A stretch of DNA of 64,000 nt from the NCBI GenBank assembly GCA_022820365.1, contig JAJEFO010000001.1, positions 27,851 through 91,850 of the forward strand. The letters run 5' to 3'. This stretch comes from Silicimonas sp. (GTDB taxonomy: Bacteria; Pseudomonadota; Alphaproteobacteria; Rhodobacterales; Rhodobacteraceae). A program made the translations under genes and the position numbers. The notes beneath the pieces are model-generated. The model searched no databases. It worked only from the letters and a program-made list of their open reading frames with translations, and was not told where the DNA came from. How positions within the stretch are numbered: the stretch's first letter is position 1; every line of letters begins with the position of its first letter. This document shows, in pieces, positions 1 to 64,000 of this stretch.

Positions 1-2
1 AT

Positions 3-3000
3 CTCCCTGGCGCCTTCACCTTTGTCATTTCCTCCCGGCCCTTTGACACGGACGAAGGCGGAGAGCGGCACTGTCTTGGCCGGCTCCATCTCTTGGAAGG
101 GGGCGGGGGAACCAGCGTTAGCGCGCCTCGACGGCTGGAGGAGATTGACCGCTCCCGATTCGCCGTGGCAGATCGGCTGGACAGCGACCTGTTCTATGAG
201 CGGCTGGAAGCCGTGCTGGAGGACGCCTTTCAGTACGGCCCCAATTTCCGGACCATCCAGAATTTTGACTTCGACAAGGTCACGAAGGCCATGCTGGTGG
301 AGCTGGAGATGGATGCCGAGCTGTGGGTCTCCGGCCGCGACGAGGGGTACGTCCTGTGCCCCCCGCTGCTGGACGGCGGACTGCAGATATTCCTGTACTA
401 CCTGATGTACGTCTCGGATGTCTTTTCCATACCCAAGCGGGCGCGGAACGTGACGTTCCTCAGGCCGCCGAGCTCGCCTCGGGTCACATGCTACGTGACG
501 AAGTCCGAGGACGACTGGACCACGCTGGACGAGAACGGGCAGTTCAGCGTTCCGCTGGGCGAAAGATCGATTGGCTGCATCAGCTTCTACGACAGCGACA
601 CTGGTGAACTGATCGCCTGCATGGACGAGTACTATTCCTTCAGCAGCAATCCAAGGTGGGCGGACTTGCCCAACAGCCGCCACGTCGTCTCCTGGCAACC
701 CAAGAACCTGCCCGATGTCGAATTGCTCCTGGCGAATTTGCCGAACGGGGACATTGAAACCGGCAAGCTGATATCAATCCTCGAAGACGCCGGTGGCGGG
801 GCGCGCCGTGCCTGTCACATCGTCGAGTTCGCCGGGAGCCGGGAACCCGGCGAGACCGTCATTCAGCGAGCGCTTTCATCCATGTCAGATACAGGCGGAC
901 AGTCCGAATTCTGGCTTTTGAGTGACAGCAACGAAGCCAGCCGGGCCTGCTACGATGCTCTCCACCAGCACGATGCGGCCCTGCGTTTCGCAAGCCTTGA
1001 GTTCAATGAAGGAGGCGAGACCGCTTTCGACAAGGGCCTGTTGCGGCCCGAGGCGGCTGACCTCGTCTTCTTGCATGATGACGTCCAGGTCCTGGGCACG
1101 GACGGATGGTCCGTGTTGCGCCGGTTGACTGTCGACGGCGGCCTTGTGCTCATCACTCACGCGCCAGGTGCCGCCGTCCAGACCGGCGCGGGTTGGACGA
1201 TCATGCGTGCCGGTCAGTGCAGCACACTGCTGCAAGCCCCGTTGGCCCGGAAACAAGCCACGGCGGCGGGCCTCCCAGGGCCACGGTGGGCGCTCGGCGA
1301 GAAACGCAGTCTGGCCACGGACTGGGTGTCCCGCCTCGAAAGGCCCGACGTCCATGCAATCGCCCCGGAAACTCTGTCGGAAAGGAACTTTCTGGACTTG
1401 GAGGAGTGGCCCGGGGCTGCAGACGTGCAGGCCATCGATTTCTTCTGCGGCCGTGATCCCGATGATCCGACCGGCGAAGCCATCACGTCACGGTTTGTCG
1501 CCTTCGTGCAGGCGCTCGTGCCCTGCCGCATCCGGCAGGCAAACAGTGTCTGCCGCCTAACCGTGGTGACGGAGGGTGCCGCCTGCCAAGTTGAAGACCC
1601 CCGGGGCCAGGCGCTGTGGGGAGCGGTACGCAGCATGGCGCTCGAGGTCGGTGAGGAGGCCCGGCTGGAATTCTGCCTGGTGGACCTGGGTTCGCCCGAA
1701 GACCTGGACACCCTGGTCCGCATTGGCGGTTCAAACCTGCGCGAACGGGAGCTGGCGGTGCGGGAGCGTCGCATGTGGGTGCCGCGCGTGCTCAGCCAGC
1801 GGGAGCGGTTCTCTCCCCTGCCTTCAGGCACCGACGCTGCCTATCGGCTATGCCTGGAAAACCCGGGACAGGTGAACGGCCTGCAAATGAGGACGTACAT
1901 TCCTCCTGTCCTGGCGGCCGACGATGTCGAGATCGAGGTGACGGCGGCAGCGCTCAACTTTCGTGACGTCATGGTCACGCTGGGCCTGTTGCCGGCCTTG
2001 GCCTACGAACGATCAGCTCTCGGCAAAGAGGTGGGCATGGAGGCCAGTGGCGTTATCAGGCGCGTCGGCGACTCCGTGCGCAATCTCCAAGTTGGCGATG
2101 CGGTGGCGTTTACCAAGGGAGGATGCATCGCCAACCGGGTCGTGGTCAGCCAGAATTCAGTCTTTGGGAAGCCCGAGCGTCTCGGCATGATTGATGCCGC
2201 GGCATCGCTGTCGGTGTATGTCACCGCCTATTACGCCCTCGTTCACTTGGCGCGCCTGCGCGCAGGCCAGCGCGTCCTCATTCATTCTGCGATGGGGGGT
2301 GTTGGCCAAGCCGCCATCGCCCTGGCGCAGGACATCGGGGCCGAGATCTACACGACCGCGGGCAGCAAGAAAAAGCGCGAGCAGCTCTTGGCCATGGGGG
2401 CCGAGGCGGCCTTGGATTCTCACAGCTACGACTGGTTCGAAGACCTCATGGCGGCGACGGGCGGCGAGGGTGTTGACGTCGTCCTGAACTCTCTGGCGGG
2501 CCACCATATCGTACTGTGCCTTCAGGCCTTGCGGCCCGGGGGCTGGCACTGCGAGATCGGCAAGGTGGACATCTATGCCGACAACGCGCTCAGTCTGGCG
2601 GTGTTCCGCAAGAACCTGCGCTTCGCCGCGATTGACGTGGATCGCCTGATGCTGGACGATCCGGACCTTTCGGGGGACATCTCCCAGACGTGCATGGATA
2701 TGCTCGGTCGCGCTGCGTTGCCGCCACTGCCCGCTACCGTCTTTCCCTGCGGTCAGTATGCCGAGGCCCTGCGCCTGATGATGGCGGGTCAGCACCAGGG
2801 CAAGCTGGTGCTGGAAGTCCCGGCTACAGACGATCCAGGTTTCCCGATCGCCGATTCGCGGCCGTTCCTGGACCCGGATGCGACCTACCTCGTCACCGGC
2901 GGCCTTGGGGGGATGGGCCTGTGCCTGCTGCCCTACCTGGTTACGGCTGGCGCCCGCCACCTCACCCTGATGGACATGGATCCGGACCGGAAGCGGGACA

Positions 3001-4133
3001 CGGCGTGGGTCCGGCGGTCCAGCGCCCTGGATGCCATGGATGAACCGGTGGAGATCGACATCGTGGCGGGAGACGTGTCGCGGGAAGCCGATGTCCGGCG
3101 CTGTATCGACGGGCTGCAAAGGCCTCTGAAAGGGGTATTCCACCTGGCCGGTAAGCTGGATGACCGCCTGCTATCGGACCTTACGCCCCGCTCTCATGCG
3201 AAAGTGTTCGCTCCTAAGGCCCAAGGCGGCTTCCATCTGCACCAAGCCACACTTGACTGCCCTCTGGATCACTTCGTGCTGTTCTCTTCCACGGCCGCCA
3301 CCTTCGGCAATCCCGGGCAGATCAATTACAGCGCGGCCAGTGCCTATCTGGACGGTCTGGCGGCCTGGCGTCGGCGACAAGGGTTGCCGGGCCTGGCCTA
3401 CAACATGTCTGCCGTCGCCGAGGTGGGCATGGCCGCGCGTCAGCCTCATGTCCTGCGCATGATCAAGGAAACCGGAATGCCGGCGGTCAGCAGCCGCTTC
3501 GCGATCGCAAACCTGGACTACGCCTTGCGCACCGGGGCTGACCGGGACCACTTGGTGACCGCCGTGTTCAAGCGTCCACCTTGGTCGGGTGACACCGCCG
3601 ACTACATGCGCATCGGGCGCCTGATGAACAATCAGGACGCCTTCCGTATCGATGCAGGCACCCAGCTGACCATCGACAGCGTCGTGGAACAGATCGCGAG
3701 CAAGGTTGCCGAACTCTGCGGTCACGAAGAGGGCAGCGTGGACGAACCCCTGTCCAGCTTCGGCCTGAATTCCATTTCCGTCGCGGAATTGGGATCCTTC
3801 ATCCTGACCCAGTTCAACTACCAGACCAGCGCCTTGGAACTCATGACCACCGCGTCCTGTCAGTCGCTGGCCCAAGCCATCATGGGCAGTGCCCTGGAGG
3901 AGGATGACGAAGATCAAGCGGAATCATCCGGTGCGGAAAGTGAAGAGGCCGCCCCTGTCCGCCGGAGTGTCCGCCGCCCCCCTTCGACTTTTGCAAGTAA
4001 GCCGTCCGACCATTTCCCTTCGGAGGCGCTGTCTGGGGAGCAACCTCCGGCCCCGCTTGAGTCACCGGCGGAAGGACAGCCGCGGCCGGCACCGGTTCAT
4101 GCAGCGGGTTCGTTCAGTCCCGAGGAAGCCTGA
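3..4133 (+). CDS. Type I polyketide synthase, C-terminal part (DH-ER-KR-ACP), 5' partial
   Basis: The reading frame is open through the left edge, so this is the end of a larger modular PKS; 1376 residues are visible. In order: the dehydratase double hotdog with the YGPNF motif near nt 234 and the catalytic Asp in LLDGGLQ near nt 366; a structural/pseudo-KR stretch to about nt 1850; an enoyl reductase (RDVMVTLGLLP near nt 1960 and a GVGQAA nucleotide motif near nt 2300); a ketoreductase (TGGLGGMG near nt 2895, Ser and Tyr of the FSSTAA...INYSAAS region near nt 3285-3330); and an ACP whose phosphopantetheine Ser is in FGLNSISVAEL near nt 3765. After the ACP comes a tail of about 80 residues rich in Pro, Glu and Ser that could be a docking linker. 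KS and AT must lie upstream. The module should fully reduce its beta-carbon. The stop overlaps the next start (TGATG). Confidence 0.93.
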   Translation, partial: LPGAFTFVISSRPFDTDEGGERHCLGRLHLLEGGGGTSVSAPRRLEEIDRSRFAVADRLDSDLFYERLEAVLEDAFQYGPNFRTIQNFDFDKVTKAMLVELEMDAELWVSGRDEGYVLCPPLLDGGLQIFLYYLMYVSDVFSIPKRARNVTFLRPPSSPRVTCYVTKSEDDWTTLDENGQFSVPLGERSIGCISFYDSDTGELIACMDEYYSFSSNPRWADLPNSRHVVSWQPKNLPDVELLLANLPNGDIETGKLISILEDAGGGARRACHIVEFAGSREPGETVIQRALSSMSDTGGQSEFWLLSDSNEASRACYDALHQHDAALRFASLEFNEGGETAFDKGLLRPEAADLVFLHDDVQVLGTDGWSVLRRLTVDGGLVLITHAPGAAVQTGAGWTIMRAGQCSTLLQAPLARKQATAAGLPGPRWALGEKRSLATDWVSRLERPDVHAIAPETLSERNFLDLEEWPGAADVQAIDFFCGRDPDDPTGEAITSRFVAFVQALVPCRIRQANSVCRLTVVTEGAACQVEDPRGQALWGAVRSMALEVGEEARLEFCLVDLGSPEDLDTLVRIGGSNLRERELAVRERRMWVPRVLSQRERFSPLPSGTDAAYRLCLENPGQVNGLQMRTYIPPVLAADDVEIEVTAAALNFRDVMVTLGLLPALAYERSALGKEVGMEASGVIRRVGDSVRNLQVGDAVAFTKGGCIANRVVVSQNSVFGKPERLGMIDAAASLSVYVTAYYALVHLARLRAGQRVLIHSAMGGVGQAAIALAQDIGAEIYTTAGSKKKREQLLAMGAEAALDSHSYDWFEDLMAATGGEGVDVVLNSLAGHHIVLCLQALRPGGWHCEIGKVDIYADNALSLAVFRKNLRFAAIDVDRLMLDDPDLSGDISQTCMDMLGRAALPPLPATVFPCGQYAEALRLMMAGQHQGKLVLEVPATDDPGFPIADSRPFLDPDATYLVTGGLGGMGLCLLPYLVTAGARHLTLMDMDPDRKRDTAWVRRSSALDAMDEPVEIDIVAGDVSREADVRRCIDGLQRPLKGVFHLAGKLDDRLLSDLTPRSHAKVFAPKAQGGFHLHQATLDCPLDHFVLFSSTAATFGNPGQINYSAASAYLDGLAAWRRRQGLPGLAYNMSAVAEVGMAARQPHVLRMIKETGMPAVSSRFAIANLDYALRTGADRDHLVTAVFKRPPWSGDTADYMRIGRLMNNQDAFRIDAGTQLTIDSVVEQIASKVAELCGHEEGSVDEPLSSFGLNSISVAELGSFILTQFNYQTSALELMTTASCQSLAQAIMGSALEEDDEDQAESSGAESEEAAPVRRSVRRPPSTFASKPSDHFPSEALSGEQPPAPLESPAEGQPRPAPVHAAGSFSPEEA

Positions 4134-6628
4134 TGGCGGAACCCACGGTTGCCGACCGGACAGTGCCTCCCCTGGTGGGCCTGCTGCCCGCCCCGTGCCA
4201 GAAGGATGTCACGGACCTGCGCCGTTTCATCCGCGCCGTGCGCAGCCAGGAGGCGGCGGCCGCGCCTGCCGTGTCACCCGGCCAGTTCCGGAATGTATTG
4301 CTGACGGGAGCCACGGGCCTGGTTGGTCGCTTCGTTCTGCGCGAACTCCTGTCCCTGCATCCGGACCTGACCGTGCACTGCCTGGTCCGGGCCGACGATC
4401 CTGATCATGGCCTCCAGCGGTTGCAGGAGGCCATGCAACATGCGGAAATCTGGGATGACGCTTATGCCCCTCGCATACGGGCCGTTGTCGGTGACATCAG
4501 CCGGGAGCGGTTCGGTCTTGACGCGCAGGGCTTTGCTGAACTGTGTCAGCAGATCGACGCCGTCTACCACTTTGCCGCCGACCTGAGCCTGGCCTCGTCC
4601 TATGCGACCATTCGCGAAGTCAACGCCGCCAGCCTCCGCAACGTGCTGGAGCTGTGCCTGCGAACACGTCTGAAGCACGTCTTCTACGCGTCCACCATGG
4701 GCGTGTTTCCCCAGTATTTCTGCGGATTTACCCGCGAATTCCGACAGAGCGGCATTCACCACCAGATGCAGCCGGACCTTGCTGCCATGACCCGGGTCTT
4801 TCCGTTGGGACTCATGGGATACCCCTGGAGCAAGCTTGCGGCTGAACAGGGGCTGTTGTTTGCGCAGCAGGTCGGGCTGCCCGTGGCCATCTTCCGCTTG
4901 CCGCAGACGGGCGTGGCCAATACGGGCTATTCGCAGGCCGACGACATCACCGTCCGGATTTTCGCGGCCATGGCTGACGTCGAGGCCATGCCGCCAGGGG
5001 TAGTCTTCCAGAACAACGAAACCGTGGACGTTCTCAGTTCCGTCTGTGCCGCGATTTCCCTGAATCCGGAAAGACGGTACACGATTTACCATTGCTGCAA
5101 CCCCCAGTGGATGCACCACAACCTGGAACCCGCCGAGTTCGGGATGTACTGGCGGGAGGTTTCCTACGAGGAGTTCAAGCGCGCCTGCCAGGCCCGGGAC
5201 GAGGTGTCGCCCCTCTACGGGCACTGGACCCTGCTCGATCACTTTCGGTCGTACTGGTTTCGCGAGAAAGACGAGGCCCTCCTGCGGCCCGTCTCTGACC
5301 GCGCCATGCGCGAGGACTGCCCCCACCCCATCAAGTGGGTGGGCCTGCTGACAGTCCTCAAGCGTTCGCATGAGTGGGTGCAGCGCTACCGGGACCGATG
5401 GCCTCACCCGATACCCCGCAGCGACGTGGATGCCGACGCCCTGCTGACTCAAGCCGCTCGGTACGCGGGACGCACGGGTCTGTCGGTCGAGGAGATCTAT
5501 CCCGAGTGGATGCTTGCGGGCCTGTGGCAACTGGTGGCGGCCCTAAAGGAGGAACCAGCCCGGCTGCGGGAGACCAGCCGGACATTTGTGGCCCTGGACC
5601 TGAGTCGTAACCTGCATCACAATGCCGTATTGGCCCGGGAGCGGCAGCAGCAGCCGGAAATTGCCGAGACTCCGATTGACCGCCCGGTCTTCATCATCGG
5701 CATCAACCGTACCGGCACCACTTTCCTGCATCGACTGCTGGTGCGGGACCCGCGTTTCTGGGTCCTGCGCGGCCATGAGTTGGTGCCCCCGGTCCTGGCG
5801 CCTGATCTGTCGGACATACCGGAGAGTCGCCAGCGCATGTACTTGGAGGATGCCCTGTCTGCGACGGACCTGGTCCGGATCCTGGAAGGCCTCCACCATG
5901 TGGGCGTCAATGAACCGGAAGAGGAATTCCAGTTGCTGAACCTGGCCTTCGCCAGCTGGGCCTACACGATCCGGTACCACGTCCCGGCATATGCGCACTG
6001 GCTGGGTACAGTGTGCGCGGACCAGGCCTACGCCCATCATCGCCGAACCCTGCAACACTTTGAACACCATCGCCGTGAACGGCACAGCGGGCATCCGGGC
6101 CAGTGGCTGCTGAAAATGCCCTTCCATCTCATGGAACTGGAGAGCCTGCTGGCCGCCTACCCCGATGCGCTGTTCATCCAGACCCATCGCGAACCGGTCC
6201 AATTCATCGGCTCTTGGACCAGTCTCGTGGCAAGACTCCGTTCCGTAAGTATGGAACCTCGCTCGCTGCAAGAGGAAGGGGCGGAGCAACTGGCCTTCAT
6301 GGGTCGCATGCTCGACGGCGCCGTGGCCTTCCGGGAGGCCCACCCGGAATTGGCGGACCGTTGGCTTGACGTGAATTACTTCGATCTGGTGCAGGACCCG
6401 ATGGCGACGGTCCGGGGCATCTATGAACACTTCAGCTGGCCCCTCCCCCAGCACGCGTCGGCTTCCATGACGAGTTGGCTGCGCCGGCAGGCACAACATC
6501 GGCGCCAGGAAGTACGGCATAGCTACGCGCTGGAGGACTTCGGCCTCACTCCGGATGCGGTTGACCAGGCCTGTGCCCGGTATCTGACCTTCAACGAACA
6601 GCACGGCATTCACTGGTCGCAGTCGTGA
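4133..6628 (+). CDS. Thioester reductase-sulfotransferase fusion, PKS chain release and tailoring
   Basis: An 831-residue protein with two halves. Residues about 55-400 form an NAD(P)-dependent thioester reductase: nucleotide motif TGATGLVG at 58-65, Ser/Thr at 187-188 and a YPWSK catalytic Tyr-Lys pair at 230-234. This family releases an ACP-bound chain as an aldehyde or alcohol. Residues about 515-830 form a sulfotransferase of the Sulfotransfer_3 type: a 5'-phosphosulfate loop in IIGINRTGTTFLHR near 521-534 and a 3'-phosphate region in THREPVQFIGSW near 685. The start overlaps the PKS stop by one base, so the two are translationally coupled and this is probably the terminal protein of the assembly line. 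Inference: reduction of the thioester to an alcohol followed by sulfation, giving an alkyl sulfate end group. The alternative is sulfation elsewhere on the chain. Confidence 0.88.
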   Translation: MAEPTVADRTVPPLVGLLPAPCQKDVTDLRRFIRAVRSQEAAAAPAVSPGQFRNVLLTGATGLVGRFVLRELLSLHPDLTVHCLVRADDPDHGLQRLQEAMQHAEIWDDAYAPRIRAVVGDISRERFGLDAQGFAELCQQIDAVYHFAADLSLASSYATIREVNAASLRNVLELCLRTRLKHVFYASTMGVFPQYFCGFTREFRQSGIHHQMQPDLAAMTRVFPLGLMGYPWSKLAAEQGLLFAQQVGLPVAIFRLPQTGVANTGYSQADDITVRIFAAMADVEAMPPGVVFQNNETVDVLSSVCAAISLNPERRYTIYHCCNPQWMHHNLEPAEFGMYWREVSYEEFKRACQARDEVSPLYGHWTLLDHFRSYWFREKDEALLRPVSDRAMREDCPHPIKWVGLLTVLKRSHEWVQRYRDRWPHPIPRSDVDADALLTQAARYAGRTGLSVEEIYPEWMLAGLWQLVAALKEEPARLRETSRTFVALDLSRNLHHNAVLARERQQQPEIAETPIDRPVFIIGINRTGTTFLHRLLVRDPRFWVLRGHELVPPVLAPDLSDIPESRQRMYLEDALSATDLVRILEGLHHVGVNEPEEEFQLLNLAFASWAYTIRYHVPAYAHWLGTVCADQAYAHHRRTLQHFEHHRRERHSGHPGQWLLKMPFHLMELESLLAAYPDALFIQTHREPVQFIGSWTSLVARLRSVSMEPRSLQEEGAEQLAFMGRMLDGAVAFREAHPELADRWLDVNYFDLVQDPMATVRGIYEHFSWPLPQHASASMTSWLRRQAQHRRQEVRHSYALEDFGLTPDAVDQACARYLTFNEQHGIHWSQS

Positions 6629-6656
6629 CCGTCTTGGGACGAACAGGTGCGCACCG

Positions 6657-6680
6657 GGAGCAAGGGGACGCCCTTGCTCC
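6657..6680. terminator. Perfect 10-bp inverted repeat just downstream of the PKS operon
   Basis: Arms GGAGCAAGGG and CCCTTGCTCC are separated by the tetraloop GACG, 28 bases after the sulfotransferase stop. There is no T-run after it, so it may be a factor-dependent terminator or mRNA-protecting hairpin rather than a classical intrinsic terminator. Confidence 0.5.
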
Positions 6681-6883
6681 TACGTGGATTGGCTTGGCAT
6701 CCTGACACGGTCACAGTGACATTGGTTCTCTTGTTGATGGGACTGCCGGGCCAGGGCGAAACCTGCAGTCCGTCGTTACCGCGCCAAACCCAGTCCAGAA
6801 GCCGGTCTTCCGGAGACACTTGGAGTAAGGCCGGTTCAGAATGTCCCCATATCTTGGCTGAAAGCCTGCAAAGCCATCCTGTT

Positions 6884-7174
6884 TCAAGGTGCCGCTGACC
6901 ACGTCCACTCGAGCCCAGCGCCGACGCTGCCGCGGCCCGCCGTCAGGTCGGCCCAGGCCTGCCACTTCGCGTCCTCCGCATGAGCCGCGTCCGGCTCGAT
7001 CCTGTAACCCACCCTTAGGCTCTCGATCTCCTGAATCCCGCTCATCCGGCCGTAGGAGCCGCCCACCATCCCGTGACCGCGACCCGTTCCGTGGGCGACC
7101 TCCAGCGACCAGTCCGCACCGCTTCCGGTCTCCGACAGGCCGGGCACGGCCTCCGGCCCGAGCAGCGCGGCCAC
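6884..7174 (-). pseudogene. Possible C-terminal remnant of an outer-membrane beta-barrel protein
   Basis: A short open stretch with no obvious start signal. The reading ESLRVGYRIEPDAAHAED followed by a Trp-containing terminal strand (GAGLEWTW) resembles the end of autotransporter-like barrels, which often close with an aromatic residue. It is about 90 residues, far too short for a barrel, and there is no signal peptide. It is best read as debris; it could also be chance. Confidence 0.25.
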
Positions 7175-7274
7175 GCCACCCGAGGACGCGTCGCCGAGAC
7201 CGGCGGTGACTTGAGTCCCCGGTTTTGTGCCGGATTAACCTGTCCGCGATTTCGGGCGTGGCCGGATCATTGCG

Positions 7275-7325
7275 AAACAGGCTCGGGCATTCCGCCGCCT
7301 GGTCGGGCGGCCTGTTTCTTCTTTT
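7275..7325 (+). terminator. Hairpin with T-rich tail
   Basis: Perfect arms AAACAGGC and GCCTGTTT enclose a second GC-rich stem (CCGCC/GGCGG) and run into CTTCTTTT. It looks like an intrinsic terminator for the plus strand, although no intact plus-strand gene precedes it. Confidence 0.5.
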
Positions 7326-7361
7326 CCAAGCAGTACGGTCCTTTCCAGGCAGTCGGGAAGG

Positions 7362-7390
7362 CCCCGCCCGGCCTTGAGGGCCGGGCGGGG
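7362..7390. repeat. Perfect 12-bp GC-rich inverted repeat
   Basis: CCCCGCCCGGCC and its exact reverse complement flank a 5-base loop (TTGAG). It is a very stable hairpin of terminator or REP type, 37 bases after the previous hairpin. Confidence 0.5.
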
Positions 7391-7437
7391 TTCCGTATCA
7401 TCCGAAGTTCCACCAACGATGATGACACGGCCAACGA

Positions 7438-7656
7438 GTGCAGATCCGGTATCCGTCCCAACTCACCGGCGGGATGCCGGAATGGACCGACGGTTTCCGG
7501 TTCTGGACCGTCCTCTGCGGATACGACGCGGACGACGCCGGAGGCCGCGCCGCAGGAATGCTCGAAGCGCGGAATTCCTCGATCCGGCGCATGTGGCCGG
7601 ACGTCGGCAAGGACTGGAACGAGATCCTTCAAGGGCGGGTCCGGGCACGGTCCTGA
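7438..7656 (+). pseudogene. TOPRIM-domain remnant (DUF3991/plasmid primase-like)
   Basis: The 72-residue frame contains the pattern LCGYDADDAGGRAA followed by PDVGKDWNEILQ. This resembles the acidic DxD segment and the conserved 'GKDWN' end of TOPRIM domains found beside relaxases and primases on plasmids and integrative elements. Everything upstream (zinc finger, CHC2 or DUF3991 part) is missing and an in-frame stop lies shortly before it. Inference: a leftover of an integrated mobile element. Confidence 0.45.
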
Positions 7657-7935
7657 ACGGACGCAAGCGCCCAAGGCCGCACGCACGCGCCAACGATGGA
7701 AACCTCGGACGGCATGGTTGCGCGCTCAGCACCGGCATGCCCTTTGCGCTGCGGTTCACGGCGTGCTCGAATCGTCATCGGGAACGAGGAAACGAGACCG
7801 CTGCAAACAACCGAACCGGCTCGACACGCGCAGGAAGGCGGGAAACGATGACGTTCTGGAAACCCGCCCAGTCAGGTCAGCGCAAAGTGGGACAAATCGT
7901 CCCGGACCGAACGAAAAAGCGCAGGAAACTCACGT

Positions 7936-8145
7936 CTAAGCAATCCGAAAAACAACACCGTCGCCGGGGCGGTATTTGACGATGAAGGACTTGGTGCCGG
8001 AGGGCTGCGCGCGGCAGCCGAAGCCGACCAGCCTGTCGTCCAATGCGATCCAGGACTTGTCCGCGGGCTCCAGAGCGTCCTCGGCACGCTTGGTCAGGGT
8101 GAGTTTCGCACGGGCCACGCGCTTGGCTGACTTGAGGTTTTCCAT
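7936..8145 (-). pseudogene. Truncated tyrosine-recombinase integrase, arm-binding N-terminus only
   Basis: From an ATG at 8145 the 69-residue reading contains KLTLTKRAEDAL, ALDDRLVGFG and SGTKSFIVKYRPG. This is the typical DUF4102-type arm-binding start of phage/island integrases. The core-binding and catalytic (R-H-R-Y) domains are absent and the frame stops at 7936. It marks an old integration site; no tRNA was found next to it. Confidence 0.6.
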
Positions 8146-8399
8146 GGGGCGCAGGCAATGCCGGAACGCGCGAATTTGCAACACGCAAGTCAACACGCGG
8201 AGTTCAAAAAGCGACTGATCCGGTCCGCCTGTGACGGCCATTGGGAAATTGAGTGGAACACAACTACGTGGAAAAAGATGGATAAACATGTTTAGGCGCT
8301 GTCAGGCGAAGACTGGAGCGGGCATTGTTTACATTAACGAATTAAATCAAGAGGTAGAGACTCTTCCTTCGAGGATCACGCCCTGGAACCAGAACGCGA

Positions 8400-9956
8400 T
8401 CAGAAGTCGGTCGGTGCGCCACCTTCCCGCTTGCGCCGCTCGACGAACGCCTCAAGTTCTTCGCGCCTGTCGTCGTCAAGCGAAGGCGGCACGAACCGTT
8501 CGATGATCTGCTTGTAGAGTGCATGCGCACGTTCTGCCGTCCAGGTGCCGCCATTGATCATCCACGCCTCGAAATTCGTCCAGTCGCTTGCGAACGGGCG
8601 ATAGAACGCGGTCTCATAGCGATCCTGCGTGTGCTGGATCCCAAAGTAGTGGCCGCTGGAGCCAACCTCCCGGATTGCGTCCAAGGCAATATCCTCAGGG
8701 TTCGTCGCCACGACTTCCGGTTCCATGTATCGCTGGATCATCTGGAGCACTTCACAATCCATCACGAACTTCTCGGGGCACGCGATCAGTCCACCCTCAA
8801 GCCATCCAGCGGCATGATAGACCATGTTCGTTCCCGACTGGACCGCCGCCCAGAGCGAATTCGATGTCTCCCACATGGCCTGTCCATCTGGAACATTGGC
8901 CGCGCAGACGCCCGAAGAGCGCATGGGCAAATCGTAGTAGCGCGCCAATTGACCCGTCATCTGGGTCGCGCGCATGTATTCCGGTGTCCCGAACGCCGGC
9001 GCGCCCGACTGCATGTCCACGTTTGAAGTGAACGTCCCAAGTGCGCAGGCACAGCCGGGCGCGACATGCTGGAACAAGGCGATGGCTGACAGGCCCTCTG
9101 CAATCGACAAGGTCACGGCGCCAGCCATTGTGACTGGCGCCATCGCGCCGGCCAGCGTGAACGGTGAAACCACCACGGCCTGACCTCGGCGCACCAGGCG
9201 CAGGCAGCCATCGATCATCGGCTGGTCGTGTTTCAGCGGCGACGTGGAGTTGATGTTCGTGTACATCCGCGGGCACTCTTGAAACTCCTCCTCAGAGAGG
9301 GCGCTGCCGATCTTCACCATCTCCATCACGTCCTCGACCCGCTCCTTGCCCAGCGAGTAGGCGTGCAACACCTTGTCGGTCAGCGTCAGCTTGTCGTAGA
9401 GCATGTCGAGATGCCGAACGCTTGGATGAATGTCGACGGGCTCGACCGGGTAGCCGCCCGCGAAGTGGATGCAATTGAAGTGCTGGGTGAGCTTAAGGAG
9501 CCTGACGCATTGCTCGCGAGTGCCGGGAACCTTCTTTCCGAGCTCGAGGTCAAAGTAGTTCGGCGGTGACGAGACGTTTCCAAAGACGATGTGGCTTCCG
9601 CCAATCGTCAGCTTTCGGTCCGGATTGCGCGGCAAAAGCGTGAAGGAAGCCGGCGCACGCCCGACCATTTCCATAATCCAGTCCCGACCCATCCGCACAT
9701 TCGTCCCGTCGACCTTGCAGCCTGCCTCCCTGAAGATTTCCAAGGCCTCTTCGTTAAGGAACTCGACGCCGATCTCCTCCAGAATGTGCATTGCGCCGGC
9801 GTGAATCGCCTGGATGCCGTCTTCATCCAGCGGCTCGGTGGGTGCATCCAGATTGACGGGAATGCGCCACGGCATCTGCGGGAACAGTTCGCCTGATCTC
9901 CTGTCGCGGTTTCCCGCGCGCCCGCCTGCGCGGCGCCTTCGCTCTTGGCTGGACAT
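8400..9956 (-). CDS. Trimethylamine methyltransferase (MttB) family protein
   Basis: A 518-residue protein of the MttB superfamily, TIM-barrel enzymes that pass a methyl group from a quaternary or tertiary amine to a corrinoid protein. Family hallmarks are the N-terminal LDEDGIQAIHAGAMHILEEIG region, the SPPNYFDLELGK segment and the C-terminal FEAWMINGGTWTAERAH region. There is no in-frame amber codon, so it belongs to the non-pyrrolysine branch, typified by glycine betaine methyltransferase MtgB. The start at 9956 is preferred because GGGAG lies 7 bases upstream of that ATG; an upstream in-frame start lacks one. A very basic N-terminal stretch (about 25 residues) precedes the barrel. No MttC-type corrinoid partner is adjacent. 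The substrate cannot be read from sequence. Confidence 0.85.
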   Translation of the reverse strand: MSSQERRRRAGGRAGNRDRRSGELFPQMPWRIPVNLDAPTEPLDEDGIQAIHAGAMHILEEIGVEFLNEEALEIFREAGCKVDGTNVRMGRDWIMEMVGRAPASFTLLPRNPDRKLTIGGSHIVFGNVSSPPNYFDLELGKKVPGTREQCVRLLKLTQHFNCIHFAGGYPVEPVDIHPSVRHLDMLYDKLTLTDKVLHAYSLGKERVEDVMEMVKIGSALSEEEFQECPRMYTNINSTSPLKHDQPMIDGCLRLVRRGQAVVVSPFTLAGAMAPVTMAGAVTLSIAEGLSAIALFQHVAPGCACALGTFTSNVDMQSGAPAFGTPEYMRATQMTGQLARYYDLPMRSSGVCAANVPDGQAMWETSNSLWAAVQSGTNMVYHAAGWLEGGLIACPEKFVMDCEVLQMIQRYMEPEVVATNPEDIALDAIREVGSSGHYFGIQHTQDRYETAFYRPFASDWTNFEAWMINGGTWTAERAHALYKQIIERFVPPSLDDDRREELEAFVERRKREGGAPTDF

Positions 9957-10051
9957 TGCAATCTCCCGATTCACAGGGAGTCTTGGTCGAAGCGCTGCAA
10001 GTTGAATGACCGTTTCCGACACCTCTTGTCGCTTTTTGTGCCGCCTGCGAG

Positions 10052-10729
10052 CTAGCCAACGATCCAGTCGGCAAGTTGTCCGATATCGGAAAGCACCACG
10101 TCGGCATTGTGTGCCAGTTCCTCCGCCCCTGCCACGCCTGTCAGCACTGCAATGGGTCGCATTCCGGCGGCCTTCGCGGCCATCAGGTCAACTTGGCTGT
10201 CCCCGACCATCAGCGTTCGCTCGGGCGCAATCGACGTGGCCTTGGCGAAAGCAAGCAACGGTTCTGGCGCGGGCTTGGAACCATACCCGGAGTCGCAGCC
10301 GGCAAGGAACGCAAAGCAGTCGGCGATGCCGGCTGCCTCGAGTTGGCAGCGCGAACGCGCCTCGGAATCATTCGTGACCAGCCCGAGCACATATTCCTGC
10401 CTGAGCCCATCGAGGCAAGACGCTAGGTCCACCGTCGGCACCATCGGCGTCCGATTCGACATTGCATCAATCACGTGCAACGCCTCCTGCTCGCCCCCTT
10501 GCATATATGGCGCGAGGACATACGCCATTTCGTTGGACGTGCCGGCGACGGCGACGCTGCCGGGCAGGAACCTTGTCTGCTCGAAATCAAATCCAAGGGC
10601 GAACGCCGCGGCTTCAAGACGATCCGTTGGCACCGAGCTTGCCAGCAGTTCGGCCATCACCGCTCCCCATGAACGCTGGAAGTCAAACAACGTCCCGTCC
10701 TTGTCGAAAATGATCGCCTCTACGGTCAC
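10052..10729 (-). CDS. HAD-superfamily phosphatase (phosphoglycolate phosphatase-like)
   Basis: A 225-residue HAD IA hydrolase. Visible motifs: DKDGTL (nucleophile Asp) at residues 9-14, Thr in GLVTNDSE, Lys in GSKPAPEPLL, and the acidic GDSQVDLMAA motif. The start is a GTG at 10729 with AAAGGGA about 6 bases upstream; the longer frame would add a non-homologous N-terminus. It ends 96 bases before the MttB gene on the same strand, so the two may be cotranscribed. The role is likely hydrolysis of a small phosphorylated metabolite; the exact substrate is unknown. Confidence 0.82.
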   Translation of the reverse strand: MTVEAIIFDKDGTLFDFQRSWGAVMAELLASSVPTDRLEAAAFALGFDFEQTRFLPGSVAVAGTSNEMAYVLAPYMQGGEQEALHVIDAMSNRTPMVPTVDLASCLDGLRQEYVLGLVTNDSEARSRCQLEAAGIADCFAFLAGCDSGYGSKPAPEPLLAFAKATSIAPERTLMVGDSQVDLMAAKAAGMRPIAVLTGVAGAEELAHNADVVLSDIGQLADWIVG

Positions 10730-11060
10730 GATCTGTCCCTTTCTGATGCGAAGCTTGAGTGTCGTTTGACTGATTCCCGACGGAATTCCCATATCGTCAT
10801 GAATTTGACTTGCCGCATGCCAGGAGAACAATCCTGAGAGCAGGCAATTTGCATGAACGACGCCGGGGGCACGTGAGCGACGATGCGGCCGGCGAAGGTC
10901 GAAAACACCGACAATGGCGGCGGAGTTCGCCTCACCGCCAGTTTCTGGCTGTGCCCGCAATTGACTGCGGCACCGCTCGGATCGGGCATTTCGCTGCAGT
11001 GGTCGAGAATGACCTCAATGGTGGCGATGCGAGCACATCGACACCTTGTTAGCGAGAATT
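10730..11060. other. Intergenic stretch, nothing recognised
   Basis: About 330 bases between the HAD gene (minus) and the higBA control region (plus). Short frames are present but none has a family signature. It should hold the promoter of the HAD-mttB pair. Confidence 0.5.
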
Positions 11061-11079
11061 TGTATCACGCCTTGATACA
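11061..11079. promoter_or_regulatory. Palindrome, candidate HigA/HigBA operator
   Basis: TGTATCA and its exact reverse complement TGATACA are separated by 5 bases, 26 bases before the higB start. Type II antitoxins with an HTH such as HigA bind short palindromes overlapping their own promoter, so this is the natural operator candidate. Confidence 0.5.
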
Positions 11080-11105
11080 CGAATCTCGGAGTGATTCATA
11101 CCAAC

Positions 11106-11387
11106 ATGATCCAAAGCACCAAGGGCAAACTCGCGGACAATGCCGTGAATGGCAGGTATGGCAAGGGCTCCCCAGGTGCCTTGGTGAAGCGCACGCGGGC
11201 TGTGTTCACGGCGCTGGATGCTGCGGCCCAAGTGAAGGACTCATGATCCCAGCCGGTCAACGATTTGGAAGAACAGAAAGGTGACAGAAAAGGACAACAC
11301 TCCGTGCGGATCATCAGTCAATGGCGCATTTGCTTTGCTTGGACGCCGAACGGCCCCGCTGAAGTCGAGATCGTCGATTGTCACTGA
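11106..11387 (+). pseudogene. higB: HigB-type (RelE/ParE superfamily) toxin with an in-frame nonsense codon
   Basis: Reading from ATG 11106, the first 46 codons give a HigB-like N-terminal half (MIQSTKGKLADN ... FTALDAAAQVKDS). A TGA follows at 11244-11246. The same frame then continues with the C-terminal half: KGDRKGQHSVRI, SQWRICFAWT and the terminal EVEIVDCH, stopping at 11387. Total length, about 93 codons, fits the family exactly, so a single substitution to TGA is the simplest explanation. The conserved core of the RNase (GDRKGQHSV, QWRI) lies after the stop. The antitoxin gene begins 13 bases downstream. The toxin is probably inactive unless the stop is read through. Confidence 0.8.
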
Positions 11388-11399
11388 AAGGAACTGCTC

Positions 11400-11690
11400 A
11401 TGAGCCTGCTTGAAGAACCAATGCACCCCGGCAAAGTCCTCAAGGAACTATACCTTGATCCCTTGAATAAGGGGGCGATTGCCATGGCGCGCCGTTTGGG
11501 AGTCCCGCGCACGCGTATCGAGCGGCTTGTGAAAGGGGCAACCGGCATGACGCCAGGCACGGCCTTGCGTCTTGCCCGCGCCTTGAACACAACCCCGGCC
11601 TACTGGATGAACCTGCAGACCAACCATGACATGGCGGCGACGGCCAAGAATGTTGACGTGTCAGACATCGAGCCGCTTGTGCCAGCTTAG
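11400..11690 (+). CDS. higA: HigA-family antitoxin
   Basis: A 96-residue HTH protein starting MSLLEEPMHPGKVLKELYL, the characteristic opening of HigA/VapI antitoxins, followed by an Xre-type helix-turn-helix (AMARRLGVPRTRIERLVKG) and the YWMNLQTNHDM segment typical of the family. GAAAGGA lies about 8 bases before the start. It follows a nonsense-mutated higB in the usual toxin-first order. It is intact and could still repress the promoter or act on a HigB toxin encoded elsewhere. Confidence 0.9.
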   Translation: MSLLEEPMHPGKVLKELYLDPLNKGAIAMARRLGVPRTRIERLVKGATGMTPGTALRLARALNTTPAYWMNLQTNHDMAATAKNVDVSDIEPLVPA

Positions 11691-11831
11691 CCCAACTCTG
11701 TGCCACCCTCGAGTTCCAATCCGAGGAGTGCACCAACGGACAATCCTGGAGCGGGAGGCATCTCTTTGATCCCAAAGCAATACAAGACACCAGCGGGTCC
11801 GAACGATACTGGGCAATGTCAACGTCTCAGA

Positions 11832-12542
11832 TCACTCCTCTACCGAGAATACGTCGCCACTGGTCAAGTTCCTGACCCGAGAGACTTGCGTACCGTTCCA
11901 GTAATAGGAGAAATGCTCTCCTTGCGTGGGATTTCCCGCAAGGTCAGGCCAAAAAAGTGCCACGGCCATGCCGTCGGGATACCGGACGCTGCGGTACAGA
12001 ATGCCGTTTGAGTTACTGTTGCGCAACTGAGCCCCAAGAACCTGTGGCTTCGTGTAGTCTGCGGGATCGTAGGCCTCTCCGAATTGACCGGTATCGGTGA
12101 GGTCATGAAGCTCCGCATCCAATGTTCCAACAAGCTCGCAGAAGTCCGATGTCCAGCCCGGCTCCTCATCCGTGGCGGCCATGAATGCACCATGATGATG
12201 CATGGTCTCAAAGAGCGCTACCTCAATCCGATCACCGGCATAATTTACGCCGAAGGAGCCGTCACTAAAGCGGCTCGGTCGGTCAGTGGACGTGTGAACA
12301 AATGGTGCCATAGCCCAAGAAGCGCCAGTGCCCGCAACTCGACGACCCTCGGGAACCAAATCGAGATTGCCGACACTCTCGGCCACACGGGGGTTCGTTT
12401 TCGCCTCCGCCGAAAGGATGGCAGTCCAATCGGCCGGATCGGCGATATCTTCGAAGAGATCAATGGGCAGAAATCGCGACCTGATAACCCGATGTGTCCT
12501 AGCCCAAGTAACGCGAGTCACATTTGGTTTGTTCAAGTTCAA
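11832..12542 (-). CDS. RES-domain toxin
   Basis: A 236-residue protein with the RES pattern: Arg in TWARTHRVIRSRF near residue 14, the FGVNYAGDRIEVALFETMHH segment with a conserved Glu, and a late Ser/Asn region (RNSNSNGILYRSVRYPDG). RES toxins degrade NAD+ (phosphorolysis or hydrolysis, as in MbcT) or ADP-ribosylate targets (ParT). The start is TTG at 12542, overlapping the antitoxin stop (TTGA), so the two are translationally coupled in the antitoxin-first order typical of RES-Xre systems. Confidence 0.85.
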   Translation of the reverse strand: MNLNKPNVTRVTWARTHRVIRSRFLPIDLFEDIADPADWTAILSAEAKTNPRVAESVGNLDLVPEGRRVAGTGASWAMAPFVHTSTDRPSRFSDGSFGVNYAGDRIEVALFETMHHHGAFMAATDEEPGWTSDFCELVGTLDAELHDLTDTGQFGEAYDPADYTKPQVLGAQLRNSNSNGILYRSVRYPDGMAVALFWPDLAGNPTQGEHFSYYWNGTQVSRVRNLTSGDVFSVEE

Positions 12543-12952
12543 CCGCCCCGAACACTGTCAAGATAGCGCCGCACACGCATGATGTCGGTGAGTTCGCCGC
12601 GGAGCATTATATCACGCGCGGATGCGCCACCGAATGCATCGTTTGCGCGGCTGATCCAACCATAGCTTCGCTCCGCGTCCGCAAAGATGATCCGCAAAGC
12701 CTTGTGGATCCCCATGAGGTTGGACAAGCGCGCCTTGAGGTCTCGAGGAACTCTGCCGATGGATCCAGCTTTCCAGCGCGCCCAAGTACGCGGCGACAAC
12801 CCGCCCAACAGGATGCAAGCCTGCGCATCCGTCAGCCCCCAACGTGCGAACAAATTGACGACAGTACGACCCATTGCTTCACCTTCAGCATCCGAGATGT
12901 CCGAAATCTTCGGTTGAAACGCTGTTTTTTCAACGAGTTGCAGATGAGGCAT
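12539..12952 (-). CDS. Xre/MbcA/ParS-type antitoxin of the RES toxin
   Basis: A 137-residue protein with an Xre-like HTH (GLTDAQACILLGGLSPRTWARWKAG) around residues 43-67 and the C-terminal MbcA/ParS/Xre toxin-binding part (NLMGIHKALRIIF ... ERSYGWISRAN ... GELTDIMRVRRYLD). The ATG at 12952 is preferred because the family match begins there. It is first in a two-gene operon with the RES toxin and should neutralise it by plugging the NAD pocket and autoregulate the promoter upstream. Confidence 0.88.
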   Translation of the reverse strand: MPHLQLVEKTAFQPKISDISDAEGEAMGRTVVNLFARWGLTDAQACILLGGLSPRTWARWKAGSIGRVPRDLKARLSNLMGIHKALRIIFADAERSYGWISRANDAFGGASARDIMLRGELTDIMRVRRYLDSVRGG

Positions 12953-13429
12953 CACAAAGCCCTTATTTGCCTTTTGACATAATGTAGCGCATTCATTGCC
13001 AAAATGCAAATCCTCGAAACACAGTGCACTGGGCGACACCTTGAGAGTCGGGCGCGAATGCGGGCACCTGCCATAAGTACGTCAATGGACATTTCGCAAG
13101 AAGAGTTCCGAGGTCAAGGCCGACCCACGTCGGAATTGCTCCTTGGATGGCGTCATCGACCAGAATTCTGGCGGCGCGAAGACCGTCTTGGCCGGCGCCA
13201 TCGTTCAATCTGGACAAGTGCGATGTGCGCGGCGACATGCTGCGAACACTCTGCCACAAATTGGGTCGTTTTCGAGCGATGAGCGCTGACGCTACGCTCG
13301 CTGCGGGGAAATTTATGTGCGGCTTACACTTCCCCATTTTGGTATAATTCCGGACTGCTCCCTTTCCGACGCTGGACAATTTCAAATGGTTGACAACTGC
13401 CAACATGGGCTTTGGCCCCAGAACGGACC
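12953..13429. other. Intergenic stretch, no gene recognised
   Basis: About 475 bases between the Xre antitoxin and the SRPBCC gene, both on the minus strand. A 162-codon minus frame (12993-13481) crosses it but overlaps the SRPBCC gene and shows no family motif. The antitoxin promoter should lie near 12960-13010. Confidence 0.4.
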
Positions 13430-13849
13430 TCAAACAATGGATTCGACGTGTGTCTTGAAATTGTTGAGGATCGCTTGCCAACCATCTCGCTGCATCTCGA
13501 TCGGGTTCTCGGTTTCAGCCTCGAAAACCGTCTCCACAATCGTGCCGCCTTCAATTTCAGCAAATGTGGTTCTCACATTCCGACCGTCGCCCAATACGAG
13601 CGAGATCATCTCTCGGGGCTTGATTTGCTCATAGACGCCCTCGAAATCAAAACCGAAACTCCGGTCTTTGGCTTCCATGCGCGCCCAGTGTCTTCCGCCG
13701 ACGACTAAGTCAATTTCAGCGCGTGGACAATGCCAGTCGTCAGAAGCAAAGTTCCAGCACGTGACATGCTCAGGCGATGTGTAAGCATGCCAAACCGTTT
13801 CGATCGGCGCCCGAATGGTTGACCGGATTGTAACCGTTGGTTTCGACAT
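13430..13849 (-). CDS. SRPBCC/AHSA1-family protein
   Basis: A 139-residue START-like/AHSA1 fold protein: IRAPIETVWHAYTSPEHVTCWN at the start and the C-terminal helix RDGWQAILNNFKTHVES are both typical. GGTGA lies just upstream of the ATG. These small hydrophobic-pocket proteins bind lipophilic ligands or act as activators; the specific role is unknown. It follows the thiolase by 100 bases on the same strand and may be the last gene of the acyl-CoA operon. Confidence 0.85.
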   Translation of the reverse strand: MSKPTVTIRSTIRAPIETVWHAYTSPEHVTCWNFASDDWHCPRAEIDLVVGGRHWARMEAKDRSFGFDFEGVYEQIKPREMISLVLGDGRNVRTTFAEIEGGTIVETVFEAETENPIEMQRDGWQAILNNFKTHVESIV

Positions 13850-13949
13850 GTTTCACCCGTGTTTGCGTGATCTGACGCAACCGCTGGTCAAAGCGCGTTG
13901 GCGCCATTCCATATTTCTGCATCGGTTTCGGCGGCGACTTGCATTTCCT

Positions 13950-15140
13950 TCAAGTACCTGCATCGAGGTTCTCGATCACCACGGCAATGCCTTGGCCGCC
14001 CCCGATGCACATGGTTGCCAGACCGTATCGTCCGTCGATCCGGCGAAGTTCGTAGATCAGCTTGGTCAAAATGATCGCCCCGGACGCACCGACCGGATGC
14101 CCAAGGGCAATCGCGCCGCCATTCGGGTTGGTCCTCTCTGCCGCGAAACCGAGAGCCTTAGAAACGGCGCAGGCCTGGGCGGCAAATGCCTCGTTCGATT
14201 CGATGCACGCCAAGTCATCCACCGACAAGCCAGCGCGCTTCAGCGCCAGCTTCACCGCTGGAACAGGGCCCATGCCCATCACTTTCGGGGCGACGCCTGA
14301 AACAGCGCTTGAGCGGACCTTCGCAATCGCGGACAGCCCCTTGCTTTGCGCAATGTCCGAATCAGCGACGATCAGCGCTGCTGCGCCGTCATTTATGCCC
14401 GAGGAATTGCCTGGCGTGACCGAACCATCCTTCCGGAAGGCCGGGCGCAACTTCGCCAGATCGCCGGGCATCACGCCACGGCGAACATGTTCGTCCTGCA
14501 GGAAGACGGTTTCCTTGCGCCCGTGTCGTACAGTTATGGGTACAATCTGTTCGTCAAATCGCCCGGCATCGATGGCTGCAGCAGCACGTCGGTGGCTCTC
14601 CAGTGCAAAGGCGTCCTGGGTCTCGCGATCGATTTCACTGGCCTCGGCCACGTTTTCGGCAGTTTCGCCCATGTGGCCATGGCCGAAGGGATCGGTCAAC
14701 GCACCGACCATCATGTCGATCGCCGAAACGTCGCCCATCTTGGCCCCGAACCGAGCCGTGCCGATCATATGGCCAGCGCGGCTCATGCTCTCGGCACCTC
14801 CAGTCAGCACGACGTCGGCATTTCCAAGCTGTATTTGCTCGGCCCCGGTAACGACTGCTTGCAACCCGCTGCCGCACAACCGGTTCAGCGTCAGGGCTGG
14901 CGTCGTTTCGGGCACGCCTGCACCGATGGCGGCAACGCGCGACAGGTAAACGTCCCGCGGTTCGGTGTGGATGACGTTGCCAAACACCGTCTGATCCACA
15001 TCGCAGGGCTGCAGGTTTGCGCGCCCGATGGCTTCGACAGCAACATGTGTCGCCAAATCCGTGAGCGACGTTCCTGCCAATGCGCCGCCGAATGTGCCGA
15101 CGGCGGTGCGTGTGGCTGAGCAAATGACCACGTCACGCAT
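13950..15140 (-). CDS. Acetyl-CoA acetyltransferase / thiolase
   Basis: A 396-residue thiolase. The nucleophilic Cys is in LNRLCGSGLQAV (residue about 90), the NEAFAAQ motif near 318, the catalytic His in GGAIALGHPVGASGA near 350, and the acid/base Cys in CIGGGQG near 380. The ATG at 15140 is chosen because AGGAG lies 6 bases upstream. It catalyses Claisen condensation or cleavage of beta-ketoacyl-CoA. With the hydratase and acyl-CoA dehydrogenase upstream it supplies most of a beta-oxidation cycle; no 3-hydroxyacyl-CoA dehydrogenase is visible in this operon. Confidence 0.94.
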   Translation of the reverse strand: MRDVVICSATRTAVGTFGGALAGTSLTDLATHVAVEAIGRANLQPCDVDQTVFGNVIHTEPRDVYLSRVAAIGAGVPETTPALTLNRLCGSGLQAVVTGAEQIQLGNADVVLTGGAESMSRAGHMIGTARFGAKMGDVSAIDMMVGALTDPFGHGHMGETAENVAEASEIDRETQDAFALESHRRAAAAIDAGRFDEQIVPITVRHGRKETVFLQDEHVRRGVMPGDLAKLRPAFRKDGSVTPGNSSGINDGAAALIVADSDIAQSKGLSAIAKVRSSAVSGVAPKVMGMGPVPAVKLALKRAGLSVDDLACIESNEAFAAQACAVSKALGFAAERTNPNGGAIALGHPVGASGAIILTKLIYELRRIDGRYGLATMCIGGGQGIAVVIENLDAGT

Positions 15141-15168
15141 TGTAGACTCCTGCACTTGAGTTGTTCGT

Positions 15169-15573
15169 TCAGATTCCCAAGTGAAGCTTGGGCTTCCAGA
15201 AAGGACGAAACAACTTGAATTTCGGGCAACGGTTCATCACGACTTTCAGGCCGGCATTCTCGGCAAGCTTTGCGGCGTCGTAGTCCACTACACCGATCTG
15301 TCCCCAGAGAACCTTGGCCCGGATCTCGATGGCTTCGCGCGCGACACCCATAAGGTCCTCAGGACGGCGGCAGACCTCGACCACATCTACTGGGCGGTCG
15401 ATCGCGGCGAGGCAGGGATAAACCTTGATGCCGCGGATTTCCGCAAGGCCGGGAAGCAGGTTGACGGGGATCATATCGTATCCGGTTTCGCTCAAGACCC
15501 GTAGTACTCCGTAGCTGAACTTGGTCCTGTCGGGGCTCGCGCCGACCAAGGCAATAGTCTTGACCAAATTCAC
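15169..15573 (-). CDS. CoA-binding (YccU-like) protein, possibly 5'-truncated
   Basis: A CoA_binding_2 Rossmann protein: KTIALVGASPDRTKFSYGV at the start, then PVDVVEVCRRPED, WGQIGVVDYDAAKLA and VMNRCPKF. Relatives carry 10-15 extra residues before the first beta strand; here the first strand begins at once, and the DNA immediately upstream belongs to the selenium-binding-protein remnant in another frame. Possible starts are GTG 15573 or TTG 15567, neither with a convincing ribosome-binding site. Inference: a deletion joined the two genes and removed the original start, so expression is uncertain. Confidence 0.75.
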   Translation of the reverse strand: MNLVKTIALVGASPDRTKFSYGVLRVLSETGYDMIPVNLLPGLAEIRGIKVYPCLAAIDRPVDVVEVCRRPEDLMGVAREAIEIRAKVLWGQIGVVDYDAAKLAENAGLKVVMNRCPKFKLFRPFWKPKLHLGI

Positions 15574-16086
15574 CCAGATGGAAACTCTCGACAGGTTCGC
15601 GATTCTCGAAATCCCAAATATGCAGCTCACGCCCATATTTGAGATGTCCTACCTCCTCTAGATCGAACCCGGGCATAAAGGTGTTCGGTGCGGCCCATTC
15701 CGAACTGACCATCACGTTGTGGCACGGCTGATACCAGAAGTCGTAACCGAACTTGATGTCGCCCATCGAGCTTTCCCAGCGGCCGATAATCTCAAACTCA
15801 TTGTTCAAGTGCAGATAGCCGCCCGGTGCCTCGCCCGCGGCATCGCCAAAGCATGATGAACAGGCATTCCAGCCCATGTGGTGCAATTCGTCCCCGATGC
15901 CGGGCATCTCAAGACGGTGATGACCTGAGAACATGTCGGGCTTTCCGGGTCAACATCCACCGTTGCCAAATAGTCCGGCTTCTGAATGCCAGTCTCGGTG
16001 TAGATCGCAATCGTATACAGGAGCGTCTCGCGCAGCGCCTTGACCGCATCTGCAGGAGACGCGTATCCAGGTCCGCAACACTTCAT
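15563..16086 (-). pseudogene. Selenium-binding protein SBP56 / methanethiol oxidase remnant
   Basis: The frame opens as an SBP56 protein (MKCCGPGYASPADAVKALRE, then YTIAIYTETGIQKPDYLATV). One base is missing near 15920, so homology continues in the next frame as HRLEMPGIGDELHHMGW and NACSSC. Roughly 80 residues are then absent between CSSCFGDA and APGGYLHL. Homology resumes (FGYDFWYQPCHNVMVSSEW, YGRELHIWDFENREPV) and ends at HLGEFG near 15563, where the CoA-binding gene begins in another frame. The family is normally about 460 residues. Methanethiol oxidase turns methanethiol into formaldehyde, sulfide and peroxide; this copy cannot be functional. Confidence 0.88.
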
Positions 16087-16099
16087 CAGGCTGTCCCGC

Positions 16100-16894
16100 T
16101 TACAGTGGATTCCAATGCGGTGCGCGCCTTTCGAAAAAGGCCCCGATACCCTCTTGGGCGTCAGGCTCCAGCATGTTCAGAACCATGACCTCGGCGGCAA
16201 ATTCATACGCCTCGGGCAACGGCATTTCGACCTGGGCATAGAACGTCTCCTTGCCGATTTTCAGCGTGGCAGGAGATTTCGCGGCGATCCGGCTTGCAAG
16301 TGCCATCGTGGTTTCCGTCAGATCGGACGGTGCGGCGACATCGCTGACCAGGCCCATGGCCTGCGCTTCCTCGGCGTGCACCATGTCACCGGTCAAGAGC
16401 ATCCGCATGGCTGATTTCCGCCCGACGTTGCGCGTAAGCGCGACCATCGGAGTCGAGCAAAATAGCCCGATGTTGACACCGGGAGTTGCGAACTGCGCAT
16501 CATCGGCAGCGACGGCCAGATCGCATGTCGCTACCAACTGGCAGCCTGCCGCCGTCGCGATCCCGTGAACTTCGGCAATCACCGGCTTGGGACAGCGCAC
16601 GATCGACATCATCAGGCGCACGCACTTCCCCATCGCCCTTTCGAAGAATGCCCTTCCCCCATCGGGCTGCCCTCGCGCCGCCGTCAGCTCCTTAAGATCG
16701 TGGCCCGCGCAAAACCCAGGCCCGTTGGCGGCGATGACAATCACGTGCACTTCAGGTTCGCCCCCGAGCCGGGTGATTGCATCTGTCAATTTATCCAGCA
16801 TTGCGAGCGAAAGCGCGTTCCGCGCTGCCGGGCGGTTCAGCACCAGCCGGGCAACGGTACCCTCGCGGAATTCAAGCAGAATGTCTTCGCTCAT
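16100..16894 (-). CDS. Enoyl-CoA hydratase/isomerase family protein
   Basis: A 264-residue crotonase: RLVLNRPAARNALSLAML at the start, the oxyanion-hole segment GFCAGHDLKELTAA (residues about 60-73), and the second oxyanion strand in EVHGIATAAGCQLVATCDLA around 113-132. The Glu that usually follows in the second motif is replaced in NIGLFCSTP, so it may act on a short or branched substrate or as an isomerase. The start lies 3 bases after the acyl-CoA dehydrogenase stop, so they form one operon. Confidence 0.9.
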   Translation of the reverse strand: MSEDILLEFREGTVARLVLNRPAARNALSLAMLDKLTDAITRLGGEPEVHVIVIAANGPGFCAGHDLKELTAARGQPDGGRAFFERAMGKCVRLMMSIVRCPKPVIAEVHGIATAAGCQLVATCDLAVAADDAQFATPGVNIGLFCSTPMVALTRNVGRKSAMRMLLTGDMVHAEEAQAMGLVSDVAAPSDLTETTMALASRIAAKSPATLKIGKETFYAQVEMPLPEAYEFAAEVMVLNMLEPDAQEGIGAFFERRAPHWNPL

Positions 16895-16897
16895 CGT

Positions 16898-18064
16898 TCA
16901 ATCCTTCAACAGTCCGCGGGCGATCACCAACTTCATGATCTCGTTGGTCCCCGCATAGATCCGCTCGATCCGGTTATCGCGATACATTCTCTCCATCGGG
17001 TATTCGGCCATCACGCCGTAGCCTCCAAAGAGCTGCAGGCAGCGATCTATGATTTTCGCCTGCAGGTCGGTCAGCCAGTACTTCGCCATCGAGGCCTTCT
17101 CGGTGGTCAGCCGTCCTTCCAAGTGCTCGGCGATGCAGGCATCAAGGAAAGTCTTGGCAACAGTGCCTTCGGTCGTGCATTCGGCAAGCACGAATTGCGT
17201 GTTCTGGAACTCCGCGATTCTCTGGCCAAAGGCTGCGCGCTCTTTCACGTAGTCCACCGTGTGGCGAAGCGCCCGTTCGATCCGGGCGACGGCGTAGACG
17301 GCGACGAGCAGGCGTTCCTGCGGAAGCTGCTGCATCATCTGGACGAATCCCTGACCCTCTTCCGGCCCGAGAAGCGCCGAAGTCGGAACACGCACATCGT
17401 CAAAAAACAGCTCTGATGTGTCGTTCGACTTCATTCCCAGCTTGTCCAGGTTGCGTCCCCGTCGAAAGCCTTCCAACCCGTCAGTTTCGACCAAGATCAA
17501 CGAGATTCCGTGTCCCGCAGCGTCGGGGTCGGTCTTGGCGGCAACGATGATCAGATTTGCAAGCGCACCATTGGTGATGAAAGTCTTCGATCCTCTGATC
17601 CGGTAATGATTGCCGTCCTTCACGGCAGTTGTCTTGATGTTCTGCAGATCCGATCCGGCCCCCGGTTCGGTCATCGCGATCGCCCCGATCAACTCGCCCG
17701 AGATCATGCGAGGCAGGATGGCGTGCTTTTGATCTTCCGAACCGTAGTGGATCAGGTACGGGATCACGATCGAGTTGTGCAATCCGCCGCCCCAGCCGTC
17801 GATTCCGGCCAGATTGCCCTGATAGGCGATCACCGCATCATGGGCGAAGGAGCCACCGAGTCCACCATACGCCTCGGGCACCTCCGCGCCCAGCAATCCC
17901 ATCTCGCCAGCCTTCCGCCAAAGGTCTCGCGGGAATGCACCTTCGGCTTCCCAGTCCTCGTAATGCGGCGCACATTCACGTTCATAAAACTGTCGGCAGG
18001 CGTCTTCCAGCATCGACAGTTCGTCGTCGATCCAAGCAGATTTCGGGAACTCGAGGTTTGTCAT
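16898..18064 (-). CDS. Acyl-CoA dehydrogenase
   Basis: A 388-residue flavoenzyme. Visible motifs are AMTEPGAGSDLQNIKTTA (FAD and substrate loop), SKTFITNGALANLIIVAAK, the helix region RIAEFQNTQFVLAE, and the C-terminal QLFGGYGVMAEYPMERMYRDN with RIYAGTNEIMK. It forms trans-2-enoyl-CoA and passes electrons to ETF. The ATG at 18064 (MTNLEFPKSAW) fits the family length. It is the first gene of the minus-strand acyl-CoA operon and is divergent from the LysR gene 185 bases away, which makes LysR control plausible. Confidence 0.93.
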   Translation of the reverse strand: MTNLEFPKSAWIDDELSMLEDACRQFYERECAPHYEDWEAEGAFPRDLWRKAGEMGLLGAEVPEAYGGLGGSFAHDAVIAYQGNLAGIDGWGGGLHNSIVIPYLIHYGSEDQKHAILPRMISGELIGAIAMTEPGAGSDLQNIKTTAVKDGNHYRIRGSKTFITNGALANLIIVAAKTDPDAAGHGISLILVETDGLEGFRRGRNLDKLGMKSNDTSELFFDDVRVPTSALLGPEEGQGFVQMMQQLPQERLLVAVYAVARIERALRHTVDYVKERAAFGQRIAEFQNTQFVLAECTTEGTVAKTFLDACIAEHLEGRLTTEKASMAKYWLTDLQAKIIDRCLQLFGGYGVMAEYPMERMYRDNRIERIYAGTNEIMKLVIARGLLKD

Positions 18065-18170
18065 CGGAAGCCTTGCATCCTGATCAGCATGTCGTCGCCC
18101 TGCCCCGAAAGCGTAGGATCTTGCGCGGCACAAGGCCAATTTAATTTGCAGATGAACTCATACCCAAATG

Positions 18171-18206
18171 GGATGGAACTTGCCATCCTATACAAAGCAC
18201 TGGCAA
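18171..18206. promoter_or_regulatory. Nested inverted repeats in the divergent ACAD/LysR promoter region
   Basis: GGATGG-N6-CCATCC (18171-18188) and TTGCCA-N15-TGGCAA (18180-18206) overlap midway between the two divergent starts. LysR-type regulators bind interrupted dyads in such positions and often control the divergent neighbour. It is a candidate operator only. Confidence 0.4.
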
Positions 18207-18249
18207 ATGCTTAGAAGCAACATATAGGGAAAGCGCAAGAGTTGAACCT

Positions 18250-19176
18250 GTGAACTTAAGGCAATTGGAAGCATTTCGAGCGACCATTCGCTGCGGCTCG
18301 ATCACTGAGGCGGCGAACATGATGCACATTTCGCAACCAAGCGTCAGTCGGCTGATTGCCGACCTTGAGCGCTCGGCCGGATTTCCCCTGTTCGCGCGGG
18401 TTGGGCGCGGCTTGACGCCGACGGTTGAAGGGCAACAATTCTACAAGGGTGTCGAAGGCATGTTTGTCGGCATCGATCGGTTGCAAGATCTTGCCAAGTC
18501 GATCCGCACCTCCCAGGGCGGGACAATCTCGATCAGCACGATCCAGTCGATTGCATTGATCGAATTGCCCGCCGCCGTTGGTCGGGTCTATCGCGAGAAT
18601 CCCGAAATCCGCTTCACTATCAACTCGCGAAACACCCCTGCCATACTGGACGCGGTGCAGATGCGTCAGGTCGATCTTGGAATCGTCGGGCGCGAGCCGA
18701 ACCACGAAGGGGTCGAGACGATGTTCCAAACTTCTGCGCCCTACGTCTGCCTCCTTCCGGAGGATCATCCACTTGCCCAGGAAGGGGGCACCATCGACCT
18801 GGAAGAGGTGGCTCTCACCGAGACCTTCGTGACCTTCGGCGGCACCTATCCCGACGCGATGATGTCCATGGACCCAAACCTGTCGCAACAACTGCAAAGC
18901 CGGTCGCGTCTGTCTGCGGCGAACATGCCGCTGGCGGGCGCACTTGTCCGCGAAACCGGGGCATTGGCCGTCGCGGATCCGTTTTCAGCCGAGCAGGCGG
19001 TGCGAATGGGTGGCGTGGTCTTTCGCCCGGTGGTCCAGAACCTGACCTATTTCGTGTCGATCATCGCGGCGGGATCGGAACAACTTTCGCGGCAGGCCCT
19101 TTCCTTCGTCGATCTCTTTTCCAGCCAGTTGGCCGCGCGCGTCGAATTCGTCGATGCGCTGCGAACCCGGGCCTAG
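18250..19176 (+). CDS. LysR-family transcriptional regulator
   Basis: A 308-residue LysR protein with the winged HTH at residues 1-60 (MNLRQLEAFRATIRCGSITEAANMMHISQ... read through PSVSRLIADLE) and a substrate-binding domain of about 200 residues including SISTIQSIALIELP and the variable ligand loop. The start is GTG. It stands between the acyl-CoA operon (divergent) and the oxidase/TPP/DmdA-like genes (same strand), so either or both may be its targets. Confidence 0.92.
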   Translation: MNLRQLEAFRATIRCGSITEAANMMHISQPSVSRLIADLERSAGFPLFARVGRGLTPTVEGQQFYKGVEGMFVGIDRLQDLAKSIRTSQGGTISISTIQSIALIELPAAVGRVYRENPEIRFTINSRNTPAILDAVQMRQVDLGIVGREPNHEGVETMFQTSAPYVCLLPEDHPLAQEGGTIDLEEVALTETFVTFGGTYPDAMMSMDPNLSQQLQSRSRLSAANMPLAGALVRETGALAVADPFSAEQAVRMGGVVFRPVVQNLTYFVSIIAAGSEQLSRQALSFVDLFSSQLAARVEFVDALRTRA

Positions 19177-19548
19177 CGCAAGATTTCAGGCAACCAAGTT
19201 GCCGCGCATTACGGCCGAAGACAAGAGCACGGCGGCGGAAATTGGTTTCAAGAATTTCATGACTTCCTTCCATTCAGTTTCGGCACAGCCGCTCTTGCGG
19301 CGGCACATGTGCAGGTCTGCCCGAGAGCCACGCCCTCGGTCTTGGTGCATCAAGGCTATCGCACGATGTCTTGAATGAACTAATCGAATTCTGCGCGGCA
19401 TTTATTCGCCCCTGCTATGTATGCGACCCGGTCCCTGTCCAAACATAGCGCTGGCGAATAGGTGCCGGAGGTTTTTTGATTGGTGTGGCCCCTTTGGCTG
19501 CCGATACTTTTGCGGTCGAACCGAACTTCCTCGACGGATTGGACCAAC
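19177..19548. other. Intergenic stretch upstream of the oxidase operon
   Basis: About 370 bases with no recognisable gene. It presumably carries the promoter of the following four-gene plus-strand operon. Confidence 0.4.
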
Positions 19549-20730
19549 GTGAAACAGAGGCCCAGAATTTTCTTGACCGAAGATGCCAAGCGCCTCGCCA
19601 AGAAACGCCTGCCGCGCATGATTTTCGACTTCTTCGAAGGAGCTGCCGGGCGCGAGGTGGGCGCGGGGAGGAACGAAGCCCGGTTCGACGACATCACCCT
19701 GCAACCGCGCGCGATGGCAGATGTGGGCAAGCGGTCTTTGGTAACTCGGTTCCTTGGGGTCGAGTACGGCTTGCCGCTTGGCATCGCGCCCATGGGGATG
19801 TGCAATCTGGCCTGCCCAAGGGGCGATGCGCTGATTGCGCGAACTGCGACGGACAGGAATGTGCCGGTCTGCCTGTCGTCCGCCGGTTCGAGCAGCCTGG
19901 AGGACATGCGGCGATGGAGCGGTGACCTGGCCTGGTTCCAGCTTTACTTCGGACACACGGCACGCGCCTCGTTCGGCGCGGTCGAACGCGCGCGAGACGC
20001 AGGCTACGACACGCTGATCCTGACTATTGACGTGCCCGAAGTGTCGCGGCGGACCAGGGATCAGCAGAATGGATTCAACCTGCCCTTCCAACTGACCCCG
20101 CGCGCGTTCCTTGACTTTGCGCTGCATCCCCGGTGGTCCATTTCCACCCTAGTGCATGGCATCCCTGAGCCACGAAATTTTGCGACCGAGAGCAAGGGAT
20201 TCGACAGAAAGGCCAGCCGCGCAGGCGCGGACTGGGCGTTCTTGCAAGAGCTGAGGGAGCGTTGGTCCGGCATGCTGATCGTCAAGGGCATCACATCGCC
20301 TGTTGACGCCGTCCGCGTGCAAGGTCTTGGGGTTGATGCGGTCTACGTCTCGAATCACGGTGGCCGCCAGCTTGACAGCGCGCCGCCAGCGATTGATCTC
20401 TTGCCGATCATCCGCAGCGCCGTCGGCCCAGACTATCCATTGCTGTTCGACAGCGGCATTCGCAACGGCGAGGACGTCGTGAAGGCTCTCGCACTTGGGG
20501 CCGACTTCGTGATGCTGGGCCGCCCGACGCTCTACGCCCTTGCCGCGGCGGGTGGAGCTGGCCTTCAATCACTGATGCAGTGTTTCGCCGAAGACATCGA
20601 TCTGGCCATGGCACAAATCGGGGTCAGCCGCATAGAAGACATCACCAATCAAGTCCTCTTCACACCTTGCGCCCAAGCTGCGCATCATGCAGCCACGCAT
20701 CAAGCCATTCCGGCATCGACCGATACCTGA
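19549..20730 (+). CDS. FMN-dependent alpha-hydroxy-acid oxidase/dehydrogenase
   Basis: A 393-residue member of the lactate dehydrogenase/glycolate oxidase family. The FMN and catalytic signature SNHGGRQLDSAPPAIDLLP (His and Arg) is near residue 268, the FMN-binding Lys is in IVKGITSPVDA, and the phosphate-binding loop is FDSGIRNGEDVVKALALGA then VMLGRP. GTG 19549 is preferred because the family match starts there; the longer frame adds 23 unrelated residues. It oxidises an (S)-2-hydroxy acid to a 2-keto acid. The next gene is a TPP enzyme that could decarboxylate or cleave that keto acid. Confidence 0.88.
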   Translation: MKQRPRIFLTEDAKRLAKKRLPRMIFDFFEGAAGREVGAGRNEARFDDITLQPRAMADVGKRSLVTRFLGVEYGLPLGIAPMGMCNLACPRGDALIARTATDRNVPVCLSSAGSSSLEDMRRWSGDLAWFQLYFGHTARASFGAVERARDAGYDTLILTIDVPEVSRRTRDQQNGFNLPFQLTPRAFLDFALHPRWSISTLVHGIPEPRNFATESKGFDRKASRAGADWAFLQELRERWSGMLIVKGITSPVDAVRVQGLGVDAVYVSNHGGRQLDSAPPAIDLLPIIRSAVGPDYPLLFDSGIRNGEDVVKALALGADFVMLGRPTLYALAAAGGAGLQSLMQCFAEDIDLAMAQIGVSRIEDITNQVLFTPCAQAAHHAATHQAIPASTDT

Positions 20731-20754
20731 CCTATACAGGGGCCTGACCAGACA

Positions 20755-22485
20755 ATGGCAAACACCCGAACCATCCGCGGCGGAGCGCTGCTGGCCAAGG
20801 CCTTGAAAGAAAAGGGTGTGGACCATGCCTTCACGCTGGCCGGCGGCTTCTGCAATCCCGCGCTGGAAGGCTTCATGGAATGCCAGATACCGGTGATCAA
20901 TTGCCCGCACGAACAAGTGGCCGGGCATCTGGCGGACGGCCATACGCGGATCACGCGCAAGCCCTCGGTCTGCCTAGTGGGGCCGGAAGGCTTTGCAAAT
21001 GCCGTGCCCGCGATGCTGGAGGCTTGGGGCGAACGCAGCCCGGTGATCTTCGTGACCGGTTCGTCTACGCTGAAACGCCAGGGCGCGGGCGGGTTCAAGG
21101 AAATCGACGACGTGGCGATTGCCGCGCCTCTGACCAAGTACTCCGTGCAGATCACCGACGGCAATCGGATCAGCGAATTTGTCGATCGCGCCTGGCGCGC
21201 TGCGACAACGGGCTATCCCGGCCCGGTCCATCTGTCGCTGCCGGTGGACATCATGTTTTCTTCCTTCCCGGCCGACGTCGGACGCGGCGAACGCCCGTTC
21301 GACCGCGGTGACCAGCCGGTCGCCCGCGCCTGGCCCGACCCGGACCGGCTGGACGAAGTTCTGTCCCTGGTTCGCGCGGCGGAACGCCCGGTGCTGATCG
21401 GGGGCCACGGGATCTGGTGGTCAGGCGGAGAAGAGGCCTTGGCCGCAGCTGCCGTGAAGCTCCGGATGCCGGTCTTCAACGTGCCCTACCACACAAAGAT
21501 GCTGGGCGAGGATTGCGACGCCTTCATGGGTCTTGCGGATTTCCACCAGTATCACCCGTCAAAGCCCGCCATCCACGAAGCCGATCTGGTTCTGATGGTA
21601 GGCTGCCGGCTGGACAACCAGATGAACTTCGGCAACCCGCCTTTCATTCAGGCCGACACCAGACTGGTTTGCGTCAACGGCAGCCACGAAGAACTGGAAT
21701 ACAATTTCGGTGCCGACGTGCAGCTTCTCTCCGACCCGGGCGCGTTTCTTCGTGCGCTCGCTGAGGTCACTAAGACTTGGGACGATTGGCTTGAACTGCA
21801 ACGGTCCCGCCGCGCGAGCTGGGTGCGGGAATGGAGCGATCACATTGCAGCCGAGACTGCACATGACGAAGCCGAAGGCCGACTGATGCACCCGCTGCAA
21901 CTGGCTCTCGACGTGCAGGCAGGCATGAAGGACGGCGATTGGCTGGTCTTCGACGGCGGCAATACCCATTTCTGGAACGAGATAGCCACCAACATCTCCG
22001 CCGCACGAGGCCTGGTTCTTGGCGGAATCCTGCACCCCGGAAATTACAGCCTGCTGGGCGTCGGCGTGTCCTTTGCGCTGGCGGCAAAGAACCTCAACCG
22101 CGACAAGACCACCGTTCTGGTGACCGGCGACGGCGCCTTTCTGTCAGGTGGCCTGTCCATCGAGGCCTGCTTTCAGGAAAACGTTCCAATCGTTGTCGTG
22201 GTGGACAACAATGGCGGGCTGGACTGCATAAGCCAGCAACAGGAGCGGCTGTTTGCCAACGGCCAGCATTATGCCACCGATTTCCGCGACATTCCGTTTC
22301 ACACGATGTTCGAGGGCCTAGGCGGTTTCGGGGAACTGGTTACCGCGCGAGCCGCCCTCCCCGGCGCCCTTGAGCGCGCCATCGCCAGCGGCAAAACGGC
22401 CTGCCTCAACGTGAAGTGCAGAGGCGTGATCAGCCCGATCGTCGCCGCGACTGCGGACAAGCGCGACAAGGCGTCGATAGAGTGA
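20755..22485 (+). CDS. Thiamine-pyrophosphate-dependent enzyme (2-keto-acid decarboxylase/acetolactate synthase superfamily)
   Basis: A 576-residue TPP enzyme with all three domains: the Pyr domain with the activating Glu in PHEQVAGHLADGHTR near residue 50, a central domain, and the PP domain with the TPP/Mg motif GDGAFLSGGLS and NNGG near residues 459-483. It lacks signatures that would allow calling acetolactate synthase, oxalyl-CoA decarboxylase or benzoylformate decarboxylase with confidence. It lies 24 bases after the hydroxy-acid oxidase and overlaps the next gene (TGATG), so it probably acts on the keto acid made by its neighbour. Confidence 0.85.
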   Translation: MANTRTIRGGALLAKALKEKGVDHAFTLAGGFCNPALEGFMECQIPVINCPHEQVAGHLADGHTRITRKPSVCLVGPEGFANAVPAMLEAWGERSPVIFVTGSSTLKRQGAGGFKEIDDVAIAAPLTKYSVQITDGNRISEFVDRAWRAATTGYPGPVHLSLPVDIMFSSFPADVGRGERPFDRGDQPVARAWPDPDRLDEVLSLVRAAERPVLIGGHGIWWSGGEEALAAAAVKLRMPVFNVPYHTKMLGEDCDAFMGLADFHQYHPSKPAIHEADLVLMVGCRLDNQMNFGNPPFIQADTRLVCVNGSHEELEYNFGADVQLLSDPGAFLRALAEVTKTWDDWLELQRSRRASWVREWSDHIAAETAHDEAEGRLMHPLQLALDVQAGMKDGDWLVFDGGNTHFWNEIATNISAARGLVLGGILHPGNYSLLGVGVSFALAAKNLNRDKTTVLVTGDGAFLSGGLSIEACFQENVPIVVVVDNNGGLDCISQQQERLFANGQHYATDFRDIPFHTMFEGLGGFGELVTARAALPGALERAIASGKTACLNVKCRGVISPIVAATADKRDKASIE

Positions 22486-22835
22486 TGGCGGTCGTTTCGT
22501 CGCATGCGCTCAACGCCGTGGACGGCAGCCATGCGGGTGGCATCGCCGTGCGGCTGATCAACCTCGACACCAGTAAGACTCTCTTCGATACGAACATGGA
22601 TGAAGGAGGGCGCCTGGTTCGGGAAGTTGCAGATCCCGAGCCAACGGCCCGCTATGAAATGGTTTTTCAGACTGGAGACTATTGGGAGAGCCGTGTCGCA
22701 CAAACCCACGGTACCCGCATCATGGACGAAGTGGTTGTCCGCTTCACCATGCCTGATCCGGCGGGCCGCTATCATGTCCCGCTGATCCTGTCGCCCCATG
22801 GCTTTTCGCTCTGGTGTTCGACGGAGCATGGCTGA
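22485..22835 (+). CDS. Hydroxyisourate hydrolase-like (transthyretin fold) protein
   Basis: A 116-residue transthyretin-related protein. It keeps the N-terminal His (SSHALNAVDGSHAGG), the RYEMVFQTGDYW strand and YHVPLILSPHG near the end with its His. True 5-hydroxyisourate hydrolases end in a Tyr-Arg-Gly-Ser tetrapeptide; here the C-terminus reads SLWCSTEHG, so that signature is lost. No other purine-degradation gene is nearby. It may hydrolyse a related lactone or imide in this pathway, or be a diverged HIUase. It overlaps both neighbours, so it is translationally embedded in the operon. Confidence 0.8.
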   Translation: MAVVSSHALNAVDGSHAGGIAVRLINLDTSKTLFDTNMDEGGRLVREVADPEPTARYEMVFQTGDYWESRVAQTHGTRIMDEVVVRFTMPDPAGRYHVPLILSPHGFSLWCSTEHG

Positions 22836-23940
22836 CGGCCTCAGATTCTCGCGCCGCCTGCGCCGGACGCCCTTTACGGCCTCGGCAGAAAGGGCCGGTG
22901 TCAGCGAGTTTTCAGTGGTCAACCACATGCTCTTGCCCAAGTCCTACGGGCGGTCGGTGGAGGAAGACTACTGGCACCTGCGAGAACACGTCCAGATCTG
23001 GGACGTTGCTTGCCAGCGACAGGTTCAAGTCCAGGGTCCGGATGCGGCGTGGCTGGTTCAATGGATGACGCCCCGCGACATATCCCGCGCCAAGGCCGGG
23101 GACTGCCTCTATGTGCCGATCACGGACGAGACCGGCGGGATGGTGAATGACCCAGTACTTCTGAAGCTGGCTGAGGACCGTTTCTGGCTGTCGGCGGCGG
23201 ATTCCGATCTCCTGCTGTTTGCCAAGGGATTGGCACTCGGCCGCGGCCTGGAGGTGGCCATCGACGAGCCCGACGTCTCTCCTCTCGCCATCCAGGGGCC
23301 AAAAGCAGAGCCGCTTTTGGCTGATCTATTCGGACCCCACATCCGAGACATCGGATTCTTCAAGTTTGACTGGATCGACTTCTCCGGCACCCGGCAGTTG
23401 ATCGCAAGATCAGGCTATTCAGTGCAGGGGGGTTTCGAGATTTACCTCGACGGCGGCCACTTGGGCGGTGACCTTTGGGACGCCGTCTGGCACGCTGGGC
23501 AAGCGTTTGGAATTGCGCCCGGCTGTCCTAACCTGATCGACCGAATAGAGGGAGGGCTGCTTTCCTACGGCAACGAAATGACACGGGAAAACACGCCTCT
23601 GGAATGTGGCCTTGAGAAATTCTGCAACCTTGACGGCGACGTCGACTGCCTTGGGCGCGGGGCATTGCAGCGTGCCGCCGATGCGGGAATATCGCGGCAC
23701 ATCCGGGGAATCCTCTTTGACGGCGACCCCTGCCCAACCTGTGCCGAACCATGGCCCGTTCGTGTCGGTGCACTGCAGGTTGGGCAGATCACCAGCGCGA
23801 CCTGGTCGCCAAGGCTGAAACGCAACGTGGGTCTGTCGCTGATTGCCCGGTCGTTCTGGGACGCGGGCCAATCGGTTGCCGTGCACTGCATCGACGGCAC
23901 CACCCGCAACGGCGAGGTTTCAGACCTGCCCTTCGACTGA
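22828..23940 (+). CDS. DmdA-like demethylase (GcvT fold)
   Basis: A 370-residue aminomethyltransferase-fold protein closely patterned like DMSP demethylase DmdA: RRTPFTASAERAGVSEFSV near the start, NHMLLPKSYG, EDYWHLREHVQIWDVAC, VPITDETGGMVNDPV, SPLAIQGPKAEPLL, CPNLIDRIEGGLLSYGNEM and ENTPLECGLEKFC. DmdA moves a methyl group from dimethylsulfoniopropionate to tetrahydrofolate. Related paralogues demethylate betaines, so the substrate is not certain. The ATG at 22828 has GGAG upstream and overlaps the previous gene by 8 bases. The context with an oxidase and a TPP enzyme is not the usual dmdA-acuI arrangement. Confidence 0.8.
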   Translation: MADGLRFSRRLRRTPFTASAERAGVSEFSVVNHMLLPKSYGRSVEEDYWHLREHVQIWDVACQRQVQVQGPDAAWLVQWMTPRDISRAKAGDCLYVPITDETGGMVNDPVLLKLAEDRFWLSAADSDLLLFAKGLALGRGLEVAIDEPDVSPLAIQGPKAEPLLADLFGPHIRDIGFFKFDWIDFSGTRQLIARSGYSVQGGFEIYLDGGHLGGDLWDAVWHAGQAFGIAPGCPNLIDRIEGGLLSYGNEMTRENTPLECGLEKFCNLDGDVDCLGRGALQRAADAGISRHIRGILFDGDPCPTCAEPWPVRVGALQVGQITSATWSPRLKRNVGLSLIARSFWDAGQSVAVHCIDGTTRNGEVSDLPFD

Positions 23941-24033
23941 CGTGTTCAACGCACGGGCCGGCGGCATCTGCGCACAGCCCCGACGTCTTCGGAGCTGCAC
24001 GCGTGACCGATGTTGAAGAGGACCGCGTCATGG

Positions 24034-24963
24034 CTACCCTCCGTCGAAAGCCGCCTCGCGCTGCCGTAACACCGCAACCAGCGTGTCGTTGTACGGAGTC
24101 GGAATGCCTAGCGCACGGCCCAGTTCGGGCACCTGTCCGTTAATCGCGTCCAGTTCCGAGCGTCGTCTGGCCTTGTGATCCAGCAACATGGACGGTCGCG
24201 CATTGGGCATTTGGGCACCAAAGGCAGTGACGTATTCCACGGGATTGCCGATGGTCAGTTTGATCTTCTTGGCACGCGCAATGGCATTTGCTTCCTGCAT
24301 TGCGCCCAAGGCAATGGCCCAACGCTCGGGATGTGCCTGAAGCTCCCCGATCGTCATGTCAAACACCGTGCAAGCCGCGCTGTACGTGACGTTGCAGAGG
24401 AATTTCTCCCAAATCAGTTGTTGAATATCGTCAAATGCTTGCACCCTGAATCCCGCACCGCGCCAGTGTCCAGCCAGCACCTCGGCGCGATCGCTTTGAC
24501 CGCCGCCAATCTCTCCGATGCGGATCAGGTTCATCGCGTTGTGATGCGCATGCCCCGGTCCCTTGAGCGAGGCACCGAACCCGTCAGCGACGCCCAGAAA
24601 GACGTTGTCGACCGACATGAACGCGCCGATCCGCTCGGCGGCGCCCAGACCGTTCTGAATGGTCAGAATCATCGTCTCGGGCGTCAGATGCCTCGCAATC
24701 GCGCGAGCGGCAGAACCGACACCGGCCATCTTCGTTGCGATCACAATCAAGTCGCATGCGCCGACTTCCGCGAAATCAGTCACGGCCCGAATGCCTTCAA
24801 TCCTGCGATTGCCGCTGACCCCGTCCAACCGCAAGCCCGAGGCATTGATGGCGTCGACATGCGCAATCCATGAATCCACCGCCCAAACCTCGTGTCCGGC
24901 CTCGCAGAACTGACCCGCATAGAGCGATCCCATGGCCCCGGTACCGTAAATTGCAATCTTCAT
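24034..24963 (-). CDS. Ketopantoate reductase (PanE/ApbA) family protein
   Basis: A 309-residue NADPH-dependent reductase: Rossmann motif MKIAIYGTGAMGSLYAGQF at the start, VIATKMAGV, the conserved catalytic Lys in LIWEKFLCNVTYSA, and the C-terminal PSMLLDHKARRRSELDAING segment typical of the family. It overlaps the MttB-like gene upstream by ATGA, so they are coupled. Many PanE-fold proteins outside pantothenate operons reduce other 2-keto acids; given its partner it may act in degradation of a methylated amine rather than in pantothenate synthesis. Confidence 0.88.
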   Translation of the reverse strand: MKIAIYGTGAMGSLYAGQFCEAGHEVWAVDSWIAHVDAINASGLRLDGVSGNRRIEGIRAVTDFAEVGACDLIVIATKMAGVGSAARAIARHLTPETMILTIQNGLGAAERIGAFMSVDNVFLGVADGFGASLKGPGHAHHNAMNLIRIGEIGGGQSDRAEVLAGHWRGAGFRVQAFDDIQQLIWEKFLCNVTYSAACTVFDMTIGELQAHPERWAIALGAMQEANAIARAKKIKLTIGNPVEYVTAFGAQMPNARPSMLLDHKARRRSELDAINGQVPELGRALGIPTPYNDTLVAVLRQREAAFDGG

Positions 24964-26489
24964 TGGGGCCGTGTCCTCGACCGTGGCAGACGGATATCGA
25001 AAGTCTGGCGCAGCGCGGCCTCGACCGTGGCGCCCAGAACAGTAGGAAAATGTGTGGCGAGAAGCGTCTTTGCAACCTCCTTGGCTTTGGCGCGAATGTC
25101 GGATTTCCCAGCAGTCTCCCAATCCTCTATCGAGCGGCGGTCGGCCAGGTCGGGATAAAGAAAGTCCGATTTCATTCGGCCAAAGGTCTGCGGATGCCCC
25201 AGAAAATGGCCTTCGGTGCGAATGGTCTCCGCAATCATCTCCGGACAAAGCGTCTCCGAACCGACCTCGACTGGAGCAAGGCTGCGCCGAATGGCCCCCA
25301 GCATGTCGTTGTCAATCACGTAGGCCTCCATCGAGGCGGCCATCAGCCCGGCCTGCATTCCCGCCGTTTGAGTGATCAGATTTGCCCCGGCATGGGCCGC
25401 CATCGTGACTGAAAGCGCCTTTTCATAGCCCGCCTGCGCATCAGCCGTTTTGCTGTCCGTGGCACCAGCGATGGTGGAATTTGGCAAGCAATAATGCCGC
25501 GCGACCTGAGATGCCGCCGCCGTAAGAACCGCTTGTTCGCCGCTGCCGCCCGCCATGCCGCCGGATCGCAGGTCGGTGACCATGGGCCGTGCGCCGTAAA
25601 TCGCCTGGGCCTCGGGATTGGCAAGCCAGGCAACAATCACCCCCGCAAGGGTTTCCGCGTTGCTTTGTGCCAGGCACCCCGCCAGGGTCACGGGGCTTGA
25701 GGCACCAAGCTGGCCGAAGGTGTTGACCATGCAGGGAATTTCGGATCTTGCGGCAGCAACCAGAACTTCTGCCGCCTCGGGCGCAAACCGCATGGGCGGG
25801 GCGACGTGATTTATGTTGAGCGACAGGAACGGGCGCGCAGCAAAGGCATTGCGCGAGCCTGCCGCAAGGTGGCACATGCTGGCAATGTCCCGCACATGGT
25901 TCGCTGAGCTGGCGCTGACAATTACATGCTTCGCGGTACCCGCCAACGCGGCAAAGCACGTGTTGATGTCCAGCAATCGGTCGTCCTCCATGTCCCGCGC
26001 CACCAGCGAGCGCGAGAAGAACTGAACATGCGGCAAGGCATCCACCAGACGGGCCGCATCATAGAGATCTCCCAAGGTGGACGCTCGAAAACTGTTGCTT
26101 TCGGCATCCAGGATCATGGGTGCCGCACCTCCCGACCCGACGTGAACCGAGGAACGGTCAAGCCTCAGATCGTGACAGGGCTCGCGCCCGAACAACGTGA
26201 CCTCGCGTCGAAGACCCTCAAGGGCGCGTTCGACCAGTTTGCGCGGAAAGGCAAGACGCCCTTCATCGGTGACCGAGCCGCCGGCGCGACACACCAAGTC
26301 AGTGACGGAGCGAGGCGCGTCACTCATCCCGAAGTCGCCGAGAAGCGCCAGCGAAGCTTCATGGATGCGGGCCATGTCCGCGTCGCTGAGGATGTTCAGC
26401 CGACCGCCAACGGCTTCCAGGCGGGGCATCTGATTCGGGTCCGCCTCATCAAGTCGGGGCAATGAGCGCTTCTTGCGTTTGCCAGTCAT
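24960..26489 (-). CDS. Second trimethylamine methyltransferase (MttB) family protein
   Basis: A 509-residue MttB-superfamily protein without an in-frame amber codon. Recognisable parts are RLNILSDADMARIHEASLALL near residue 25, the GSGGAAPMILDAES segment and the C-terminal EGHFLGHPQTFGRMKSDFLYP region. It is clearly different from the paralogue at 8400-9956. ATG 26489 has GGAAGG a few bases upstream; an ATG at 26507 is an alternative. The first residues are strongly basic. It probably transfers a methyl group from a betaine-like amine to a corrinoid protein not encoded here. Confidence 0.83.
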   Translation of the reverse strand: MTGKRKKRSLPRLDEADPNQMPRLEAVGGRLNILSDADMARIHEASLALLGDFGMSDAPRSVTDLVCRAGGSVTDEGRLAFPRKLVERALEGLRREVTLFGREPCHDLRLDRSSVHVGSGGAAPMILDAESNSFRASTLGDLYDAARLVDALPHVQFFSRSLVARDMEDDRLLDINTCFAALAGTAKHVIVSASSANHVRDIASMCHLAAGSRNAFAARPFLSLNINHVAPPMRFAPEAAEVLVAAARSEIPCMVNTFGQLGASSPVTLAGCLAQSNAETLAGVIVAWLANPEAQAIYGARPMVTDLRSGGMAGGSGEQAVLTAAASQVARHYCLPNSTIAGATDSKTADAQAGYEKALSVTMAAHAGANLITQTAGMQAGLMAASMEAYVIDNDMLGAIRRSLAPVEVGSETLCPEMIAETIRTEGHFLGHPQTFGRMKSDFLYPDLADRRSIEDWETAGKSDIRAKAKEVAKTLLATHFPTVLGATVEAALRQTFDIRLPRSRTRPQ

Positions 26490-26695
26490 GATCCTTCCCG
26501 CAGGCATGAGAGTGATGCTGTCACGAAGGAATTCGTGGACAAACGACTAGTCGGGCGAATATTGGTGAAGATACCTTGGTCCATAGCTCCTGAGCCTAAT
26601 TCGCCCTTACGCAACTTGCCTCTTGCCGTACCAAGACATGCACCGATCACAAAATGCGCACCGCCCGGCACAAGCTTCAAGGTCCCCATCAGGCC

Positions 26696-27193
26696 CTATT
26701 GCCCAAGCAAGACCCTTGCCTCGACTGGCGTTCCGCCCACTGACAACAACCGGTGATCATTCGCATTCAGTGTGACCAGAATCTCCACCACGCCTTCCGG
26801 CAATGTCGCGATGTGCATCCATGGTCCGTAAAGCCGTGCGACCTTCCGCCCGTTCACGTAGACATGTGCATGGCCTTCCCCCGGCGCGTGGGCTCGACCG
26901 ACATTTGCGGGCGAAAACGTGAAGTCCGTGGTCAACACGTGCAAGTTCCAGCCTTGTTCCAGGTCCTCCTCCACACGGACATCAAGTGCAGGCACAATGC
27001 TCCCTGCCAGATCCAGCATTTCATGATTGTCGTGGCCGTTACTGAAATCCCCGCCAGTGCCGCTGTGTTCCGAACGTTGGTCGTCTGCATGATCGTGACC
27101 GTCAAGCGTCACGCCATTGGCCGCCGCCAGCACGAATCCAATGCCGCCGCCGAATGCCAGTCCAATTATGAGCAGAGCGAACGCGCGGTTCAC
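26696..27193 (-). CDS. His-rich exported protein of the cbt cobalt locus
   Basis: A 165-residue protein with an N-terminal hydrophobic segment (FALLIIGLAFGGGIGFVLAAA, residues 5-25) acting as signal or anchor. A His/Asp-rich stretch follows (DGHDHADD, SEHSG, NGHDNHEM) that should bind divalent metal. The folded C-terminal part carries HAHVYVNGRKVARLYGPWMH. The GTG start overlaps the cbtA stop (GTGA), so it is the third gene of the cbtBA operon. Inference: a periplasmic cobalt chaperone or capture protein for CbtAB. No named family is certain. Confidence 0.75.
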   Translation of the reverse strand: MNRAFALLIIGLAFGGGIGFVLAAANGVTLDGHDHADDQRSEHSGTGGDFSNGHDNHEMLDLAGSIVPALDVRVEEDLEQGWNLHVLTTDFTFSPANVGRAHAPGEGHAHVYVNGRKVARLYGPWMHIATLPEGVVEILVTLNANDHRLLSVGGTPVEARVLLGQ

Positions 27194-27873
27194 GAACCCA
27201 TCTCGTGATCATTGGACCAAAGCACTCCGGATATGAGCCCGAGTAGCGTCCACACGACAAGACCCACTCCCAAGACGCGTGCCGCGAACAGGGCCCCAAG
27301 TTCGGTCGGGACAGGACCCGCGAAGCTGTCTGGCTCCGGCGCTCCGATGGCATGGGGCGCAAGCAACAGTACAACGACGATGCCCCAGGCTCGCCAGCCT
27401 CGCCCAAATGCAAGAAGCCACATGGCCGCCCCTGCCGCTATGGCGGTCGCGAACCACCACGCCTGCCTTGGCAGGATTTCCGCAGCCGCGACTCCGGGCA
27501 CCTCAGGAGGAAGGGAAAACGCGGGCGCAAGCAGCACCGCGACGAAACCGGCAACGCCCCAAAGCAACCCGTTGCGTGCTGAGATCACCGCCCCACGCCC
27601 TTCGGCCAGCGCCATCAGCGCAACCAGGATTAACGCAAAGCCTGCATAGGTCAGCATGCTGAAGATCACGCTCAGCCCGTCTCGGACTGGATCGAGTCCG
27701 AACCCGGGACGGGCGGCCGAACCGGACGCGGCCCCGAAATGCACCAGTTCTCCGCTTTCATAGAGCTCGGCATGCAAGAGGACAGGCTGAATGAACAAGA
27801 GGTGAAGGACCGCGGCACATAAGCCGGCCACGGCTCCAGCGATCAAACCGCTGGTCAGAATCCTGACAAGCAT
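27190..27873 (-). CDS. cbtA: CbtA, cobalt transporter subunit
   Basis: A 227-residue polytopic membrane protein with about five membrane helices. The first helix carries a His (AGLCAAVLHLLFIQPVLLHAE) and a later periplasmic segment has FSLPPEVPGV, both matching CbtA. CbtA with CbtB forms a predicted B12-regulated cobalt uptake system. It starts 2 bases after the cbtB stop and overlaps the His-rich gene downstream. Confidence 0.9.
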   Translation of the reverse strand: MLVRILTSGLIAGAVAGLCAAVLHLLFIQPVLLHAELYESGELVHFGAASGSAARPGFGLDPVRDGLSVIFSMLTYAGFALILVALMALAEGRGAVISARNGLLWGVAGFVAVLLAPAFSLPPEVPGVAAAEILPRQAWWFATAIAAGAAMWLLAFGRGWRAWGIVVVLLLAPHAIGAPEPDSFAGPVPTELGALFAARVLGVGLVVWTLLGLISGVLWSNDHEMGS

Positions 27874-27875
27874 TG

Positions 27876-28046
27876 CTAGTGACAGGGAAAACCGTTGGCG
27901 TGACGCACGTCGTGGGCGGCTGCATGCAATGCATCGGCCTGGACGTGGCCTGTCAGCACAACGATTCCTAGTCCGAGAAGAGCCGCCAAGAGCACTCCAA
28001 GCGAAGCCGATGCGGGACGCGCCTCGACAAGTGTACGTGTCGTCAT
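27876..28046 (-). CDS. cbtB: CbtB, small cobalt transporter subunit
   Basis: A 56-residue protein, single membrane helix (ASLGVLLAALLGLGIVVL), ending in the family's metal-binding tail ALHAAAHDVRHANGFPCH. A perfect AGGAGGT lies 5 bases before the ATG at 28046. It is the first gene after the cobalamin riboswitch, so translation or transcription of the cbtBA operon should be shut off when B12 is plentiful. Confidence 0.9.
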   Translation of the reverse strand: MTTRTLVEARPASASLGVLLAALLGLGIVVLTGHVQADALHAAAHDVRHANGFPCH

Positions 28047-28087
28047 GTCTACCTCCTTGCCGCCCTACCCGACGGCGGTTGATCCAT

Positions 28088-28293
28088 GCCCGACAGGTCT
28101 CCTGGCTCGCGGGTCATCGCGCCTCGCCCTCCTTCCCCCCTGCACTCCGGGAGTGGGTTCCGGGCTGCGCTCTCCGCTTACAGTCGCGGGGGCGGCTGCG
28201 GCTTGAGCCGTGTGGCTGCACCGCATTCCCTCCAGCCTGCCGGACGTCCGGCAGGATCAGGCAAGCACATGTAGCCCGTGCCGCGTTCCGGGC
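28088..28293 (-). ncRNA. Cobalamin riboswitch (upstream of cbtB)
   Basis: On the minus strand the B12-box core GCCGCCCCCGCGACTGTAAG lies at about 28176-28195, preceded by GGGAATGCGGTG and followed by GAGCCAGGAGACCTGTCGGG near 28090-28110. A short P1 pairing (GCCCG/CGGGC) closes the element. This is the canonical AdoCbl riboswitch layout. It ends about 40 bases before cbtB and is expected to repress the cobalt importer when adenosylcobalamin is bound. Confidence 0.93.
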
Positions 28294-28487
28294 GCAACGA
28301 CTTTCGGCGGCAGGACGTGACTCATTTGCGACGTTTCGGAGACTTGGCGTCCATCATCCGCCCATGCGTTTCGCGCGCAGCCGTTCAGGTCCCGGCAATC
28401 TGCTCACGGGCCGCGAGCCATCCCGCTTGACGCAACCGTCGTCCGGTCGAGACCGTGGCTGGATTTCCTTGGAATGCGCCTTTGATC

Positions 28488-30452
28488 CTACACGGCGCGG
28501 CCTGCAAGCAGCCCCTCCAGAACTGCTTCCTCTGCAGTGCGTGGCGAGACGCAGTCGCCGACGAGGTGATGTTCTATGCCGAGACTGCGCACGAGTTCCT
28601 CTACCGTGTCCCGCGGATTGTGGCCTTGGCACAGGACAAGCGTGTCGACACCTTCGCAAATCACTGGTTCATCGTTCATGATATGTTGCAGGTAGACAGT
28701 ATCTTCATCGGCTCCGAACAGTCGAACGTAGGGCATCATTTCCACGCCGAGGCTCTGCAGACGTCCGATACTCGCATCACGCACATACATCTGAATTGTC
28801 TGGCCGGGCATGTAGCCATTGACGGCCAGTTTCACCTGATGGCCTCGCAGTGCCAGGTGCTCGGCAATTCCGATCCCTATCCAGTCGGCACGCCAATCTG
28901 CCACCACGACCGATTTGCCGACATTCGCCTCGTTGCGAAGAACCTGCCAGGCATCCACGACATGAGCGTCATCGCGACCGTCGAAGTCCGGCCATCTCGG
29001 TTCGGCACCGGTCGCAACGACGATCGTGTCCGGGGCAAATTCCTTGATTACTGTCTCATCAACGGTGATGTCCCTGCGAATTTCCACCCCCGCGACGGCC
29101 ATTTCGCGTGACAGATTCGTGATGATCCCGCCGAATTCTGCACGATGCGGCAAAGCCTGCGCCAGTCGCGCCTGGCCGCCAAGCTGGACATCCCTTTCGA
29201 ACAGCGTGACGTCGTGACCTCGGTCTGCGGCGACGGCAGCGCTCTTCATTCCGCCGGGCCCGCCACCTATTACCATGACCTTCCGCTTCGTGCGCGCCAA
29301 TTCAACTCGACCAAGAGTGGTCTCGCGGCCGCTTACCGGATTTTGTATGCACGAAATCGGATAGCCCGCGTGAAAGTGGCCGATGCAGGCCTGGTTGCAG
29401 CCTATGCAAGCGCGGATGTCGTCGGCACGTCCCGTCCTCGCCTTTTCGCCCAGTTCCGGATCGCAGATCATTGCGCGCGTCATGCCGCAAAGATCCGCTT
29501 GCCCTGAAGCGATGATGCGTTCGGCGTCCTGCGGCTGGTTGATGCGACCGGTCACCATCGTTGTCACGCCCGTCCGCGCCTTCACTGCACGGCCCAAAGG
29601 CGCGGTATAACCCACCTCTTCGTCCATCGACGGCACAATGTGAACTGAACCCGCGAGAGTTGCTGAGGATCCAGCGACAACGCTGAAGTAGTTCAGCGTG
29701 GACTCGCCGGCAAGGAATTCACAAGCGTCCAGCATCTCGGCCTGTTCTATGCCCTCAAAGCTGCGCTCGTCCCCCGAGAGCCGCAGGCCGATGACGAATT
29801 CCTCGCCCACCTTGGCGCGAATGTTGGACGCAATTTCCCAAATGAAGCGGGCGCGATTCTCGAGAGAGCCCCCATACTCGTCGCTGCGTTGATTGACATG
29901 GCGGTTCAGAAACTGCGCCGGTAGGTACCCGTGCGATCCAACGATCTCGACCCCATCAAGGCCAGCTTCCTGCATCCGCAGGGCCGCATCACCGTGAGAC
30001 GAGATGACCTCGGCAATCATTTCCCGTGACATTGGCCGCGGCATGACGTGGAATCGCTCGTTAGGCGCAGGCGAAGCACTGAAGGAAACGGGCGCGGTAC
30101 CGTCTTCTGATGCCAGCATCTCGCGCCCGGGGTGAAAGAGCTGGGCAATCAGTCCGCAATCATGCCTGTGCACCGCCTGCGCGAGTCGGCTGTATCCGGG
30201 AATGCAATTATCGGTATCAACCCGGATCGGATTGGCTACGAACACGGCGCTGGCATGAACCAGCGCAACTTCGGTTACGATGAGTCCGGCGCCGCCACGG
30301 GCGCGTGCCTCGTGATAGGCAATCATCGCGTCGCCGATCTGGCCCCTTTCGTTCAGATGAGTTTCGTGTCCCGTCGACACGATTCGATTGCGGAGCGTGA
30401 GATTTCCGATGTCGACCGGAGAAAAAAGGTTGGGAAATGGCTGCGCGCTCAC
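28488..30452 (-). CDS. NADH:flavin oxidoreductase / N-methylproline demethylase-like
   Basis: A 654-residue Old-yellow-enzyme/trimethylamine-dehydrogenase-type protein. It has an N-terminal FMN TIM barrel (NLTLRNRIVSTGHETHLNERG; QLFHPGRE; GSHGYLPAQFLNRHVNQRSD), a 4Fe-4S Cys cluster (CIGCNQACIGHFHAG...ISC near 350-370), and a C-terminal FAD/NAD domain with GGGPGGMKSAAVAADRG near 395. The HETHLNE motif is shared with stachydrine/N-methylproline demethylases. It should oxidatively demethylate an N-methyl amine, which fits the neighbouring MttB-type genes. Confidence 0.85.
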   Translation of the reverse strand: MSAQPFPNLFSPVDIGNLTLRNRIVSTGHETHLNERGQIGDAMIAYHEARARGGAGLIVTEVALVHASAVFVANPIRVDTDNCIPGYSRLAQAVHRHDCGLIAQLFHPGREMLASEDGTAPVSFSASPAPNERFHVMPRPMSREMIAEVISSHGDAALRMQEAGLDGVEIVGSHGYLPAQFLNRHVNQRSDEYGGSLENRARFIWEIASNIRAKVGEEFVIGLRLSGDERSFEGIEQAEMLDACEFLAGESTLNYFSVVAGSSATLAGSVHIVPSMDEEVGYTAPLGRAVKARTGVTTMVTGRINQPQDAERIIASGQADLCGMTRAMICDPELGEKARTGRADDIRACIGCNQACIGHFHAGYPISCIQNPVSGRETTLGRVELARTKRKVMVIGGGPGGMKSAAVAADRGHDVTLFERDVQLGGQARLAQALPHRAEFGGIITNLSREMAVAGVEIRRDITVDETVIKEFAPDTIVVATGAEPRWPDFDGRDDAHVVDAWQVLRNEANVGKSVVVADWRADWIGIGIAEHLALRGHQVKLAVNGYMPGQTIQMYVRDASIGRLQSLGVEMMPYVRLFGADEDTVYLQHIMNDEPVICEGVDTLVLCQGHNPRDTVEELVRSLGIEHHLVGDCVSPRTAEEAVLEGLLAGRAV

Positions 30453-30468
30453 GACGTTCTACCCCGGC

Positions 30469-30633
30469 CTACGTTCGAGAGGTCTCGTGTGCGGCAACTA
30501 TGGCAGCCTCGATCTGATCAGGCGACGCCTCAGCGATACTGGCCATGGCTTCGCCAGTCAACGGATTGACGGCCGGCAGGGTTCCACCTCCACCGACGAC
30601 ACGCGCTCCAGTGTTCAGCACTTTGTTTTGCAT
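30469..30633 (-). pseudogene. Aldehyde dehydrogenase N-terminal remnant
   Basis: From an ATG at 30633 with GGAAAG upstream, 54 codons match the start of ALDH proteins (LPAVNPLTGEAMASIAEAS, then AIVAAHE). The frame stops at 30469, only 16 bases before the flavoprotein start, and the catalytic Cys and Glu domains are absent. A deletion probably removed the rest and brought the ALDH promoter next to the flavoprotein gene. Confidence 0.7.
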
Positions 30634-30993
30634 GTCGTCTTTCCAGGACCGCAATTCGACTTCAACGGATCGGAGTTGTCCGACGTGCAACAAATATGAC
30701 CATGAACTTGAGCCCATTGCAAAGCATGCAATCGGAAGCGAATTTCGGAAAGCGGCCAGTCACCTTGGCTCTGGCTTGGATTGGGGGCTGTACGTCCGGC
30801 ACACCGAAGGATCCTGAGTCCAGAAGCGCGGAGCCAGGATGAACGTGCCGAGGCTACACAAGATTGGGAGCGGGGGGCTGCAACCAACTGCAAAGGAAAG
30901 GCAAGGCGTACTTGCCATCTCGCTTCAGGGCAGCAGACAAGAAGGCACTCAGAATCGATTGCTGTCCTGTACTTCGCCAGTAACGCGCCTGCA
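30634..30993. other. Intergenic stretch, nothing recognised
   Basis: About 360 bases between the ALDH remnant start and the end of cobF. No coding or structural signature was seen apart from the ALDH upstream region. Confidence 0.4.
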
Positions 30994-31767
30994 TCAACTC
31001 GCGGATGAGCGCTTTGTCACATCACGATTGCGACGCTTCAGGAGGTAGGTGTCCATGATCCAGCCATGTGCGGCACGCGCTGCTGTCCGAGCTTCGGCAA
31101 TCCGTCCGGCAACCTCGTTCAAGGGGCCGCTTGCCAGGACCTGATCCTTCATTCCGAGATACGCGCCCCACCAGACATGCAACTGGTTCGGATCGAGGTG
31201 CCGAAAGCTCAGTTCTCCATCCAGCATCACCGCAACGGTCTCCGCACCCTTGGGCCATCCTTCTTCGCGCAACCGTCGCCCGGTCGTGATCGTGACCGGC
31301 GAGTTGACCTCATTGAGCGGAATGGCATGCGCGGCGGTCAGAGCTTGCAATGCGGTGATGCCCGGCACAACCCGGACCGTCGGCGCTGGGCGAAGTCGCG
31401 CCGCTATCCTGAGGGTGCTGTCATAGAGCGACGGGTCGCCCCAAACGAGCAACGCCACGCGCTGCACATCCCTGGCCTCAAGGGCCGCATTCCAGGCCTC
31501 GCCGATTTCGCCATGCCAGGCATCGACGCTCTCGAGATAGTCGGGGCTGGAAGCACGGACAGGCATGTCAAACTCCAGGATCCGCGATTCAGCCTCTTCG
31601 CCGAGAACGGACACGCAGATGTCCTTCTTCAATTCCGCCAGATACGCCTTTGCTGCTCCTTTCCTCGGAATCAGGATGCACTCCGCACCTCGAATCTCCG
31701 CCTCGCCCTCACGCGTCAGGTGGTCAGGGCTTCCAGTGCCGATCCCGATCAGAACCAGTTCATCCAT
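30994..31767 (-). CDS. cobF: CobF, precorrin-6A synthase (deacetylating)
   Basis: A 257-residue SAM-dependent tetrapyrrole methylase. The family opening is ELVLIGIGTGSPDHLTREG, the GDPSLYDSTLRI motif is near residue 110, and the VVPGITALQALTAA motif near 135. CobF methylates C-1 of precorrin-5 and removes the acetyl group, a step specific to the aerobic pathway. The ATG at 31767 lies inside the end of cobA (8-base overlap). It is the last gene of the cob operon. Confidence 0.9.
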   Translation of the reverse strand: MDELVLIGIGTGSPDHLTREGEAEIRGAECILIPRKGAAKAYLAELKKDICVSVLGEEAESRILEFDMPVRASSPDYLESVDAWHGEIGEAWNAALEARDVQRVALLVWGDPSLYDSTLRIAARLRPAPTVRVVPGITALQALTAAHAIPLNEVNSPVTITTGRRLREEGWPKGAETVAVMLDGELSFRHLDPNQLHVWWGAYLGMKDQVLASGPLNEVAGRIAEARTAARAAHGWIMDTYLLKRRNRDVTKRSSAS

Positions 31768-32482
31768 CGGACAACGCGCCATAAAGAATGAGTGTCGGCG
31801 CATGGTCCGGGTCTCGCTCGCGCAGGCGGCTTGCGAGTTCGGCAACCGTGTACCTGCCGATATTCTGCTCGCTGGTAGTCACTCCCTCTGCCATCAGCGC
31901 ACGCGTTTCGCCAGGCAGGCCGTGCGCCATCAAGATCTCGGCAAGGTCGGCAAAGGTGCGGCGCCCCATGTAGACAACCGTCGTTGCGTAAGCGTCGGCG
32001 AGCGCTGCAACGTTCAAGTCCCCCGGCAGCTTCCCCGCCACATCGTGACCGGTGATGAATTGCACGCGGCGTGCGGCCAGTCGCCGCGTCAACGGGATTC
32101 CTGCCTCCGCCGCTGCCGCGCAGGCGGAAGGCACGCCCGGAATGATCTCGAATTCCAGCGCCTCTGCACGAAGCGCTTCCAGTTCCTCTTCCAGCCGAGC
32201 GAAGATGCCGCCATCGCCCGACTTCAGCCGCACGATTCGCCCTCCCCGCTTCGCATAGTCGACCAGGAGGCGACTGACATGATCTTGCCGCGGCGACTTC
32301 CGGCCTGCGCGCTTGGCAACGCTTACCAAGTCCGCATCAGGTCCTGCATGTTCCAGGATCGGGCCGGATGAAAGGTCGTCATACAGGACTGCATCTGCGC
32401 GCCGCAGCCGGTCCACTGCCTTAAGCGTCAGCAGTTCCGGATCGCCCGGCCCAGAGCCCACGAAACTCACGAACCCGCTCAT
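31760..32482 (-). CDS. cobA: CobA, uroporphyrinogen-III C-methyltransferase
   Basis: A 240-residue SUMT: FVGSGPGDPELLTLKAVD at the start, the YDDLSSGPIL segment, RLKSGDGGIFAR near residue 85 and the IIPGVPSACAAAAEAGIPLTRR motif near 112-133. It makes precorrin-2, the entry to cobalamin (and siroheme). It overlaps cobB by ATGA and cobF by 8 bases. Confidence 0.95.
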   Translation of the reverse strand: MSGFVSFVGSGPGDPELLTLKAVDRLRRADAVLYDDLSSGPILEHAGPDADLVSVAKRAGRKSPRQDHVSRLLVDYAKRGGRIVRLKSGDGGIFARLEEELEALRAEALEFEIIPGVPSACAAAAEAGIPLTRRLAARRVQFITGHDVAGKLPGDLNVAALADAYATTVVYMGRRTFADLAEILMAHGLPGETRALMAEGVTTSEQNIGRYTVAELASRLRERDPDHAPTLILYGALSDG

Positions 32483-33807
32483 GCTTCCCCCGCGATGAGG
32501 TGGAAGAATGTGCCCGTAACATGGTCGCGTGCGGATCCCGTTTCCGGCACAGCTTTGCCGTCGGCATCAAAAACCTCGGCCAAGGGCGCGTCTGGCTGCT
32601 CAAGTATGGTCGAATAGTGAAACTCGTGACCCCTCAGCGCGCACCCGGGTCCGAAGCCAGGCATTCCGGCCACCAGGACCGCACGCCTGTAACCTAGGTG
32701 GAACTTGCGCTGCTCGTAGCTCGTCACGAGTCCGAGAAGACCCGCCATCCGATGGCTGCTGCCATCCTTGTCGACCAGCGCCTCCCCGAGCACCATGTAC
32801 CCTCCGCATTCGCCGTGGACAGGTCGGGTTTCGGCATGCCTGCGCAGACCATCCATGAACCGAGAAGAGTCCGCCAGTCGTCCTGCGTGAAGCTCCGGAT
32901 ATCCGCCGGGAAGCCACACGAGATCAGCCGAAGCATCGGGCGCCTCGTCCGCGAGGGGCGAAAATGGCACTACCTCCGCCCCGGCCCGTCGCCAGCCTTC
33001 GAGAAGATGCGGATAGGCAAAGGAGAACGCCGCGTCCCGCGCAAGCGCAATCCGTTGCGCAGGTGGGTTCGGCAAGGCACCGGGCGTGGCCAGGCCGGTC
33101 GACGAGGCAATCTCGCGGAGCGCTTCAAGGTTCACATGCTCGCGAAGAAACGCTGCATAGTCCGAAATGGCACGCTCCAGATCGGGATGCTCGACCGCTT
33201 GGATGAGGCCCAGGTGCCGTTCGGGCAGTTGCAGGTCCCCGCGCCTTGGGAGAACGCCCAGCACCGGGATGCCGACACGATCCATGCCGAGCCGCGCCAG
33301 GCGTTCATGCCTGGGACTCGCGACCCGGTTCAGGATGACGCCCGCAAAGGGCAGTTCCGGATCATAGGACTTGAACCCGAGCGCAGTCGCGGCCGCAGAC
33401 TGCGCCTGACCGCCGACGTCAACAACCAGCAACACGGACCAGCCCGCCCGCCGGGCGGTCTCGGCACTGGAACCGAATCCGGAAGCGCCTCGCCCCGCAA
33501 CGCCGTCAAACAGGCCCATTGAGCCTTCGGCGACGACGATGTCCGCGCCGGACGCCTCCGCCGCGATGGTGGCGAACAGGCTTTCATCCATGGCCCAGCT
33601 GTCTAGGTTGAAGGAGCGCCGTCCTGCCGCCGCCTCGTGGAAGGCGGGATCTATGTAGTCCGGTCCGCTCTTGAAAGGCTGGACAGAAAGCCCGTCGTCA
33701 CGAAGCGCCCGCAGGAGACCCAATGCAACCGTGGTCTTGCCAGTTCCTGACGCAGGAGCGGAAACGAACAACCCGGGCGGAAGCTGAATGGGGCTCACGG
33801 CACGCAT
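32479..33807 (-). CDS. cobB: CobB, (hydrogeno)cobyrinic acid a,c-diamide synthase
   Basis: A 442-residue glutamine-dependent amidotransferase. It carries a Walker-A-like SAPASGTGKTTVALGLL near the start, DYIDPAFHEAA, and a C-terminal class I glutaminase domain with catalytic Cys in HGECGGYMVLGE and His in LRGHEFHYSTI. ATG 33807 is chosen since GGAGACGGGG lies directly upstream; an ATG at 33837 is possible. In the aerobic pathway it amidates hydrogenobyrinate before CobNST cobalt insertion. Confidence 0.93.
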   Translation of the reverse strand: MRAVSPIQLPPGLFVSAPASGTGKTTVALGLLRALRDDGLSVQPFKSGPDYIDPAFHEAAAGRRSFNLDSWAMDESLFATIAAEASGADIVVAEGSMGLFDGVAGRGASGFGSSAETARRAGWSVLLVVDVGGQAQSAAATALGFKSYDPELPFAGVILNRVASPRHERLARLGMDRVGIPVLGVLPRRGDLQLPERHLGLIQAVEHPDLERAISDYAAFLREHVNLEALREIASSTGLATPGALPNPPAQRIALARDAAFSFAYPHLLEGWRRAGAEVVPFSPLADEAPDASADLVWLPGGYPELHAGRLADSSRFMDGLRRHAETRPVHGECGGYMVLGEALVDKDGSSHRMAGLLGLVTSYEQRKFHLGYRRAVLVAGMPGFGPGCALRGHEFHYSTILEQPDAPLAEVFDADGKAVPETGSARDHVTGTFFHLIAGEA

Positions 33808-34114
33808 CCCCCGTCTCCGGACCCGGTCGGAATCCATCTTGCAGCCCAGACCGAGCGCACGCCTCCATGCATTGTTTCATGCCGGACCATCCAGTGCGAG
33901 GCCCCGTGACTTGACATCTACCCGCCCTGAAGATTGAGGACTTTCGGGAGGTCTGGACAACCCGGTGGCCAACCTGCCACACTCACTCCGTAGCGTCAAC
34001 AAATGGAGCGCGCATTCCTCCTCGATCTGAGCGCCCGGTGTGGCCGGCGCGAAGGTCAGATTGAACGGGGAACGCATGATGAAAGAGAGAAAAATGACGA
34101 AGGGACGTAACACG
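33808..34114. other. Divergent intergenic region cobB / lipoprotein
   Basis: About 300 bases containing the divergent starts of cobB (minus) and the glycine-zipper lipoprotein (plus). In-frame alternative ATGs for the lipoprotein occur between 34076 and 34094. No riboswitch core was seen here. Confidence 0.4.
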
Positions 34115-34588
34115 ATGAGAAGAACTCTGAGGGCGGGTTCTGCCTTGGTGCTGGCCGCTGCTCTTGGCGGCTGCATGGGGTCAAACGAATTGGCCGGCAC
34201 GACGTTCGGCGGCATCGCCGGTGGCGCGATCGGCAACCAGTTCGGAAAAGGCGACGGCAAGGTTGCCGCCACCGCATTGGGTGCCGTGATCGGCGCGAGC
34301 GTTGGCGGCGCCCTGGGACGCTCCCTTGATGAACAGTCCCGGGCCATGGCCGAACAGGCGACTCTTCAGGCAGTGGCATCCGGTTCGTCGGACACCTATG
34401 TCTGGGAGAATCCCGCCAATGCCGGCGGCCCGGCCGCCGGGCAGGTAAGCGTCACCCAAGTGGGAAGCAACTCGGCAGGGCAGCCCTGCCGCGAATATGT
34501 CAGCACGGTCAGGATTGCTGGCGAGAGCGAGGAGGCCTACGGAATCGCCTGCCGGGAAGCCGACGGCAGCTGGCGAATCGTCCAATAG
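34115..34588 (+). CDS. Glycine-zipper outer-membrane lipoprotein (17-kDa antigen-like)
   Basis: A 157-residue lipoprotein: basic N-terminus, hydrophobic segment and lipobox LGGC (Cys about residue 22). A glycine zipper (GGIAGGAIGNQFGKGDG then ALGAVIGASVGGALG) follows, with a C-terminal domain carrying CREYVSTVRIAG and ACREADGSWRIVQ, as in rickettsial 17-kDa antigen/RT0821 proteins. ATG 34115 follows AAGGGA at good spacing. It is an envelope protein of unknown function, on the strand opposite to the cob genes and with no metabolic link to them. Confidence 0.85.
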   Translation: MRRTLRAGSALVLAAALGGCMGSNELAGTTFGGIAGGAIGNQFGKGDGKVAATALGAVIGASVGGALGRSLDEQSRAMAEQATLQAVASGSSDTYVWENPANAGGPAAGQVSVTQVGSNSAGQPCREYVSTVRIAGESEEAYGIACREADGSWRIVQ

Positions 34589-34686
34589 AATTGGGACATC
34601 CACGAGCGGACCGGCGCTGGCGACAATGGGGTCAGCGCCCGGTCGGCTGCCCCGATGCTCGTGAAAGGGAGCAGGGCTCTTCGGGT

Positions 34687-35478
34687 CTAGTCAGGCTCAA
34701 TCGAGCTTGAATGTGCATCGACAGCCGCGCGGGGCCTGTAGCGCCGATCATAGTCAGTCGAGTACAGCGCACTCCGCCGCCCGCGCTCGTCGCCCAATGC
34801 CTTGCCGACCAGAATCAGTGCAGTCCGGGCAATGCTCTCATCCATCTCTTCCACGATGGTGGCGAACGTGCCGCGAACGATTTTCTCGTCGGGCCAGCTC
34901 GCCCGAAATACCACAGCCACGGGACAGTCCGCACCGTAGAAGGGCAGCAGTTCGGCCACGACTTCCGAAAGCCGGTGAATCGAAAGGTGGATGGCCAGCG
35001 TCGCGCCCGTCGCCGCGAATCCCGCGAGCGTCTCGCGCTCGGGCATGGCGGATGCGCGTCCGGACGTGCGAGTTAGGACGACCGACTGGGCGACTCCCGG
35101 CACGGTCAGCTCAACCCCAAGCGCGGCTGCCGCCGCAGCGAATGCCGGCACGCCGGGCGTGATCGACACGGGTATGCCCTCGTCCCTGAGCCTCTCCATC
35201 TGCTCGTCCATGGCGGACCAGACCGAAGGGTCGCCGGAATGAAGGCGTGCCACATCCTGCCCGGCATCATGTGCAGCCAGGCACTCGGCGATGATCGCAT
35301 CGAGATCAAGCGGTGCTGAGTTCACGATCCGCGCGCCTTCCGGGCAATGCGACAGGATCTCCTCAGGCACAAGCGAGCCCGCGTAGATGCACACCGGACA
35401 GGAGGCGACAAGGTCACGACCACGTAGCGTGATCAGGTCTGCGGCCCCAGGCCCGGCTCCTATGAAATGCACCGTCAT
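34687..35478 (-). CDS. cobM: CobM, precorrin-4 C11-methyltransferase
   Basis: A 263-residue tetrapyrrole methylase: [18 protein letters not shown] at the start, [27 protein letters not shown] near residue 98 and [24 protein letters not shown] near 125-148. It methylates C-11 of precorrin-4. It starts 55 bases after cobL. Confidence 0.94.
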
Positions 35479-35533
35479 GGACAGCGCCCCTCTTCTCCCG
35501 CGATTGCGGATCGGTCCTCGGCCAAAAGCGCAT

Positions 35534-36733
35534 TCATCGCACCACGTTCCATTGGACGACCGGGTAGGCCGCCTTCCAGCCCCGATACCGGCCGACCGGG
35601 GCGGCCTCGGCCAGTTCGACCTTGGTCAGCGTGCCGCCGAATTCGGCGTGCGCATCGGTCAGAAGCGCGCCCGTCTCGAGCGTCACGGCGTTGGCCACGA
35701 CCCTCGTGCCTGGAGCAAGATTGCCCCACATCCAGTCAATGAGACCACGGTCCAGGCCACCGCCGATGAACACGGCATCCGGGGCTTCAAGGCCACCGAG
35801 CGATCCTGGAGCCTGACCCTCGATCACCACGAGCCGGTCCTGGCCAAGCGCCCTTGCATTCTTCCGGATTCGCGCGGCGCGGTCAGCGCTCATCTCTATG
35901 GCGGCCGCCTGGGTCGAGACATGCGCCATCAGCCACTCGATCGCGACCGAGCCAGAGCCCGACCCGATGTCCCAGAGCATTTCCCCCGGACGGGGAGCGA
36001 GCGTAGACAGCGTAATCGCACGGATGGGCCGCTTGGTTATCTGCCCGTCGCTTTCGAAGACATCGTCGGGCTGCCCGCTGGCAACCGACAGGCTCGTGCT
36101 TGAGCCTGCCACGTCGATCGCCACGGCGACCGGATGGGACACTCCCTTGAGTGCATATGTACCTGCAGTGACTTCACGGCATCGTTCGCGCGGGCCTCCC
36201 AGAGCTTCGAGGACATGCATGCGCGTTTCGCCAAATCCGAGATCGTTGAGATAGGCTGCCAGTTCGTCGACCGCGGCACCGTCACGAACCGCTGCGATCG
36301 CGCGCTGTCCCGCTGCCAGATGCGGCCTGAGCCGGGCGAAAGGGGCGGCGTGGAGTCCAAGGCAGGGCACTCGCTCCAGTGGCCAGCCCAAGCGCGCCGC
36401 CGCGAGCGAAAACACGGATGTACCGGGAATGGCATGCCACTCCCCCGGCGCAAAGCGCCGGGCAATGACGCTTCCCGCTCCGAACCAGAAGGGATCCCCT
36501 GACGCAAGCACGGCCACGTTGCGACCGCGAAGGCCTTCAAGCAAGGGCAATCCGTCGTCGAACGGGATCGGCCAGGTGATTCGTTCGGCACCGTTGCTCC
36601 CGATCAAAGACAGATGCCGTTCAGAGCCCATGATCACTTCCGCCGCATCCAGCGCTTCGAGACTTGCAGGCGACAAGCCCTCCGGTCCATCCTCTCCGAG
36701 ACCGATGATCGTCAGCCAGCGAGCTTCAGACAT
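35534..36733 (-). CDS. cobL: CobL, precorrin-6Y C5,15-methyltransferase (decarboxylating)
   Basis: A 399-residue fusion of two domains: N-terminal tetrapyrrole methylase ([44 protein letters not shown]) and C-terminal CbiT-type methylase/decarboxylase with [14 protein letters not shown] near residue 255. The start ATG at 36733 shares its CATG with the divergent cobK start. It makes precorrin-8X from dihydro-precorrin-6, the CobK product. Confidence 0.93.
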
Positions 36734-37487
36734 GGCGCCAAATCTCCTGATCCTGGGCGGCTCCGCCGAGGCGAGCGCCCTTGCGACGCACGTCGCCGCC
36801 TTGGGGCTGCGTGCCACGTTCTCCTACGCGGGCCGCGTGGCGAATCCCATAGCACAGCCACTGCCGACTCGAACCGGCGGATTTGGCGGCGCGACTGGCT
36901 TGGTCGACTATCTCCAGGACCATTCCGTTACGCACCTGATCGACGCCACCAACCCGTTTGCCGCGCAGATAAGCCGGAACGCGGTCGCGGCCTGTGCAAC
37001 CGCTGGCGTGCCCCTGATCGCGCTTGCACGACCGCCTTGGACGCCCCGTTCCGGAGATCGCTGGACTCGAGTGCCGGACGTGGTCGGGGCTGCCAGATCG
37101 CTTGGCGGAACGCCCATGCGCATTTTCCTTGCCATTGGGCGAATGGAAGTCCCGGTCTTCGAGATCGCGCCGCAACATCACTATCTCTTGCGATTCGTCG
37201 ACGTCCCGAGGGAGCGCCCAGCGCTGCCACATCACGATGTCATCATTGATCGAGGGCCATTTGCAGAAGCGGCTGAGCGCAACCTTCTGGAAACGCACAG
37301 GATCGATCTTCTGGTATCCAGAAACGCCGGCGGCGACGGCGCCCGCGCCAAGATCGATGCCGCCCGGAAACTCGGCCTGCCGATACTCATGATCGATCGG
37401 CCCGACCCGCCGCAACGACGCGAAGTCGGCACCGTTGAAGAGGTTCTGGACTGGATTGCTCATTCCGTCACCGACCGTGGAGTGTAG
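36732..37487 (+). CDS. cobK: CobK, precorrin-6A reductase
   Basis: A 251-residue NADPH-dependent reductase: NLLILGGSAEASALA at the start, THLIDATNPFAAQISRNA near 75, LLRFVDVPRE and the terminal SRNAGGDGARAKIDAARKLGLPILMIDRP. It is the only cob gene on the plus strand here. Its start overlaps the cobL start head to head and its last 28 bases overlap the end of cobJ tail to tail, so antisense transcripts with both neighbours are expected. Confidence 0.93.
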   Translation: MAPNLLILGGSAEASALATHVAALGLRATFSYAGRVANPIAQPLPTRTGGFGGATGLVDYLQDHSVTHLIDATNPFAAQISRNAVAACATAGVPLIALARPPWTPRSGDRWTRVPDVVGAARSLGGTPMRIFLAIGRMEVPVFEIAPQHHYLLRFVDVPRERPALPHHDVIIDRGPFAEAAERNLLETHRIDLLVSRNAGGDGARAKIDAARKLGLPILMIDRPDPPQRREVGTVEEVLDWIAHSVTDRGV

Positions 37488-38215
37488 ACGAGCGGCGGAA
37501 ATCCGTCCCGATCGATCCTGCGGGTAAGACTCGATCCCAGGATCACGACGGTCCGCATGTCTGCCATCTCGGGATTCGCTTCGGACAACGGAACGGTCCT
37601 GACCGTCTCGTCCGATGTCGTCACGGCGCGGGCAAAGATGACGAGGCGCTCAGGTTCGCAGAGTTCACGCAACAGTTCCAGGACACGCGCAAACCCGTCA
37701 GGCCGGGCCTTGGAGCGAGGATTGTAAAGGGCGCAGGCGAAATCGCCCTCGACCACGAGCCGCAGTCTCTTCTCGATCAGGGCCCACGGCTTGAGGTTGT
37801 CAGAGAGGTTGACGACGCAGAAGTCATGGCCCAGCGGTGCGCCCACCCGCGCAGAAGCGGCAAGCATTGCCGTGATGCCGGGGAGAACGCGGACATCCAG
37901 TTTACGCCAGGATTCCGGCCCGGCCTCCATCGCCTCGAAAATTGCAGACGCCATCGCGAACACGCCAGGATCGCCTGACGAAACCACGATCACCCGACGG
38001 CCCTTTGCGGCAAGTTCCAGGGCATGGCGCGACCGTTCGGCCTCCACCCTGTTCTCTGACGCATGCCGGCACAGCCCCTCACGCTCGGGAACCCTGTCGA
38101 CATAGCGGGAATATCCGACAACGTCGGTCGCCTCGGCCAGCGTCGCCTGGACTTCGGGCGTGATCAGGGCGTCGCCCCCCGGTCCAAGACCCGCAACCGC
38201 AACCCACCCGATCAC
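37460..38215 (-). CDS. cobJ: CobJ, precorrin-3B C17-methyltransferase
   Basis: A 251-residue tetrapyrrole methylase: VAVAGLGPGGDALITPEV at the start, DVVGYSRYVDRV, VVSSGDPGVFAMASAI near residue 85, VLPGITAMLAASARVGAPLGHDF near 115 and ALYNPRSKARPDGF. It performs ring contraction and C-17 methylation. GTG 38215 overlaps the cobI stop (GTGA); the longer frame has a non-homologous leader. Confidence 0.94.
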   Translation of the reverse strand: MIGWVAVAGLGPGGDALITPEVQATLAEATDVVGYSRYVDRVPEREGLCRHASENRVEAERSRHALELAAKGRRVIVVSSGDPGVFAMASAIFEAMEAGPESWRKLDVRVLPGITAMLAASARVGAPLGHDFCVVNLSDNLKPWALIEKRLRLVVEGDFACALYNPRSKARPDGFARVLELLRELCEPERLVIFARAVTTSDETVRTVPLSEANPEMADMRTVVILGSSLTRRIDRDGFPPLVYTPRSVTE

Positions 38216-38940
38216 GGCCGTCGCCCCTGTCCGTGCACCAGGACAATCGTAAAGTACGGAGGCACATGGCTTTCCGGCACATCGGCAAGGCGCGTGACCT
38301 TCTGATCCGCCATCGCGGCGCATTCGATCACCCAGGCATCCTGAGCACGCCCGACCCGTTCAAGCGCGGCCCGAACCCTGGACAGGTTGCGCCCCACCTT
38401 CATCACGACCAATGCATCGGCGGATTCCATGTGCCTCACCAGAACATCCTCGTCGAGCGTGCCCATCAGCACGGCCAGGACATCATCGCCCCAGGCGATG
38501 GGCACACCGCTGGCCGTCCAGGCGGCCGCCATGCCAGGTATGCCCGGCACTACCTCGACCGGCACACGGGTGATCAGGCGCTCATGCAGGTGCATGAATG
38601 AGCCGTAGAAGAACGGATCGCCTTCGCAGAGAACGACGACATCTTGGCCACCGTCGGCAATGGCGGCCAGGTGCGCGGTGCAGCCGTCGTAGAACTCCGC
38701 CAGGGTCCGGTTGTATCGCGGATCTTCCAAGGGAACTTCCGTCGTCAGGGGATATTCCATTGCAAATTCGACCGCGTCCGCTGGAACCAGTTCACCGGCC
38801 AGCGTCCGGGCGCGTCCTGTACGCCCCTTCTTTCGGAAGAACGCCACGCGACGGGCCCGTGCCAGGAGCTTGAGTGCCTTCGCACTCATGAGATCAGGTT
38901 CTCCGGGCCCCAGGCCAACGCCGTAAACCGTTCCGGTCAT
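38212..38940 (-). CDS. cobI: CobI, precorrin-2 C20-methyltransferase
   Basis: A 242-residue tetrapyrrole methylase: VYGVGLGPGEPDLMSAKALK at the start, a YPLTTEVPLEDPRYN segment, LCEGDPFFYGSFMHLHERL near residue 95 and VVPGIPGMAAAWTASGVPIAWGD near 120. It makes precorrin-3A. Start and stop both overlap neighbours by four bases. Confidence 0.94.
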   Translation of the reverse strand: MTGTVYGVGLGPGEPDLMSAKALKLLARARRVAFFRKKGRTGRARTLAGELVPADAVEFAMEYPLTTEVPLEDPRYNRTLAEFYDGCTAHLAAIADGGQDVVVLCEGDPFFYGSFMHLHERLITRVPVEVVPGIPGMAAAWTASGVPIAWGDDVLAVLMGTLDEDVLVRHMESADALVVMKVGRNLSRVRAALERVGRAQDAWVIECAAMADQKVTRLADVPESHVPPYFTIVLVHGQGRRP

Positions 38941-39566
38941 TCTGCGGAACTCGCGACCGCGTTGATGGCCGCCACCGTGACGGCGCTTCCGCCCAAGCGC
39001 CCCTCGACGACGCAACAGGGCACCGGCTGGTCTTTCCAGAGGGCAGCCTTCGATTCAGCAGCGCCAACGAATCCAACGGGGCAACCGATGATCGCGGCGG
39101 GTCGGGGGCAGGCCGGATCCTCCAGCATGTTCAGCAGGTGAAAGAGTGCCGTGGGAGCGTTTCCGATCGCCACGAGCGCGCCTTCCAGCCGGGGACGCCA
39201 AAGCTCCAGCGCGGCGGCCGAGCGTGTGTTGCCCTTCTCGACCGCGAGATGCGGAACCAAGGAATCCTGAAGCGTGCAGACCACCTCGTTGGATGCAGGA
39301 AGGCGCGCGCGTGTCACGCCTTCACTGACCATCCTGGTGTCGCAGAGTATCGGCGCTCCCGATTCCAGCGCCTTGCGCGCCCGAATCACCAAGCCGTCGG
39401 AAAACCGCAGGAACCCCGCGAGTTCCACCATTCCCGACGCATGGATCATCCGCACCGCGACCTGCTCTTCGTCCGCGTCGAAACGGGCAAGGTCGGCTTC
39501 GGCCCGTATGGTCGCGAATGACTGGGCATAAATTGCGGCACCGTCTCTTTCGTAGGCATGGGGCAT
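38937..39566 (-). CDS. cobH: CobH, precorrin-8X methylmutase
   Basis: A 209-residue protein: VAVRMIHASGMVELAGFLRF with the catalytic His, LCDTRMVSEGVTRARL, and AIIGCPVGFVGAAESKAALW near the end. It moves the C-11 methyl to C-12 to give hydrogenobyrinic acid. The ATG at 39566 overlaps the cobG stop by one base (TGATG). Confidence 0.95.
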   Translation of the reverse strand: MPHAYERDGAAIYAQSFATIRAEADLARFDADEEQVAVRMIHASGMVELAGFLRFSDGLVIRARKALESGAPILCDTRMVSEGVTRARLPASNEVVCTLQDSLVPHLAVEKGNTRSAAALELWRPRLEGALVAIGNAPTALFHLLNMLEDPACPRPAAIIGCPVGFVGAAESKAALWKDQPVPCCVVEGRLGGSAVTVAAINAVASSAE

Positions 39567-40693
39567 CAGGGGAACAGCTCCAGAAGTCCGGCCTCGGAAA
39601 CGCCGATCCTGTCCGGGGTGTCGCTGACCGAACCGTTTCTGACAAGATCGAACATCCCGTGGCGCCCGACCAACGTCACGTCGGAAGGCCCGGGCCTCGC
39701 GCAACCCTTGGCGCAGCCCGAAACATGCAGCGTCCCCAGGTCGCGCTCCGCCAGCCGCCGTGCGACCGATCTTGTCGGCACGGTCGCCTGCATGCACCGA
39801 GGCGCGCCCGGGCAGGCAGCAACGTCGAGCAGGGATTCCGACGGATCATGAATGAAGGCCGGATGCGTCGCGGGACTGGCCGCCTCAAGGAAAAGGCATC
39901 GTCGCGGCATGACCTGCACATAATTTGGATCTGCTTCCGCAAGCAGCCCGACAAGCGCATCCGTCGACATCGCACCGAAGGGCACGCCGACAATCGTACC
40001 GCCCTTGGTGCACCCCGGTTCGGGCAGGCTTCCCCCATCTGCCGGCTCGGCAAGCTGCCGGTTCTCGGGCAGAGACATCTTCAAGACATGCTGCTTCATT
40101 CGCCCGCTCTCGCAGCCGCCGGTGTCCACGAACCAGGCTGCCATCTCCTTCAACGCGTCGAAAGCGTCGGCCTCGTCAATGCGCCACCCGTGCTCCGCGC
40201 CGTCGGCGCGCAGCAGCAGTACCCCATTTGCATCCCGTTCGAACCGGAAGTCCGCCGCGACGTCTTGCAGGACCGGTGCCGTCCCCGTATCGATTGCAAT
40301 GCCCGATTTCGCGGGCAAATGCGGCAGCTCGGCAAGTCGCCGTGCCAGCGCGCGCTCCAGTCGATTCGTCAGGTCGCCGGAAATCCAGAATGGCGTCACG
40401 ACGATGTTTCGACGCGCTTCGATGTCCGGGTCGGCGTGGACAAGCTCCTCGGCCACAAGCGCGCGCAGCAGTTCGGGATGCGCGTTGTCCGTGAGGCCCC
40501 TGATCTGAAGTCCGGCACGCGAGGTCAGGTCGATCAGGCCGTTTCCGAAGCGGTGCGCGAGGTCGGCAACGGTGCGCGCCGTGTCCGCCGTCATCCTCCC
40601 GGACATGGGCCGAATTCGCACCAACAGGCCGTCGCCTGACATCATCGGGCGATGCGCGGTCGGGCACCAGCCCCGGATTCCAGCCGCATTCAT
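39566..40693 (-). CDS. cobG: CobG, precorrin-3B synthase
   Basis: A 375-residue sulfite-reductase-like oxygenase. GLLVRIRPMSGRMTADTARTV and FGNGLIDLTSRAGLQIRG are at the N-terminus. Cys residues for a 4Fe-4S cluster lie in CPGAPRC and HVSGCAKGCARPGPSDVTLVG near 300-350. It uses O2 to form the precorrin-3B lactone, so the pathway here is aerobic and uses CobG rather than CobZ. It overlaps cobN by ATGA. Confidence 0.92.
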   Translation of the reverse strand: MNAAGIRGWCPTAHRPMMSGDGLLVRIRPMSGRMTADTARTVADLAHRFGNGLIDLTSRAGLQIRGLTDNAHPELLRALVAEELVHADPDIEARRNIVVTPFWISGDLTNRLERALARRLAELPHLPAKSGIAIDTGTAPVLQDVAADFRFERDANGVLLLRADGAEHGWRIDEADAFDALKEMAAWFVDTGGCESGRMKQHVLKMSLPENRQLAEPADGGSLPEPGCTKGGTIVGVPFGAMSTDALVGLLAEADPNYVQVMPRRCLFLEAASPATHPAFIHDPSESLLDVAACPGAPRCMQATVPTRSVARRLAERDLGTLHVSGCAKGCARPGPSDVTLVGRHGMFDLVRNGSVSDTPDRIGVSEAGLLELFP

Positions 40694-43600
40694 TCTGCCG
40701 CCTCCAGACCGACTCGGATTGAGTTCCTTCTTGTGCACCACAAACCCGATCTGTGCAGCGCGCTGAACTGCGCGCGCATTGCAGACAGCGCCTCCGGATT
40801 CGCCTCCTGCATGAAAGCGGTGACGGCGGCATCGCCGAGGGTGGCGTCATAGTACGCATCGAACAGATGCGAGCCCACGACGTCTGCAAGGTGAGCGAAC
40901 GCAGCCATGTGATCGAGCGTCGCAGCGATCTCGGCGGCCCCCTGGAACCCATGGCGCTTCATACCTGCCAGCCATCCCGGCTGTACCGCCCGGGCATGCA
41001 CGACACGTGCAACCTCTTCCGTCAGCGTTCGTGCGCGCGGACGCGCAGGGTCGGTATTGTCCAGATGATAGAGCGCGGCGTCGTTGCCGCCGGCCACCGC
41101 CTTGGCGGCCGCGAATCCGGCCTCATGCGATGCATAGTCTGCGGCCAGCAGCAGATCGGTCTCGGGCAGGTCCTGAAGATGGACGAATGCGTCGGCTCCC
41201 GCCACTTGCGCCGCCAGCCCGTCTAGATCCTCGATGGCGCCATCGCCGTCCATGGCCCAAGCACTCGCGGCGAGCCAGGCGGCACCCGCCTCGCGGCGTG
41301 CTTCCTCGGTGAGATCCTCCCGCAAGCGCACAATGCCCAAGCCATAGCTTCCCGGTTCCGGTCCATAGACGCGGGATCCGGGCTCGGTTCCGGCAAAGGG
41401 ATTCCAGTCCGATGCCTCCTCTCGCACCGCAAGAGCGCGTATGGCCTGCGAATAGAGCGCGGAAAGCGTTGGAAACACGTCCCTGAACAATCCGGACACC
41501 CTCAGAGTCACGTCCAGTCGGGGCCATTCCAGTTCGGCGATGGGCAGCACCTCGATGCCGGAAACCCGCTCACTGCCCTCGTCCCAAATCGGGCACGCGC
41601 CAAGAAGATGCAGCGCCATTGCAAATTCCTCGCCGGCAGTCCGCATGGTTGCCGAACCCCAAAGGTCCACGACCAAGCCCCTTGGATATTCACCTTGCTC
41701 CTGGAGATGACGTCGTACGAGTTCCTTTGCGAGCCTGACGCCCTGCGCGTGGGCTGCGCGTGTCGGCACGGCCCGGGGATCCGTGGCAAAGAGATTGCGC
41801 CCGGTCGGCAAGACGTCCGTTCGTCCCCGGTAGGGAGAGCCGGCCGGCCCAGCCTCGATGCGCCTTCCTGCAAGCGCGTCAAGCAATGCCTGTCTTTCCG
41901 CCTTCGCTGACGCCGCGACATCCGTGCGATCCATCGGAAGCATCGAGACTCGGTCGCCTGCCCCGGAATCGCTCCCCTCAAAAGCAGATTCTCGTCCCCA
42001 TACATGCAACCCGTCGCCGAACTGGCTGTCCTTCACGTCACAGACAAAGCGGTCGATGCGGGTGATCGCTTCGGCCGCGCCTTCGGTTCGCTCAAGACCG
42101 AGATCCGAGTCGAGTCCGATCGCCTTCGCTTCGTTCTGGATGTCGTCCTGCAAACGGTCGCGGCGACGGGGGTCCAGCCCGTCGGCATTGGAAAACTCGT
42201 CCAGCAGCGCCTCGAGCCTCACGAGATTGCCCGGCGTCTCGCTCCTTGCGGCCGCCGGAGGCAAATGGCCGAGTGTTACGGCGCCAATCCGGCGCTTGGC
42301 CTGGGCCGCCTCGCCAGGGTCGTTGACGATGAACGGATAAATGACCGGAATCGGTCCGACCAATGCCTCCGGCCAGCACTGGTCGGAGAGCGCCACGGAC
42401 TTGCCAGGCAACCACTCCAGCGTGCCATGGGCACCAACATGGACCAGTGCATCTATGCAGGCGACCTTTTGCAGCCAAAGATAGAATGCGACGTATCCAT
42501 GGCACGGCACCCGCGACAGATCGTGATACTCGTCGTCGCGCCTCTCCCGCTGACCCCTCTCGGGCTGAAGGGCAACGCAGATCCGCCCACGCCGAACAGC
42601 CCGGAAATGAAACGCTTCATTTCGAACGGCAGCATCTTCCTCGGGCTTGCCCCAAACTGCCTCAAGGTCCGCGACAAGGCGATCGGGCAACTCTGTCAAG
42701 GCAGCCTTGTAATCCGCGACAGACCAGCAAATCGAATTTCGGGCCAATGCCGTCTCCAGCCCGTCCCCCGATCCGACTGCATAGCCTTCGGAGTCGAGGT
42801 CATCCATGATTGCCTCAACCGAAGCAAACGCATCCAAGCCGACCGCATGCGCCGTTCTCCAAGCCTTGCCCGGATAGGTCGAAAGCACGATGGCAATTGA
42901 AGCGTCGCGCCGGGCCTTCCTCGCGAGAGCGACCCAGGCGGCGGCTCTGTCAGCTATTGCGCCAATCCGGTTCGCGGCCGGTCGATGCGCCACGAGCTTC
43001 GCTTGCAGGTCGGCGTCCCGATCGCCCGGTTCCTTGAAGGATGCGACACCTGCAAAGATGCGACCGTCCACTTCCGGCAACACGACATGCATTGCCAAGT
43101 CTGTGGGCGACAGGCCACGCTCCGCATCCTGCCAGGCAGATCGGGTCGACGTGGCCAAGGCCACTTGGAAGACCGGTACGCCGGCCACGTCCAACGGAGA
43201 ACTACCATCCACGCCCTTGCCGGAAAATGCCGTCGCGTTGACGATAGCGGCTGGCGACAGGATGGCGATTCGCTCGCGGAGCCAGCGTGCCGCCACCGGA
43301 TCTTTCAACGAAGGAACAAAAAGGCCGAGTGCCGAAAATCCGCGATCCCTGAACGCCTGCACGAGTTGCTCGACCGGTGCGGTGTCGGTGGCCGCGAGAT
43401 AGGCCCTGTAAAACACGACTATGATCAAGGGCTGATCCAGTTCACCAAGGCATTCCACGTGACAGGACGCGCCGCACTCGTGCTTCGAAGCGGGCACGGA
43501 TGTGCCATCTCGGACAAACCCGGAAACGGATCTCGCTTTCGCGCTCCGTGCACCGTGTTCCGGCGTCCAGCACCCGAAGGCGGGGATTGTCCTGATGCCG

Positions 43601-44115
43601 TCCACCGGACCGGCATAGAGACCGGCCGCCAAGGCCAGTTGAGCCAATGCCGCCTGCGCGGCCACGGCCCCGCCTTCACGCACCAGCGCGTCAAGTCGTG
43701 CCAAGGTCGCATGCGGGACCGTCGAGATCGCCTCAAGCTGCGCGTCCGGCCTGCCGTCACCCGGCAGCACGGCCAGCGACTTCCCCTTGGATGCGGCCAG
43801 AGCACTTACCTGAGCCAGCCCGTATTCCCAATATGGAATCCCGCCGATCACGCGGATCAGTATGGCATTGGCGCCCGCAAGGGTTTGCTCGACATAGGTG
43901 TCAACCGAAACCGGATGCCTGAGTGCGGCCAGGTTGGCGAGTCTCAGGCTCGGCAACGGCGTGCCCTGTTTCCTTGCGCGATGCCACCCGGCCGCGAAGG
44001 CTTGAAGATCGCTGTCCGAGAACGACAGAGCCACGAGATCGGCCGGCGCCTGCTTAAGGTCGGTCGGGGTCTCGGTTTCCTCGAGCCCGAAGCTCTCGCG
44101 AAAGATCACGTGCAT
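40690..44115 (-). CDS. cobN: CobN, cobaltochelatase large subunit
   Basis: An 1141-residue CobN. Recognisable segments are HVIFRESFGLEETE at the start, YRAYLAATDTAPVEQLVQAF, YHDLSRVPCHGYVAFYLWLQ, VHVGAHGTLEWLPGKSVALSD, FIVNDPGEAAQAKRRIGAV and, near the C-terminus, DVVGSHLFDAYYDATLGD. It inserts cobalt into hydrogenobyrinate diamide with CobS and CobT, which are not in the window. ATG 44115 is preferred over the longer frame. It is slightly shorter than some family members (about 1250). Confidence 0.95.
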   Translation of the reverse strand: MHVIFRESFGLEETETPTDLKQAPADLVALSFSDSDLQAFAAGWHRARKQGTPLPSLRLANLAALRHPVSVDTYVEQTLAGANAILIRVIGGIPYWEYGLAQVSALAASKGKSLAVLPGDGRPDAQLEAISTVPHATLARLDALVREGGAVAAQAALAQLALAAGLYAGPVDGIRTIPAFGCWTPEHGARSAKARSVSGFVRDGTSVPASKHECGASCHVECLGELDQPLIIVVFYRAYLAATDTAPVEQLVQAFRDRGFSALGLFVPSLKDPVAARWLRERIAILSPAAIVNATAFSGKGVDGSSPLDVAGVPVFQVALATSTRSAWQDAERGLSPTDLAMHVVLPEVDGRIFAGVASFKEPGDRDADLQAKLVAHRPAANRIGAIADRAAAWVALARKARRDASIAIVLSTYPGKAWRTAHAVGLDAFASVEAIMDDLDSEGYAVGSGDGLETALARNSICWSVADYKAALTELPDRLVADLEAVWGKPEEDAAVRNEAFHFRAVRRGRICVALQPERGQRERRDDEYHDLSRVPCHGYVAFYLWLQKVACIDALVHVGAHGTLEWLPGKSVALSDQCWPEALVGPIPVIYPFIVNDPGEAAQAKRRIGAVTLGHLPPAAARSETPGNLVRLEALLDEFSNADGLDPRRRDRLQDDIQNEAKAIGLDSDLGLERTEGAAEAITRIDRFVCDVKDSQFGDGLHVWGRESAFEGSDSGAGDRVSMLPMDRTDVAASAKAERQALLDALAGRRIEAGPAGSPYRGRTDVLPTGRNLFATDPRAVPTRAAHAQGVRLAKELVRRHLQEQGEYPRGLVVDLWGSATMRTAGEEFAMALHLLGACPIWDEGSERVSGIEVLPIAELEWPRLDVTLRVSGLFRDVFPTLSALYSQAIRALAVREEASDWNPFAGTEPGSRVYGPEPGSYGLGIVRLREDLTEEARREAGAAWLAASAWAMDGDGAIEDLDGLAAQVAGADAFVHLQDLPETDLLLAADYASHEAGFAAAKAVAGGNDAALYHLDNTDPARPRARTLTEEVARVVHARAVQPGWLAGMKRHGFQGAAEIAATLDHMAAFAHLADVVGSHLFDAYYDATLGDAAVTAFMQEANPEALSAMRAQFSALHRSGLWCTRRNSIRVGLEAAE

Positions 44116-44230
44116 GTGCCGAATCTCCCCACCGACACGCTCCGACTGCGCACTGTCTGCAGGTGTGGCGGACGGTGTATGCGCCGCGTGCCGATCTTGC
44201 GCGACCGGCCACAATTCTGCGCGTCGCGCG

Positions 44231-45283
44231 TCACTGCACGAGTTCTTCCGGCGCCAGGATCGATCGGATTGCTTCGGGGTCGATGTCTTCGTGCTCCGCA
44301 ATGACGACCAAGCGTCCCTGCCTGTCCTCGCCCGGTTCCCATGCCCGGTCGAACTGATGGCGGATCCGTGTCCCGACCCCCTGGACAAGCAGGCGCATTG
44401 GCTTGCCGCGCACCGAGGCATACCCTTTCACGCGAAGGATGTTCTGCAGCCGCGCAAGAGTCTCGATTCGTGCTGCGAGGTCATCGGCACTGTCAGCCTC
44501 GGGAATATCCACGACGATCGTGTCAAAGTCATCGTGATCATGCTCGGGCACCCCGTCGTGATGCGACGGACGCGCTGCCAGATCGTCTTCGGCTGCTGCT
44601 CCGATACCGAGAATCACCTGCGCGTCCACCGCGCCCTCCGACACCTCGATCATCGGCACGGCACGCGGTGCTTCCCGCTCGACGATTGCCCTCGCCTGCG
44701 CAACGCCATCAGGGCCCGCAAGATCGGGCTTGGTCAACAGCACTATGTCGGCGCAGGCAATCTGGTCTTCGAACACCTCAGACAGCGGTGTTTCGTGGTC
44801 GACGTTTTCGTCGGCGAGCCGCTGCGCATCCACGCGGTCGATGTCGGGCGCAAATCTTCCCGCGGCTACGGCCTCGGCATCGGCCAGCGCGATGACGCCG
44901 TCGACGGTCACCCTGCTTCGAATTGCCGGCCAGTCGAAGGCCTTCAGGAGCGGCTTGGGAAGAGCGAGCCCGGAGGACTCGATCAGGATGTGATCGGGCA
45001 CGGGGTCAAGCTCCAGCAGTGCAGTGATGGCAGGAATGAAGTCATCTGCTACCCTGCAACAAATACAGCCATTGGCCAGTTCGACTATGTTCTCCGCCGG
45101 GCAATCGGGAATGGCGCAGGCCTTGAGAATGTCTCCGTCAACGCCCACGTCGCCGAATTCGTTCACGATCACCGCCAATCGGTGGCCCTTGCCGGATTCG
45201 ATGAGGTGGCGGATCAGCGTCGTCTTCCCGGCCCCGAGAAAGCCGGTAATGACAGTGGCGGGAATCTTTGCGAGATCGCTCAT
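44231..45283 (-). CDS. cobW: CobW, GTPase metallochaperone of cobalamin synthesis
   Basis: A 350-residue COG0523 GTPase: Walker A GFLGAGKTTLIRHL near residue 14, VNEFGDVGVDGDIL, the metal-binding NGCICCRVADDF (CxCC) near 70, and LTKPDLAG. A His/Asp-rich segment (SHHDGVPEHDHDD) near 240 is typical. CobW is thought to deliver cobalt to CobN, the next gene. It overlaps the DUF1636 gene by ATGA. Confidence 0.94.
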   Translation of the reverse strand: MSDLAKIPATVITGFLGAGKTTLIRHLIESGKGHRLAVIVNEFGDVGVDGDILKACAIPDCPAENIVELANGCICCRVADDFIPAITALLELDPVPDHILIESSGLALPKPLLKAFDWPAIRSRVTVDGVIALADAEAVAAGRFAPDIDRVDAQRLADENVDHETPLSEVFEDQIACADIVLLTKPDLAGPDGVAQARAIVEREAPRAVPMIEVSEGAVDAQVILGIGAAAEDDLAARPSHHDGVPEHDHDDFDTIVVDIPEADSADDLAARIETLARLQNILRVKGYASVRGKPMRLLVQGVGTRIRHQFDRAWEPGEDRQGRLVVIAEHEDIDPEAIRSILAPEELVQ

Positions 45284-45666
45284 TTGGCAGTCCCCACTGG
45301 TTCAATCGGTGGAATCCGTGCAATGCAGTTCTTGCGGAAATGCTCCGGGCGTTCCCGCCACGGGACAAGCCCGTCTGACGTCGCGCAATATCTTGCTGCG
45401 CCATCCAGGATCAAGTCGGCGCTCGACGGGTCGAGATTCCCGTATACGTATGTCCAGCGCCGCGAGCCTCCCCGCAGGGCGATGGAACAGCCGTGGTCGC
45501 AGTTCGAGAAGCACTCCACGCCGCGAAGGCTAACGCCTTCAGGCAACTCCCTGGCTGCCAAGGCACGATGCAGAAGCGCTCCAGGACGCTCGTCGGTGTC
45601 AGACAGTTCCTGCCCCCTGCGGCACGTGGTGCAGACCAATAGTTCAACCGGCGCGAAGTCGTCCAC
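45280..45666 (-). CDS. DUF1636 ferredoxin-like metal-binding protein
   Basis: A 128-residue DUF1636 protein. The Cys pattern VELLVCTTCRRGQ near the start and GVECFSNCDHGCSIALRGG near 62-80 resembles thioredoxin-like 2Fe-2S ferredoxins. It is the first gene after the second cobalamin riboswitch and overlaps cobW, the usual position for this family in cob operons. It probably handles cobalt or an iron-sulfur cluster; the function is unproven. GTG 45666 follows GAGGGA. Confidence 0.85.
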   Translation of the reverse strand: MDDFAPVELLVCTTCRRGQELSDTDERPGALLHRALAARELPEGVSLRGVECFSNCDHGCSIALRGGSRRWTYVYGNLDPSSADLILDGAARYCATSDGLVPWRERPEHFRKNCIARIPPIEPVGTAK

Positions 45667-45757
45667 GGATCCCTCGTTTCTGCTATGGAAAGGGGAGGAA
45701 ACGAGAGCACCGCAATGGCGGCCCCGCCCCGGAATCCCCCGTCCGGTCACGTCCAGT

Positions 45758-45930
45758 CGGCTGGCAGGTCTCCCGGCTTGCGGATGATTGCGGGTGATCC
45801 GGCCTTCCCAGCCTCAAGGGCCAGTGGCGCGATGGATCCCCTCTCCGGTTACGGTCGCGGGGGCGGCTGCATTGGGGTCACTGACCCTTTCGCATTCCCT
45901 TTTCACCTGCATGAACGGGCAGGCACCAGC
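45758..45930 (-). ncRNA. Cobalamin riboswitch (upstream of the cob operon)
   Basis: On the minus strand GGGAATGCG, then the B12-box core GCCGCCCCCGCGACCGTAA near 45850-45868, then GCCGGGAGACCTGCCAGCC near 45760-45778. A P1 pairing (GCTGG/CCAGC) closes the element. It differs from the cbtB riboswitch in the peripheral arms. It lies about 90 bases before the DUF1636 start and should repress the whole cob operon by feedback. Confidence 0.92.
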
Positions 45931-46183
45931 ACTTGACGACACTTCGACGAAACTCGCAGCCAAGTCAAGTCGGTGTACGTGATCACCTTGACCTTGGAGA
46001 CCAGTTTGCCTGGACCGCCATCGTCTCAATGTTCCGAAGCTGTCAGGCATGTGCGATGAGCAATTCCCTCCGGCTTGCGGAGGCGCAGGTCATGCATCTC
46101 GAGCCATCCCTTCCCCGATACCGCGCAAGGCCGCATGCTCATGACGGGCGCGTGCCCGGCCAGATCCATCCTGTCAATGATCG

Positions 46184-47461
46184 TCACGCGCAGCCAAGAC
46201 CTTGGGACATCTGGGAGTAACTCGTGAGAGGAACCGCACACATCCGGTTCCAGTCAGCCTTGTCTATGACCGGCTGGTTTAGCAGCTTGATCATCTCGTC
46301 GAAACCGTGGAGTGCGTCACAGCCCGTTTCTTCCGGACCTGCCGCCTTGCGATGTTTCGGCCAAGCGCGTTCACGAGCGTACCGCCAAAAGTCGGTATCA
46401 TACCTGGAGCCACTGGAATAATGCCAACCCACGAACAGTCCGTAACTCAGCATGCGCTTGACGAGAAACCGATTGACCGTTGGCGCGTCACGTTCGAGGT
46501 GTTCGATCAAGCGGTTGAGCCGCATGTTGAGAACCATGCCAATCTGCAACTGAGCGGCCACGATCGCCGTTGCTTCGAGCGGCTCCATGAACGCAGCCGC
46601 ATTGCCGATGCGCGCGACCGCGCCATCGTAAATCTGCCGGTGGACGAAATTTGGAAATGGAATGACGGCGCGTTGCTCGAACTCCGAGACGCCATCGGTT
46701 TCAAGGAATTTGTCAAAGTCTGCTTCGACTTCGTCAATGTTCGACACATTCATATTGAAGATATACCCGTAAGAGGTATGAATCGTAAGTGGAATCACAA
46801 AAATCCATCCGTGCGGCCGCGCTACGGCGCGGGTATATGTATGCTCCGTAACAGGTCCATCCTTTGCTTTCCTGATGATTGCCGGGCAACGGCGGATGAC
46901 AGCCGTGTTGGTTGGGATGAAGGAAACGTCGATGTGCTGCTCGGGTTGGAGTTCTCTAGGAAACCCTCGTGCATCAAAGACCAGATCGTAGCGTTCGGAT
47001 TCCCTGCCCTCAAACCTTACTTCAGCCCCACCTTTTACCCGGTTGATCTCATTCACTTTCGCATCGATGTGGCGGGCGTGCGAGCATTCGTGTAGCAGAT
47101 CAGCCATCAAGTCCGCGGACAGATGGTATCCATACGACACCTGCTGCGGCGTGAAGTAGTGGGTGAAGTCTCGACCACGCCGTCCCCAGCCTTCGAATGC
47201 GACGCCGTACTTGCGGGTTCCCATCAGGCGCTGCTGCACGACTTGATGGGACACGTTCGTCAATTGCTGCAGTTCCTGGACCAGGCTCGGCCAGCTGCCT
47301 TCACCCACCCCAATAACCGGAATGCGCGAGTCGTAGATGTGGTGCAGTTCGAGATCGCTGTCGGGATGCATGCGCGAAACACTGGCGGCTGCCAGCGACC
47401 CGGCCGTTCCACGCCCAACGACCGCTACCCTTCTCAGGGTTTTGCTGCCCGGGTGTATCAT
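46184..47461 (-). CDS. Flavin-dependent tryptophan-halogenase-like enzyme of the RiPP cluster
   Basis: A 425-residue protein of the tryptophan halogenase family. FAD motif VAVVGRGTAGSLAA is at residues 12-25, GVGEGSWPSL at 51-60, the putative catalytic Lys is K84 in GTRKYGVAFEGW, and FMEPLEATAI at 291-300 contains the conserved acidic region. The family WxWxIP motif reads GWIFVIP at 218-224, so the second Trp is Phe. ATG 47461 is preferred since homology begins there. It is convergent-side neighbour of the precursor gene whose core ends in Trp, so that Trp is the obvious chlorination target. A separate flavin reductase must come from elsewhere. Confidence 0.87.
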   Translation of the reverse strand: MIHPGSKTLRRVAVVGRGTAGSLAAASVSRMHPDSDLELHHIYDSRIPVIGVGEGSWPSLVQELQQLTNVSHQVVQQRLMGTRKYGVAFEGWGRRGRDFTHYFTPQQVSYGYHLSADLMADLLHECSHARHIDAKVNEINRVKGGAEVRFEGRESERYDLVFDARGFPRELQPEQHIDVSFIPTNTAVIRRCPAIIRKAKDGPVTEHTYTRAVARPHGWIFVIPLTIHTSYGYIFNMNVSNIDEVEADFDKFLETDGVSEFEQRAVIPFPNFVHRQIYDGAVARIGNAAAFMEPLEATAIVAAQLQIGMVLNMRLNRLIEHLERDAPTVNRFLVKRMLSYGLFVGWHYSSGSRYDTDFWRYARERAWPKHRKAAGPEETGCDALHGFDEMIKLLNQPVIDKADWNRMCAVPLTSYSQMSQGLGCA

Positions 47462-48047
47462 CCCAAATGCCCTTCGCTGATCCCAGTTGGCCGCACTTGC
47501 CAGAAAGCTCAGTTCGCAAACTGCAAGCAGTTGCGCAAAATGGTTGCAGAGATGCAAGTGCGGGCGTTGGCACCACTGCGTGGTCAGATTAGACCACTTG
47601 ATTCACTCCGCAACGAGCGCAGTCTCCGCACCGGCCGCCCGAAAACGGTCCAATTTGCCGTGAAACTTGCATGGCACGAAGCCCAACACGCTAACGTCAC
47701 TCAACGCGATGATCCGCCTTGGATTTCGTCCTTTTTCCGCGCCGCAAAATGCATGCCCTAATCATTGGAACAAAGAAAGAATGAATGATCTTGTGCTGTC
47801 CTTTCCTGTCAAATGTTGCGCTCGTTGCTTGATCAAGATGCAGTTCTATCATTTGTCGAGATGCGGCGAAGCGACATCTTCATGCATCCCCGGGAACCCC
47901 CTTGATCCGGCCACAACGGTCATGGACCGCCTTACTTGTGGTGCAAGCCAGAGGTGCAGACCAGACTTGACGCAACTAGATTGCTGACTTAGGTGTCGTA
48001 CCGCACGCTTTGAAACCGTGCTGTGCGTACTGCAAAGGAGGTATGCC
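47462..48047. other. Divergent control region between halogenase and precursor
   Basis: About 585 bases with no recognised gene. A TTGACG hexamer at 47967-47972 is a possible -35 for the precursor, but no good -10 follows at 17 bases. Both the halogenase (minus) and the precursor (plus) promoters should lie here. Confidence 0.4.
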
Positions 48048-48299
48048 ATGAGAAGTGGCGACGAAATGCTGAAGCAAATTGTTGACAAGTCCGCCGTCGA
48101 TTCGGACTTCAGGCAACAGCTTCTTGCAGATCCGAAATCTACAATCAGCGGTGAATTGGGCATCACGATTCCGGACTCGATGAATATCGAGATTCACGAG
48201 AGCGATATGCAAACGGTGCATCTTGCTCTGCCTCCCGATCCAAACATCACCGAGGAGCAACTCGAAGCCATATCCGCAGGACTTTGCTGCTGCTGGTAG
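48048..48299 (+). CDS. RiPP precursor: NHLP-type leader with short Cys-Cys-Cys-Trp core
   Basis: An 83-residue peptide. Residues 1-78 are a nitrile-hydratase-like leader (NHLP): acidic/amphipathic DFRQQLLADPKSTISGELGI, then the beta-rich DSMNIEIHESDMQTVHLALP and ITEEQLEAISAG. Leaders of this type end in Gly-Gly or Ala-Gly and are cut by C39 peptidase-transporters. That would leave Leu-Cys-Cys-Cys-Trp (79-83) as the mature core. A perfect AAAGGAGG precedes the ATG at 48048; the in-frame upstream ATG at 48018 has none. It is transcribed alone, with an intrinsic terminator 70 bases downstream. Expected changes: Cys to thiazoline/thiazole by the YcaO enzyme and Trp chlorination. Confidence 0.92.
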   Translation: MRSGDEMLKQIVDKSAVDSDFRQQLLADPKSTISGELGITIPDSMNIEIHESDMQTVHLALPPDPNITEEQLEAISAGLCCCW

Positions 48300-48368
48300 A
48301 TTTGGCATTGAGTGACGTGGCACCATCGTGGGGAATGGTCCGCGTCTGACTGAGCACATGGCTTGAAC

Positions 48369-48402
48369 AGCCCCCGCCTGCGACTGCGGGCCGGGGCTTT
48401 TT
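48369..48402 (+). terminator. Intrinsic terminator after the precursor gene
   Basis: AGCCCC pairs with GGGGCT around a GC-rich inner part (CCGC/GCGG), followed by TTTTT. It ends the single-gene precursor transcript, a common way to make precursor peptide in excess over its modifying enzymes. Confidence 0.8.
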
Positions 48403-48640
48403 GTGTGACTGGATCTGATGTGGTTCAGTATCTGCTTACACTCGCCATCCATTGATCGCGAACAGGAAAGCTCAGCTTGATCATGGGGGTAGCCGTGCCG
48501 ACAAGCGCACTCCGGATTGCGACGAGAAGGCATTGTCCACACGTCGCCACTGACCGTCGGCAGGAGTACCGTACTTTCGTCGGACCTGACTGCGTGCCCG
48601 GAATTGCTCCTGCCTGCGCAGGACACCGTTACTGCCGGGA

Positions 48641-49759
48641 CTAGGTGGAGACCGCGCCTGAGAGGACCATGAACACGTAAGCCTTTGCCTGTCTGAGTTG
48701 ATCCTCGGAGATTACGACCTTGATGTGGTGAATTCCTCGCAGCAGTATGAACCGTCCCGATTTCCCGAAGAGCGTTGTCGGCTTCGATACCCAGTCGGCA
48801 AGCGCCGCAAGCTTCTCGGGCACGACGATGTCCTCATGGCTCAAGGCTTGCAGGAAGGGATCCCAGTCAGTCAGGCCGTCGAGCCAATAGCGAGAGTCCT
48901 TCGTGTATCTTTGCTTGACGATGAGCGTAAGACCCAGCGTCGAGCCGACGCCATCCTCCCTTATGTCGATGTTCACTCCGGTCCTGACGATGTTCACGCG
49001 CTCGCCAAAGCGGGCAATCACTGACTCTACGCGCGGAAATTGGCCCGGCCAGCCCAAGTCGCCAAGATAGGACCCGAGTTCCTGCCGCGACTTGAAACCC
49101 ATGATTGCCAGGCGGATTGACCGTGAGCGCGACGGGAAGATGCCGAACGAATCCATGCGCGTGTCTTCCGGCTGGGCCAGATAGGCACGTTCAACATGCT
49201 TCTTCTCAGCGTCACTCAACGTCCAGCCCACACAGGAAACAAGTGCGTCAACGACGTCAACGACATCATTGACCTGTCCGCATGCACCCAGGATCGGACG
49301 TTCGCCGGGCCTCAGGAACATTCCTGGGAACGAGTTGTCCCCTTCATTGGCCGAGCCGATGTCATATTCGAGCATTACCTTGCGACCGACAATTTGGCGC
49401 AGGGCCGAGCCTTCTTCATCCATCTGTCCGAACAATTTCGTGAGTGCCTGGGCAACCTCATCGCCTTCGTTGCTTCGTGCGCGCTGCTCGAAGACCTTCG
49501 CCGCACGGGTTCCGCTCGCGAGAGAGGCGCCAAAATCCGCCTCCGGACTGCGCGATTGCAGCGGAAGTTCAAATCCGAAAGGAAGGGCCCCCATCGTGAT
49601 CGGAAGAAGCTCCGCGCAATGGAGTATGCGTTCCCATTCCGCATCCCCAACGAGGCATCGCGAAACGCTGCTTCGAAAGTGCCCGAGCAATTCACCCATG
49701 GTGTTGCCCTCTTCGGCAAGCCTGTCCTGCGTCAGCATGACTGCTTCGTCAATGTTCAT
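48641..49759 (-). CDS. Conserved-looking protein of unknown function in the RiPP cluster
   Basis: A 372-residue soluble protein with no family I can name. It is acidic at the N-terminus, has ALPFGFELPLQSRSPEADFG near 58, FLRPGERPILGACGQVNDVVD near 147, DTRMDSFGIFPSRSRSIRL near 198, and a C-terminal part with YWLDGLTDWDPFLQALSHED then PEKLAALADWV. The ATG at 49759 has a good AGGTGG. It is the last gene of the minus-strand biosynthetic run, after the YcaO gene, and faces the precursor. It could be a tailoring enzyme, a leader-binding partner or an immunity protein; the sequence does not decide. Confidence 0.7.
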   Translation of the reverse strand: MNIDEAVMLTQDRLAEEGNTMGELLGHFRSSVSRCLVGDAEWERILHCAELLPITMGALPFGFELPLQSRSPEADFGASLASGTRAAKVFEQRARSNEGDEVAQALTKLFGQMDEEGSALRQIVGRKVMLEYDIGSANEGDNSFPGMFLRPGERPILGACGQVNDVVDVVDALVSCVGWTLSDAEKKHVERAYLAQPEDTRMDSFGIFPSRSRSIRLAIMGFKSRQELGSYLGDLGWPGQFPRVESVIARFGERVNIVRTGVNIDIREDGVGSTLGLTLIVKQRYTKDSRYWLDGLTDWDPFLQALSHEDIVVPEKLAALADWVSKPTTLFGKSGRFILLRGIHHIKVVISEDQLRQAKAYVFMVLSGAVST

Positions 49760-50266
49760 CCGCCCACCTCGCAGGAACCTGTGTGCTTGTATGTCCGGGA
49801 ATCAAGGGAATCAAACTTGTCCACAGCTGCTTCCGGCTCGTGGAAAGTGTGGATGTCTTCCGATTGAACGGCGGTATTCCTTCTGGAAGTCGCGCGGGAA
49901 CGCCGACCCTTTTCGGGGTGCCGGAGGCCGGCTCTTGCCTTTCCGGCGCTGCCACTTGATCAAGCAACCAACGCAAACTTTCACGGACAATTCCTCCTCA
50001 TATTTTTTTCTTTCTTACTTTGTTCCGATGAATCGGGCACGCATTTCGTGACGCGCGGAAGAGACGAAATCCAAGTCTGATCATCGCGTTGATTGACGTT
50101 AACGTGTCAGGCGTCGTGCCGTGCACGTTTCACGGCAACTTGGGCCGTTTTCGGGCGGCGGGTGCGGAAGTTGCGCTCGTTGCGGATTAAATCAAGTGAC
50201 ATTCTGACCTGCATTCGGGTTCTCCATATTTTCCGAAAGCCCTCGCCTTTCAGGACAGGGAAGATC
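49760..50266. other. Intergenic stretch, no second precursor seen
   Basis: About 500 bases between the unknown gene and the YcaO gene. Frames on both strands were read for an NHLP-like leader or a Cys-rich core and none was found. It probably contains a separate promoter for the 372-residue protein. Confidence 0.45.
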
Positions 50267-52621
50267 TCAGGCAATCACGGGTGCGGGGTTCAGATCGGCT
50301 TCTGCTAGTCGGTGCGAGCGCCGGCCCAGGCTCACGGGCACATCATACAGCCGGCCAGGCGCGAACCGCTCCCAGAAATGGCGCATGCCCGGCACGATGA
50401 CACGTGCCACCGGCATGCCGATGTCAGGCCGAGTCTGGTCCAGAACAAGGAATTCCATGCCCTTGGCCTCGACGATGGCACGGCACGCATCCACGTCATC
50501 ACGCGCATCGGTCGTATCTGCCGTCGGATAATCTTCAGCCACGCGGAGCGGTTCTCCTGCCGCCGGCACCAGCCAGTCGCACTCGGCGAGACGGGCGGTC
50601 TTCCACCACCACAGGGCCAGCGGGTCATCGATCATGGGCTTGTCATCGGTCCGATCGGGCCGCGGCAGCCAGCTCAGACACTGGTTCAGTTCGCAAACCG
50701 CGCGCAGAGCGGCGACGCGCGGATCGGCGTGGGCACCGGCACCGTAGATGATGTCCTCACTCTGTGCATTCGTCCTGCGTGAGAGCGCGACAAATGCGGG
50801 AATCTTGATGTCCGACGTAATGTCTAGAACCCAGATATCCCTGTCGCGGCAAACATAATATGCCTCGGCCGCTGCGAGGTATTCGTCATCGAAACTGGCA
50901 AGGTCAACCCTTGGAACCTGCAGCCGGTTGTACCACCAGATGGCGAACGCATCGCGCTCTGCCAATTCGTAGAATCCCTGCAGGATGGCCTCTTCAAGAG
51001 TATTGCCCGCTGCACAGCCGTTCGAATCGGCAATCAGGTCCATGGGGCCCCGCTGTTCTGGCGCCATGCTGTAGAGCATCGAGGTCGGCAAATAGCGATG
51101 CCGCTGCTGCGTGAGCGACCAAACCGGCGTCCAGTCGATCTCGGCCTCGGGGTCGAGACGGGGCGGCACGACATTGTAGGGATGTCCCTTGGCGTTGATG
51201 GTCTTGGCGTCATCAAGCTGCCTGTCGCTGAACAGTTGCGCATCATTTGGGTGAATTGCCTCCCCGTCCCCGAGAAACTCGACGAGCCGCCTCCGGATCC
51301 GGATCTCGTCTCCCTGGCAGGCGCCCGAATAGCGCTCGATTGCCTCGCAGAGGGCGCTGACCCTGGATTGCTCTCGGGTGCTTCCCTTGCCTGCGCTCTT
51401 GCTGCGCAGACTTCGTCGGAGCGAACTCAAGGTTCGGCTTCTCATGCCGAGATTGCTTCCGGCCCAGTCGACATGCAGCCAGGAATCCGCTTCATCAGTG
51501 GTACGTGACACCCAGGTCACGACTCCACTTACCGGGCTCACCAGGTGGCGATATCTCGCAAGCGTGACTTCCGGAGCCACAGTGCGGGCGCCGCCGCTGC
51601 CGCGATGCGCCTTGGGACTATTCTGCAGACACAAGGAAACCGGCGGTCGATCCGGACGATACAGCGCTTCGTCGCCACAGGCGAGGCACTGCGGGCGGCG
51701 CATGACCCGATGCTGCGAACTTGCAAACGTGCCGAAATTCATCGCGATTGCGTTCTCATGAAGCGGCGCAGACTCTTCGAGCACCAGCCATTTGACGATT
51801 TCCGCCGCGATCAAGCCGTATAGTGCCTCCAGCACGGCAGTTTGAGCCGCGAATGGCTTGAAGGCCGCCCTTTCGCCGGCGACATTGCGCAGGAAATTGT
51901 GAACTTCTTCATGGCTGCGAAGGCGGTAGGCCAGGCAATCCCAGCAAGGCCCCTGCCCGTCGGCGCGAAATACGGGGCCGAACAACGCCTCCATGCCGTG
52001 CGGCCTCATCAGCATCCACGGTGTGCTGGATTCCAGCTGGCGCCGATTCACCTCTCCGAGACTCGATGCAAGGAAGTCGTCGCACACAATGGCTATGAGT
52101 CTCGGATTGGAGTCCTTCACGCTGGCGCCCTGCTCATTCAAGTGCCGGGTCAGTCGCCCGTCGTCACCTTCAATCGCGACACTTGATTCCGAAAGCCGGC
52201 GTTCGACCCATCTCGGTGAAGCGCCAAGGGACGACCAGTAGGCAGCCCGGGGTCGCTCCATGCCATGATCGGCAGAAACGACATAGCCTTTGGAGGAAAG
52301 CGAACCAATTGCGGCGAGAACTTCGGTGGCGGCATGAGAGCCATCGAGGCGTGCAACAATGTCGTCCTTCGCGTGCCGACCGTCGAGCAAGGGCAGCAGG
52401 CTGCAATACAGCTCGCCGTGCAGGAGTGTATTGAACCGCTCCGAAACCAAGAGCGCCTGCGCTTCTCCGATCGTGTGCGATTGCATGTGCGGCGCAAGCG
52501 TGGGGAGCTTGACCAGACCCTGGTCCTCCGGCGTGACTCGCGTAAGCAACCCCTTCCGGGGGATTGTGGACTTCTGCGACGACATCTCGGGTTTCCGTGC
52601 CGGTCGAACAGGTACTTTCAC
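50267..52621 (-). CDS. Fused E1-like/YcaO cyclodehydratase (TOMM C-D fusion)
   Basis: A 784-residue fusion. Residues about 30-340 form the E1-like/ocin-ThiF leader-binding part, with zinc Cys pairs CWDC (226/229) and CLAC (312/315). Residues about 350-784 form the YcaO domain, with ATP-binding Glu in SALCEAIERYSG (422-433) and AERDAFAIWWYNR near 575. Such fusions phosphorylate the peptide backbone and cyclise Cys, Ser or Thr to azolines. The C-terminus reads LNPAPVIA, a weakened form of the PxPxP tail seen in many azoline-forming YcaO proteins. The GTG start overlaps the preceding stop (GTGA). Its substrate should be the three Cys of the precursor. No separate flavin dehydrogenase (SagB type) is seen. 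Confidence 0.92.
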   Translation of the reverse strand: MKVPVRPARKPEMSSQKSTIPRKGLLTRVTPEDQGLVKLPTLAPHMQSHTIGEAQALLVSERFNTLLHGELYCSLLPLLDGRHAKDDIVARLDGSHAATEVLAAIGSLSSKGYVVSADHGMERPRAAYWSSLGASPRWVERRLSESSVAIEGDDGRLTRHLNEQGASVKDSNPRLIAIVCDDFLASSLGEVNRRQLESSTPWMLMRPHGMEALFGPVFRADGQGPCWDCLAYRLRSHEEVHNFLRNVAGERAAFKPFAAQTAVLEALYGLIAAEIVKWLVLEESAPLHENAIAMNFGTFASSQHRVMRRPQCLACGDEALYRPDRPPVSLCLQNSPKAHRGSGGARTVAPEVTLARYRHLVSPVSGVVTWVSRTTDEADSWLHVDWAGSNLGMRSRTLSSLRRSLRSKSAGKGSTREQSRVSALCEAIERYSGACQGDEIRIRRRLVEFLGDGEAIHPNDAQLFSDRQLDDAKTINAKGHPYNVVPPRLDPEAEIDWTPVWSLTQQRHRYLPTSMLYSMAPEQRGPMDLIADSNGCAAGNTLEEAILQGFYELAERDAFAIWWYNRLQVPRVDLASFDDEYLAAAEAYYVCRDRDIWVLDITSDIKIPAFVALSRRTNAQSEDIIYGAGAHADPRVAALRAVCELNQCLSWLPRPDRTDDKPMIDDPLALWWWKTARLAECDWLVPAAGEPLRVAEDYPTADTTDARDDVDACRAIVEAKGMEFLVLDQTRPDIGMPVARVIVPGMRHFWERFAPGRLYDVPVSLGRRSHRLAEADLNPAPVIA

Positions 52622-55014
52622 GTGCGCGACAACAACCTATCGATTTCTTTGGCGGAATGGCGTGCGGTTTCGGCAATCGCCGTGTTCAGCGCAGCGAAAT
52701 CTTCCTGACCGCATGCGCTCGCAACGAGGGATCTGACGTTCTTTCCGGCCCCGGCCACGTCAAAGCCGTCCTCTCCGACGAGCCGCACCACGCCCTGCAG
52801 AGACCGCCACATGCCCGCGGCCTGTTCCAGGTGCTCGGCGCCGGCGGCACCAAACACTGCTGCGGCGGTCGGCGCTGAATCGTCAAGGTCAATGCCGGGC
52901 TGCGTTAATTGGAGGACTCGAGCAGCCCTCTCTACATCTTCCAGCCCGCCACGTACGCCGACGAATGTCGACACATCAGCTTCGGCTGGACCTTCTGGCG
53001 GTTCGCGCAGGCCCGAGATGAGAGCATCGTCGTCGCCACAATCGGACAGGATTGCGCTTCGTGCTTCGTCGAACCGACGGCCAATCTCCCAATCACCGCA
53101 CTCGAATATGCATCGTGCCCTAGTCAGGGCCGGGATCTTTCCCTGGTCCCGAGTCCCGACGTGCCTTTCAAGCCGGGACAATGGAAGTTCAAGTATGGCT
53201 TTCGACCTGCGCGGAATCGGAGAGAACAACAGGTTGCCCTGCGCCAAATCGGTCAAGGCCCCACGGAACTGCCGGCAAAGACGCTCATGGTCGTCGGTGC
53301 GGCTGCCGTCATGTACAAACAGCACTTTGAGAGCGACGCCAGGGTGAGCTTCCCTGCTTGCGAGATCGCCCAGGAATATCGCCGCAACCCCGCCGTTGCT
53401 CATCGGCCCGCACCAGTCGACAAAATCCTCAACGACGGCGGCCAGCACGGTCGAAACCGATGCCTCGGCAAGGTTCGAAAGCGCAACCGCGGCTTCCGCC
53501 GGCGACAAGTTCCCGCGCACGACGTGCATCCCAATCTGAAACGCCTTGTCGTTCGACCAGTTCCGCACGATCTCGGCGCTTTCCCTTGCATCAGCCGTCG
53601 GCAATTCAGCTATCAGGCCCTTCATTTCCTGGACGTCCATTTCATGGGTCCAGTAGACACGCGACAAACCGCGTCGCGCCAGCTCTTCGGACTCCGCGTC
53701 CGGTCCGAATCCCTTGGGCAGGTCGAGATCCGTGAACTCCCGGTCCTGTAGGTTATCGAGAAGTTCCGCGTTGCGTTCGATCCACTTGGCGAGTCGCGGC
53801 GAGGCACCGAAGATCTCGACGATCGCGTCGAATGCATCCGGCCGCGCTGCCGCGACCGGACTGTCGTAAGCGCTCCAGTCATCGATTTCCGGATAGAAGT
53901 GGTTGCGCCACTGATCCACCAACGGATCCATCTTCTCAAACCAGCGCTTCGGCCGCAGCACGATGTTCATCATGTCGGCGTAAGTTCCGGGCAACTCCGG
54001 AGATTCATCGGAATCGTGAACCTGAAGCAGCGGGTAGTGCCGAGATGCCGTCGCGTGATGATCCGCATGACGCTGCATGTTAAAGAACATCCAGTTGCTG
54101 AATTTCCAGTCGGCACTCCAGGAATGGCGCGGCATCACCTTTTCCCAGCGGCCGTTCGGCAGACGGACACGGCGCAGGCCATAATGCTGAAAGTAGTTGC
54201 TGATCTTCATTGAAAAGACGCAGCTCAACCCAAGGAACATGAAGACAAGAAGCGCCCAGATTCCGCCCATCCAGAATGCCAGACCATACCAGAACGCGAC
54301 ACCAAGACCGTAACGCCAGAACGGATTGCTGCGATGCCACACGGGAAGCCTGCGTCGCGCCAGCCTTTCGCTGACAACCCTCCAGGAGTTCGTAAGGTTG
54401 CACACGACCTCCTTGGGAAAGTACTGCCAGAAACTCTCGCCTTTCGGAGCGGAACCCGCGTCGTGCGGTGTGCCCACCAAGGCATGATGGATGTAAACGT
54501 GCTCCGTGGCATATTGAGGATACGAGGCCGATGCGAGCAGGAACTCACCGATCCGACGTTCCCAGGTCGTTCGCCGATGAATCAGCTCGTGACCGACGAC
54601 AAACACTGCCTGACCTTCCATCGTCAGGATGATTACCAGCAGCGCCGCCTCCCAAACCGCAAATTGATTCACTGCAAGGATCTGCCACATGCCGAAGATG
54701 AGCGTCGGCGGCCACAGGTATGCCCAGGTCCAGACCGGCAAATTATGCCAGATCAGCCGGCGCTCAGGTGTCTTCACCGGGTCCATGTTGCGGCCATCGA
54801 CACCCAACGCCTTATCAAGCGGCCCTGCTACGCTCATGAAGAGTAGCGGAGGCAACAGCCACCAGCCGCCATAGATTGCGGCAAGCACAATCAGAGGGAA
54901 TATGCCCAAAGGCAGATAGTGAGGAATTGCGTTTAGAATTGACGGTTCGATACGCGGTCTCATGCCAGCGCTCTTCGATCCCGAGTCACCACCTACGAGT
55001 GCATCCTGCGGCAT
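52618..55014 (-). CDS. AlkB-type di-iron monooxygenase fused to a degenerate GlnE-like nucleotidyltransferase region
   Basis: A 798-residue protein. The N-terminal part (about 1-370) is an integral-membrane AlkB/desaturase-type oxygenase with all His boxes: GHELIHRR (141-148), EHVYIHHALVG (171-181), NYFQHYGLRR (273-282) and NMQRHADHHA (312-321), plus several membrane helices. The C-terminal part (about 400-798) resembles the glutamine synthetase adenylyltransferase fold: ASPRLAKWIERNAELLDNL, then VALSNLAEASVSTVLAAV, GGVAAIFLGDLASREAHP and TRARCIFECGDWEIG. The family's acidic GSDLDL site is absent (HPGVALKVLF), so nucleotidyl transfer is unlikely. ATG 55014 with GGGGA upstream is preferred. 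It overlaps the YcaO gene. Inference: it hydroxylates or dehydrogenates the peptide at the membrane. Confidence 0.85.
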   Translation of the reverse strand: MPQDALVGGDSGSKSAGMRPRIEPSILNAIPHYLPLGIFPLIVLAAIYGGWWLLPPLLFMSVAGPLDKALGVDGRNMDPVKTPERRLIWHNLPVWTWAYLWPPTLIFGMWQILAVNQFAVWEAALLVIILTMEGQAVFVVGHELIHRRTTWERRIGEFLLASASYPQYATEHVYIHHALVGTPHDAGSAPKGESFWQYFPKEVVCNLTNSWRVVSERLARRRLPVWHRSNPFWRYGLGVAFWYGLAFWMGGIWALLVFMFLGLSCVFSMKISNYFQHYGLRRVRLPNGRWEKVMPRHSWSADWKFSNWMFFNMQRHADHHATASRHYPLLQVHDSDESPELPGTYADMMNIVLRPKRWFEKMDPLVDQWRNHFYPEIDDWSAYDSPVAAARPDAFDAIVEIFGASPRLAKWIERNAELLDNLQDREFTDLDLPKGFGPDAESEELARRGLSRVYWTHEMDVQEMKGLIAELPTADARESAEIVRNWSNDKAFQIGMHVVRGNLSPAEAAVALSNLAEASVSTVLAAVVEDFVDWCGPMSNGGVAAIFLGDLASREAHPGVALKVLFVHDGSRTDDHERLCRQFRGALTDLAQGNLLFSPIPRRSKAILELPLSRLERHVGTRDQGKIPALTRARCIFECGDWEIGRRFDEARSAILSDCGDDDALISGLREPPEGPAEADVSTFVGVRGGLEDVERAARVLQLTQPGIDLDDSAPTAAAVFGAAGAEHLEQAAGMWRSLQGVVRLVGEDGFDVAGAGKNVRSLVASACGQEDFAALNTAIAETARHSAKEIDRLLSRT

Positions 55015-55090
55015 GGCAGATCCCCAGCGAACAGTTGTTTCACAACAGGCTGGCAATTCATACCATCCGACATGCCGACCTGCAAATCGC

Positions 55091-56392
55091 TCAGCGTTCC
55101 ACGGCTTCCACGAGACCCTCCAGTGCCTCAATGCAAAACGCGGTAGTCACAGCTTCGGAACCATGCCCAATTTGCCCGAAAACGCCCCATTTCAGCGTCT
55201 GGTCGCCGAAGGCGAGAATTTCCGGCCAACTGCCGTCGTCATGTTGCGAGCCAACGAGTTCTTCGATCAGGTGCCCTGCGTCGATCCTGTCGAGGCTTCC
55301 AATCTTGTGGAGCGCCGATATTGCCTGGGCAGTCTGCAGGACGTTGCCAAAGTCTCCGTTCTCGTCGCGCAAGCCCAGGATTCGATCCGCAAGTACGGGA
55401 CGCAGCCGCTCCAAGGTAGGCCTCGCGAGATTCATGGCGCGAGCAACCGCATAGTAAATCGACACCGTGTCAGGATACCACTTGGACGAACCCGCAAGAC
55501 GTCCTTCGACGATCAGGGCCTCCAGCCAATTCCGCGCACTCCGGGTTGCAGGATGGTCGCCGAGAAAGGCTATGACATTCGCGTTGACCACGGGATCGGC
55601 TTCGATGCGGAATCTCGACACGACATCAGGCTCGCCGTCCGCAAGAACCCAGGTCATGAAGCGGCCCTCTTCGTCTCGATTTGCCAGAAACTGCGGAACA
55701 TTCCGTCCCAGTGCAATCCAGGGGTGATCCCTGATGACAAGCGAACAGAGCGAGGTGCTGTCGAGATCCTGCGGAAGATGGCGATAATAGCGCCAAAAAC
55801 CTGGGTATTCGATCGTGTCAGAAAGATATGCCCGGGTGGCCGCACACATCTCCGTCGCCAACGCGTCGCCCGAATTCTCCAGCGCAAGCACGCAGAGAGC
55901 GGAAACAAACGGAGGTCTTTCGAAATGTCTCGGAACGTCCGGGTCGCCCACATTGAACCGGATGCAGCGCCAGGCGCCGTTGTCGTCGATCGTGCCCTTC
56001 AGGAATACAAGCCCCTTGCGGATGCTCTCCCTGCCCGCACCTGCCAATGTCTCTGCACCTGCACCCTTCTTGAGGTCACGCGCATTTCCGGATGCGGCTG
56101 GACGCATGGGTGGCGCAGGATCGTGCATTGTCTTGCGCAGAAACTCCAGCGACGTCGCACCATCCTTCGCCGCCTCCCTCTCGGCCTTGTTGAACCTGCT
56201 GCGCGGCGGAAGCACCAGATGCGTCCTGGAATAAGTCTCTTCGTGCACGTGAATCTCTTGGTCATCGGCCAACATGACACCGAGTTCCTCTTCGATCGCT
56301 TTCTTGGGATTCGCGAGCAGACGTTCACGAAAATGGCTGTCCTCGTCCGCTCTGGCCGTGAGGAAACCTTCCGCATCGATAGGTTGCTTCAT
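55091..56392 (-). CDS. NHLP-leader-like domain fused to a terpene-cyclase/prenyltransferase-like alpha/alpha barrel
   Basis: A 433-residue protein. Residues 1-75 look like an NHLP leader (FLTARADEDSHFRERLLANP, KKAIEEELGVML, EIHVHEETYSRTHLVLPP), similar in layout to the precursor leader but without a Gly-Gly/Ala-Gly core end. A charged linker follows. Residues about 110-433 have repeats typical of squalene-cyclase-like barrels: ENGDFGNVLQTAQAISALH, SQHDDGSWPEILAFGDQ and EAVTTAFCIEALEGLVEA. No DxDD protonation motif is evident. GGAG precedes the ATG at 56392. It may be a tailoring enzyme recruited by leader mimicry, or a scaffold. The NHLP start makes export or maturation by the adjacent C39 transporter conceivable. 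Confidence 0.8.
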   Translation of the reverse strand: MKQPIDAEGFLTARADEDSHFRERLLANPKKAIEEELGVMLADDQEIHVHEETYSRTHLVLPPRSRFNKAEREAAKDGATSLEFLRKTMHDPAPPMRPAASGNARDLKKGAGAETLAGAGRESIRKGLVFLKGTIDDNGAWRCIRFNVGDPDVPRHFERPPFVSALCVLALENSGDALATEMCAATRAYLSDTIEYPGFWRYYRHLPQDLDSTSLCSLVIRDHPWIALGRNVPQFLANRDEEGRFMTWVLADGEPDVVSRFRIEADPVVNANVIAFLGDHPATRSARNWLEALIVEGRLAGSSKWYPDTVSIYYAVARAMNLARPTLERLRPVLADRILGLRDENGDFGNVLQTAQAISALHKIGSLDRIDAGHLIEELVGSQHDDGSWPEILAFGDQTLKWGVFGQIGHGSEAVTTAFCIEALEGLVEAVER

Positions 56393-56774
56393 CGAAATTC
56401 TCCGTCATCGTGAGTCAGGCCATCAGCACGACATTCAGCAGATCGACCGATTTGAACGTACCTGGTGCAGGGAGCAAATTTCTCACTTCTCCCTGACTTG
56501 GCAACCTTGGTCGGAAACCTGTCCGAGCACCTGCCCGGTCGACTGACGGATCGTCCTTGATGCAACGAACCCGAACCGTGTCATTCCTCCACCCGAAACG
56601 CGATTGCCTGCGATGCGAACCGCTTTCCGATCTCCGCAAGCTCGGGAGAACATTCCGTAGCCTGTCCTGCAACCCTTGCAAGTCGACCACTCCTTCCTGA
56701 ATGGCAACGTCATTGCAATCCTGATTGCTCACGGAACAACGGCAAGACCCCGGAGAACTGCCGGCAAGTTCCGA
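56393..56774. other. Intergenic stretch between transporter and biosynthetic genes
   Basis: About 380 bases. A 105-codon minus frame (56415-56732, GTG start) shows no family pattern and was not called. A promoter for the cyclase-like gene and its downstream genes may be here. Confidence 0.4.
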
Positions 56775-59714
56775 TCAAGCTATCTGCCGTTTGACCAGTT
56801 CCCTGAATACACCATCAACTTCCATGAGTTCGCTGAACGAGCCCCTTTGCACAACCTTCCCGGCCTGCAAAACGTAGATGCAGTCAGCCTGTTCCAACGT
56901 GGACAGCCGATGCGCGATTACCAGCCGCGTTGAAGTCAGCGCGGTAAGGTTTTGCATCACATTGGCCTGGCTTTCGTTGTCCAGCCAGTTGGTTGCCTCG
57001 TCAAACAGCATGACTCGCGGGCTTTCGATCACCGAGCGGGCAATCGTGACGCGCTGTCTTTCGCCGCCCGACAGACCGGAACTGCTGGTACCGACCATGG
57101 TCATCAAGCCCATGGGCATGCCCCTGATTTCGTCTTCCACTTCCGCGGTCCGGATCGCCTTCCACACGTCTTCGACCGCGACTCCCTCGCGGTGACTGAC
57201 CAGATTGTCCCAAAGATCATTTGGATAAAGCCCAACCGACTGCGGCACTGCTCCTACCTGCCGACGCAACTGCTTCAGGTTGAGATGCCTCAAGTCACGG
57301 CCGTCATAATACACGGCACCGGCAACTGGCTGATCGATTCCGAGCGCGAGACGGAACAGCGTGCTCTTTCCGGAACCTGACTCGCCGGCAATCGCGACAA
57401 ATTCGCCCGCGCGAGCATGAATCGAGACATCATCAAGAATCAACGGTCCATCGGCATCGTAGCGGAAGGAAATGCGGTCGAATAAAATGTCGCCGCCCAG
57501 AAATTCTACCGGGTCCCCTTCGATTTCGGTCTTTGGAACTGCCGCAAGCAGTGGCCGCATCTGTTCGAAAGCCGGCAGTGTGGCAGCAATGGCACCCAGG
57601 GACTCGCCAAGCCGGGCAATCGCTGACTGGAATGTGATGAACACGAGATAGACAACGAGAAACTCGCTCACCCCGACGCTTCCGTCACCCACCGCCACCG
57701 CAAGTAGAAGAACGCCACCGGCCAGGAAGGGCAGCGCGGCACCAAATGCATGCGAATGTCCCTCCAGTGAATTCAACTCGAGCTCTGCTCGTTTCTGTTC
57801 GCGGTAGTCTCGCGCCAAGATTGCGAACGCCGATCCCTCCGCGGCTTCCACACGCAACTTGGCGATGCCGCCTACGATCTGGAACAGCCTCCCGGCGACA
57901 CTTCGCGACGCGCGGATCGCATGCCCGTACGGTGAGATCTGGCGCAGCCCGATAGCCACGGTGCAAAGCAGCGAAGCCAGGCTGAAGACGAGGGCAATCA
58001 CCCCGAGCGTGACGTTGTAGAAGAAAATCAGGCCCAGGACGGGAAGCAGGAAGACAACCGAAAGCATGCCGTCGGCGATGACTTCCTGAACACCGTCGCG
58101 CAAGTTCTGGAATGTCATTCCCGACGTCGCCAGATCGCCGGCCGGGCGACCGTGCAGGATCTTTGGCGAAAGGCGCATGAGGCGATCCCAGAAGGCAGCC
58201 TCGAGACGGGCTGCCGAACGTCCTTCGAAACGCATCATCGCAGTGCTTTGGAACAGATGCAGCAAGGCGCCGAGCAGGCCGAATCCCGCAAGCGCTATGG
58301 CCACAGCATGGAGAATTGCCGCATTTTCGCCCGTCGCGGCCTGAGTTGCGACAAATCCGAGCGCGACGGCCGGCAGCAGCTTGATCAGCCCGCCGGGAAG
58401 CCCGGCAATCACGAGCCGCGCCAGGTCCGTGCCAGATCCATGGAGAGCGATTGACAGCAGATCTGAAGGCTGCACGTCCTCCGGCGGCAAGGGACGATAG
58501 AACATCCAGGCTTCTTCCTTCAGCGCATCGGCACGATCCGCGGTGATCCTGACCCCACGCTTGCTGGTCGGATCAATCTGCCGGTAATTCCCGAACAAGC
58601 CAGGCAGCAACGCCATCGGTTTGCCGTCCTCCGCGCGGAATGCCAGCATCGCGTTGCTGTCGCCGCGCCACCACCTGTCCTCCTGCCTCAACCGCACGCG
58701 GCGTGCGCGCACCCCTGATGCATCAAGAATGTCGACGAGTCCGACGGGAGATGCTGACGGATCCCGACGCGCCGGAAACTTGAACTCGATGCCCTCGCGA
58801 CGACCAATGATCTGCAGCGCATCCGCGAGTGCCGTGCCCTCGGCGCTGGAATCCCTGTCGATGGGCAGGTCATAGATATTGAAGAGTCTCTGCCGCGCGG
58901 CGGTTTCAGCCGTATGCCGGCTCTTTGTAAGCGCGCGCTCAAGATTCGCGTCATCGACCACAGCCAGTCTGCGGTTCACGCGCTCCAGACCGAAGGCAAC
59001 CTCATGGAATGTGGCAAGCGCCGGCAACAGCGTGCCGTGACGCGCCAGTTCCTCCGATGATTGCCCCGACAGCGTTGCCGCGTCGAACATGGTGAACCAG
59101 CTCGTGCGCGTCAGCGGAATGACCACTTCGTCTGTCATGCTTGCATCGTCGATTTCCGCCCGGTCGACCATGTCCATGTAAACGCCCGCACCTTGCGGTG
59201 GTGCGGATACCCAAACCACGCCGCGCCGCACCGACAGCGTGCCCTTGGAATAGGTCTGCCTCTGCCCGGGCTCGGCAAGGTCAGTAGGCCTCGAAATACG
59301 GCCCGCAAAGCGTGAAAGCGTGTCAGTAATGGCCGTCAGCCACATGTCGATCTGACCAGCCAGTTCCGACGGGTGCACCTCGGACAGCGACGATGCCGGC
59401 AGACGCCGCAGGATGGTGCCCGGCGATCCCTTGGCAACCAGGCTGAGCGTGCTGCCCTTGCCGTCGCGTGGTTCATCAGGCGCGACGCCGGGAAGCAACC
59501 AGCCCGCCTCGCGGGACAGAAGATGTTGCGGTGCGGCTGTCTCCACACCGTCCTCGACCTCGACCAGGAACAGGTTGACTGCGCCCTCGTCAATGAACCA
59601 GAAGCTGTCCGGATCGTCGAGTTTCACCGGAAGGTTGCCGGCACAGGGCACAGACGTACCCGAACGAGCAGCAAGCTCGGAAATCGCAACGTGTTTTTGC
59701 CTGCTGTCCTGCAT
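56775..59714 (-). CDS. NHLM-type ABC transporter (permease-ATPase) with large N-terminal domain
   Basis: A 979-residue protein. Residues 1-330 form a cyclic-nucleotide-binding-like sensory part (AGNLPVKLDDPDSFWFIDEG; RLFNIYDLPIDRDS). About 330-700 is a DUF/permease region with six helices, and the C-terminal ATPase has Walker A AIAGESGSGKSTLF, LSGGERQRVTIARS, Walker B VMLFDEAT and a switch His in VIAHRLS. This matches the second ABC protein of NHLM bacteriocin export systems (no C39 domain). Its ATG overlaps the stop of the peptidase transporter (TGATG), so the two are coupled and probably form a heterodimer. Confidence 0.92.
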   Translation of the reverse strand: MQDSRQKHVAISELAARSGTSVPCAGNLPVKLDDPDSFWFIDEGAVNLFLVEVEDGVETAAPQHLLSREAGWLLPGVAPDEPRDGKGSTLSLVAKGSPGTILRRLPASSLSEVHPSELAGQIDMWLTAITDTLSRFAGRISRPTDLAEPGQRQTYSKGTLSVRRGVVWVSAPPQGAGVYMDMVDRAEIDDASMTDEVVIPLTRTSWFTMFDAATLSGQSSEELARHGTLLPALATFHEVAFGLERVNRRLAVVDDANLERALTKSRHTAETAARQRLFNIYDLPIDRDSSAEGTALADALQIIGRREGIEFKFPARRDPSASPVGLVDILDASGVRARRVRLRQEDRWWRGDSNAMLAFRAEDGKPMALLPGLFGNYRQIDPTSKRGVRITADRADALKEEAWMFYRPLPPEDVQPSDLLSIALHGSGTDLARLVIAGLPGGLIKLLPAVALGFVATQAATGENAAILHAVAIALAGFGLLGALLHLFQSTAMMRFEGRSAARLEAAFWDRLMRLSPKILHGRPAGDLATSGMTFQNLRDGVQEVIADGMLSVVFLLPVLGLIFFYNVTLGVIALVFSLASLLCTVAIGLRQISPYGHAIRASRSVAGRLFQIVGGIAKLRVEAAEGSAFAILARDYREQKRAELELNSLEGHSHAFGAALPFLAGGVLLLAVAVGDGSVGVSEFLVVYLVFITFQSAIARLGESLGAIAATLPAFEQMRPLLAAVPKTEIEGDPVEFLGGDILFDRISFRYDADGPLILDDVSIHARAGEFVAIAGESGSGKSTLFRLALGIDQPVAGAVYYDGRDLRHLNLKQLRRQVGAVPQSVGLYPNDLWDNLVSHREGVAVEDVWKAIRTAEVEDEIRGMPMGLMTMVGTSSSGLSGGERQRVTIARSVIESPRVMLFDEATNWLDNESQANVMQNLTALTSTRLVIAHRLSTLEQADCIYVLQAGKVVQRGSFSELMEVDGVFRELVKRQIA

Positions 59715-61924
59715 CAACTCGACTTTGCAAGTTTGTAGTACGTTCCATCCCGATCCGCGATCAGTTGGTCATGCGCGCCTCGCTGCACTTCGGCGCCCCT
59801 ATCCAGAACAACAATTTCGTCACAGTCGCGCACTGTGCTCAACCGATGGGCCACGATCAGGCAGGTGACGCCGCGTCGGCGCAATGCTTCATCGACAAAT
59901 TCCTCCGTTGCAGCGTCAAGCGCACTGGTTGCCTCGTCGAGCAGGAGCATGGTCGGGTTGCCCACCAGCGCACGGGCGATTTCCAGGCGCTGACACTGTC
60001 CGCCGCTGAAATTCGCTCCGGCTTCTTCGACGCGAGTCGCGTAGCCGTCAGGCCTGAGCAGAATCTCGTCGTGGATCCGGGCGTCTCGAGCAGCTGCGAA
60101 TATGGCTTCGTCCGGAACGGCCGGGTTCCACAAGGTGATGTTGTCGTGCACGGAGCCCGAAAAGAGCACCACCTCCTGATCCACCATAGATATGGACTGC
60201 CGAAGCACTTCCTCGGGAATCTCTTCCCTGGGATGGCCGTCGAAAAGGATGTCGCCCGACCACGGCTGATAGACACCTGCTATCAGGCGCGTCAGGGTCG
60301 ACTTGCCGGATCCGCTGGGACCGACCACGGCAACGCGCTGCCCCGGTTCAATGGTGAGGCTGAAATCCTTGATCAGAGGTGGTCGGCTCCTGCTGAAGCC
60401 GAACGTGACGTCTCGCAGTTCGAGCCGCCCCGCAAGCTGGAGCCGGCCCTTGAACGTCGGAATCGTTGCCGAGTCCGGGTTTCGGCGCGTAAAGGTCGGG
60501 GCTTCCGCGGTCTTGCGGACATCATCGAGTCGCTGCAGATCGGTTTCAAGCGCATGACGCTTATTGGCGAACTCCATAAAGCGGCCGAAGGGTGCCAGAA
60601 ACATCTCGGCCAAGATGTAGAAACCGACCAGCGTCCCCAGAGTCAGGTCTCCCGCCAAAACCATACTTCCCCCGAAGCCCAGAATCGCGGCACCGCGGAA
60701 TCCCGCGATGAGAACCGGCAGCGCGGAATTGATCGCCCCGAGTTCAGCATAGCGCTGTCGCGCCTGCAGTTCGCGTGCCTGCTGTCCGGTCCAGCGCGAA
60801 AAGAGCCTGTCATCCGATCCCGTCAGGCGCAGGTTGTCCGCGTGACTCAGCATCTGCATGCCGTAGCCGATCAGCAGTCCCTGTTCGCGCCTCATCGCCT
60901 GGATTTTGACGACCCGGAGCCCGTTAAAGACATGAGCCAGAACTCCGTGCAACAGGGCCAACAACACGACAATCAGCGCGAGACGGAAGTCAAGGGCCAG
61001 CATTGCTACAAGCAGCACTGCACTCATCGCCATTTCAACGACGCGCGACAAGACCTGATCCGTCAGGTTCTTGGCGACTCGGTCAATGGAAGAGACTCGG
61101 TCAGTCAAGTCGCCTGCCAACCTGTGATCAAAGAACTCGACCGGAAGGCGAAGCAGCCGCGTCAGGCCTCGATCGTAGCCCACGATCGAAACCCGGGTTG
61201 CGAGCCGGCTGAGGAATCTGTGCTTGAGCAAGGTCAGAATGTACACAAGCACGCCGCCGCCAAGCATCGCCGCCACAATCCCGCGCCACGGTCCATGGTT
61301 CTCCAGCACGTCGTCCACGAAGACGCTGAGCGATGCGGGAATGATGAGCGTTAAAAGAGTCAACAAGAATCCGCATGCAATCACCCCGGCAACCGTACTC
61401 CATGTTCCGGCAAGGAGTGCGTGCAATCGCCTGAACAGGTCTGGACGCTCACCGCCAGGGTTGAAATCTGGGCCGCACTTGAATTGAAGAGCAATGCCGC
61501 TGTAGCCCTTGGCAAACTCTTCGGCGGACAGTCTGCGTCGCCCCGTGGACGGATCATTCAGGTGAAAGCTGTTGCCGTCGCATCCTTCGAGGACGACGAA
61601 ATGGCTGAATTGCCAAAACAGGATCAGGGGAAACTGCAGCTTCCCCAGTTGATCCGCGCGTACGTTCAATCCCTTGCATTCAAGACCGTAGGATCTGGCG
61701 GCGCGCATGATGCTCGCGGCGCTGCTGCCGTCTCGGCTCACCTCGCATCTTTCGCGCAATTCAGTAAGCGGCACCCATTTGCCGAAGTAACCAAGTATGC
61801 TGCCGAGGCAGGCAGCACCACATTCCGACGCGTGCATCTGCAACAGAATTGGCGTGCGTGCTCTTTGGCGTGCGGGAACGGATTCCGCCTTGCCCATAGC
61901 CCTGCTTGAGGTGCGCAGCCGCAT
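59714..61924 (-). CDS. NHLM-type C39 peptidase-ABC transporter
   Basis: A 736-residue bacteriocin exporter. C39 protease domain at residues 25-150, with Cys in LLQMHASECGAACLGSIL, His in QFSHFVVLEG and Asp in LNDPSTGRRR. Six-helix permease follows to about 470, then the ATPase with VAVVGPSGSGKSTLTRL, FSGGQCQRLEIARAL, LLLDEATSALD and VAHRLST. It should cleave the precursor after Ala78-Gly79-type leader end (ISAG) and export the modified core. It lies 8 bases after the HlyD-like gene. Confidence 0.95.
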   Translation of the reverse strand: MRLRTSSRAMGKAESVPARQRARTPILLQMHASECGAACLGSILGYFGKWVPLTELRERCEVSRDGSSAASIMRAARSYGLECKGLNVRADQLGKLQFPLILFWQFSHFVVLEGCDGNSFHLNDPSTGRRRLSAEEFAKGYSGIALQFKCGPDFNPGGERPDLFRRLHALLAGTWSTVAGVIACGFLLTLLTLIIPASLSVFVDDVLENHGPWRGIVAAMLGGGVLVYILTLLKHRFLSRLATRVSIVGYDRGLTRLLRLPVEFFDHRLAGDLTDRVSSIDRVAKNLTDQVLSRVVEMAMSAVLLVAMLALDFRLALIVVLLALLHGVLAHVFNGLRVVKIQAMRREQGLLIGYGMQMLSHADNLRLTGSDDRLFSRWTGQQARELQARQRYAELGAINSALPVLIAGFRGAAILGFGGSMVLAGDLTLGTLVGFYILAEMFLAPFGRFMEFANKRHALETDLQRLDDVRKTAEAPTFTRRNPDSATIPTFKGRLQLAGRLELRDVTFGFSRSRPPLIKDFSLTIEPGQRVAVVGPSGSGKSTLTRLIAGVYQPWSGDILFDGHPREEIPEEVLRQSISMVDQEVVLFSGSVHDNITLWNPAVPDEAIFAAARDARIHDEILLRPDGYATRVEEAGANFSGGQCQRLEIARALVGNPTMLLLDEATSALDAATEEFVDEALRRRGVTCLIVAHRLSTVRDCDEIVVLDRGAEVQRGAHDQLIADRDGTYYKLAKSS

Positions 61925-61931
61925 CTCTTGC

Positions 61932-62477
61932 CTACCTCATGCGCAGCAGTGCGATCGGCGAATGCCTGCCGACATCAATTACGATTTCGCATTTCGTGCC
62001 CGCATGAATCTCGACATCCGGGGCTTTGTCGAGGGCGACCTTCACGTGGCGCACGGAAATCGGTGCCGACAACTCAATCTCCGCCCATTGCCCGGACAAA
62101 GGCGCTGCGGAAATATCCCGAATCTCTCCCCCGATCGTTGCCACTTCGCCTTCCGCGCCAACCAGCCTCACAACCGCCGGCAATCCAGCCCTGACTTGAG
62201 GTTCGAAGTCCTTTCTGATCCAGGCAAGTGCATGAATCGAATGGCCTTCCGTCTGCTGGCTTTCGCCGGACTCGACGATAACAGCGTCTACCGTGAGATT
62301 GCGGGCCACATCACCAAAGAAGAGCCATGCAGCAAGAAGCATGGACAAGACGCCAATCACGGCGACGAGCAGACGTTCGTGCGGTGTGGAAACTGTCAGC
62401 AGCCGATCGAGTTGTTCGCGATCTTCCTTTGCTGCGGCAACAGAATCCTGAAATGAGCCGAATGGGTTATTGAACAC
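61932..62477 (-). CDS. Short HlyD-like secretion adaptor of the NHLM system
   Basis: A 181-residue protein with an N-terminal charged part, one membrane helix (LLVAVIGVLSMLLAAWLFF, about residues 36-54) and a beta-barrel-like periplasmic part (AGLPAVVRLVGAEGEVATIGGEI; APISVRHVKVALDKAP). NHLM HlyD-type adaptors are usually much longer, with a lipoyl domain and coiled coil; those parts are absent here. The GTG start lacks an ideally spaced ribosome-binding site (GGAGG is 12 bases upstream). It is the first gene of the export operon. Confidence 0.75.
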   Translation of the reverse strand: MFNNPFGSFQDSVAAAKEDREQLDRLLTVSTPHERLLVAVIGVLSMLLAAWLFFGDVARNLTVDAVIVESGESQQTEGHSIHALAWIRKDFEPQVRAGLPAVVRLVGAEGEVATIGGEIRDISAAPLSGQWAEIELSAPISVRHVKVALDKAPDVEIHAGTKCEIVIDVGRHSPIALLRMR

Positions 62478-62984
62478 GACCGTACCCAGCCTCCTCCAAG
62501 AATTCGGGCCACCACAAATATCTCATGATCCGCGTATAGACGTAAGGGGCTTGTGCGCTTCCAATCAAGATCGGTCAAGTCCTCAACATGCCACGGGAAG
62601 ACTCTCCTTTCCCGCTTGAGCTTTCGGGGACATGTCGAAGCCTGCCGGAATTACAGCTTTGTTTCAGTCAGATGCCCGGTGACTGAGGAACGACCGAATT
62701 CCGGCCTGCCGAACGCTTCCGCAATGCCCAGCGCCGGAAGCGCACACTTAAGCGGCTGCAAGAGGCTGCAGGCGAGATCGTGCAAGAAACTCTTTGCGAT
62801 CACATGCCATATGCGCCAAACTGCATGAAGGCGCCACGAAGATGGCAGCAAAGAGGCAACGATGGGGACTTATATCGTTGAGTCACATTCGGAATGATGT
62901 TTACATTTTGTTCTCTCTCGGCGATGGTGCGTGAAATGGACGTCGGAGCGTCCACTCCCAAACGCTCGCGCAGGAGCGACCGCA
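62478..62984. other. Intergenic stretch between RiPP export operon and TnpB
   Basis: About 500 bases. No gene was recognised. It should carry the promoter of the export operon and the left end of the IS200/IS605-type element; no terminal hairpin could be fixed by eye. Confidence 0.4.
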
Positions 62985-64000
62985 ATGGCCATTGTCAAGA
63001 CGCACAGGCAGGTTGTCTACCGGCTTCTGCCGCAGACGCGCCAAAACTGGCGGTGGCTTGAGATGACGCTTGAAGCGCAGCGGCAACTCTGGAACGACGC
63101 CTTGGCGGAGCGGATCGACTGCTATCGCAAGACGGGCAGAAGCATCACGTATTTCGACCAGTGCAGGTCCGTCACCGAATGCCGCCGCGACATCCCGGCA
63201 ATGGCCGAATGCCCGCTGCGGATACAGCGTGGAACGCTCAAGCGGCTTGACGAAGCCTACAGGCATTTCTTCCGCCGCACGAAGAAGGGCGGAGCGCCAG
63301 GCTTCCCGAAGTTCAAGGGCAAGCCATTCTTCAACAGCATGTCCATCGTCTCCGGCGTGAAGGTGCGTGACGGGACATTGCACGTTCCGTCCTTCGGCGC
63401 CCTGAAGATACGGCGCAGGGGCGGGAACCCGTATCCTGACGGCAGGCCGGTTTCGGCGGTGCTGAAGCGGGAAGCCGGAAAGTGGACGGCCATTGTCTGC
63501 TACGCTGTCGAGCTGGAAGAGCCGGCAGACAACGGGGTCGTTCTCGGCCTTGACCGGAACGGAGGCCAGGTTGCGGACAGCGACGGTGTTCTTCACGAAA
63601 TGCCGGACATGAAACGGTTCGACGGAAGGGCCAGGCGTCTGCAGCGCCGGCTTTCGCGCCGGAAGAAGGGAAGCAGGCGACGCGAGCGGACGAAGCGGCA
63701 CTTGGCGAAGGTTCAGCGCAAGAAGGCGCAGAAGCGCCATGACTGGCATCACCATGTGAGCAAGACGCTTGCGGTGAAGGCGGGCAGCATTGCCGTCGAG
63801 GGCCTGAACGTGAAGGGGATGACGCGCTCGGCCAAGGGGACGGTCGAGGACCCCGGCAGGAATGTCGCCGCCAAGAGCGGGACCAACCGCGTGATCCTGA
63901 ACACGGGCTGGACGGCGCTGAAGCAGAAGATCGACTACAAGGCGGCGAACGTGATCGTCGTTCCCGCCATGAACACGTCACGGAAATGCCACGAGTGCGG
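62985..64000 (+). mobile_element. tnpB: TnpB (IS200/IS605-family RNA-guided nuclease), 3' partial
   Basis: The frame from ATG 62985 stays open to the right edge (338 codons). The N-terminus has the helical VVYRLLPQTRQNWRWLE and GAPGFPKFKG wedge-type segments. RuvC-I reads VVLGLDRNGGQVADSDG with its Asp, a basic KKGSRRRERTKRHLAKVQ bridge follows, RuvC-II reads GSIAVEGLNVKGMTRSAKG with its Glu, and the zinc-finger pattern begins at SRKCHECG where the window ends. RuvC-III and the guide-RNA region are beyond the edge. No TnpA transposase is seen upstream, so it may be an orphan or non-autonomous IS. Confidence 0.93.

Follow-up and report, generated by a model that had tools for sequence, protein, structure and literature searches.

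What product does the nine-gene cluster spanning positions 46184-62477 of the window (the whole stretch of Silicimonas sp. DNA analysed, 64,000 nucleotides in length) make from its small precursor peptide? The initial annotation had pictured a RiPP system of an undescribed kind, yielding a halogenated poly-azole pentapeptide with a possible role in metal binding. The precursor is encoded alone on the plus strand, and the remaining eight genes, encoding a halogenase, a 372-aa protein, a fused YcaO protein, an AlkB-type protein, a 433-aa protein, two NHLM ABC transporters and a short HlyD, are on the minus strand; the precursor and the gene for the 372-aa protein, a prenyltransferase candidate, are enclosed by an imperfect inverted repeat. 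A separate stretch with cobW/cobN-type genes, headed by a cobalamin riboswitch (45746-45944), adjoins the cluster. The features are, in order of position:

46184-47557, minus strand: SrpI-like flavin-dependent peptide halogenase (PF04820); open reading frame as listed, likely start at ATG 47461
47595-47785: left arm of the imperfect inverted repeat (191 nt, 84%)
48048-48299, plus strand: SrpE-like NHLP (proteusin) precursor, 83 aa; leader end AISAG, core LCCCW at 48282-48296
48641-49759, minus strand: predicted ABBA-fold prenyltransferase, assigned by fold, without Pfam or NCBIfam match
50008-50198: right arm of the inverted repeat (191 nt, 84%)
50267-52621, minus strand: fused TOMM cyclodehydratase (leader-binding half and YcaO), SrpC-like (TIGR03882, TIGR03604, PF02624)
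52618-55131, minus strand: AlkB-type membrane di-iron protein with a weakly GlnE-like half (PF00487); likely start about 55014
55091-56392, minus strand: NHLP leader (residues 1-79) and class II terpene-cyclase-like domain (about 110-433), motif DLDST at residues 209-213
56775-59717, minus strand: NHLM ABC transporter subunit 2 (TIGR03797, 648 bits, cut-off 709)
59714-61924, minus strand: NHLM ABC transporter subunit 1 with C39 leader peptidase (PF03412, E 6.7e-35; PF00005; PF00664)
61932-62477, minus strand: short HlyD-like protein, 181 aa (TIGR03794, E 3.9e-7 over 52 positions)

The precursor (...EEQLEAISAGLCCCW) was confirmed to carry an NHLP leader and to end in LCCCW, as had been annotated. 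A search with it returned 701 homologs, and the 120 listed, 83-98% identical, all ended in LCCCW (120/120), which places this core far beyond chance and rules out a chance origin. The homologs carry PF02979 and, where named, are NHLP leader peptide family RiPP precursors; 24 of the 120 listed entered alignment A2. In a scan across named genomes, 171 loci were confirmed and 80 of these kept; by their record titles they belong to Alpha-, Gamma- and Deltaproteobacteria, Gemmatimonadetes, Acidobacteria, Nitrospinae, Chloroflexi and Binatia, with MAGs making up nearly all of them, and the genomes of 47 of them were searched in whole. One locus (L121) has a record that names Spongia, and the remaining MAG codes we take to be sponge-derived. 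The founding paper on the srp system (JACS 2021) reportedly terms srp clusters "highly distributed" in sponge microbiomes in its title.

According to the available text of the srp papers, the precursor SrpE has the core LCCCW, the YcaO protein SrpC forms three thiazolines on it, and SrpI, which depends on the leader, puts bromine but no chlorine on C6 of the C-terminal Trp (PMC10858898, PMC10286304). A survey of 2022 found srp-like clusters in two of its three sponge species, as far as its available text goes (PMC9426513). The cluster in the window has the same core as SrpE and matches srp, by description, in its NHLP precursor, YcaO cyclodehydratase and flavin peptide halogenase, so that the term "undescribed" no longer applies. 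In the available text of the srp literature examined, no isolated compound is named as the end product.

The cyclodehydratase had been recognised correctly; its leader-binding half corresponds to TIGR03882 and its YcaO half to PF02624 (E 8.2e-96), and a PF02624 search found one YcaO in the whole genome. By analogy to SrpC, it would convert the three Cys into thiazolines. Of the azol(in)es predicted on Cys, the heterocycles stand and the oxidised azoles are unsupported, since no nitroreductase/SagB-type family was found among the cluster proteins scanned; lacking an FMN-dependent azoline dehydrogenase among these proteins, the cluster does not match the linear-azole class by this marker. An azoline dehydrogenase may still be encoded elsewhere in the genome. 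A halogenated poly-azole metallophore from an undescribed system is therefore very improbable: three adjacent Cys in the core would suit it, but the available srp papers already describe the system, an azoline oxidase family is missing from the proteins scanned, no metal-uptake family was recognised in the cluster, and the neighbouring cobW/cobN-type genes stand under their own riboswitch. The metal-binding role was set aside as unsupported.

For the srp-type reading, Trp halogenation is backed by both the SrpI literature and the match of the halogenase to PF04820 (E 2.4e-47), in agreement with the initial annotation. The protein has the flavin motif and the active-site Lys region of flavin-dependent Trp halogenases, and the motifs GxGxxG, W[IV]FVIP and GTRKYG were present in 33/33 complete relatives; GTRKYG probably contains the equivalent of Lys84 of SrpI. 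By analogy it would brominate Trp at C6. The chlorine isotope pattern proposed earlier as a check is the wrong test, because SrpI brominates without chlorinating, and chlorination was replaced by bromination on the available text of that literature (PMC10286304). At E<=1e-60, a srp-type halogenase was found in 45/47 LCCCW genomes, with none in G071 (L108, whose record is titled a chromosome) and G072 (L109), and in four more (G053, G054, G067 and G078) it was present in parts only; bromination is therefore not universal, and the pairing of LCCCW with the halogenase is not strict. An in-frame stop occurred in ten halogenase matches and in congener G002. These genes were not called broken, because the profile (A1, built from 6 of 7 halogenases, one congener with a stop being left out) takes in sequence 5' of the likely start codon, and because in all of them but G078 the frame stays open over some 425 aa or more.

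The membrane di-iron protein, also confirmed (AlkB/FA_desaturase domain, E 1.4e-24), has a C-terminal half that had gone unmentioned and is weakly GlnE-like, below cut-off, the NCBIfam GlnE models being far below theirs. It was found in 47/47 genomes, five as partial matches, and among 29 complete relatives the His motifs HExIH, EHxxxHH, NxxQHYG-type and QRHxDHH were seen in 20, 28, 29 and 25, respectively. The protein may hydroxylate the terpene or oxidise the thiazolines, and both activities fit the AlkB/GlnE-like fusion because of the missing azoline dehydrogenase family among the cluster proteins scanned.

Two genes in the same stretch, at 48641-49759 and 55091-56392, had not been recognised. 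The first product has no sequence-family match in Pfam or NCBIfam, and its profile gave nothing meaningful against PDB (best E 0.48); judged by its modelled fold rather than by a named sequence family, it is likely an ABBA-fold prenyltransferase, in function as well. The gene was present in 47/47 LCCCW genomes searched in whole, and in 61 of the 73 loci with enough sequence it lay convergent to the precursor, at most 2 kb from its 3' end. Among the window's kin, it occurred in the window's own genome and in 7/7 congeners (G004 with paralogs only), and in 0/33 other relatives. Four charged or aromatic positions, R216, D265, K316 and H345, were kept in all 25 prenyltransferases of alignment A3 (25/25).

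The second product, of 433 aa, is modelled (mean pLDDT 72.6) as an alpha/alpha toroid most like terpene cyclases. The acid motif of class II terpene cyclases is of the type DxDD/DxDTT. In the protein and its relatives, the form DxD[ST][ST] was kept in 55/55, aligned to the motif of drimenol synthase, with the last Thr replaced by Ser in 5/55 (22 of the 55 entered alignment A4, and 16 alignment A5). It shares the class II fold and the acid Asp with MstE and drimenol synthases (PDB 6sbc, 9mhs, 9m7f), with about 17-21% of the aligned residues identical, but differs from them in bearing an N-terminal NHLP leader; against Pfam SQHop_cyclase_C the domain reached only E 0.059. This domain, too, was found in 47/47 LCCCW genomes. 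Weak PADLOC matches to Csm2 (E about 0.03) were taken as chance. The full proteusin leader stands upstream of a cyclase where a core would be, and it may dock the cyclase to leader-reading partners. We know of no earlier case of an NHLP leader fused to a tailoring enzyme.

It is quite unlikely that the cluster makes an ordinary srp product, namely a brominated tri-thiazoline pentapeptide only, with the proteins of ABBA and cyclase folds being degenerate or serving as scaffolds. SrpC and SrpI alone would account for the modifications published, and a word search of the available srp text gave no isoprenoid; neither prenylation nor terpene cyclisation was raised for srp in the available text of the literature searched, including srp-related papers and the sponge survey, and the prenyltransferase and NHLP-fused cyclase that we read beside the AlkB-type enzyme are likewise unmentioned there. 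However, both folds are present in 47/47 genomes, the acid motif and the four prenyltransferase positions are invariably kept as given above, and dN/dS is near 0.2 for both. In the one pair tested, the window genome and congener G005, dN/dS was 0.022 for the precursor, 0.110 for AlkB, 0.133 for ABC1, 0.134 for the halogenase, 0.145 for ABC2, 0.163 for YcaO, 0.190 for the NHLP-cyclase, 0.198 for the prenyltransferase and 0.229 for HlyD. The precursor, the slowest-evolving of the cluster in this pair, may thus be a hub that many partner proteins read.

A scaffold role would also leave unexplained the other terpene- or alkene-acting enzymes in paralogous clusters. The search with the prenyltransferase exposed paralogs, and 14 of their stretches were taken; 12 hold an NHLP precursor whose core is not LCCCW, whereas L183 and L193 show none. 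With presumed core limits, the precursors ended in WCCCGQ/WCCCGN, LCCCL, GGECIC/VCQC/LCACM, IAPTKDSY/IAPTDDSY, IGDINTW, ...NSLNQNS (four loci) or a GYY type, and congener loci had RCCC twice and WAPTSSSY once. The refuting case named earlier, related clusters whose precursors lack terminal Cys and Trp, did not arise within the orthologous group, all LCCCW among the 120 listed; paralogous clusters do have other cores. The RCCC stretch L046 has an added CMAS-type methyltransferase and MPAB/Lcp-type oxygenase, with no match to halogenase or cyclase domain in L046 or L047, and in L190 the prenyltransferase lies 24 bp from an unfused cyclase homolog (EVDST). The main argument that these systems install a prenyl chain, as they probably do, is that terpene- or alkene-acting enzymes interchange around a constant prenyltransferase. 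It was also noticed that a second-type halogenase adjoins cores with W (WAPTSSSY in L050, IGDINTW in L191 and VSDIDSW in L045) and was not seen beside IAPTKDSY (L184) or IAPTDDSY (L190), so that over these five loci, with limited flanks, the pairing of halogenase and W core looks clearer than in the LCCCW group. In L183, a halogenase was present and a precursor was not found.

Prenylated RiPPs in the available literature offer partial parallels. The mpp cluster (MppE/MppI/MppC/MppD/MppG), of Nif11 lanthipeptide type, encodes a terpene synthase and an oxygenase besides its brominase and prenyltransferase, and MppC geranylates Trp82 in a leader-dependent manner with bromination on Trp80 (PMC11791876, PMC12715784). 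The likeness lies in these four kinds of enzymes around one long-leader RiPP precursor, whereas mpp has a Nif11 leader, a lanthionine ring, two Trp and no YcaO; MppC and MppD are likened here by description only. NctPC and ChrPC are bifunctional prenyltransferase-cyclases that prenylate Trp and then cyclise the chain (2026 review, PMC13290415), and NctPC likewise pairs an ABBA-fold prenyltransferase with a MstE-like cyclase. Each of the two is one fused protein, whereas the window has two genes with the cyclase fused instead to a proteusin leader, together with a YcaO, a brominase and an NHLP precursor. In the case of PalQ, the Trp prenylated is the C-terminal one of an NHLP precursor (PMC10853753), but the enzyme is a member of the isoprene synthase superfamily rather than of ABBA type, and PalQ/PalX form a three-gene cluster with a histidine kinase.

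On balance, we favour a srp-type proteusin whose product would be a brominated, thiazoline-bearing Leu-Cys3-Trp, prenylated and with the prenyl chain cyclised by the class II-fold NHLP-cyclase. The prenyltransferase would add a C10-C20 prenyl group, most likely on the indole of the C-terminal Trp, and the Asp of DLDST would then protonate the chain for cyclisation. As LCCCW has a single Trp, unlike mpp, the same indole would have to take up both bromine and prenyl, unless the latter goes elsewhere. Counting against Trp as the acceptor, prenyltransferase paralogs accompany the Trp-free cores RCCC, LCCCL and IAPTDDSY. Other points against the favoured product are the cyclase motif variants (Ser in 5/55; EVDST in L190), the E of 0.059 to SQHop_cyclase_C, the pLDDT of 72.6, a prenyltransferase matching nothing in Pfam, NCBIfam or PDB, a halogenase that is not universal, 35/80 loci without an export-module gene in the available stretch, and an export module that lies on a different contig from the cluster in the window genome.

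Drimenyl diphosphate synthases cyclise free prenyl diphosphate. By analogy, the cyclase might act first on a free prenyl diphosphate and the prenyltransferase then transfer the bicyclic group, or the prenyl might be placed on a Cys sulfur or a peptide terminus; we consider these variants rather unlikely, although enzymes that use farnesyl diphosphate are among the nearest structural matches of the cyclase, prenyltransferase paralogs stand beside Cys-rich, Trp-free cores (RCCC, LCCCL, VCQC, LCACM), and analogy to SrpI, as described in the available text, makes the sole Trp in the core the position to be brominated. The favoured order, Trp prenylation followed by cyclisation, is part of a broader reading that we hold, all three elements jointly, at about even chances: 1) the cluster is a meroterpenoid factory, very widely shared among sponge symbionts, for a prenylated and then terpene-cyclised bromotryptophan tri-thiazoline pentapeptide, 2) the cyclase is a leader-tagged tailoring enzyme, and 3) srp-type clusters belong to a wider prenylated-proteusin family defined by an NHLP precursor, an ABBA prenyltransferase, interchangeable terpene-acting enzymes and a hydrophobe/lipid-type exporter. 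As far as the literature searched goes, three points are new: the proposal that srp includes prenylation and cyclisation, the leader-fused cyclase and the wider family. If the two overlooked genes do add a cyclised terpene, searches for the bare brominated pentapeptide target the wrong mass and polarity, and a RiPP known to be brominated would prove to be a hybrid of brominated peptide and terpenoid, a counterpart of the mpp lanthipeptide. The product would then be testable in E. coli, in which, by the available text, SrpE and SrpC have already been expressed (PMC10286304).

Concerning export, the C39 transporter agrees with the cleavage predicted at Ala-Gly; it would cut the precursor just after these two residues and export the peptide. 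Of the NHLM export set described as complete, the two ABC transporters stand; "complete" was generous, as the 181-aa HlyD homolog matches 52 of the 421 positions of the NHLM HlyD model, below cut-off, a short form also seen in 26 relatives. In many relatives a hydrophobe/lipid-type envelope module, which may carry the peptide outward, lies near the precursor. At least one export-module gene was found in 45/80 loci, and none within the available stretch in 35/80; by ORF groups (single-linkage, with families assigned from one or two members each), MMPL RND proteins occurred in 23 loci, LolA-like in 26, beta-barrel-like in 20 (just below cut-off for DUF1302) and MacB/FtsX permeases in 7. In congener G005, genes for DUF1302, DUF1329, YCF48-like and MMPL RND proteins lie between halogenase and precursor, in the same order as DUF1302, DUF1329/LolA-like, YCF48-like and MMPL/HAE3 RND in AmeABCD, described in the available text as the apolar monoterpene efflux system of Castellaniella defragrans (PMC6394551). 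The substrate of AmeABCD is a monoterpene, whereas that of the G005-type module would be the peptide product. The window genome has this module on a separate contig (C68). Congener G004 has kept the RND/DUF module (contig C1), flanked by a degraded precursor (LCCRW, without a following stop) and, at the opposite end, by halogenase remnants; precursor and halogenase were thus lost together, which is consistent with the two working together.

An imperfect inverted repeat encloses the precursor and prenyltransferase genes of the srp-type RiPP cluster:

47595-47785 and 50008-50198, arms of the repeat (191 nt, 84%)

A partial copy of this repeat was found in the congener G007, and the comparison detected none in the remaining congener loci that it covered. 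Because the RND/DUF module (the proposed export module) is located on a separate contig in both repeat-bearing genomes, these results suggest a rearrangement in the window genome and G007. Also within the cluster, the product of 52618-55131 is a fusion of an AlkB-type domain with a C-terminal half weakly similar to GlnE, and this fusion is conserved in relatives across phyla.

One edge of the cluster is likely marked by a cobalamin riboswitch, which heads the neighbouring cobalamin stretch:

40690-44421, CobN-type gene
44231-45283, cobW
45746-45944, minus strand, cobalamin riboswitch (Rfam RF00174, 100.7 bits)

On the opposite flank, past the HlyD gene, a transposase match was observed, its frame still open where the window ends:

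62931-63998, plus strand, IS605 OrfB-type transposase (PF01385, E 6e-12)

Other NHLP precursors include those of the following three loci. In the window genome itself, a second one, ending GG-VSDIDSW, lies in locus L045 (contig C42:1-6855) with its own tryptophan halogenase, different from that of the window cluster. In the congener G004, the locus L050 (contig C87) carries a precursor ending WAPTSSSY, a Trp halogenase, a distant prenyltransferase, a methyltransferase and NHLM transporters, along with a 443-aa protein that matches no Pfam family; no YcaO match was seen within this stretch. In genome G075, an srp-type halogenase and NHLM transporters adjoin a non-LCCCW precursor ending ...FANAWNSLNQNS and a distant prenyltransferase (L186, contig C127), on a contig separate from the neighbourhood of the LCCCW precursor.
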